Shown: positions 1-33,357 of the stretch, piece by piece | Numbering within the stretch: position 1 is the stretch's first letter | Layout of the letters: each line of letters begins with the position of its first letter | Source of the DNA: Tissierellia bacterium | GTDB taxonomy: Bacteria > Bacillota > Clostridia > Tissierellales > Sedimentibacteraceae | Reading direction: 5' to 3' | Assembly (NCBI GenBank): GCA_012518555.1 | Contig: JAAYRW010000047.1 | Span: 1 to 33,357 of the forward strand | DNA length: 33,357 bases | Notes under the pieces: generated by a model | What the model was told of the DNA's origin: nothing | The model's input: the letters and a program-made list of their open reading frames with translations, nothing else | The model's database searches: none | Translations under genes and position numbers: made by a program

Positions 1-1047
1 ATGAAACTAGTTCAGGAAAAGGACTATACAGTTGATGGAGCAATGACTGACCCTAAAGGAGATAGATCCCTTTCACCAAGTAAACAAGAAGATCCTGATC
101 TATATTTAAGAGTAGTAGAAAGAAGAGAGGATGGAGTAGTAGTAAGAGGAGCAAAAGCTCATCAGACAGGTATTACTAACTCACATGAAGTATTAGTAAT
201 GCCGACTATAGCACTAAGCCCTGAAGATAAAGACTATGCAATATCATTTGCTATTCCAGTTGATACTGAAGGTGTGTTTATGATAGTGGGAAGACAGTCT
301 TGTGATACGAGAAAATTGGAAGGCTCAGAAATAGACGTTGGAAACAGCGAATTTGGCGGAATGGAAGCATTAACAGTATTTGACAATGTATTTGTTCCTA
401 ACGACAGAATATTCTTAAACGGAGAAACAGAATTTGCAGGAATGCTTGTAGAAAGATTTGCAGGATATCACAGACAAAGTTATGGCGGATGTAAAGTTGG
501 AGTAGGCGATGTACTAATAGGGGCATCAGCATTAATAGCAGAATACAACGGAGTACAAAGAGCATCTCACGTTAGAGATAAGTTGATTGAAATGGTGCAC
601 TTAAACGAAACCCTGTATTCCAGTGGTATAGCATGTTCAGCTGAAGGAACTAAGACAGAATCAGGAAACTATTTAATAGATATGTTATTAGCAAATGTAT
701 GTAAGCAAAATGTAACCAGGTTCCCATATGAAATTGCAAGAATAGCAGAAGACTTAGCGGGAGGCTTAATGGTAACTGCTCCATCGGAAAAAGATTTAAA
801 GGATTCGAAACTTGGGCCATATATTGAAAAATACTTAGCAGGAGTTAAGGGAGTATCCGTAGAAAATAGACTTAGAGTATTAAGGTTAATCGAAAACCTA
901 ACACTAGGTACGGCAGCGGTAGGATATAGAACAGAATCAATGCACGGTGCAGGATCTCCACAAGCTCAAAGAATTATGATTGCTAGACAAGGAAATATAG
1001 AAGGAAAGAAAGAATTAGCGAAGAAAATAGCAAAAATTAACAATTAA
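1..1047 (+). CDS. abfD: 4-hydroxybutyryl-CoA dehydratase / vinylacetyl-CoA delta-isomerase family protein (5'-truncated by window edge)
   Basis: Motifs DGAMTDPKGDRSLSPS, RGAKAHQTGITNSHE, FAGYHRQSYGGCKVGVGD, HLNETLYSSGIACSAEG and GYRTESMHGAGSPQAQRIMIARQGNI match the AbfD family as recalled. The family is about 490 aa, so the N-terminus lies outside the window. Confidence 0.9.
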   Translation: MKLVQEKDYTVDGAMTDPKGDRSLSPSKQEDPDLYLRVVERREDGVVVRGAKAHQTGITNSHEVLVMPTIALSPEDKDYAISFAIPVDTEGVFMIVGRQSCDTRKLEGSEIDVGNSEFGGMEALTVFDNVFVPNDRIFLNGETEFAGMLVERFAGYHRQSYGGCKVGVGDVLIGASALIAEYNGVQRASHVRDKLIEMVHLNETLYSSGIACSAEGTKTESGNYLIDMLLANVCKQNVTRFPYEIARIAEDLAGGLMVTAPSEKDLKDSKLGPYIEKYLAGVKGVSVENRLRVLRLIENLTLGTAAVGYRTESMHGAGSPQAQRIMIARQGNIEGKKELAKKIAKINN

Positions 1048-1090
1048 CAACCAAAAGTAGTTCTAAACATAATATACGAGGAGAAGTAAA

Positions 1091-4000
1091 ATGATAAAAC
1101 GCAGAACTGAAACAATGGATGGAAATACAGCTGCAGCTTATGCTTCTTATGCATTTACAGACGTCGCGGCAATATATCCAATAACCCCTTCATCGCAAAT
1201 GGCAGGATTAGTTGATGAATGGTCAGCGAACGGAAAAAAGAACATTTTTGGAGAAACAGTATTAGTTAAAGAAATGCAGTCAGAAGGTGGTGCCGCAGGC
1301 ACCCTTCATGGAGCCTTGCAATCAGGTGCGTTGACAACTACTTATACAGCATCACAAGGACTTTTATTGAAAATTCCAAATATGTATAAAATTGCAGGTG
1401 AATTGTTACCGGCAGTATTTCATGTTAGTGCAAGATCCTTGGCATCAAACTCATTAAGTATATTTGGTGACCATCAAGATGTTATGTCAACAAGACAAAC
1501 GGGCTTTACATTATTAGCATCAAGTAGTGTTCAACAAGCTATGGATTTAGCTGCAGTTGCACATTTAAGCGCAATTAAATCAAGACTTCCTGTTCTTCAT
1601 TTCTTTGATGGATTTAGAACATCACATGAAATGCAGAAAATTGAAGTGTTAGAATATGATGAATTAGCAAAACTTGTAGATTATGATGCAATTAAAGCTT
1701 TTAGAGATAATGCCCTAAGTCCGAATAAACCTGTACTTAGAGGAACAACACAAAACCCGGACGTATTTTTCCAATTAAGAGAATCTATTAACAAATTCCA
1801 TGATGCAGTACCGGAAATAGTTCAATCATATATGGATGAAATTAATAAACTAACCGGTAGAAGCTACAAGCTTTTCAATTATTATGGAGACGAAAATGCT
1901 GAAAATATTATTATAGCTATGGGTTCAGGTTGCGAAACAATAAGTGAAGTAGTAGACTATTTAAATGAAAGAGGAGAAAAGGTAGGATTAATTGAAGTTC
2001 ATCTTTATAGGCCATTCTCTGCTGAATTTATGTTAAGTCAGATACCTAAAACGGTTAAGAAAATAGCAGTTCTTGACAGAACAAAAGAGCCTGGCTCCAA
2101 TGGCGAACCTTTATATCTTGATGTTAAAAATGCCTTTTACGGTGTTGAAAATGCCCCTGTTATAGTAGGAGGACGTTATGGATTAGCTTCTAAAGATTTC
2201 AAGCCGGACGATGTAGTAGCTGTATATGAAAACTTAAAGTTAGAAAATCCAAAAAATGATTTTACTGTAAGTATCGTTGACGACGTAACATATAAATCAT
2301 TACCTTTAAGCGATGTAAGTATAGACCCAACACCGGAAGGAACAATAGCATGTAAGTTTTGGGGATTTGGCTCTGATGGAACAGTTGGTGCGAACCAATC
2401 TGCAATAAAAGTAATAGGTGATAATACTAATTTTTATGCACAGGCATATTTTGAATATGATGCTAAGAAATCAGGAGGACTAACAATATCCCATTTAAGA
2501 TTTGGGAGAGAACCGATTAGAGAGCCTTATACAATTAACAGGGCTGACTTCATAGCTTGCCATAAGCAATCATATGTAAACAAATACAATCTTTTATCCG
2601 GAATAAAAAATGGCGGTAAATTTTTATTAAATTGTATTTGGGACGAAGAAGAATTAAATAAAGAGCTACCTGCTTCATTAAAAAGAGATATAGCAAATAA
2701 CAATATAGAATTTTACACTATTAATGCTGTGGAAATTGCTAGAGAAATAGGACTTGGCGAAAGAATTAATATGATAATGCAAGCTGCCTTCTTTAAACTT
2801 GCTGATATTATTCCTGTGGAAGAGGTTGCCAAATATTTGAAGGAAGAAGTTAAAAAGTCTTACGGTAATAAAGGGCAAAGTGTCGTTGATATGAACAATG
2901 CTGCAATTGATAAAGGTTTCGTAAGTATGAAAAAGATCAATGTACCGGAATCATGGAAAACAGCCACAGATGAAAAAGTTGAAGAGGATGTAAAAGCGCC
3001 TGAATTTTTAGAAAAAGTTGTATTCACAATGAATAGACAAGAAGGAGATAAACTACCTGTAAGTGCATTTAATGGTAGAGAAGATGGTACTTTTCCATTA
3101 GGAGGTACTGCTTGGGAAAAACGCGAGATAGCAATAGAAGTTCCACTTTGGGATTCATCAAAATGTATTCAGTGTAATCAATGTTCATTTGTGTGCCCTC
3201 ATGCAGTAATAAGACCGGTACTTCTTACTGAGGAAGAAGTAGAAGGTGCACCGGCCGGATTCGAATCTAAGCCTGCTACAGGAATTAAGGATATGCAGTA
3301 TCATTTAGCTGTATCGGCTCTTGACTGTACAGGATGCAGTAACTGTGTGGATGTGTGCCCAGCTAAGGAAAAAGCAATTAGTATGGAGCCATTGGCAATT
3401 AATAGGGAGCAATATATTAAAGATTGGGAATTTACAAAGAATATTGTATCTAAAGACCTACCTGTTAATCAGGCAAAAACAGTTAAAGGTAGTCAGTTTA
3501 GAAAACCATTATTAGAGTTCTCAGGGGCTTGTGCAGGATGTGGAGAAACACCATATGCGAAATTAGTTACTCAGATGTTTGGTGACAGAATGATGATTTC
3601 TAACGCAGCAGGATGCTCCACAGTATGGGGCGGCTCACCATCAGTATCATATACAACCAACGAAAAAGGACATGGACCATCCTGGGGATTCTCATTGTTT
3701 GAAGATAATGCAGAATATGGGTTTGGAATGTATTTGGGTGTTCATAAAATAAGAAATGCCACTAAATTAAAAGTTCTTGAGGCACTTAACAACGATATAA
3801 GTCTAAACTTAAAAGATGTTATGGAAGATTGGATTGATGGATTTGACGAATCAGATGGAACAAGAGATAGAGCAGAAAAGTTAGCAGCAGTTTTAGAGCA
3901 GGAAAAGGGCAATGATGATTTGTTGAATAAAATCTATGATAAGAAAGATTACTTCATGAAGAGATCTCACTGGATATTTGGTGGAGACGGATGGGCTTAC

Positions 4001-4609
4001 GATATTGGATATGGAGGATTAGATCATGTCCTTGCATCCGGTGAAAATATAAATGTCTTAGTTTTTGATACAGAAGTATATTCAAACACAGGAGGCCAGT
4101 CATCTAAAGCTACACCTACAGCCGCAATTGCAGAGTTTGCATCAAATGGTAAGAGAACCGGAAAGAAAGATTTAGGTTTAATGGCAATGAGCTACGGCTA
4201 TGTATATGTTGCACAGATTGCTATGGGAGCAGATAAGAATCAAACCTTAAAGGCAATAATGGAGGCTGAAAGTTATCCGGGTCCATCATTGATAATTGCA
4301 TATTCTCCATGTATCAATCATGGAATCAAAGGAGGATTGTCAAGGTCACAGCGACAGGCAAAAGATGCTGTTGAAGCAGGATATTGGACCTTGTACAGAT
4401 TTAATCCAGAATTAACAGACCAAGGCAAGAACCCATTCTCATTAGATTCTAAGGAACCAACAAAGGACTTTAAAGAATTCTTAATGAGTGAAGTTAGATA
4501 TGCTTCATTGTATGAGACATTCCCAGAGCAAGCAGATGAATTATTTGCAAAGGCTGAGGTGGATTCTAAACTTAGGTATGAGAAATATGTAAGAATGGCA
4601 ATGAAATAA
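1091..4609 (+). CDS. nifJ: pyruvate:ferredoxin (flavodoxin) oxidoreductase
   Basis: 1172 aa. N-terminal MDGNTAAAYASYAFTDVAAIYPITPSSQMA, two 4Fe-4S motifs (CIQCNQCSFVCP, CTGCSNCVDVCP), TPP region GDGWAYDIGYGGLDHVLASG and FDTEVYSNTGGQSSK. RBS gaggagaagtaaa. Confidence 0.97.
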   Translation: MIKRRTETMDGNTAAAYASYAFTDVAAIYPITPSSQMAGLVDEWSANGKKNIFGETVLVKEMQSEGGAAGTLHGALQSGALTTTYTASQGLLLKIPNMYKIAGELLPAVFHVSARSLASNSLSIFGDHQDVMSTRQTGFTLLASSSVQQAMDLAAVAHLSAIKSRLPVLHFFDGFRTSHEMQKIEVLEYDELAKLVDYDAIKAFRDNALSPNKPVLRGTTQNPDVFFQLRESINKFHDAVPEIVQSYMDEINKLTGRSYKLFNYYGDENAENIIIAMGSGCETISEVVDYLNERGEKVGLIEVHLYRPFSAEFMLSQIPKTVKKIAVLDRTKEPGSNGEPLYLDVKNAFYGVENAPVIVGGRYGLASKDFKPDDVVAVYENLKLENPKNDFTVSIVDDVTYKSLPLSDVSIDPTPEGTIACKFWGFGSDGTVGANQSAIKVIGDNTNFYAQAYFEYDAKKSGGLTISHLRFGREPIREPYTINRADFIACHKQSYVNKYNLLSGIKNGGKFLLNCIWDEEELNKELPASLKRDIANNNIEFYTINAVEIAREIGLGERINMIMQAAFFKLADIIPVEEVAKYLKEEVKKSYGNKGQSVVDMNNAAIDKGFVSMKKINVPESWKTATDEKVEEDVKAPEFLEKVVFTMNRQEGDKLPVSAFNGREDGTFPLGGTAWEKREIAIEVPLWDSSKCIQCNQCSFVCPHAVIRPVLLTEEEVEGAPAGFESKPATGIKDMQYHLAVSALDCTGCSNCVDVCPAKEKAISMEPLAINREQYIKDWEFTKNIVSKDLPVNQAKTVKGSQFRKPLLEFSGACAGCGETPYAKLVTQMFGDRMMISNAAGCSTVWGGSPSVSYTTNEKGHGPSWGFSLFEDNAEYGFGMYLGVHKIRNATKLKVLEALNNDISLNLKDVMEDWIDGFDESDGTRDRAEKLAAVLEQEKGNDDLLNKIYDKKDYFMKRSHWIFGGDGWAYDIGYGGLDHVLASGENINVLVFDTEVYSNTGGQSSKATPTAAIAEFASNGKRTGKKDLGLMAMSYGYVYVAQIAMGADKNQTLKAIMEAESYPGPSLIIAYSPCINHGIKGGLSRSQRQAKDAVEAGYWTLYRFNPELTDQGKNPFSLDSKEPTKDFKEFLMSEVRYASLYETFPEQADELFAKAEVDSKLRYEKYVRMAMK

Positions 4610-4628
4610 TTGAATAAGCATAAAAACT

Positions 4629-4677
4629 AATAGAACTATAAAAACTTGGATTACAATTAAGTTTTTATAGTTCTATT
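4629..4677. terminator. strong inverted repeat between convergent genes, probable (bidirectional) terminator
   Basis: AATAGAACTATAAAAACTT / AAGTTTTTATAGTTCTATT: perfect 19-bp stem with 11-nt loop between nifJ (+) and the GntR gene (-). Confidence 0.8.
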
Positions 4678-4704
4678 ACATTTAAAAAAGAGGCTTGAAA
4701 ATAA

Positions 4705-5424
4705 TTAAAACATTTTTTTAATATGACTAAGGTGTTTTCTCATCACAGCCTTTGCCATTTTCGGGTCATTATCCCTTAAAGCATCTATTATTGATAAGTG
4801 ATCTTCGATGGACTCAACGTAAAGCCCTTTTTTAAATGCATTGTAGACAAAGTTTTCATAGCTGACTCTTACAGCATCTAATGCAATACATAATAGTTCA
4901 TTACCAGATATCAATGCTAATTGAGAGTGAAATTCGAAGTCTTGAATAGTAAGTTTAGCTATATCACCATGGTTGTCTTTCATCATATTTACTATATTCT
5001 CTAACTTTTCAACATCTTCTTTCGTAGCATTTTTTGCAGCACTGTATGTGATTCCAACTTCTATAATTTCACGAAACTCCATAACATCTTTAGGGTTTGA
5101 GTATTTTGCCACCAAGTCAAAGTTCATTAGGTTTTTTACTTCTGTTTCTGTATTAACATATGTACCATTTTTAGTTCTGCTAATTAAATTTAATGTTTCA
5201 AGAGATGCATATGCTTCTCTTAAAGTGCTTCTGCCGATATCAAGCTCCTTGCAGAGTTGGTTTTCATTTGGAAAAACATAACCTTCTGGAAGTTCTCCGC
5301 TCAAAATAGCATTTCTTAACCTAATGAATAAATCTTCAGATAATCTTCTTTTGCTAAGAGGATTAATGTCTTTCAGTATATTGTATAGATTATTGTTTTC
5401 ATTTAAGATAAGTTCGTTCTGCAT
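4705..5424 (-). CDS. GntR-family transcriptional regulator, FadR/FCD subfamily
   Basis: N-terminal wHTH (LSEDLFIRLRNAILSGELPEGYVFPNENQLCKELDIGRSTLREAYASLETLNLI) and all-helical FCD-type domain (EFREIIEVGITYSAAKNAT...EDHLSIIDALRDNDPKMAKAVMRKHLSHI). Confidence 0.9.
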   Translation of the reverse strand: MQNELILNENNNLYNILKDINPLSKRRLSEDLFIRLRNAILSGELPEGYVFPNENQLCKELDIGRSTLREAYASLETLNLISRTKNGTYVNTETEVKNLMNFDLVAKYSNPKDVMEFREIIEVGITYSAAKNATKEDVEKLENIVNMMKDNHGDIAKLTIQDFEFHSQLALISGNELLCIALDAVRVSYENFVYNAFKKGLYVESIEDHLSIIDALRDNDPKMAKAVMRKHLSHIKKMF

Positions 5425-5524
5425 ACTTTCCTAACCTTTCAATTTATTAATCAGCCCATCCTAAATGTTATTAATTAAACACTAATTGAATAATTACAAT
5501 CAATCATATAATGGAAAAATTTTG

Positions 5525-5535
5525 ATGTCTGACAT
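5525..5535. promoter_or_regulatory. putative GntR operator copy 1 (ATGTCTGACAT)
   Basis: 5-1-5 inverted repeat ATGTC-T-GACAT, exact reverse complement of the copy at 5705-5715, both in the divergent intergenic region of a FadR-type regulator. Confidence 0.6.
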
Positions 5536-5564
5536 ATGTAAAATAAATCATTTTTATGGAAAAG

Positions 5565-5611
5565 TCAAGAAAAATTTACACCTAGATCGTTTCAGAAAAA
5601 TTTTCACCTAG
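5565..5611. repeat. two imperfect direct repeats, period 26 bp
   Basis: tcaagaaaaatttacacctag (5565-5585) and ttcagaaaaattttcacctag (5591-5611), 18/21 identical. Confidence 0.6.
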
Positions 5612-5666
5612 TATTCTTAAGTTAACTATCACTAAAGAAATATCAAAAGATATAGTATAATTGCTA

Positions 5667-5695
5667 TTGACTTTTTAATAAATTAGTTATATAAT
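5667..5695 (+). promoter_or_regulatory. sigma-A type promoter for the ilvD-led operon
   Basis: TTGACT (5667-5672), 17-bp spacer, TATAAT (5690-5695). The predicted start site falls at the edge of the operator at 5705. Confidence 0.75.
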
Positions 5696-5704
5696 TAACT
5701 CGCG

Positions 5705-5715
5705 ATGTCAGACAT
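5705..5715. promoter_or_regulatory. putative GntR operator copy 2 (ATGTCAGACAT)
   Basis: ATGTC-A-GACAT just downstream of the TATAAT -10, upstream of the RBS gaggaggtg. Confidence 0.65.
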
Positions 5716-5743
5716 CACACATGAAATTTTGAGGAGGTGTAAA

Positions 5744-7420
5744 ATGAGTTATGGAGGTAAGGGAAACTGGCAAGGTATGGATAATAGCTTTGCGCGTTCC
5801 CTTTTTAAATCTATGGGGTATTCCGACGATGACCTATTAAACAGACCAATTATAGGTATTGCAAACTCATGGAATACTATAGTTCCTGGACATTTTAATT
5901 TAAATCAAATAAGTGAATTTGTAAAAAAAGGTATTTATAGGGGCGGAGGTACAGCAGTAGAATTTGGAGTTATAGGTGCTTGTGATGGAATAGCTAATGG
6001 TCATGAAGGTATGAAATACATACTGCCTTCAAGGGAAATCATTTGCAATTCAATTGAAATTGGAGCACGGGCTCATAAATTAGATGCACTTGTGATGATT
6101 GGTTCTTGTGACAAAATAATTCCTGGCATGTTAATGGCTGCTGCAAGATTAAACATACCTTCAATTATTGTAAATGGAGGTCCAATGATAGGTGGAGTTG
6201 TATTTGATGGCAGAAAATCAGATGCAACATCTGTTGACGAGGCCTTGGGAATGGTAAAAGCAGGTTCGTTAAGCGAAGAATCATTAAAGTTGTTGGAAGA
6301 CACAAGTTGCCCAAGCTGTGGTTCCTGTGCTTTCCTTGGAACTGCTAATACGATGGGTTGTCTGTCAGAAGCACTTGGAATGAGTCTTACAGGCAGTGCC
6401 TTAATTCCTGCAACTTATGCTGAAAGATTAAGGGTTTCCTTTGAAGCAGGACTTAAAATATATGAGCTGGTAGAAAAGGATATTAAACCTCGTGATATTT
6501 TAACAAAAGAAGCTATTCTAAATGGTATTAAGACAGTAATGGCAATAAGCGGCTCCACCAATGCTATTCTTCATCTTAGTGCCATTGTATATGAAGCTGA
6601 ATTAGACATTGATGTCTTAAAGGAATTCAAGGAATTAAACAAAATTACTCCCCAAATAGCAAAAGTAAACCCAGCAGCTAAATGGGACATGGAGGATTTT
6701 TATAGGGCTGGTGGAATTCCAAGAGTAATGGATAACTTAGGTGATTTACTAGGTAGATCAGTTATTACATGCACTGGTAAGACATTGGGAGAAAACTTAG
6801 CTGAATATAAATATCTTCATCCTGCTAATGATGATATTATTAAAACCGTTGACGAATCTTTTGAAGAAACAGGAGGGATTGCTGTCTTATACGGTAATTT
6901 AGCACCGAATTCTGCAGTTACAAAGCCTGGTGCATTTGATAAGTCCCTTTATCATTTCAGGGGTAAAGCAAAGGTTTTCAATAGTGAAGAAGAGGCAAAT
7001 GAAGCTATTTTAGCAGGAAGGATTGAGCATGGTGATGTAGTTGTTATAAGGTACGAAGGTCCAAAGGGTGGGCCAGGTATGAGAGAAATGTATAAGGCTA
7101 TGAAGTTCCTGTATGGAATGGGATTAAATAAAACAACGGCTCTAATTACTGATGGTAGATTTTCTGGTACAAACAATGGATGTTTTGTGGGACATATTTC
7201 ACCGGAAGCTGCAGAAGGAGGCCCCATTGCAGCTATTCAAGATGGCGACATTATAGATATTAATATTGAAAAGGGAACAATAAATGTTATGCTAAGCGAT
7301 GAAGAAATAAAAAACAGACTTGAGAATGTCGTTAAACCTACTAAAGAAGTACCTAGGGGTTATTTACAGGTATACTCGAAGTTAGCTTCATCAGCTGACA
7401 AAGGTGCAGTTATATTATAA
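5744..7420 (+). CDS. IlvD/Edd-family dehydratase (dihydroxy-acid or sugar-acid dehydratase)
   Basis: GACDGIANGHEGMKYILPSRE, IGSCDKIIPGMLMAAARLNIP, CPSCGSCAFLGTANTMGCLSEALGMSLTGSA, TDGRFSGTNNGCFVGHISPEAAEGGPI. Start placed at the ATG after gaggaggtgtaaa rather than 5705, which lies in the operator. Confidence 0.92.
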   Translation: MSYGGKGNWQGMDNSFARSLFKSMGYSDDDLLNRPIIGIANSWNTIVPGHFNLNQISEFVKKGIYRGGGTAVEFGVIGACDGIANGHEGMKYILPSREIICNSIEIGARAHKLDALVMIGSCDKIIPGMLMAAARLNIPSIIVNGGPMIGGVVFDGRKSDATSVDEALGMVKAGSLSEESLKLLEDTSCPSCGSCAFLGTANTMGCLSEALGMSLTGSALIPATYAERLRVSFEAGLKIYELVEKDIKPRDILTKEAILNGIKTVMAISGSTNAILHLSAIVYEAELDIDVLKEFKELNKITPQIAKVNPAAKWDMEDFYRAGGIPRVMDNLGDLLGRSVITCTGKTLGENLAEYKYLHPANDDIIKTVDESFEETGGIAVLYGNLAPNSAVTKPGAFDKSLYHFRGKAKVFNSEEEANEAILAGRIEHGDVVVIRYEGPKGGPGMREMYKAMKFLYGMGLNKTTALITDGRFSGTNNGCFVGHISPEAAEGGPIAAIQDGDIIDINIEKGTINVMLSDEEIKNRLENVVKPTKEVPRGYLQVYSKLASSADKGAVIL

Positions 7421-7432
7421 TTGGGAGGAAAA

Positions 7433-8374
7433 ATGGATATTAAAACTAATATTAAAAAAATAGTAATTGCCGGAGCAGGAGTTATGGGAGCATCATTTGC
7501 TCAAATATTTGCTCAATATGGTTTTAATGTTTTATTGTATGATATATTCGAAGAATCAATAGCAAAAGGAAAAAAACTAATAAGCATGAATCAACAAAAC
7601 GCTATTGAAGAAGGCATGATTTCACATGATGAATCTCAAAAGCTTTTATCAAATATATCATTTACTATGGATATAGAATCTTTCAGAGATGCAGACTTTG
7701 TAATTGAAGCAATTGCGGAAAAAATAGAAATAAAACATGAGTTTTGGAAACAAGTATCTGAAATTGCACCAGAAGAGGCAATACTGACAACTAATACATC
7801 TGGACTTTCAATAAACAAGATAGCAGAAGCAGTACATAAACAAGAAAGATTTTGCGGTATGCATTGGGTTAATCCACCACATATTGTTCCCTTAGTAGAA
7901 ATAATCTCAGGAGATAAAACAACGGAAGAAACATTGGAAATCGTAAAAGAACTTGCTTTATATATAGAAAGAAACCCTGTAATGGTAAAAAAGGACATTG
8001 ACGGATTTATTTTAAATAGATTGCAATATGCACTATTAAGAGAAGCTTTCTATATTGTTGAAAATGGTGTTGCAAGTGTCGAGGATGTAGACGATGTTAT
8101 GAAATATGGTCTTGGAAGAAGATATGCATGTATAGGTCCTTTTGAAACGATTGATTTTGGAGGAATTGACATATTCTTTAATGTTGGAAGTTATATGTTT
8201 AGAGAACTCAGCAATTCTACAGAAGTATCCAAATTACTAAAAGATTTATATGAAGATGGGGCATATGGTGTAAAAACTGGAAAAGGTTTTTATGATTATA
8301 GTGGTGACAAGGCAAAGAAAGCTATAGAAAAAAGAGACAAAGATTTTATGAAGGTTGCCAAAAGCCTATCATAA
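7433..8374 (+). CDS. 3-hydroxyacyl-CoA dehydrogenase-family NAD-dependent dehydrogenase (possibly a free 3-hydroxyacid dehydrogenase)
   Basis: Rossmann GAGVMGASFAQIFAQYGFNVLLYD, NTSGLSINKIAEAV, MHWVNPPHIVPLVEIISG, GVKTGKGFYDY. RBS gggaggaaaa before ATG 7433. Confidence 0.88.
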   Translation: MDIKTNIKKIVIAGAGVMGASFAQIFAQYGFNVLLYDIFEESIAKGKKLISMNQQNAIEEGMISHDESQKLLSNISFTMDIESFRDADFVIEAIAEKIEIKHEFWKQVSEIAPEEAILTTNTSGLSINKIAEAVHKQERFCGMHWVNPPHIVPLVEIISGDKTTEETLEIVKELALYIERNPVMVKKDIDGFILNRLQYALLREAFYIVENGVASVEDVDDVMKYGLGRRYACIGPFETIDFGGIDIFFNVGSYMFRELSNSTEVSKLLKDLYEDGAYGVKTGKGFYDYSGDKAKKAIEKRDKDFMKVAKSLS

Positions 8375-8403
8375 TAAAAATAAGGGATAAATAAGGAGGA
8401 AAA

Positions 8404-9471
8404 ATGGAAAGAGAAATCATTAAAAGCGATGGTAGAGGAATTATCGCAGGAGATTATGTTAATCAGAATCACGACAACGACAGAGACCAATGGCTAAGAG
8501 ATAGCTTTCCTGAGTGGGGAACTCTACTCAATCAAGAAATTGAGAATAGGGTAGTACCTAAGGGAGAAGTTAGCCTTTGGTGGTGTGGAGGACCTTCTTG
8601 GGTTTTAAAAACCGATGAAGGAGGAATTTTCTTCATAGACATGTACTGTGGACCATCGATGTATACTTCACATTATTATTGTGGAGTTTGCAAACAATCA
8701 GGTGCTGACAGTATAAATTGGATAAGGCTTAACCCACATGTTATTGATCCTTGGAAATTTAACCAATTAGATGGTGTTTTCTGTACCCATGCTCATCAAG
8801 ATCACTGTGACCTTTATGCTGTAAAAGCTGCTTTGAAAACTACGGATGCAATGTTTTATGCACCGCCTGTAGCAGCAGACAAGTTGAGAAAATTTGAAGT
8901 GCCAGAAGAAAGATTAGTTGTTGCAAAAGTAGGGGAATCTGTTAAAGTAAAAGGGGCAGAAGTAGAATTTTTGATCTGCTATGACCAAACAGCTATAAAA
9001 ACAGGAGAAGGTGATGTAAATCTTTCCTTTGAAGAAGCTGCTTGCTGTTTCTTATTCAAAACATCTGGAGGAAATATACTATTTATGGGAGATACCTGGT
9101 ATCATGATGGATATGTTGCATTCAAACATAACTATGATATAGATGTGGCTATATTCGATATGGGAAGCAATGCACCAGGTGCTACAGATAAAATGACTCC
9201 TTATGATTGTGCAAGAGTTGGACAGACTATAGGAGCTAAACTATTAATTCCCGATCATTATGACAACTGGGCAAATACAGCATGTGATCCAGAATTGTTA
9301 GTTAATCAATTTGTAAGAATAATTGAAGAAAATACGCCTGAAATAAAAACCATGATAATGCGTTGTGGCGGAAGATTTGATTATCCAAGAGACCAAGATA
9401 AAAAGAGATATAGGTATCCGGACGGAAGCGAAAACTATGATTTCTCTAAATCAGCTTTTGCAAAAAAATAA
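8404..9471 (+). CDS. MBL-fold hydrolase, UlaG (L-ascorbate-6-phosphate lactonase)-like
   Basis: WLRDSFPEWGTLLNQEIE, FCTHAHQDHCD metal motif, LDPW-type VIDPWKFNQLD, FMGDTWYHDGYVAFKHNYDIDVAIFDMGSNAPGATDKMTPYD, LIPDHYDNWAN, GGRFDYPRDQDKKRYRYPDG parallel recalled E. coli UlaG along its length. Confidence 0.88.
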   Translation: MEREIIKSDGRGIIAGDYVNQNHDNDRDQWLRDSFPEWGTLLNQEIENRVVPKGEVSLWWCGGPSWVLKTDEGGIFFIDMYCGPSMYTSHYYCGVCKQSGADSINWIRLNPHVIDPWKFNQLDGVFCTHAHQDHCDLYAVKAALKTTDAMFYAPPVAADKLRKFEVPEERLVVAKVGESVKVKGAEVEFLICYDQTAIKTGEGDVNLSFEEAACCFLFKTSGGNILFMGDTWYHDGYVAFKHNYDIDVAIFDMGSNAPGATDKMTPYDCARVGQTIGAKLLIPDHYDNWANTACDPELLVNQFVRIIEENTPEIKTMIMRCGGRFDYPRDQDKKRYRYPDGSENYDFSKSAFAKK

Positions 9472-9490
9472 TATAATTGGAGGTCAAGTT

Positions 9491-10357
9491 ATGCGAAGTT
9501 ACTTTTACGAATCACCAGACTCGTTTGGAAAGTTATTTGAAATTTTAGAAGACAACTCAATCGAGATGAAATTTTTAGCGGGAGGATCAGACTTTGTACC
9601 TAGATTATCCCTAGAAAGGGAAAAAATTCATAAGGAAAATCAAAAGGACTCAATGATAATAAACTTGTCTGATTTAGGATTGAATTATATAGTGGAAAAC
9701 GATACCGAAGTTATCATTGGTGCAACAACAACTTTTGCAGAAATAGAAAAAAATGATATCATTAAAGGAGAGTTTCCTGCTTTAATTAAAGCTATAAATG
9801 AAATTGCTGGTTTTTCTGTTAGAAATATTGCAACTATAGGCGGTAATATTATGAATGCATCACCGGCTGCCGATTCGGTTCCTGTTCTTATGGTTTTAGA
9901 AGCGGAATTTGTATTAAGAGGACCAGATGGGTCAAGAAATATTGAAGCAAAAGAGTTCTTCACAGGACCCGGTAAAACTGTAGCTAAAGAAAATGAAGTT
10001 TTAACACATATAATAATTAGAAAAAATAAAGGCAAATCAGCTTTCAATAAACTTGGCAGAAGAAAGGCAGAAACTCTTTCGGTAGTTAATGCAGCTGCTT
10101 ATGTAGAAAAGGAAAATAATATATGCAAGGCTGTAAGAGTTGCCATTGGCTCAGTAGCTCCCACAGTGCTTAGATGTGAGGAAGTAGAAGAATTATTGCT
10201 AGGTAAGGAGCTTACTGAGGAAAATATTAGAGTAGCCAGTGAAAAAGTGGTGGATGCAATTAGTCCTATTGACGATATAAGAGCATCAGCTTGGTATAGA
10301 AAAAAGGTTGCCCCTGTAATTGTAAGAAGGGCAATTGAAGCAGCTATTGTTGATTAA
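9491..10357 (+). CDS. molybdenum hydroxylase FAD-binding subunit (CoxM/NdhF-like)
   Basis: LAGGSDFVPRLSLE, GATTTFAEIEKNDII, SVRNIATIGGNIMNASPAADSVPVLMVLEA. Start at ATG after ggaggtcaagtt (9491); the ORF-track start at 9365 overlaps the upstream gene. Confidence 0.93.
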   Translation: MRSYFYESPDSFGKLFEILEDNSIEMKFLAGGSDFVPRLSLEREKIHKENQKDSMIINLSDLGLNYIVENDTEVIIGATTTFAEIEKNDIIKGEFPALIKAINEIAGFSVRNIATIGGNIMNASPAADSVPVLMVLEAEFVLRGPDGSRNIEAKEFFTGPGKTVAKENEVLTHIIIRKNKGKSAFNKLGRRKAETLSVVNAAAYVEKENNICKAVRVAIGSVAPTVLRCEEVEELLLGKELTEENIRVASEKVVDAISPIDDIRASAWYRKKVAPVIVRRAIEAAIVD

Positions 10358-10368
10358 GGAGGGAAAAT

Positions 10369-10869
10369 ATGTCTGAAATATTAAGCTTTTACTTAAATGG
10401 TAATCCTGTAGAGGTATTGGTTAAACCAGAACAGACCCTACTTGAGTTGTTAAGAGACGAGTTAGGTTTAACCAGCCCTAAGTGTGGATGTAATCATGGG
10501 GATTGCGGTGCTTGCACTGTTATACTTGATGGAAAGGCTGTTAAATCTTGTTTAGTACTAGCTCCTACAGTTAAAGGAAAAAAGGTTGTAACTGCTGATG
10601 GACTTTGTTCAGGAGAAAAATTGCATCCAATTCAGCAAGCCTTCTTAGATTATGGAGCACCTCAGTGCGGTTATTGTACTCCCGGCATGGTGATGGCGGC
10701 AACAGCTTTTCTTTTGGAAAATCCCAAACCTACAAAGGAAGAGATTAAGGAAGCTTTAAGCGGCAACTTATGCAGATGTGCAGGATATGAAAAATATACT
10801 GAAGCAGTATTGGCTGTTTCAAAAGGTGAATTTGGATTATTGCCGGAAGGAAGTGATTTTAATGTTTAA
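10369..10869 (+). CDS. molybdenum hydroxylase 2x[2Fe-2S] subunit (CoxS/NdhS-like)
   Basis: LGLTSPKCGCNHGDCGACTVILDGKAVKSCL and QCGYCTPGMVMAATAFL...LSGNLCRCAGYEKY. Confidence 0.97.
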   Translation: MSEILSFYLNGNPVEVLVKPEQTLLELLRDELGLTSPKCGCNHGDCGACTVILDGKAVKSCLVLAPTVKGKKVVTADGLCSGEKLHPIQQAFLDYGAPQCGYCTPGMVMAATAFLLENPKPTKEEIKEALSGNLCRCAGYEKYTEAVLAVSKGEFGLLPEGSDFNV

Positions 10870-12151
10870 AAGTGTAGGAAAAAGAGTTAAAAAATATGAT
10901 GGAGAAGGTTTAGTTACCGGAAGAATGACATATGTAAGTGATCTTACTATGCCAAATATGTTGATTTGTAAAACTCTTAGAAGTCCATATCACAGAGCCA
11001 AGCTAAACAAGGTAGATGTAAGTGAAGCATTAAAGGTTCCCGGCGTATATGCTATTATAACCAAAGATGATGTACCCCATAACTACTTTTCAATGGTACC
11101 AGACCACCATGTTTTAGCAGAAGAGCTGATTAGGTATAAAGGACAAAATATAGCGGCTGTAGCTGCTATAAGCAAGGAAGTTGCACTAGAAGCAATATCA
11201 AAAATCAAACTTGACATTGAAGAACTACCTTTTGTTATAGATCCTGTTGAAGCATGTAAACCAGGTGCTCCAAAAGTAAGACCTGAAGGCAATCTTCACT
11301 TGTTTGATGGTACAAGTGAAGTTAGAAAAATAAGAAAGGGCGATGTAGAGAAGGGATTTGCAGAAGCTGATTATATAGTTGAGGGAACATATACAACTCC
11401 AAGTCAGGAACATGCTCCTTTGGAAACAAGTGCTTCTTTAGCTTACCTTGATGAAGCAGGCAAGCTGGTTATTCATTCTAAAACCCAAGGTTTGTATTTT
11501 ACACAGGGAGACCTTGCCAATGTATACCAACTACCTTTAAATAAGTTAAAATTTGTGGGCGGAACAATCGGTGGTGGTTTCGGTGGTATGAATAGTATCC
11601 ATACTGACCATCTAGCAGGACTTTTAACTTTAAAAACAGGACGACCAGTAAAGTTTCATTTAACTAGGGAAGAAGAAATGCTATATTCTACTATTAGAAG
11701 TCCATGGATTTTTAAATTTAAAGATGGTATAAAGAAGGACGGTACTATAACTGCAAGAAAAGTTGACATCCTACATGACTGTGGAGCATATACCGAATTA
11801 GGATTATATGCAGTTGAAAAAAATGCCAATATGATTGCAGGGGCAGTAAAAGTAGAAAACTTAGAAGTTAATTCAAGAATGGTTTATACTAATAAAATGC
11901 CTAGTGGTTCAATGAGAGGATTTGGAGTAAATGTAGGGCAATTTGCAGATCAAGTACAGGTTGATAAACTTGCACACGCTGTCGGAATGAAACCTATAGA
12001 GGTAAGATTGAAAAACTCTTTCAAAGAAAACGACGAAAACCATGTTGGAAACCCATTAGTTGCAGTTTCTTCTATTGAAACACTAAAGATGGTTGCTGAA
12101 ATGGCAGGGGAAGAATTAGCTCCTGAATATGCAAATATGAGTTCTAAGTAA
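10862..12151 (+). CDS. molybdenum hydroxylase molybdopterin subunit, N-terminal half (NdhL-like large subunit)
   Basis: GRMTYVSDLTMPNMLICKTLRSPYHRAKL, GGTIGGGFGGMNS, MPSGSMRGFGVNVGQFADQVQVDKLA. ATG at 10862 overlaps the coxS-like stop by 8 bp; ends TAA at 12149-12151. Confidence 0.92.
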   Translation: MFKSVGKRVKKYDGEGLVTGRMTYVSDLTMPNMLICKTLRSPYHRAKLNKVDVSEALKVPGVYAIITKDDVPHNYFSMVPDHHVLAEELIRYKGQNIAAVAAISKEVALEAISKIKLDIEELPFVIDPVEACKPGAPKVRPEGNLHLFDGTSEVRKIRKGDVEKGFAEADYIVEGTYTTPSQEHAPLETSASLAYLDEAGKLVIHSKTQGLYFTQGDLANVYQLPLNKLKFVGGTIGGGFGGMNSIHTDHLAGLLTLKTGRPVKFHLTREEEMLYSTIRSPWIFKFKDGIKKDGTITARKVDILHDCGAYTELGLYAVEKNANMIAGAVKVENLEVNSRMVYTNKMPSGSMRGFGVNVGQFADQVQVDKLAHAVGMKPIEVRLKNSFKENDENHVGNPLVAVSSIETLKMVAEMAGEELAPEYANMSSK

Positions 12152-12165
12152 GGATGGTGAAATAG

Positions 12166-13170
12166 ATGATCAAAAAAGGAAGAGGAGTAGCAAATGTTTA
12201 TTATCCAACCGGATTTAATGGTGGCGGAGATCCTGATTTAGTTTCCCTACGTATTAAAGCTGATGGTACCATTGACATGACAAATGCAAGTTGTGAAATG
12301 GGTCAGGGATTTAAAACTGTTGCAATACAAATGGCAGCTGAAGCTCTAGGAGTAAGTGAAGAATTATTTACATTAGATAATTCAAATACAGATACAGCAG
12401 CATTCAGTATGGATACTGCAGGCAGTAGGTCTACCTATATTGTTGGTTTAGCTGCAATAGCTGCTGCAAATGACTTAATAGTAAAAGTAAAAGAATTTGT
12501 TGCAGAATTAAATAATTGTAGTCCTGATGAAATAGTTTATGAAAATGGCAGAGTTTACAAAAAAGATGATGAAAGTGTAGCTATGACATTGCAAGAAATT
12601 GGAACGGCATCAACCTTCGGAGGAGTATTCTTGATGGGTACAGGCGGTTTTTTACCACCGGTAGGCCCGCCAAGAGATCCAGAAACAGGTTTTACTGTTC
12701 CAAGCAGGTCATATGCATGGGGCTCAACAATAATAGACGTTGAAGTAGATACAGAAACCGGAGTAGTAACAGTAGAAAATGTGTACAATTGCTATGATAT
12801 CGGAACTGTAATCAATCCACTTCAAGCAGAAGGTCAAGTTGATGGTGGAAATATCCAAGGAATAAGTATGGCACTGTATGAAGATTTATCCCCTTATTTT
12901 CCAGAGAGCATAGAAACATATGCATCAAACTTCACAGATTATATTATTCCTACATTTATGGACATGCCTAAACATAGTGAAATAAAGTTTTATGAAAACT
13001 ATGATCCTTATGGACCCTTCGGGGCAAAAGGTTGTGGAGAGATGGTTACAAATACACAGTCTCCAGCAATAGCAAACGCCATCTATGATGCAATAGGCGT
13101 ATATATTGATTCTCTTCCCATCACTCCTGAAAAAGTTCTAAGGGCTTTGGAAGAAAAGAATAAGCAATAA
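12166..13170 (+). CDS. molybdenum hydroxylase molybdopterin subunit, C-terminal half (NdhM-like medium subunit)
   Basis: RGVANVYYPTGFNGGGDPD, CEMGQGFKTVAIQMAAEALGV, DTAGSRSTYIVG, PYGPFGAKGCGEMVTNTQSPAIANAIYDAIGV (catalytic-Glu region). Own RBS-like aaggatggtg. Confidence 0.92.
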   Translation: MIKKGRGVANVYYPTGFNGGGDPDLVSLRIKADGTIDMTNASCEMGQGFKTVAIQMAAEALGVSEELFTLDNSNTDTAAFSMDTAGSRSTYIVGLAAIAAANDLIVKVKEFVAELNNCSPDEIVYENGRVYKKDDESVAMTLQEIGTASTFGGVFLMGTGGFLPPVGPPRDPETGFTVPSRSYAWGSTIIDVEVDTETGVVTVENVYNCYDIGTVINPLQAEGQVDGGNIQGISMALYEDLSPYFPESIETYASNFTDYIIPTFMDMPKHSEIKFYENYDPYGPFGAKGCGEMVTNTQSPAIANAIYDAIGVYIDSLPITPEKVLRALEEKNKQ

Positions 13171-13178
13171 ATAATATT

Positions 13179-13202
13179 CGGACAGGTAAGATTACCTGTC
13201 CG
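13179..13202 (+). terminator. GC-richer hairpin after the molybdenum hydroxylase subunits
   Basis: CGGACAGGTAA-ga-TTACCTGTCCG inverted repeat. No good T-tract follows, so attenuator or processing site is also possible. Confidence 0.4.
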
Positions 13203-13288
13203 ACTACCTAGTATATAGCGACAAACTTGCTATAGTGTTTTGCAAGATTTCATGCTATAATTATTGTAATAAAAGAGCGGAGATAAAT

Positions 13289-14137
13289 ATGCAGAAAATT
13301 GTTATATTTGGCGCAGGACAAAGCGGAAGAATGATTAGAAGCTTGCTTCATGGAAGATTTGAACTTATTTGCTTTGCAGATAATAATTATAGAAATCTTC
13401 CTAGTTGTGTGGATGATACTCCAGTGATATCTCCGAAGGAATTACTAGATATTAGGCCGGACATGGTTATTGTCTCGGTTCTAAATAAAGAATCTGCAGA
13501 GGAAATTTGTAGACAGCTTTCAGAGCAGGGTATAGGTAAATCAAAAATACTTAATATCAATAATTTGAGAGAATTGTTTGATATAAGGCTCTCCACCTTG
13601 AGGTTACAAGCAGAGGAAATTAAGAACAAAAAAATTGAAGGAAACATTGCTGAATTAGGAGTATATAAGGGATATTTAGCAAGGGAATTGAATATCTTGT
13701 TTAAGGAGCGCAAACTATATCTCTTCGATACCTTCGAAGGATTTGACAAGAGAGACCTAGAGTATGAAGGAACTCTAGGAAGCAGAAGGAGAAGCAATAA
13801 TAATTTCAGTGACACAAATGTAGACCAGGTAAAGAGTATCTTGCCTTATCCTGAAAAGGTAGTCTTTTGCAAGGGTTACTTTCCCGAAACTGCAGTAAAT
13901 ATTGAGGATAGCTTTGCATTAGTAAGTCTTGATGCAGATTTATATCTTCCTACTCTGAATGGTTTAAGGTACTTTTATCCAAGACTTAGCAATGGTGGAC
14001 GCATACTGCTTCACGACTATAACAGTAGCCAGTTTCCTTTCGTAAAAAAAGCTGTTGAAGATTTTTCCGTCGAAGCTAACACAGCTATTAGAATAATCCC
14101 CCTATGCGATTTGCATGGCAGCGCAGTTATTATGTAA
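13289..14137 (+). CDS. TylF/MycF-like methyltransferase with N-terminal Rossmann-like (PglD/nucleotide-binding-like) domain
   Basis: N-term MQKIVIFGAGQSGRMIRSLL; C-term GNIAELGVYKGYLARELNILFKERKLYLFDTFEGFDKRD and FALVSLDADLYLPTLNGLRYFYPRLSNGGRILLHDYN, typical of TylF-family enzymes. Confidence 0.8.
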   Translation: MQKIVIFGAGQSGRMIRSLLHGRFELICFADNNYRNLPSCVDDTPVISPKELLDIRPDMVIVSVLNKESAEEICRQLSEQGIGKSKILNINNLRELFDIRLSTLRLQAEEIKNKKIEGNIAELGVYKGYLARELNILFKERKLYLFDTFEGFDKRDLEYEGTLGSRRRSNNNFSDTNVDQVKSILPYPEKVVFCKGYFPETAVNIEDSFALVSLDADLYLPTLNGLRYFYPRLSNGGRILLHDYNSSQFPFVKKAVEDFSVEANTAIRIIPLCDLHGSAVIM

Positions 14138-14153
14138 TATTTAGGAGGAAAAA

Positions 14154-15176
14154 ATGGAATTTTTCAGAGTTTTAAAGGAGCTTGACTTAAATAAAGAAAA
14201 CATAGTTCTTACTGTACTTTCAGGAAATAACATCGGAGATAAGCTCATAGTGTCAGATGGGGCAAAGGTTTACACCAACAATGATTCATATGATTGGAAT
14301 AGCTTGCTTGAATTAATACCTTTTGATAAGAAAAGCAGGCTAGTAAGTTATAAGAAGGAAAAAGTATATATTGAGTTTATAAGCCAGAATTATAGTGTAG
14401 TTGTTTGTGGGGCTGGTCATATTTCAATGCCCATAATAAAAATGTGCCAGCTTTTAAACTTGCCTGTTACTGTAATAGATGACCGAATCAAATTTCTTAA
14501 CAATGCAATAAGTGCAGGGGCAGATAAGGCCATATGCGAGTCTTTTGAAAAAGCTCTCAGCAATATTAAGGGAAGCAAGTCAACTTTTTTTATAATAGTT
14601 ACTAGAGGACACAGGTATGACCAGGTTTGCCTTGAAAATATAATAAATAAAGAAAATGCCTATATAGGAATGATAGGAAGCAAGGTTAGAGTTAAAAAGG
14701 TGCTGGATTATTTAGAGGACAAGGGTATATCAAGGGAGAAATTAGATAAGGTATATACTCCAATTGGCCTAAATATCGGGGCTGAAACACCAGCTGAAAT
14801 TGCAGTTGCTATTATGGCTGAAATAATTGAGGTTAAAAACAAGGCAAAAGGTTTTGGTGTATATTCTGTTGAATTGTTTGATGCAATATTAGAAAATAAA
14901 TACGGGGAAATACCTAGAGCTTTGGTTACCATAGTTTCAAGAAGAGGGTCTGCTCCAAGAGAAGTTGGAACTAAGATGTTGGTATTAAAAGATGGAACAA
15001 TGGTAGGAACAATTGGCGGAGGCTGTGTAGAAGCAGACATTATGCAAGAAGCCCTTTTAGCTATGGATAATCAAGTATGTAAACTTATCCAAGTTGATAT
15101 GACAGGACAAGAGGCGGAAGATGAAGGAATGGTTTGTGGTGGAGTTGTTGAAGTATTTATTGAGCCAATTAACTAA
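14154..15176 (+). CDS. XdhC/CoxI-family molybdenum hydroxylase maturation factor
   Basis: VVVCGAGHISMPIIKMCQLLNLPVTVIDDR and IGMIGSKVRVKKVLDYLEDKG...PIGLNIGAETPAEIAVAIMAEI (XdhC Rossmann), then RGSAPREVGTKMLVLKDGTMVGTIGGGCVEADI (CoxI domain). Confidence 0.92.
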   Translation: MEFFRVLKELDLNKENIVLTVLSGNNIGDKLIVSDGAKVYTNNDSYDWNSLLELIPFDKKSRLVSYKKEKVYIEFISQNYSVVVCGAGHISMPIIKMCQLLNLPVTVIDDRIKFLNNAISAGADKAICESFEKALSNIKGSKSTFFIIVTRGHRYDQVCLENIINKENAYIGMIGSKVRVKKVLDYLEDKGISREKLDKVYTPIGLNIGAETPAEIAVAIMAEIIEVKNKAKGFGVYSVELFDAILENKYGEIPRALVTIVSRRGSAPREVGTKMLVLKDGTMVGTIGGGCVEADIMQEALLAMDNQVCKLIQVDMTGQEAEDEGMVCGGVVEVFIEPIN

Positions 15177-15193
15177 TGTAGCGGAGGAGTAAG

Positions 15194-16279
15194 ATGACAG
15201 TAGGTGCAGTTATTGTTGCAGCTGGCCTGTCTTCAAGAATGAAAGACTTTAAGCCACTGATGAAAATCGGCGATAGGACAATGATTGAAATGACAATTAA
15301 TAATTACCAAGCCCTTAAGGTCGATGAAATTGTTGTAGTAACAGGATATCGTGCAAATGATATTAAAGATGTGCTTAGTGGCAAAAATATTAGCTTTATT
15401 CATAATGAGGATTATGAAAAAACCCATATGTTTGACTCCATATGCCTGGGGCTAAAAGAGATGGAAAGATCAGTTGATTTAGTATTCATTACTCCTTCAG
15501 ACAGCCCTTTTGTTCAGCAGTTTACATTAAAAAAGATGCTAGATCTACTAATAAAGAAAGGTTATAACTTGCTACAACCATCCTATTATGGTAAGAATGG
15601 TCATCCCCTTTTAGTAAGATCCGACTATATCAGTATGCTAATTAAGCACGATGGGACAAATGGAATGCAAGGCCTAATAGCAAAAATGGGTAAAGATTTT
15701 ATTAATGTACCCTTTGTTGACCCGGGTATAATTTTAGATGCAGACACAAAAAAAGATTATGAAAGGCTATTAGACTACAATGAAGAAAGAAGATGTCCAT
15801 CACTTGACCTATGTAGAAAAATTCAAGACTATTTCGAAGTTTCCGATTCAGTTAAAGTACATTCTGATAAAGTGGCTGAAGTTGCCCTAAATATTTATCA
15901 AATATTGACTAATAAAGGAATAAAACTAGATAAAAAACTTATTTTAGCAGCAAGCCTCCTCCATGATATTGCTAAAGGGAAGGCCCATCATGGGGAAGTT
16001 GGAGCAGATTGGCTTTTGGATATGGGCTTTATAGAAGTATCAGAAATTGTAAGAGAACATATGGAGCTTAAGAACTTCCCTAGCACTATAACAGAAAAAG
16101 AAGTAGTATATTTAGCCGATAAGCTAGTTATTGAAGATAAATTATCTGCAATTGAGGATAGATTCTCATATAAGGAAGAATTATATAAAAATAATGAAGG
16201 GGCACTTAGCTCAGTAAAAAGAAGAAAGAAAGAGGCTTTATTTTTACATGAGATAGTATTTGGAAGAGAAAACTATTAA
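15194..16279 (+). CDS. MobA/MocA-like molybdenum cofactor nucleotidyltransferase fused to C-terminal HD domain
   Basis: VGAVIVAAGLSSRMKDFKPLMKIGDRTMIE, FITPSDSPFV, GKNGHPLLVRSDY, then VHSDKVAEVALNIYQILTNKG...LAASLLHDIAKGKAHHGEVGADWL (HD signature). Confidence 0.88.
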   Translation: MTVGAVIVAAGLSSRMKDFKPLMKIGDRTMIEMTINNYQALKVDEIVVVTGYRANDIKDVLSGKNISFIHNEDYEKTHMFDSICLGLKEMERSVDLVFITPSDSPFVQQFTLKKMLDLLIKKGYNLLQPSYYGKNGHPLLVRSDYISMLIKHDGTNGMQGLIAKMGKDFINVPFVDPGIILDADTKKDYERLLDYNEERRCPSLDLCRKIQDYFEVSDSVKVHSDKVAEVALNIYQILTNKGIKLDKKLILAASLLHDIAKGKAHHGEVGADWLLDMGFIEVSEIVREHMELKNFPSTITEKEVVYLADKLVIEDKLSAIEDRFSYKEELYKNNEGALSSVKRRKKEALFLHEIVFGRENY

Positions 16280-16337
16280 TTTCATGATTGTAAAAATATA
16301 TTTTTATTGTTAAAATATATAGAAAGGATAATACTAC

Positions 16338-17273
16338 ATGTCGAAAAAACCTAAGAAGATTATCGTAACAGCAGCAGTTACAGGAGGAATTCACACTCCC
16401 TCAATGACTCCATATTTGCCATGTGGTGTAGAGGATATATCTAAAGCTGCAATAGAGGCAGCACAAGCAGGAGCATCAATCGTACATATTCATGCAAGGG
16501 AGGATAATGGAAAACCAACTTCCGACTTGAATGTGATTGGAAAAATTTTAACAAGGATTAAAGAAAACTCTGATGTCATTATTGGTATAACTACAGGTGG
16601 AGCATTAGGTATGACATTAGAGGAGCGTTTAGCGGTAATTCCTGCTTTTAAACCTGAGATAGCATCTTTTAATAGTGGTTCAATTAATTTTAATATATCT
16701 GAAATGGCAAAAAATATTAAAGAGCCAAAATACGATTGGGAGGTACCATTTTTAACAAATACAAAGAGAAATGTATTTAGTAATACATTTGAAGAAATGG
16801 AAGAATGTATTAAAATTATGAACGATGCAGGGACTGTGCCAGAGTTTGAAATTTTCGATTTAGGACAAATTTATAACATAAAGTATCTCTTTAATAAAGG
16901 ACTAATAAGGAAACCCTTATATTTTCAGTTTGTGCCTTCAGTTTTAGGTGGTTTTCTTCTTAATCCTGATAATGTATTATATTTTATTAACCAACTAAAA
17001 AAGACATTTGGTGAAGATGTGAATTATTCTATGGTATCAGCTGGAAGACGCATCTTCCGTTATGAAGTACTTTCTGCAATTTTAGGTGGTAATGTTAGAG
17101 TGGGATTAGAGGATAGTTTATATATTAATATGAATGGCAAATTGGCAACCAGCAATTCACAGCAAGTAGAAAAAATTATCAATATATTAAAAATGCTTGA
17201 TTATGAAATTGCAACACCAGATGAAGCGAGAGAAATCCTTAATACTAAAGGAAAAAACAATGTGAATTTTTAA
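16338..17273 (+). CDS. BKACE (beta-keto acid cleavage enzyme, DUF849) family protein
   Basis: KIIVTAAVTGGIHTPSMTPYLPCGVEDISKAAIEAAQAGASIVHIHARE, FNSGSINF, EFEIFDLGQIYN, AGRRIFRYEVLSAILGGNVRVGLEDSLYI. Confidence 0.93.
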   Translation: MSKKPKKIIVTAAVTGGIHTPSMTPYLPCGVEDISKAAIEAAQAGASIVHIHAREDNGKPTSDLNVIGKILTRIKENSDVIIGITTGGALGMTLEERLAVIPAFKPEIASFNSGSINFNISEMAKNIKEPKYDWEVPFLTNTKRNVFSNTFEEMEECIKIMNDAGTVPEFEIFDLGQIYNIKYLFNKGLIRKPLYFQFVPSVLGGFLLNPDNVLYFINQLKKTFGEDVNYSMVSAGRRIFRYEVLSAILGGNVRVGLEDSLYINMNGKLATSNSQQVEKIINILKMLDYEIATPDEAREILNTKGKNNVNF

Positions 17274-17314
17274 ACATACTATGGAATAAAGGGATAAAGT
17301 ATTCAGTTTATGAA

Positions 17315-17659
17315 TTAAAAGAACTCTTTAAAATAATTATCAAATATTTTAGAGGCTTTTGTTGTTAGTTCTTCTTCAAATTCATCATATCTATTTAAGA
17401 AATTGATACATTTTGGAGTTAAACTGGAACCGCCTCCGCCTAAACCGCCAATTTTTCGGTCCAATAGTTTAAATCCAAGGTTTTTCTCAGTCCCTTTAAC
17501 CATTTTTAAAGCTTTTGTATAAGATAAATTCATTATTTTACAGGCTTCATTTAACGATCTATATTCGTGAGTTAATTTCAGTAAAACTCTAACACCAGGA
17601 CCGAAAAAGACAGTATCTTTTGCCAAGCGAATTTGTAAGATATAACGTAGTTCTTTCAT
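17315..17659 (-). CDS. ModE N-terminal-like winged-helix regulator (DNA-binding domain only)
   Basis: VLLKLTHEYRSLNEACKIMNLSYTKALKMVKGTEKNLGFKLLDRKIGGLGGGGSSLTPKCINFLNRYDEFE. Start placed at 17659 (RBS gggaggatactt); 114 aa with no molbindin domain. Confidence 0.85.
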   Translation of the reverse strand: MKELRYILQIRLAKDTVFFGPGVRVLLKLTHEYRSLNEACKIMNLSYTKALKMVKGTEKNLGFKLLDRKIGGLGGGGSSLTPKCINFLNRYDEFEEELTTKASKIFDNYFKEFF

Positions 17660-17759
17660 AAGTATCCTCCCAACTATATTATGATGGTTATATTTTATCA
17701 AAAATTATAAAGAAATGGTAGTTAAAAAATGCTTACATCCCAATATTATTTTTTAACAC

Positions 17760-17783
17760 CGTTATATTTTTAAAAATACAACG
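17760..17783. promoter_or_regulatory. ModE-like operator palindrome
   Basis: CGTTATATTTTT|AAAAATACAACG: 24-bp palindrome with one mismatched pair, lying between the divergent ModE-like gene and the 17861 operon. Outer CGTTATAT resembles ModE half-sites. Confidence 0.65.
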
Positions 17784-17860
17784 ACTATCAAAGATACCTA
17801 AGGAGCATAAAGTACGTGGAAGGACTTGGATTATAAAAAACTACATAAAAGGAGATTTAA

Positions 17861-18664
17861 TTGAGCTTGAAAACGGTAAAAAAAATAAATAACATTAAAA
17901 ATGTTTATGAAGAAGGGACATGCTATTCAAAAGTTGAATTTGGTTGGAATCCTCAAAGTGTACAATGGTATCTAGAATCAGAAAAAAATACATCATATTA
18001 TAAAAAAATAATTAATGGATTACATCCGTTTATTTATGATAGTAAAACTGTTTTAGATATCGGTTGTGGATTAGGAAGTTTTTCTATAGAGTTTGCCAAG
18101 AGGGGATATAGTGTCACAGCTATTGACAAATCGTTGTTTGCCGTAGAAACTCTATTGGAAAAAATAAGACTTATGAACTTAACAAATTTAAATGTCGTAA
18201 ACAAAGCTTTCGAAGAGTTTACATTTTACAACAATTATGACATTGTGTTTATCAGTTATATGATGGGGTTAGTAAATGATAACAACATTATAGATATTTT
18301 GAAAAGAGTTAATAAGCGGTTAATAATTGTGTTGCCATTTAGAAAAGTAAAAAATGATTTTTCTATAGATGAACTTTATATGGATTTAGGAGTTGATTTA
18401 ATAAATTTAGTTCAGTTTAATTATGTAGACATGCTAGATATATTAAATAAGAGGAATTATCAATATATTATTAATAAAGTGACTGCTGAATTTGGTCAGC
18501 ACTTTAATAATATTGATGAAGCTGTAAATTTTATCTACCACTATTTTAAACTTCCAATTGAAAGAAGTGCCGGTGTAAGAAAGTGGTTATACAAAAAATT
18601 AACATATAATAATGGTAAACTCTTTTTATCAAATTTAAGAGAAAGTATGATGATTATTATTTAA
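17861..18664 (+). CDS. class I SAM-dependent methyltransferase
   Basis: VLDIGCGLGSFSIEFAKRGYSVTAIDKS (motif I). TTG start after aaaggagattta. Confidence 0.75.
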   Translation: MSLKTVKKINNIKNVYEEGTCYSKVEFGWNPQSVQWYLESEKNTSYYKKIINGLHPFIYDSKTVLDIGCGLGSFSIEFAKRGYSVTAIDKSLFAVETLLEKIRLMNLTNLNVVNKAFEEFTFYNNYDIVFISYMMGLVNDNNIIDILKRVNKRLIIVLPFRKVKNDFSIDELYMDLGVDLINLVQFNYVDMLDILNKRNYQYIINKVTAEFGQHFNNIDEAVNFIYHYFKLPIERSAGVRKWLYKKLTYNNGKLFLSNLRESMMIII

Positions 18665-18674
18665 GGAGGAAGTA

Positions 18675-19211
18675 ATGATTCGAGAAAGGTTTACTTTAAC
18701 AGAAATGATTTACATTTCATTATTGGCAACGATTGCAACTGTTTCAAAGGTTCCAATAAGAGCACTATCAAATCTTATGACAAGTTCAGTAGGTTTACCT
18801 GGGGGAATCGTGGGAGGCGTGTACTATATGTTTTGGATTGTAGCTGCTTGTGCTATAGTTAGGAAGCATGGAGTAGCAACACTGTTTTGTGTTCTTCAAA
18901 TATTTGTATCGTTGGCTACATCTAATATGCCTATTATTAAACTAATAACTTATCTTCCTCCTGGCATAGCAATTGATTTATTCTTATTATTACGTAGAAG
19001 TAGTGAATATAACAAAGGGGTTTTGATGTTTCTAGGTGCTATTGCTAATTGTGCCGGTGCAGCAACTCAAGCGATGGTCATTATGAATCTTCCATTAATA
19101 GCAACTTTAGTAAGTTGTCTTACGGCATTAGTTTCCGGTTCGGTGGGAGGTTATCTTGCATATTTAGTTGTATTGCGAATAGTACATGCTGTAGGAAAAA
19201 AAGTCAATTAA
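18675..19211 (+). CDS. ECF-type transporter S component-like membrane protein
   Basis: 178 aa, very hydrophobic, several TM segments; FTLTEMIYISLLATIATVSKVPIRALSNLMTSSVGLPGGIVGGVYYMFWIVAACAIVRKHGVATL is compatible with YkoE/ThiW-type S components. RBS taaggaggaagta. Confidence 0.65.
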   Translation: MIRERFTLTEMIYISLLATIATVSKVPIRALSNLMTSSVGLPGGIVGGVYYMFWIVAACAIVRKHGVATLFCVLQIFVSLATSNMPIIKLITYLPPGIAIDLFLLLRRSSEYNKGVLMFLGAIANCAGAATQAMVIMNLPLIATLVSCLTALVSGSVGGYLAYLVVLRIVHAVGKKVN

Positions 19212-19212
19212 T

Positions 19213-19806
19213 ATGAAACACTTGTTGTTCTTAGAAGGAAACATTCAGATTGGCAAAAGCACAATTATTTTGGATAATTTAAGGTCAAATATGATCATAG
19301 AGCACACTGGGGGATTTCTATGCCAAAGACTAACGGAAAATGATAAAACAAGAGCTTTTCGTCTTATTGAAGCAGAAAAAGCAGAAACTTCAGACATTAA
19401 ATATAAAGTGAACACACCTAGTGTTTTTTTGGAAGAAGTGTCAGGTAAGTGGATTAAAAGGGATGAGGTATTTCTAACTAAAGGGATTGAATTCCTGTCA
19501 GATCTCTCTTCGAGAAAACTAATTTTATTAGATGAAATAGGAGGCTTTGAGCTTTTGATTGATGGGTTTAGAGAAAAGCTATATGAGGTACTTTTAGATA
19601 ATATTCCAATTATAGGTGTTATTAAGTCTGTTATCAATAGTGCGATCATGAAAAACACTGTAAAAATAGATGATGACTATTATGCAAAATATGAAGAACT
19701 TCGTTCAGTTATAACGAATATTGGTGGAAAAATAGTAAAGGTAAACAATAATAATATTGTAAGTGTCAGTGATGAAATTAAATCTTTTTTAGGTAATATA
19801 AGATGA
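19213..19806 (+). CDS. P-loop nucleoside-triphosphatase (THEP1/NTPase_1-like)
   Basis: Walker A GNIQIGKST, KLILLDEIGGFELLIDGFREKLYEVLLDNIPIIGVIK (Walker B plus family motif). Confidence 0.75.
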   Translation: MKHLLFLEGNIQIGKSTIILDNLRSNMIIEHTGGFLCQRLTENDKTRAFRLIEAEKAETSDIKYKVNTPSVFLEEVSGKWIKRDEVFLTKGIEFLSDLSSRKLILLDEIGGFELLIDGFREKLYEVLLDNIPIIGVIKSVINSAIMKNTVKIDDDYYAKYEELRSVITNIGGKIVKVNNNNIVSVSDEIKSFLGNIR

Positions 19807-19863
19807 GATTTCTGTAGACTGTTAGGTATTCCATAAAGTTTCGAACAGTCTGCTTGGTGTTGT

Positions 19864-19898
19864 GTAGGAGGTAATTAAAATAATTAACTACCTCCTAC
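19864..19898. terminator. inverted repeat between convergent genes
   Basis: GTAGGAGGTA ... TACCTCCTAC, 10-bp perfect stem with AT-rich interior, between the NTPase gene (+) and the Met-rich gene (-). Confidence 0.5.
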
Positions 19899-19913
19899 TC
19901 CATTTCTTGTGCC

Positions 19914-20435
19914 TTACACACCAAAATGATTGTTACTGTTCATACCATTCATTGTGTTCATTTGGTTCATCATATCCATCTGATTCATCATGTCGTTCAT
20001 CATATCCATCTGATTCATCATGTCGTTCATCATATTCATCTGATTCATCATATCATTCATTATATTCATTTGATTCGTCATTTCTTGCTGGGCGTTAAAA
20101 GCCATCGTATCTGATGGATTGAAACCTGGACCCATTAGATATCCGCCATGGTCAAAAGGAGTTACCATTTTCATAGCTTCTTCCATGGAAAATTGCTGAA
20201 ATTGTTGATCCATAATGGTGTGAAATTGTTGTTGCATAGCCTTCTGCATATTCTCAAAATTGCCAAAGCTATTCATCTGCCTTATATCGTTAACTAGCTG
20301 TGTGTCCGTAGCCTTAACCATATTATTACTTATAAGATCCTGTACTTGTCCAGTTAAATCCATAAAACTAACAAGGTAGCTATCCATGTTAGTAATGAAA
20401 TCTTGTGTAAATCCATATTTTAAAATTCTCCCCAT
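19914..20435 (-). CDS. Met/Asn-repeat protein, possible spore-coat-type protein
   Basis: 173 aa; C-terminal third is MNIMNDMMNQMNMMNDMMNQMDMMNDMMNQMDMMNQ. Spore assignment is only by neighbourhood and composition. Confidence 0.6.
   Translation of the reverse strand: MGRILKYGFTQDFITNMDSYLVSFMDLTGQVQDLISNNMVKATDTQLVNDIRQMNSFGNFENMQKAMQQQFHTIMDQQFQQFSMEEAMKMVTPFDHGGYLMGPGFNPSDTMAFNAQQEMTNQMNIMNDMMNQMNMMNDMMNQMDMMNDMMNQMDMMNQMNTMNGMNSNNHFGV
19963..20083. repeat. 30-bp tandem coding repeats
   Basis: Units tgattcatcatgtcgttcatcatatccatc at 19981-20010, 20011-20040 (1 difference) and 20041-20070 (diverged), with partial units on both sides. Confidence 0.85.
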
Positions 20436-20581
20436 ATTATTATAGGGTATTTCTCCAGCAAGATTATATAGTTCAAAGACTTTTTCGAAAAGTTTTCGCT
20501 TCTTTTAGTTTTCTTTTAATAGAATTTTGATGTTCCTCCTTAAGGGTTGAGTATATTCATGGATGTATACTTGAAACTAGT

Positions 20582-20631
20582 AAATAACCTCAAAAGTATC
20601 CTTGATTATCAAGGATAAATTGAGGTTATTT
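20582..20631. repeat. large nested inverted repeat (hairpin)
   Basis: AAATAACCTCAA-aag-TATCCTTGA-tta-TCAAGGATA-aa-TTGAGGTTATTT; outer 12-bp and inner 9-bp perfect stems, directly downstream of the minus-strand gene ending at 20636. Confidence 0.8.
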
Positions 20632-20635
20632 CTAG

Positions 20636-21370
20636 TTAAATTTGACTACAGAGGAACGGGCAGCCTGGAGCATTTCCTGTATTAAAACGCAATAGATCCT
20701 CCTGGTATTCATCTGCTCCTGTGTTTCCTTCTGGAGGTGATGTTGCAAGAAAATTATTAGCTGCAGCTATAGCTTGTACTGCATAGGAGCAAATTTCAAA
20801 ATCCTGAGCTTCCAACTCTAGAATATTTAAATTAGCAGCCAAGAGCTGGGCATAAAGAAACCTATATTGCTGATTTAGTGTGGGATCTGCTGGTGCTGGG
20901 GGAGTTGGAGTATTAAAATTTAATACATCATTAGCATTGGCGACTGTAACGGTAAAGCTGAGTCCGTTGCCATTGATACCTAGAACAATTGAACCACCAG
21001 CACTTGCTATTAATTCATTGGTGATTGGGTTATCTCTATAAAATGATACTACCTGCGTACACCCAGTTCCTGTACAAGGACCAATATCAGTACCTCTGCT
21101 GACAACTCCGTCCCCTATTGCTGAAACATTTGCTGAAAAGGTCAATGGAAACTGTACACAGACATTTTGGCTTACTGTGAATTGATAGCTTTCAGTCAAT
21201 TCACCAGCACAGCTGCCAATTACAGGATTTCCTATACAAAACGATGTGCTTTCACCGCTTACTACAGAAGGTGTAATAGTCACGGTACCCTGAACACATA
21301 CCTTTTCATGAACAATAGTTTGACACGTTGGTTGTTGTAGTATTGAAATATTTTTATTATTATCTGACAT
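20636..21370 (-). CDS. Cys-containing beta-rich hypothetical protein, possible spore surface/exosporium protein
   Basis: Multiple spaced Cys (CQTIVHEKVCVQGTVTITPSVVSGESTSFCIGN...CTGTGCTQVVSF), Thr/Val-rich repeats, no recognised enzyme motif. Confidence 0.6.
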   Translation of the reverse strand: MSDNNKNISILQQPTCQTIVHEKVCVQGTVTITPSVVSGESTSFCIGNPVIGSCAGELTESYQFTVSQNVCVQFPLTFSANVSAIGDGVVSRGTDIGPCTGTGCTQVVSFYRDNPITNELIASAGGSIVLGINGNGLSFTVTVANANDVLNFNTPTPPAPADPTLNQQYRFLYAQLLAANLNILELEAQDFEICSYAVQAIAAANNFLATSPPEGNTGADEYQEDLLRFNTGNAPGCPFLCSQI

Positions 21371-21423
21371 TATCTTTCACGCCTTTCAAATTTTTAATAA
21401 AATGGGGCTGCTGAAAAACCTAC

Positions 21424-21741
21424 TTATTGGATTTTGGGTTTTCCATACCCACTGATGCCTTCTTTAATCTCTACGTCAGCATCTATCCATATGGGAATTT
21501 CTAAACAGATAAGCTGAGTGAGTGTATAATTAAACTTATGACGGCGGTATTCCCAATCACAACATCCGCAATCATAATAATCCTTTTCACAACAGTTAAG
21601 ATTCGGTTTTATACAGCAATCCAGGCAGGATACTTCAGGGGTTCCATGCCTTACATGGGGAATAACGCTAACTTGGGCTTGTACCTCTACTAATTGACGA
21701 ATAAGATTTTCTTTTTCACATTTATTATATTGATTGTCCAT
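21424..21741 (-). CDS. small Cys-rich protein related to the neighbouring 20636-21370 product
   Basis: CLDCCIKPNLNCCEKDYYDCGCCDWEYRRHKFNYTLTQLICLEIPIWIDADVEIK; the YTLTQLICLEIPI segment parallels YQFTVSQNVCVQFPL in the next gene. RBS ggaagggaga. Confidence 0.65.
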   Translation of the reverse strand: MDNQYNKCEKENLIRQLVEVQAQVSVIPHVRHGTPEVSCLDCCIKPNLNCCEKDYYDCGCCDWEYRRHKFNYTLTQLICLEIPIWIDADVEIKEGISGYGKPKIQ

Positions 21742-21895
21742 AATATTCTCCCTTCCTCTATATATAATATGAAAAATGAAGATTAGGGTTACATTAAAGG
21801 GGCAATTTCATTACAAGATTGAAAAGCAACTTATAATATGTTATAATTTACCCAAGGGAAATCATTTTCATATCATGGATTTGGGAGATGAAAAA

Positions 21896-23848
21896 ATGCT
21901 TAAATGCTATAAGAAAAGATGGCAATTGTACATGGATACTGGGGAATCGTCTAAGGAAATACGTCCTGAAATAGTTGAGTCTTGGCAGCGCTGTGAAGCT
22001 ATGAAGGTAGATCATTTAGGAGGGCGAGGTAGCTTAGTTTCCAAGGAAGTACTATCTAGGAGTATTTCTAAGAGAAAGGAACTTATCCGGGTGGCAAGAC
22101 CTATTATGGAAAACGTATTCGAGATGGTTAAGAACACCAGCTATAGTGTTATATTAACAGATGAAAAGGGGGTTATAATTGATTTAATTATTAACAAAGA
22201 TCTAGAAAGAAATCATGTTCAGCTAAACTTTGTAAAAGGTTCTAAGTGGGATGAACAAAGCGTAGGTACTAATGCGATAGGTACTTGTTTGACTATAGAT
22301 AAGCCAATTCAGGTTAACGGTGCGGAGCATTTTTGTGAATACCATCATAAGTGGACATGTTCTGCTGCTCCCATTCATAATAATCGGGGGGAGATAATCG
22401 GCTCCTTTGATTTGTCAGGTCGTGTAGAAGATGTGCAAACTCATACCTACGGCATTGCTGTTTCCAGTGCCAACTGCATTGAAAAGCAGCTCATGGTTTT
22501 AGAATCTTTTGAATTTCTCAATACAACAATAAATGCCATAAATGAAGGAATTATGGCTATTGATCATGATTTAAAGGTAATAAAGGTAAATAAAAAGCTC
22601 CTTGATATATTCAATATGGAGGAAGATAGTATATATCGCATAGATGTTAATAAAATATTCAAAGGCATTGATATTGAGAATATCGTATTGAATGATAAAC
22701 AGAAGATGAGTTTTTCCGATACCATAATTTCCATAGATAATAAAAAAATTGAAATTTCATTAGATATTTCCCCTATCATAGTTAATGATCAGGTTTCCGG
22801 TGCAGTTATGCTTATGAAAGAAGGAAAACACATTAGGCAGGAAGTAAGTAAATTAGCAGGATTTAATGCTAATTATACATTTGACAGTATAATAACTGTA
22901 GATCCTAGGATGGAGGAACTTATTAATACTGCAAGAAAAATTGCTAAAACTAACTGTACAGTATTAATTGAGGGGGAAAGTGGTACCGGCAAGGAATTGT
23001 ATGCTCAAGCTATACATAATGAAAGTTTGAGAAAAAAAGGACCTTTCATTGCTATTAACTGTTCTGCAATTCCTAAAGATTTATTTGAAAGCGAATTATT
23101 TGGCTATGAAAGCGGATCCTTTACTGGAGCCATTAAAGGAGGACGACCGGGAAAGTTTGAATTGGCAAATGGAGGAACTATTTTTTTAGATGAAATTGGA
23201 GAAATACCTTTAGAAGTACAGCCCAAATTATTAAGAGTGTTAGATAACAACAAGCTTGTGAGAATAGGTGGAACTTATGAAAGAGATTTAGATGTAAGGA
23301 TTATGTCTGCAACCAACAGAAACTTAATAGAAGAAGTATCTAAAGGCTCTTTCAGACAAGATCTTTATTTTCGTCTTAATGTTATTAATTTAAAGATACC
23401 GCCATTAAGAAAAAGAAAAGACGATATAATTCAATTGGCAAAGTACTTCTTAGATGATCTTAATAATGAAAACAATATAAGAAAAAGATTCACCCCTGAA
23501 TTTGAAGAATACTTATTAGCCGAAGAATGGTACGGAAATGTAAGAGAATTAAAAAATATAATCCAGAGAGCTTATTACATGACTGATAAAGAATTTATAT
23601 ATAGTTGCCATCCTGTAACAGCAGCAGAAAAAACTACTGAAAAAAAGATAGACCTTAAACCTTCTTTAAACTTCAAGGATATAGAAAGAGAAAGTATTAT
23701 TCGGGCACTGGTTATAAACGAAGGAAATGTTCTTAAGGCAGCGGAAGATTTAAATCTCAGCAGGGCAACTGTCTACAGGAGGATAAAGACTTATTCGATT
23801 AATTTAAAAGAAATAAAAAGATTAGATTCATCACTTCGTTCAGGGTAA
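21896..23848 (+). CDS. acoR: sigma54-dependent Fis-family activator, AcoR-like (GAF-PAS-AAA+-HTH)
   Basis: ESWQRCEAMKVDHLGGRG, EQSVGTNAIGTCLTIDKPIQVNGAEHFCEYHHKWTCSAAPI (GAF), GESGTGKELYAQAIHNES, ELFGYESGSFTGAIKGGRPGKFELANGGTIFLDEIGEIPLEVQPKLLRVL, C-terminal Fis HTH. Start at 21896 (RBS gggagatgaaaaa) preferred over 21776. Confidence 0.9.
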   Translation: MLKCYKKRWQLYMDTGESSKEIRPEIVESWQRCEAMKVDHLGGRGSLVSKEVLSRSISKRKELIRVARPIMENVFEMVKNTSYSVILTDEKGVIIDLIINKDLERNHVQLNFVKGSKWDEQSVGTNAIGTCLTIDKPIQVNGAEHFCEYHHKWTCSAAPIHNNRGEIIGSFDLSGRVEDVQTHTYGIAVSSANCIEKQLMVLESFEFLNTTINAINEGIMAIDHDLKVIKVNKKLLDIFNMEEDSIYRIDVNKIFKGIDIENIVLNDKQKMSFSDTIISIDNKKIEISLDISPIIVNDQVSGAVMLMKEGKHIRQEVSKLAGFNANYTFDSIITVDPRMEELINTARKIAKTNCTVLIEGESGTGKELYAQAIHNESLRKKGPFIAINCSAIPKDLFESELFGYESGSFTGAIKGGRPGKFELANGGTIFLDEIGEIPLEVQPKLLRVLDNNKLVRIGGTYERDLDVRIMSATNRNLIEEVSKGSFRQDLYFRLNVINLKIPPLRKRKDDIIQLAKYFLDDLNNENNIRKRFTPEFEEYLLAEEWYGNVRELKNIIQRAYYMTDKEFIYSCHPVTAAEKTTEKKIDLKPSLNFKDIERESIIRALVINEGNVLKAAEDLNLSRATVYRRIKTYSINLKEIKRLDSSLRSG

Positions 23849-23860
23849 TAAGTGGTTTGT

Positions 23861-23901
23861 AAAGTTTCAACTTTCTCAGATTGAGACTTTATTTTATTTT
23901 T
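23861..23901 (+). terminator. probable terminator of acoR
   Basis: AAAGTTTCAA-ctttctcaga-TTGAGACTTT (10-bp stem with one G-U) followed by attttattttt. Overlaps a putative activator site. Confidence 0.6.
23874..23886. promoter_or_regulatory. putative AcoR upstream activator site 1
   Basis: TCTCAGATTGAGA (TCTCA-N3-TGAGA), near-identical to the site at 23934. Confidence 0.5.
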
Positions 23902-23933
23902 CTTGTAATTTTCGTCTCAAAAGGATACCAATT

Positions 23934-23946
23934 TCTCAATTTGAGA
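23934..23946. promoter_or_regulatory. putative AcoR upstream activator site 2
   Basis: TCTCAATTTGAGA, perfect 6-1-6 palindrome about 100 bp upstream of the -24/-12 element. Confidence 0.6.
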
Positions 23947-24035
23947 CAATTCACCCCTGTTAACTTTTGCTTATGAAAATACCCTAAGCTTGTATAATCA
24001 ACGAATACTAAGGAAGTTTAAATTTTTATGTATTA

Positions 24036-24051
24036 TGGCATAGATAATGCA
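24036..24051 (+). promoter_or_regulatory. sigma54 (-24/-12) promoter
   Basis: TGGCATAGATAATGCA matches TGGCAC-N5-TTGCA with correct GG-to-GC spacing; lies between the acoR-like gene and acoA-like gene. Confidence 0.8.
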
Positions 24052-24146
24052 ATATAGATATATAGGATGCATGAAGATAGCGGGGATAGTTTTAAGTTAC
24101 TATTATAAGTGTATCTGTCAGCAAAAAAATGATGGGAGGTAGTATT

Positions 24147-25133
24147 TTGAAGATCACAAACGAGCAACTGAAAGAAATGTATTTGACCATGTTAAAGATT
24201 CGTAAATTTGAAACTAGTGCAATGGACTTATTTGCAGATGGAAAGATTCCGGGCTTTGTTCATCTTTACATAGGTGAAGAGGCTGTTGCAACCGGAGCTT
24301 GTGCTAACTTAAGAGAAGATGACTATATAACAAGTACTCATAGGGGACATGGCCATATAATTGCCAAAGGCGGAGAATTAAATTATATGATGGCAGAGCT
24401 TTTTGGAAAAGAAGATGGTTACTGTAATGGTAAAGGCGGGTCAATGCATATAGCTGATGCTACTAAAGGTATTTTAGGGGCCAACGGTATCGTAGGTGCA
24501 GGTCATAATATAGCAGTTGGTTCAGGTTTAGCAATTCAAACTAAGAAAACAGATCAAGTATGTATTTGTTTCTTTGGGGATGCCTCTACAAACCAAGGTA
24601 CTTTCCATGAAGCTTTAAATTTGGCAAGTGTTTGGAAATTACCGGTAGTTTTTGTTTGCGAAAATAATGGTTATGGAATTTCCGTAAGTCAAGAGAGACA
24701 TCAAGCAATTACAGATATATCCGTAAGGGGAGCTTCTTACAACATGCCAGGTATAACTATAGATGGTAACGATTTATTTGCAGTATATGAGGCTGTTGGT
24801 GAAGCAGTTGCAAGGGCGAGAAAGGGACAAGGACCGACACTTATTGAGTGTAAAACATATAGATGGAGGGGGCACTTTGAAGGAGATCCTACCGTTTACA
24901 GACCAGAAGGCGAATTAGAAGCATGGCTTAAGAAAGATCCTATCCCTCGTGTGGAAAAATACTTTATAGAAAACGAACTTATGACTGAGGAAGAAATAAA
25001 GGAAATGAATGATAATGTAGACAAGATGGTTGAAGAAGCAATAGAATTTGCCGAAAACAGTCCTATTCCATCTTTAGAATCAGCTTTAAAAGATGTGTAT
25101 TCTGATATAGTTGAGGAGGGGAGAGTAAGATGA
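24147..25133 (+). CDS. acoA: acetoin dehydrogenase-type E1 component alpha subunit (TPP-dependent)
   Basis: FETSAMDLFADGKIPGFVHLYIGEEAVATGACANLREDDYITSTHRGHGHIIAKG, GKGGSMHIAD, GDASTNQGTFHEALNLASVWKLPVVFVCENNGYGIS. TTG start at 24147 fits RBS gggaggt; alternative ATG at 24129. Confidence 0.9.
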   Translation: MKITNEQLKEMYLTMLKIRKFETSAMDLFADGKIPGFVHLYIGEEAVATGACANLREDDYITSTHRGHGHIIAKGGELNYMMAELFGKEDGYCNGKGGSMHIADATKGILGANGIVGAGHNIAVGSGLAIQTKKTDQVCICFFGDASTNQGTFHEALNLASVWKLPVVFVCENNGYGISVSQERHQAITDISVRGASYNMPGITIDGNDLFAVYEAVGEAVARARKGQGPTLIECKTYRWRGHFEGDPTVYRPEGELEAWLKKDPIPRVEKYFIENELMTEEEIKEMNDNVDKMVEEAIEFAENSPIPSLESALKDVYSDIVEEGRVR

Positions 25134-26104
25134 AAAAAATGACATATGCTGAAGGAATAAGAGAAGCAATGCGGACCAAAATGAAGGAAGATCCTAATGT
25201 TATTTTGTTTGGCGAGGATGTAGGGAAGTTTGGAGGCTGCTTTGGGGTAAGCGGGGATTTATGGGAACAATTCTGTGATGACAGAGTAAGAGATACTCCT
25301 ATTTCTGAAGGTGCAATAGTAGGGGCTGCAGTAGGTTCAGCAGCATGCGGTATAAAACCAATCGCAGAGTTAATGTTTATAGATTTCTTAACTGTTGGTA
25401 TGGACCAGCTTGTTAATCAAGCTGCCAAGATGAAGTATATGTTTGGCGGTGAAATAAGTATACCTATGGTTCTGAGAGTTCCTGCCGGAGGAGGTATAGG
25501 TGGAGCTGCACAACATTCTCAATCACTTGAAGCATGGGCAACTCACGTTCCGGGACTTAAGGTAGTATATCCGTCAAATGCACAGGATGCATATGGTTTA
25601 TTGTTGACATCCATTGATGATCCAGATCCTGTAGTATTCATTGAAAACAAAGTTTTATATGCAATGCAAAATGATGTAGATGAAAATGAAATGAAAGCTA
25701 TTCCACTAGGAAAAGCAAGAGTTGTTAAAGAGGGTAGCGATGTCACTATAATTACCTACGGACGGCAGGTATACGATTCCCTACAAGCTGCGGAAATTGT
25801 AGCTAAGGATGGCATAAATGTTGAAGTAATAGATTTAAGATCATTGTTCCCCTTAGATAAAGAAACTATAGTTAAATCAATTGAAAAGACCCACAAAGCT
25901 GTATTAGTAAGCGAGGAGTGTAAGAGAGGAGCTTATACGGGAGATATTGCTGCTATGATAGCTGAAGAACTATTCTATGAATTAGATGGTCCCCTTATGA
26001 GAGTAGGTGCTTTGAATACGCCTATACCTTTCTCTACGGAACTTGAAAACTATGTAATGCCCAATGTTAGAGATATAGAATTGGCAGTAAGATCATTATT
26101 TTAA
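25130..26104 (+). CDS. acoB: acetoin dehydrogenase-type E1 component beta subunit
   Basis: MTYAEGIREAMRTKMKEDPNVILFGEDVGKFGGCFGVSGDL, DTPISEGAIVGAAVGSAACG, IDLRSLFPLDKETIVKSIEKT. Confidence 0.92.
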   Translation: MKKMTYAEGIREAMRTKMKEDPNVILFGEDVGKFGGCFGVSGDLWEQFCDDRVRDTPISEGAIVGAAVGSAACGIKPIAELMFIDFLTVGMDQLVNQAAKMKYMFGGEISIPMVLRVPAGGGIGGAAQHSQSLEAWATHVPGLKVVYPSNAQDAYGLLLTSIDDPDPVVFIENKVLYAMQNDVDENEMKAIPLGKARVVKEGSDVTIITYGRQVYDSLQAAEIVAKDGINVEVIDLRSLFPLDKETIVKSIEKTHKAVLVSEECKRGAYTGDIAAMIAEELFYELDGPLMRVGALNTPIPFSTELENYVMPNVRDIELAVRSLF

Positions 26105-26144
26105 CGCATTGGGCTGAAGTTATTTATATGTTAGTATGAGCATT

Positions 26145-26185
26145 GTGTCATCCTCTACCGCTGATTCTTACTTTTAGGATGACAC
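26145..26185. repeat. inverted repeat in the acoB-acoX spacer
   Basis: GTGTCATCCT (26145-26154) / AGGATGACAC (26176-26185), perfect 10-bp stem, 21-nt loop, no T-tract. Confidence 0.65.
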
Positions 26186-26222
26186 TATGTTTATGCAAGG
26201 ACCTATTGTGGAGGGATAGAGA

Positions 26223-27224
26223 ATGGCTTCCATTGGAATAATAGCAAACCCTGCTTCAGGAAAGGATATTCGAAGGCTTGTTTCCCATGCTACTGTAATT
26301 GATAATAATGAAAAAATCAATATAGTAGAAAGGATAGTTTTGGGAGCACAGGCTTTGGGAGTTGAAAAGGTTTATATTATGCCTGACTCCTACAACATGG
26401 GTTATAGAGTTGAAGATAAACTTAATAGTTGTAAGGAATTAAGGTGTGAAATAAATGTAATAGATATGCTGTATTTTGACAGCACGGAAGATACGGTTAA
26501 AGCTGCAGAATATATGGAAAATAAGGATGAAATAAAATGTATAGTGACTTTAGGGGGAGATGGTACTAATAGGGCAGTAGCAAAGAGTGTTAAAGAAACT
26601 CCCATTATCACCATTTCAACTGGAACAAATAATGTTTACCCTGAAATGTTAGAAGGTACCATAGTAGGTATGGCGGCAGCAGCTGTAGCTTCAGATAAAT
26701 TTGATAAAGATAAGTTTCTTTTAAAAGATAAACGTATCGAAATATACAGAGATGGGAAATTTCTTGATATTGCCCTTATAGATGCAGTAATATCAAGGGA
26801 TGTTTTTATCGGTTCAAAAGCAATATGGAATATGGATACCGTTGAAAAAGTATTTGTAACAAGAAGTCATCCTGCATCCATCGGATTTTCGTCAATAGTA
26901 GGATGCAAAAAAATTATATATCCGGAAGATAACTTTGGTGCCTATGTGGATATTAATTTAAGTGATAAAAAGACAATTGCGCCAATTGCCGCCGGAGTGG
27001 TAGAAGCAGTATCTGTAAGCCAGCCTTTAATACTAGACTTGGATAATGAATATGAATATGTTACCAAGGGTAGAGGTACTATAGCCCTTGATGGTGAAAG
27101 AGAAATAGAATATGCAAAAGATCAGAAATTTATTTTTAGAATAAGAAGAACAGGTCCTTACCATGTTGATGTTATAAAAGCATTAGAAGTAGCACAAATG
27201 AAGGGATTTTTTATAGGAGGTTAA
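26223..27224 (+). CDS. acoX: AcoX-type ATP-NAD/diacylglycerol kinase-like protein of acetoin operons
   Basis: ASIGIIANPASGKDIRRLVSHATVIDN, CIVTLGGDGTNRAVAKSV, TISTGTNNVYPEMLEGTIVGMAAA; position between acoB and acoC. Confidence 0.88.
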   Translation: MASIGIIANPASGKDIRRLVSHATVIDNNEKINIVERIVLGAQALGVEKVYIMPDSYNMGYRVEDKLNSCKELRCEINVIDMLYFDSTEDTVKAAEYMENKDEIKCIVTLGGDGTNRAVAKSVKETPIITISTGTNNVYPEMLEGTIVGMAAAAVASDKFDKDKFLLKDKRIEIYRDGKFLDIALIDAVISRDVFIGSKAIWNMDTVEKVFVTRSHPASIGFSSIVGCKKIIYPEDNFGAYVDINLSDKKTIAPIAAGVVEAVSVSQPLILDLDNEYEYVTKGRGTIALDGEREIEYAKDQKFIFRIRRTGPYHVDVIKALEVAQMKGFFIGG

Positions 27225-27225
27225 A

Positions 27226-28521
27226 ATGGCTGAATTTGTATTAATGCCGAAAATGGGATTAACCATGACGGAAGGTTTCTTGACCAATTGGAGAAAAAAA
27301 GAAGGAGATACAATAAATAAAGGCGATGTTTTGTTTGATGTAGAAACAGATAAATTAACTAATGAATATGAAGCAAAAACATCGGGAGTTTTGAGGAAAA
27401 TTTTAGTTAAGGAAGAAACAGTAGGTATTACTGTACCTGTCGCAATTATCGGTACTGCTGATGAGGATATATCAGAACTTTTACAGAAGGTAGGAGGGAA
27501 GGTTGAAGAAGCGGCAGCTGAAAAGGAAGCTCCAAAAATAGAAACAAAGCCGGCAGCTGCTAAACCGGCAGGCGGCAGGGTAAAAGTATCACCAAGGGCT
27601 AGAAAAGTTGCACAGGAACTAAATGTAGATTATAGCTTAGTAACAGGTTCAGGACCCGGTGGTGCAATAACAGAGGATGATATAAAGGAATTTGCTGAAA
27701 GAGAAAAAGTTAAAGTATCACCTACGGCTGCTCTAATAGCTGAAAAATTAGGTGTAGATACAGACAAAATTCAAAAAGATAGCAGGGTTATGAAAGCTGA
27801 TGTAATCCAGTATAAATTAAGTGAAGATTTATTGAAATATGCAGACCCTCAAGAATACCGTAGACCAATGTCCACTATGAGAAAAGTTATTGCGAAAAGG
27901 ATGCTTGAAAGCGTTCAAACTTCTCCAAGTGTTTCCTTTAATATTAAAGTAGATACTACTGCCATGAAAGAGTTAAGAGAAGATTTGAAAGATATAGTAA
28001 AGGTGTCCTATACGGATATTTTAGTAAAAATAGTATCCATGGTATTGTTGGAATATCCTTTGTTAAACAGTACAGTAGCAGATGAAGAAATAATTAAAAG
28101 AAACTATGTAAACATGGGTGTTGCAGTTGCATTGCCAGCTGGTCTTTTAGTTCCTGTAGTTAAATTTGCCAATGTTAAAGGTTTAAAGGATATTTCAAAA
28201 GAAATTAAAGACCTTGGGGAAAGAGCAAGAACTAATGCATTGTCACCGGATGAACTCACAGGTGGAACATTTACTATAAGTAATTTAGGTATGTTTGGAA
28301 TTGAATCTTTTACGCCAATAATCAATCAGCCTGAAGTTGCAATTTTAGGAGTAAATTCAATTATCCAGGAACCTAAAGTGGTAGATGGAGAATTAGTTAT
28401 AAAACCAATGATGAATTTAAGTTTAACAGCAGACCACAGAGTAGTAGATGGAGCAGTTGCGGCGGAGTTTTTAGCAAAGTTGAAACAATATATTGAAAAG
28501 CCGGGATTGCTTTTGCTGTAA
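27226..28521 (+). CDS. acoC: dihydrolipoamide acetyltransferase (E2) component
   Basis: Lipoyl domain LMPKMGLTMTEGFLTNWRKKEGDTINKGDVLFDVETDKLTNE, E3-binding domain(s) VKVSPRARKVAQELNVD, catalytic LTADHRVVDGAVAAEFL. Confidence 0.93.
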   Translation: MAEFVLMPKMGLTMTEGFLTNWRKKEGDTINKGDVLFDVETDKLTNEYEAKTSGVLRKILVKEETVGITVPVAIIGTADEDISELLQKVGGKVEEAAAEKEAPKIETKPAAAKPAGGRVKVSPRARKVAQELNVDYSLVTGSGPGGAITEDDIKEFAEREKVKVSPTAALIAEKLGVDTDKIQKDSRVMKADVIQYKLSEDLLKYADPQEYRRPMSTMRKVIAKRMLESVQTSPSVSFNIKVDTTAMKELREDLKDIVKVSYTDILVKIVSMVLLEYPLLNSTVADEEIIKRNYVNMGVAVALPAGLLVPVVKFANVKGLKDISKEIKDLGERARTNALSPDELTGGTFTISNLGMFGIESFTPIINQPEVAILGVNSIIQEPKVVDGELVIKPMMNLSLTADHRVVDGAVAAEFLAKLKQYIEKPGLLLL

Positions 28522-28539
28522 GCTTGTGAAGGAGGTACT

Positions 28540-29928
28540 ATGCGAATAGCAATAATAGGTGGGGGACCGGGAGGCTATGTAGCCGCCATAAGGGCAGCCC
28601 AGCTAAATGCAGAAGTAACATTGATTGAAAAAGAACGCTTAGGGGGAACCTGTCTTAACAAAGGTTGTATACCTACAAAGGTTATGCTTCATACAACAAG
28701 GGAATTTGAAAATGCAAATAAAAATTTTGAAGATTACGGGATAAAAATTACGGGAGCAGAGTTAGACTGGAAACAACTTCAAAAAAGAAAAACAAAAATT
28801 GTTAGAAAATTAGTTGCCGGTGTTGATGGTTTGTTAAAAAGTAACAAAGTTACGAAGATAATAGGTGAAGGAAGTTTTATTAACAAAAATCAAATTAAAG
28901 TTAAATTAGCAGACGACAGCCACCAGACTGTTGACTTTGACTATGCCATAATCGCTAGTGGTTCTGAGCCGTCAATAACCCCTATACCAGGAGTTGAATT
29001 GCCAGGGGTTATTACTAGTGACGAACTTTTAAAGCTAAAGGAAGTTCCCAAGTCTATGATTATAATAGGTGGAGGAGTAATCGGTTCGGAATTTGCGGCT
29101 ATATATAGTGCTGCAGCTTGTAAAGTTACAATAGTAGAAATGCTGCCTAATATAGTGGCAAATATGGATCCGGATATTGTAGCACCACTGAAAGATAAAC
29201 TATTAAAAAGTGGTACAGAAATTTACACAGATACACAGGTCCTTTATATTTCAGAATCCTCTGAGGGTTTGACTGTAAATACACTTTCTCAAGGACAGGA
29301 GAAATCCTTTACTGCAGAAAAGGTATTGTTATCTATAGGTAGGAAACCAGTCATAGAAAATTTATCTTTAGAAAATGTTGGGGTTAAAACAAACAAGGGA
29401 GCAGTTCTTGTAGATAAGAGTATGCAGACAAATATTCCCAATATTTATGCCATAGGAGACAGTATTGGCGGCCTCATGTTGGCTCACGCAGCTTCGGCAG
29501 AGGGAATAGTTGCAGTAGAATCAATTATGAACAAAAAACCTAATATTGATTTTAAAACCATACCCTACTGTGTATATACAAATCCGGAGCTGGCAGGAGT
29601 AGGTTTAACAGAAACCCAAGCCAGGGAAAAAGGATATAGTGTGAAAACAGGTGTTTTCCCAATCTATATAAGCGGTAAGGCAATGATAGAATCAAAATCT
29701 GAAGGTTTAGTAAAGTATGTTGTAGATGGAGTAACTGGAGAAGTGTTAGGCCTTCATATGTCAGGGCCAAATGCCACAGAGCTAATTGCAGAAGGAGCAC
29801 TTGCCCTAAGGCTTGAAGCAACTATAGATGAAATTACATCAACAATTCATGCACATCCTACAGTGGCTGAATCACTTCACGAAGCAGCTCATGCTGTTTA
29901 TGGAAAGGCAATACATATACCCAACTAG
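28540..29928 (+). CDS. acoL: dihydrolipoyl dehydrogenase (E3)
   Basis: GGGPGGYVAAIRAAQLNAEVTLIEKERLGGTCLNKGCIPTK (redox disulfide), GGGVIGSEFAAIYS, IHAHPTVAESLHEA. Confidence 0.95.
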   Translation: MRIAIIGGGPGGYVAAIRAAQLNAEVTLIEKERLGGTCLNKGCIPTKVMLHTTREFENANKNFEDYGIKITGAELDWKQLQKRKTKIVRKLVAGVDGLLKSNKVTKIIGEGSFINKNQIKVKLADDSHQTVDFDYAIIASGSEPSITPIPGVELPGVITSDELLKLKEVPKSMIIIGGGVIGSEFAAIYSAAACKVTIVEMLPNIVANMDPDIVAPLKDKLLKSGTEIYTDTQVLYISESSEGLTVNTLSQGQEKSFTAEKVLLSIGRKPVIENLSLENVGVKTNKGAVLVDKSMQTNIPNIYAIGDSIGGLMLAHAASAEGIVAVESIMNKKPNIDFKTIPYCVYTNPELAGVGLTETQAREKGYSVKTGVFPIYISGKAMIESKSEGLVKYVVDGVTGEVLGLHMSGPNATELIAEGALALRLEATIDEITSTIHAHPTVAESLHEAAHAVYGKAIHIPN

Positions 29929-29947
29929 CATAACTTAATACATTAGG

Positions 29948-30000
29948 GACCTACCTTATTGTCATGATTATTGAGGCAAAGAGGTAGGTCTTTAATTTTT
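29948..30000 (+). terminator. rho-independent terminator of the aco operon
   Basis: GACCTACCT ... AGGTAGGTC followed by tttaattttt. Confidence 0.75.
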
Positions 30001-30138
30001 ATGCATATCTTTTTTATGATAGGAGTATGTAGGAAATGTTTAGCTTTTTGAAAAATGGATATATAATTAATATAATACGAAGTCTTTTTGGAGAGGAATG
30101 TTCCCGACCCGTTGAAAATCTAAATTTTGGAGGAAATT

Positions 30139-31473
30139 ATGCGTATAGTTATAATAGGAGCCGTAGCAGCAGGAACTTCTGCAGCTACAGAAATAAGAAG
30201 AAATAACAAAGAGGCACAAATAATCGTTTATGAAAAAGATAAATATATCTCATATGCCGGTTGCGGTATGCCTTTCTATATAAGTAATGAAACAGAAAGT
30301 TTTGAAGAAATTGTTCCTCGTGATTCTAAGTTTTTTAAAGAAAATCATAATACGGACATTTTTGTTCAACATGAAGTATTGTCAATCAACCCTGAAAATA
30401 AAACAATAAAAGTTAAAAATTTAGTAACAGGAGAAATATTTGATGACAACTATGATAAACTTATAATTGCAACCGGGGCCATGGCTAGACTACCGGATAT
30501 AAAAGGTGCCCATGGGGATAAGGTGTTTTTGTTAAGAAATATAAACCATATGAATAATATTAAAAAATTTATAGAGAAAAATAAACCTAAATCAGCTCTT
30601 ATAATAGGAAGTGGATTCATAGGTCTTGAAATGTGCGAAAGCTTTAAGTATTTAGGAATGGATGTTACTATTATCGCCAGATCGAATATTTCTAAAGGAA
30701 TTGATCCGGATATGTCTGTCTATATAGAAGAGCATTTAAGGGAAAAAGGGGTCAATGTTTATACCAATACTCAAACTTTAGAAATAAACCATGAAGGCGC
30801 TATTATAGAAGACGGAAGTTTAATTAAGGCAGACTTAGTACTTTTAGCAACCGGTATAAAACCAAGTGTAGATTTGGCAAAAAATGCAGGAATTGAACTT
30901 GGAAAAACAGGTGGAATAAAAGTAGATAAACAGATGAGAACTAATATAGAAGATATTTACGCTTGTGGTGATTGTATAGAAATGTTTTATACTATAAACG
31001 AGGAAGCTGTATATAGACCCTTAGGTTCTACGGCAAATAAAACAGGTACTATTGCAGGAAGTAATGCCATAGGTAAGAAAGACGAATTTAAAGGAGTTAT
31101 GGGCACAGGCATATACAGGGTTTTTGATATGACTGTAGGGCAAACTGGATTTTCTGAAACAGAAGCAGCTAAATTAGGATATAGTACTGCAATTTCCATT
31201 GATTTAAGGCCTAATAAACCTCTTTATATGGGTGGAAGGCCTATGGCTATTAAGGCTGTAGCTGAAAAGGAAAGTGGGAGACTTTTAGGAGCTCAAATAA
31301 TTGGTTACGAAGGTGTTGATAGAAGATTGGATGTAATGGTAACAGCTATCAGTCTAAAAGCAACCGCCCAAGACTTAATGGATCTTGACCTTGCTTATTC
31401 ACCTCCCTATGCAACGCCGCGGGATCCTTTGTATTACACTGGAGCAAAATTAAGAGCAAAGATAGGAAAATAG
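30139..31473 (+). CDS. CoA-disulfide reductase / NADH oxidase-family flavoprotein
   Basis: MRIVIIGAVAAGTSAATEIRRNNKEAQIIVYEKDKYISYAGCGMPFYISNE (single active Cys), ALIIGSGFIGLEMCESF, AYSPPYATPRDPLYYTG. Start after ggaggaaatt. Confidence 0.85.
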   Translation: MRIVIIGAVAAGTSAATEIRRNNKEAQIIVYEKDKYISYAGCGMPFYISNETESFEEIVPRDSKFFKENHNTDIFVQHEVLSINPENKTIKVKNLVTGEIFDDNYDKLIIATGAMARLPDIKGAHGDKVFLLRNINHMNNIKKFIEKNKPKSALIIGSGFIGLEMCESFKYLGMDVTIIARSNISKGIDPDMSVYIEEHLREKGVNVYTNTQTLEINHEGAIIEDGSLIKADLVLLATGIKPSVDLAKNAGIELGKTGGIKVDKQMRTNIEDIYACGDCIEMFYTINEEAVYRPLGSTANKTGTIAGSNAIGKKDEFKGVMGTGIYRVFDMTVGQTGFSETEAAKLGYSTAISIDLRPNKPLYMGGRPMAIKAVAEKESGRLLGAQIIGYEGVDRRLDVMVTAISLKATAQDLMDLDLAYSPPYATPRDPLYYTGAKLRAKIGK

Positions 31474-31494
31474 CCCTCAAAATGAGGGCTTTTA
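31472..31494. terminator. terminator hairpin between convergent genes
   Basis: AGCCCTCA-aaa-TGAGGGCT followed by ttta; overlaps the stop codon of the upstream gene. Confidence 0.75.
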
Positions 31495-31507
31495 TGTTGA
31501 GTTTAGA

Positions 31508-32065
31508 TTATCTTGACTTTTGATATACTGATAGCCTCTTCCCTAAAAATACTACGGTTACAGCTTTCAGAGTATCTCCCGGTATAAATGACAACATACC
31601 TAATTGAAGAATTTTATAAATACTGAAATTATTAGAAAGCATAATATTTAAAATGTAGTACATGTAGGGAAGACCGAAGGCATAAATAATTATGGTAGCT
31701 ATTAAAAGGGCAAGTGATAGATTTTTAGAGTTTAAGGGTTTTCCCTCTGTTAACTTACCAACTGCAAAGGCTGCTGCAACATAACCCATTAAGAAACCGA
31801 AACTGGGTTTTAGTATATGTTGCAATCCTCCAGAAAAGCCTGAAAATATAGGAAAGCCAACCAATCCTAACAACAAGTATGTTATTTGGGAAAACATAGC
31901 TTTTCTTGAACCTAAAATAAGACCTGACATAAGGACGAAAAAAGATTGAAGGGTAATAGGTACAGGACCTATAGGTATACTTATAAACGCGCCTACTGCC
32001 GTTAATGCTGTGAATATCGCTGTTTGGGTTATATCCCTAACACTTAAAACTTCTCTATTATACAT
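31508..32065 (-). CDS. bioY: BioY biotin ECF transporter S component
   Basis: SVRDITQTAIFTALTAVGAFISIPIGPVPITLQSFFVLMSGLILGSRKAMFSQITYLLLGLVGFPIFSGFSGGL...LKPSFGFLMGYV. Confidence 0.93.
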   Translation of the reverse strand: MYNREVLSVRDITQTAIFTALTAVGAFISIPIGPVPITLQSFFVLMSGLILGSRKAMFSQITYLLLGLVGFPIFSGFSGGLQHILKPSFGFLMGYVAAAFAVGKLTEGKPLNSKNLSLALLIATIIIYAFGLPYMYYILNIMLSNNFSIYKILQLGMLSFIPGDTLKAVTVVFLGKRLSVYQKSR

Positions 32066-32077
32066 AACTACTCCTAT

Positions 32078-33061
32078 TTATTTTTTTCTTATTGAAACTT
32101 CACCGGAATTTAAAGTTATTTTCTGCTTGTCGGCAGTAAAAATTACTAATCCGCCATATTCATCAATATCTATGGCATAACCTTTATGCCACTGATTATC
32201 CTTGCTATACAAAATATGTTCATTTAATATCATGGATCGTTCCTTGTATTCCTCAAGGAATTTTCTTTCTTCTAAATTTTTGCTGATTATTAATAAATTA
32301 TTGATAATTTCCGCAGCTAGTTGGTTTCTTATGGAATTATCTTTATGGCTTAAAATTGAGCCGGCAGTAGTTTGTAATTCCACAGGAAAAACTTCCTTTT
32401 TAGTTTTAACATTTATACCAATTCCCACTATAACACTATCCATCATACCGCTTTCGAAATTAGTAACTGCTTCTGTAAGTATGCCGCATACCTTTTTATC
32501 GTTAACAAATATATCATTTACCCACTTGATTTTAGCTACTTGGTAGGTAAGTTTTTCAATTGCCCGACATACGGCGACGGCAGCCGCTGTAGTTACAAGG
32601 ACTGAATTTTCAATATTAAGTTCCGGTTTTATAATAATGCTCATATAAATTCCTGAATCTGCTGGTGAGAAAAAGTCTCTTCCAAACCGTCCTCGCCCCT
32701 TGGTTTGCTCCTCTGCTACAATAACAGTTCCGTGTTCAGCCTGCTGGACTGCTATTAATTTTGCTTCAGAATTAGTAGATTCAATTGATTTGTAAAAGCT
32801 TATGGGGATAGTTTTAAATTCTTCCCTTAAATGTAATCTTATACCTTCTGAAGACAAAAGATCAGAATCCGGTGACAAGATATATCCTTTGTTTGCTGCT
32901 GAAGATATGGGATATCCTTCATCTTTTAAGGATTTAATTGCTTTCCAAATTGCTGTTCTGGATACTAGCAGTAAATCTGCCAAGTTTTGGCCGGAAATAT
33001 ATTTACCCTTGTTAGATTCTAAAATATGTAAAACTTTATTTTTCACTGTCATAGTCCTCAC
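32078..33061 (-). CDS. birA: bifunctional biotin-[acetyl-CoA-carboxylase] ligase / biotin operon repressor BirA
   Basis: N-terminal HTH (GKYISGQNLADLLLVSRTAIWKAIKSLKDEGYPISS), EEQTKGRGRFGRDFFSPADSGIYMSI, IKWVNDIFVNDKKVCGILTEA. Confidence 0.95.
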   Translation of the reverse strand: MRTMTVKNKVLHILESNKGKYISGQNLADLLLVSRTAIWKAIKSLKDEGYPISSAANKGYILSPDSDLLSSEGIRLHLREEFKTIPISFYKSIESTNSEAKLIAVQQAEHGTVIVAEEQTKGRGRFGRDFFSPADSGIYMSIIIKPELNIENSVLVTTAAAVAVCRAIEKLTYQVAKIKWVNDIFVNDKKVCGILTEAVTNFESGMMDSVIVGIGINVKTKKEVFPVELQTTAGSILSHKDNSIRNQLAAEIINNLLIISKNLEERKFLEEYKERSMILNEHILYSKDNQWHKGYAIDIDEYGGLVIFTADKQKITLNSGEVSIRKK

Positions 33062-33093
33062 CTCATCTAATTATAAACAGAAGACATGGGGCT

Positions 33094-33120
33094 GTCAACC
33101 TAAAAAAACATTAGGTTGAC
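33094..33120. promoter_or_regulatory. putative BirA operator
   Basis: GTCAACCTAA-aaaaaca-TTAGGTTGAC, perfect 10-bp inverted repeat immediately upstream of birA-bioY; resembles Firmicutes BirA boxes (GTTAACC...GGTTAAC-type). Confidence 0.7.
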
Positions 33121-33131
33121 GAAACTTTTCG

Positions 33132-33157
33132 AAAAAACAAATGGACATTTGTTTTTT
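33132..33157. repeat. 26-bp perfect inverted repeat between birA and the downstream gene
   Basis: AAAAAACAAATG-GA-CATTTGTTTTTT. Confidence 0.7.
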
Positions 33158-33241
33158 ACTGGTTTTTTTATTGTAACTATATTTTTTGGTTATGTTAATA
33201 GGAGAACTATATAAATTTAAATAGAAGTGAGGAGTGATAAT

Positions 33242-33357
33242 TTGTTAGATGAGAAAATATTGGAAATGAAAGACCAAATTATTAAAAGTGTCCAAGAATC
33301 CGTAAGGATTAAAAGTGTTGAGGCTGAGTCAAAAAAAGGAATGCCTTTTGGAGAGGG
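33242..33357 (+). CDS. N-terminus of a PepV-like M20 dipeptidase (truncated by window end)
   Basis: TTG start after gaggagtgataat; translation MLDEKILEMKDQIIKSVQESVRIKSVEAESKKGMPFGEG resembles recalled PepV/Sapep N-termini. Confidence 0.6.
   Translation, partial: MLDEKILEMKDQIIKSVQESVRIKSVEAESKKGMPFGE

Follow-up and report, generated by a model that had tools for sequence, protein, structure and literature searches.

Two characterised pathways come closest to the locus described here. In aerobic Pseudomonas simiae, deoxyribose and deoxyribonate are degraded by a Mo dehydrogenase, a lactonase, a 3-dehydrogenase and a beta-keto acid cleavage enzyme (BKACE) that releases glyceryl-CoA and acetoacetate, followed by glycerate (Price et al., PMC6365646). 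In anaerobic phloroglucinol breakdown by Clostridium scatologenes, a cyclase-family cyclohydrolase, a free-acid dehydrogenase of the 3HCDH fold and a BKACE-family lyase act (PMC10470551).

The window (the whole 33,357-nucleotide stretch of a Tissierellia-like metagenome-assembled genome analysed here) contains a putative operon, a real gene set that is widely shared in gut-type anaerobes and brings known enzyme types together in a new way. It probably oxidises a sugar-like ring compound, opens the ring and breaks the product down to acetyl-CoA-level fragments. The P. simiae pathway has the same functional order as the model proposed below and shares a BKACE-family cleavage enzyme. However, P. 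simiae uses an IorAB-like two-subunit Mo enzyme with cytochrome c, an SDR deoxyribonate 3-dehydrogenase and a glycerate kinase, whereas the window encodes a four-subunit, FAD-containing XDH/NDH-type Mo enzyme and a 3HCDH-fold dehydrogenase, with IlvD and pyruvate:ferredoxin oxidoreductase (PFOR) proposed in place of the kinase, which the cluster lacks. The hosts also differ: aerobes for the P. simiae-type pathway, and anaerobes with a UlaG-like hydrolase for the window operon. With C. scatologenes, the window shares anaerobic gut and soil hosts and a free-acid 3HCDH-fold dehydrogenase followed by BKACE, whereas the ring opener is a dihydrophloroglucinol cyclohydrolase of the cyclase family in C. 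scatologenes and a metallo-beta-lactamase (MBL)/UlaG-like protein in the window; Mo hydroxylase, IlvD and PFOR are additional in the latter. No described operon matching the gene set one-to-one was found in the open-access literature searched, in agreement with the original prediction of a candidate undescribed pathway.

Gene content and control of the run

Based on ORF and family calls, 11 co-directional genes occupy positions 5744–17273 of the plus strand in the order IlvD, HCDH, UlaG-like, Mo-hydroxylase FAD, FeS, MoCo-large and MoCo-medium subunits, TylF-like, XdhC, MocA-HD and BKACE (Table 1). Intergenic gaps range from -8 to 58 bp, except for 118 bp between the MoCo-medium and TylF-like genes, where a perfect 11-bp stem-loop is located (13178–13203). 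A divergent GntR/FCD regulator was confirmed, as was the co-directional run itself, and homologues of the regulator are present in 11 of the fetched loci. The family labels first given to the genes stand, with refinements for the dehydrogenase and the MoCo subunit. The two operator-like palindromes at the run match each other, and TGTCWGACA is also found 5' of the operons at five other loci (L021, L033, L035, L040, and L048). As for the single strong promoter of the original prediction, the best-scoring site (11/12) lies 5' of the run, but promoter-like matches total 55 against a chance expectation of 56 +/- 9, so TTGACT-17-TATAAT is a candidate promoter rather than a proven one.

Table 1. Features of the gene run and its surroundings (window coordinates).
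Feature	Position	Strand	Basis
Pyruvate:ferredoxin oxidoreductase (PFOR)	1091..4609	+	TIGR02176 1894 bits; canonical N-terminal motifs
GntR/FadR-type regulator, FCD domain	4705..5424	-	Divergent from 11-gene run; Pfam GntR + FCD
GntR operator-like palindrome ATGTCTGACAT, copy 1	5525..5535	.	Sequence match
Candidate promoter TTGACT-17-TATAAT	5667..5695	+	Best among 55 promoter-like matches, 11/12
GntR operator-like palindrome ATGTCAGACAT, copy 2	5705..5715	.	Directly downstream of -10
IlvD/Edd-family dehydratase, 558 aa	5744..7420	+	Family profiles, homologue comparison
3HCDH-family dehydrogenase, non-CoA kind	7433..8374	+	Family profiles; residue comparison
UlaG-like metallo-beta-lactamase-fold hydrolase	8404..9471	+	Family profiles; HxHxDH metal motif
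Mo hydroxylase FAD subunit	9491..10357	+	Family profiles
Mo hydroxylase [2Fe-2S] subunit	10369..10869	+	Family profiles
Mo hydroxylase MoCo large subunit, NdhL-like half	10862..12151	+	Best PDB match 3hrd_A
Mo hydroxylase MoCo medium subunit, NdhM-like half	12166..13170	+	Best PDB match 3hrd_B; catalytic Glu region conserved
NeuD/PglD-like N-terminus + TylF-like methyltransferase-fold protein	start about 13235-13289, end 14137	+	Family profiles
XdhC-family Mo-hydroxylase maturation factor	14154..15176	+	Family profiles
MocA-like NTP transferase + HD domain (DVU_1551 family)	15194..16279	+	NF045665 372 vs cut-off 315
BKACE, beta-keto acid cleavage enzyme	16338..17273	+	Pfam BKACE (PF05853); PDB relatives 3e02, 3lot, 8rio

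The dehydrogenase has lost the CoA contacts Lys56 and Asn221 (Met56 and Gly221 in the window) and keeps the catalytic Ser/His/Glu/Asn. None of the cluster-type copies retains either contact, and all catalytic residues are retained; the free-acid dehydrogenase CsTfD was reported to lack the same contacts (PMC10470551). Because both residues are gone in every cluster copy, we propose that the enzyme acts on a free 3-hydroxy acid, yielding a beta-keto acid, and, since a free beta-keto acid is the BKACE substrate, that its product feeds BKACE. This residue comparison strengthens the original outline of the route, in which a compound is oxidised and opened, and a beta-keto acid is made and cleaved with acetyl-CoA. 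BKACE itself matches PF05853 over its full length (residues 7–302; 302.6 bits vs. a gathering cut-off of 24.8). At the position where the TAL-type BKACE CsTAL has Trp (the Glu14 position), it carries Ile (TGGIHTP), whereas Trp is present in two further BKACEs of this genome (L003 and L004).

The UlaG-like hydrolase shares its fold and HxHxDH motif with the L-ascorbate-6-phosphate lactonase UlaG and is ~33–34% identical to UlaG-annotated proteins, but it scores below the NF008688 cut-off (225.5 vs. 306 bits), and the window, unlike the UlaG system, lacks a ula PTS as well as decarboxylase and epimerase genes. The hydrolase forms a separate, very conserved family, for which we propose a lactonase or ring-opening function. 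A Peribacillus MBL protein beside a BKACE (L157) was rejected as a member because it is not UlaG-like. The IlvD/Edd enzyme, which has a paralogue (49%) elsewhere in the genome and adjoins or stands near PFOR in some clusters, is proposed to dehydrate D-glycerate, a 2,3-dihydroxy acid, to the 2-oxo acid. The split of the MoCo subunit into two polypeptides is genuine and is kept in the other loci. The Eubacterium barkeri nicotinate dehydrogenase (PDB 3hrd) has the same split and four subunits, although by sequence it is a distant relative, and the active-site motif in the window is closer to E. coli XdhA than to PaoC.

Conservation and variation among relatives

Homologous clusters occur in ~15 other genomes, distributed patchily over Clostridia, Synergistaceae, Deltaproteobacteria and Planctomycetes, and most share the order IlvD-HCDH-UlaG-Mo, in keeping with the original idea of a coherent set. 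Such joint recurrence across several phyla is far beyond chance, and the patchy occurrence suggests that the set travels as a unit. Broader sampling of 83 genomes (family of G030) and 401 genomes (family of G034) added no new clusters: five of the 83 carry one, all already known, and the one in 401 is G034 itself.

Cluster composition varies. The core has no adjacent Mo hydroxylase in four loci (L040, L048, L097, and L103); in L048 it is replaced by a gluconate/glucose dehydrogenase-like SDR, and in L103 a Gfo/Idh-like gene takes its place (sequence reading). These swaps fit a hemiacetal-to-lactone oxidation. In G033, a HIBADH-like gene next to BKACE and IlvD replaces the 3HCDH enzyme (sequence reading). 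BKACE was not found in most other clusters, nor at >=53% identity in those genomes, so cleavage must proceed differently in these clusters. A CoA-transferase and a thiolase beside L026 may be a substitute, judging from their sequences. By eye, BKACE and PFOR appeared to be mutually exclusive alternatives; we make no such claim (Fisher p = 0.30).

Several neighbours are of sugar type: CUT2 sugar-binding protein or ABC genes at UlaG-only loci, DhaK/DhaL/RpiB at L031, and a parallel Alicyclobacillus cluster of HCDH, MBL, DhaKL, RpiB and TpiA. TRAP transporters stand at some clusters; PDB comparison assigned no ligand to these or to the sugar-binding proteins.

The PFOR next door is a dedicated extra copy in the genus, with an orthologue 5' of the cluster in a sister species (G007). 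In unrelated genomes, too, PFOR is part of the cluster or its neighbour, and in the L029 and L030 operons it stands between HCDH and UlaG. The PFORs at the window, Synergistaceae and L029 clusters are of the ordinary type and fall on different branches, which indicates that PFOR was recruited from at least three lineages; this repeated recruitment points to a pyruvate-producing IlvD step. The original prediction of PFOR as a pathway partner thus holds, but that of AbfD does not: we rejected it as a pathway member because its orthologues are encoded away from the cluster in the sister species and in almost all the others (the exception is G039).

Possible substrates and reaction steps

Our best guess for the substrate is 2-deoxyribose, the closest fit in view of the analogous aerobic P. 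simiae pathway. We tentatively read the operon, at somewhat less than an even chance, as an anaerobic, non-phosphorylating pathway that oxidises a cyclic compound of sugar type. A 2-deoxyaldose is the likeliest such compound, for example 2-deoxy-D-ribose, its lactone or its acid. The cyclic hemiacetal would first be oxidised to a lactone by the four-subunit Mo hydroxylase, for whose maturation XdhC, MocA and perhaps the TylF-like protein would serve, and the UlaG-like hydrolase would open this to the free 3-hydroxy acid. The 3HCDH-fold enzyme would then oxidise C3, and BKACE with acetyl-CoA would give acetoacetate and an acyl-CoA (glyceryl-CoA in the case of deoxyribonate). After CoA transfer, IlvD would dehydrate glycerate, and the pyruvate formed would be turned by the adjacent PFOR into acetyl-CoA, with reduction of ferredoxin. 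What the sequences show of this model is the enzyme families, the linkage of the genes and of PFOR, and the missing CoA contacts at the third step; we infer the order of steps, the lactone and glycerate as intermediates, the substrate itself and the action of IlvD on glycerate. None of the cluster genes is deoxyribose-specific, and the Mo enzyme counts against deoxyribose in that it is not of the Pseudomonas IorAB type, is structurally closest to nicotinate dehydrogenase and has an XdhA-like motif. The model also leaves unaccounted for a beta-glucoside PTS and GH1 at L040. We rejected carnitine or a betaine, which would leave the lactonase, IlvD and the Mo enzyme without a function.

An unlikely alternative is opening of a polyphenol-type ring, in which the Mo enzyme first hydroxylates or reduces the ring, the UlaG-like protein acts as a C-C (retro-Claisen) cyclohydrolase on a reduced hydroxylated 1,3-diketone, the dehydrogenase is of the triacetate-forming type, and BKACE splits a dioxo acid, after the pattern of the anaerobic phloroglucinol pathway. 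The CsTfD-like residue loss ahead of BKACE, gut or insect anaerobes as hosts, an OYE-like reductase near the second cluster of G045 (L097; sequence reading), and NF053538 (3,5-dioxohexanoate BKACE) as the family that the window BKACE matches best (379 bits, below the cut-off of 430) agree with it. However, the known ring opener is of the cyclase family, no phloroglucinol reductase (SDR) is annotated in the window, BKACE has Ile for the CsTAL Trp, relatives have sugar-type neighbours, and the vicinal-diol dehydratase IlvD would be left without a role. An improbable pentose route would use every enzyme in sequence, from aldopentose to lactone (Mo), pentonate (UlaG-like), 2-keto-3-deoxypentonate (IlvD), 3,4-dihydroxybutyryl-CoA (PFOR), free 3,4-dihydroxybutyrate, 4-hydroxyacetoacetate (HCDH) and finally glycolyl-CoA plus acetoacetate (BKACE). 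IlvD-family enzymes dehydrate aldonates, and both the PFOR inside the L029 and L030 operons and the pairing of IlvD with a VorABG-type 2-oxoacid oxidoreductase in L034 would suit this route, but cluster PFORs are canonical in their N-terminal motifs, IlvD scores as DHAD-like rather than as a sugar-acid dehydratase, and the required thioesterase is not encoded.

Degradation of an N-heterocycle, in which the Mo hydroxylase would hydroxylate a pyridine-like ring, as happens when nicotinate is fermented, for the other enzymes to open and cleave, was among the original suggestions and is now decidedly improbable. It draws on the nicotinate dehydrogenase match and split of both MoCo subunits, a pyridine-carboxylate enzyme as the best PDB match of the dehydrogenase, and a related split Mo enzyme adjoining a cyclase-family hydrolase in Salinigranum. 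Against it, no annotated nitrogen-releasing or ring-reducing enzyme is among the 11 genes; 6-hydroxynicotinate reductase, enamidase, B12 mutase and later nicotinate-fermentation enzymes are absent among the annotated genes of the window; the four loci above run the same core with no Mo hydroxylase adjacent; and the SDR or Gfo/Idh-like swaps, together with the genes for sugar transport and kinases that relatives carry, suggest sugar-like chemistry. A loose neighbourhood, in which the Mo-hydroxylase genes and the UlaG-IlvD-HCDH-BKACE genes are two modules that serve different compounds under one regulator, is the least probable explanation. The internal 118-bp gap with its stem-loop, the core without Mo in L040, L048 and L097, and UlaG and Mo without adjacent IlvD/HCDH in L049 agree with two modules, but the L049 genome has both missing enzymes elsewhere (IlvD 61%, HCDH 51%) and gene order is the same in most clusters.

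The operon would give gut, rumen and insect anaerobes an added catabolic route, bring the substrate of the highly conserved UlaG-like family within reach of testing, and show Mo hydroxylase and BKACE chemistry at work in ferredoxin-linked fermentation. Deoxyribose as the substrate would mean carbon from DNA by a route bypassing the kinase/aldolase pathway; a polyphenol-type ring would add to the few anaerobic ring-opening pathways known so far. A more far-reaching version, which we regard as possible though doubtful, is a horizontally spread anaerobic pathway that ferments deoxyribose-like sugars from dead-cell DNA with a yield of reduced ferredoxin, in which the Mo hydroxylase and the new UlaG-like family feed the free-acid dehydrogenase and BKACE, a dedicated IlvD paralogue leads as glycerate dehydratase to pyruvate and PFOR, and the TylF-like protein is a new Mo maturation factor. 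The TylF-like gene accompanies Mo subunits in eight loci, window included, and its product is a candidate Mo-hydroxylase accessory factor; this TylF/NeuD-like gene was unnamed in the original prediction.

Operon layout, regulation and distribution

The gene run is real and conserved, and makes up an apparently undescribed putative operon. As originally noted, it comprises eleven genes in one direction, with a GntR/FCD gene oriented divergently from them. An AGGAGG-like ribosome site lies ahead of nearly every gene, and intergenic gaps are small except for one of 118 bp (13170-13289), in which an inverted repeat may serve in mRNA processing or attenuation. The 2.09 Mb MAG (88% complete) to which the window belongs, as contig C148, has a Tissierellia MAG (G007; locus L021) as its sister. 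The motif ATGTCWGACAT occurs twice in the GntR-IlvD gap, with one copy directly 3' of the best promoter match. Because its TGTCWGACA core is also found upstream of operons in L021, L033, L035, L040, and L048 (homologous loci), these operons and that of the window are probably under one type of regulator.

Of the cluster members, the UlaG-like protein is by far the best conserved, and searching with it returned 30 loci (29 with identities of 64-95%, plus L050 at 41%) from Tissierellia, Clostridia, Lachnospiraceae, Oscillospiraceae-type bacteria, Synergistaceae, a deltaproteobacterium, and Planctomycetes. The gene set recurs with its order mostly kept: when window proteins were mapped onto the loci, about thirteen others combined IlvD, the 3HCDH-family dehydrogenase (HCDH), and UlaG, and about twelve carried the Mo subunits. 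Where neighbourhoods are split, absent cluster genes are often sited elsewhere in the same genome. Among seven genomes, mean pairwise identities were 83% (UlaG-like), 72% (Mo large subunit), and 59% (IlvD and HCDH). The patchy occurrence of the cluster (5/83 genomes in one family, 1/401 in another), combined with 80-95% identity across phyla, suggests spread by horizontal transfer.

Features of the operon and its surroundings
Feature	Position	Strand	Remark
Eleven-gene run	5744-17273	+	
UlaG-like gene	8404-9471	+	
MoCo subunit, two proteins	10862-13170	+	Different reading frames
Perfect 11-bp inverted repeat (stem-loop)	13178-13203		Between MoCo-medium and TylF-like gene
TylF-like protein, NeuD/PglD-like N-terminus	13289-14137	+	With split Mo hydroxylase in eight loci
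Small gene, ModE/LysR-HTH-like	17315-17701	-	From reading relatives; also in L021, L022, L094 beside Mo genes
Methyltransferase, ECF S-component-like, NTPase_1 genes	17861-19806		3' of operon; also in L021
Three genes	19914-20435, 20636-21370, 21424-21741	-	No Pfam match for any
Acetoin dehydrogenase-type operon	21776-29928		AcoR sigma-54 activator, E1 alpha, E1 beta, AcoX-like, E2, E3

Cluster enzymes

The best structural relatives of HCDH are pyridine-carboxylate dehydrogenase and 3-hydroxybutyryl-CoA dehydrogenase. Compared to the latter, every cluster-type copy lacks the CoA-holding Lys56 and Asn221 (position 221 is Gly in all) and retains Ser117, His138, Glu150, and Asn188; the canonical CoA enzyme adjoining the L034 cluster retains Asn221. 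The same two residues are lost in CsTfD, a free-acid enzyme (PMC10470551). Based on these residues, the cluster HCDH is predicted to act on a free acid. In genome G033, a HIBADH-like gene (from sequence reading) takes its place beside IlvD and BKACE.

BKACEs consume free beta-keto acids. The window BKACE belongs with 3e02, 3lot, and 8rio in a group of 310-residue enzymes and has Ile where the lysine-type enzyme has Glu14 and the triacetate enzyme has Trp, so by that mark it would be neither; other host BKACEs carry Glu or Trp. Two of these, L003 (C176) and L004 (C26), have Trp at this marker of the triacetate (phloroglucinol) enzyme; a phloroglucinol-type route may exist separately in the host. 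A BKACE of the window's group is present in few other clusters. Beside L026 lie a CoA-transferase-like gene (sequence reading) and a thiolase that clusters with the L034 thiolase, a possible substitute for BKACE. In L040 and L048, the UlaG-BKACE-IlvD core comes with a linked gene for a PCC/DUF296-domain protein.

The two MoCo reading frames represent a true split, since the arrangement is conserved in other clusters, which rules out a frameshift. The TylF-like protein, found alongside the split hydroxylase in the window, L021, L022, L023, L024, L025, L033, and L049, and in L033 encoded among MocA, XdhC, MoaA, and ModA genes, is a candidate new Mo-hydroxylase accessory factor. The triad 3' of the operon may also belong to the Mo module, given the similar triad, accompanied by ECF transporter genes, that adjoins XdhC and MocA in L094 (a Tepidanaerobacteraceae genome).

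Proposed pathway and substrate

PFOR, which neighbours the run in the window, also occurs in or beside the cluster in L023, L025, L029, L030, L031, and L032. In the sister species, an 84-90% identical PFOR sits upstream of the cluster and follows an IlvD fragment; both genomes have additional PFORs away from it. Cluster PFORs of the window, Synergistaceae, and L029 occupy separate tree branches, and all retain two motifs of ordinary PFORs, ITPSS and HVSAR. That an ordinary PFOR was recruited repeatedly suggests pyruvate as the end point of the pathway. The cluster IlvD scores as a DHAD-like dehydratase (a second host IlvD is at 49%). IlvD-family enzymes, including an archaeal DHAD, can convert glycerate to pyruvate, the reaction that would unite IlvD and PFOR. 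AbfD, proposed as a further partner, is not bound to the cluster.

In the model that we tentatively prefer, the Mo enzyme would oxidise a cyclic hemiacetal to a lactone, to be converted via a 3-hydroxy acid and a beta-keto acid to acyl-CoA plus acetoacetate, with glycerate passing through pyruvate (IlvD) to acetyl-CoA. The substrate would be deoxyribose or a close relative, a reading held with rather more doubt than confidence. The aerobic deoxyribose pathway runs an equivalent chain as far as glycerate, although the window enzymes are partly non-homologous (PMC6365646). Relatives of the cluster have a sugar-like context. UlaG, HCDH, and IlvD of L031 are surrounded by DhaK (family model) and by TRAP transporter, VOC, DhaL, and RpiB genes (sequence reading); L040 has a beta-glucoside PTS, GH1, and a xylose-isomerase-like gene; and one Alicyclobacillus plasmid cluster combines a sugar isomerase, HCDH, an MBL hydrolase, RpiB, DhaK, DhaL, and TpiA. 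UlaG-only Lachnospiraceae loci (L036-L047; UlaG-like gene at 65-68%, no other cluster genes) pair GntR with transport genes (a CUT2-type sugar-binding protein, ABC genes, or both). L048 encodes an SDR of the gluconate/glucose dehydrogenase type and L103 a Gfo/Idh-like protein (sequence reading); ordinary dehydrogenases of the sugar type thus seem able to replace the Mo enzyme, consistent with hemiacetal oxidation.

Counting against deoxyribose, no cluster feature is specific to it, and the Mo enzyme resembles nicotinate dehydrogenase, with an active-site motif nearer E. coli XdhA than PaoC. The nicotinate dehydrogenase likeness favours an N-heterocycle as substrate, which we nevertheless consider distinctly improbable, as is a pentose route via 2-keto-3-deoxypentonate; polyphenol-type ring opening, the strongest of these main rivals, seems unlikely.

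Neighbouring and related loci

A CoA-disulfide-reductase-like gene follows the acetoin dehydrogenase-type operon. In genome G039, a large locus (L034, L094, L095) encodes a Mo hydroxylase, UlaG-like protein, VorABG, AbfD, Hbd, thiolase, and crotonase, together with LarA-like, tungsten-AOR-like, and second IlvD genes (these three by sequence reading); it represents a related yet different pathway.
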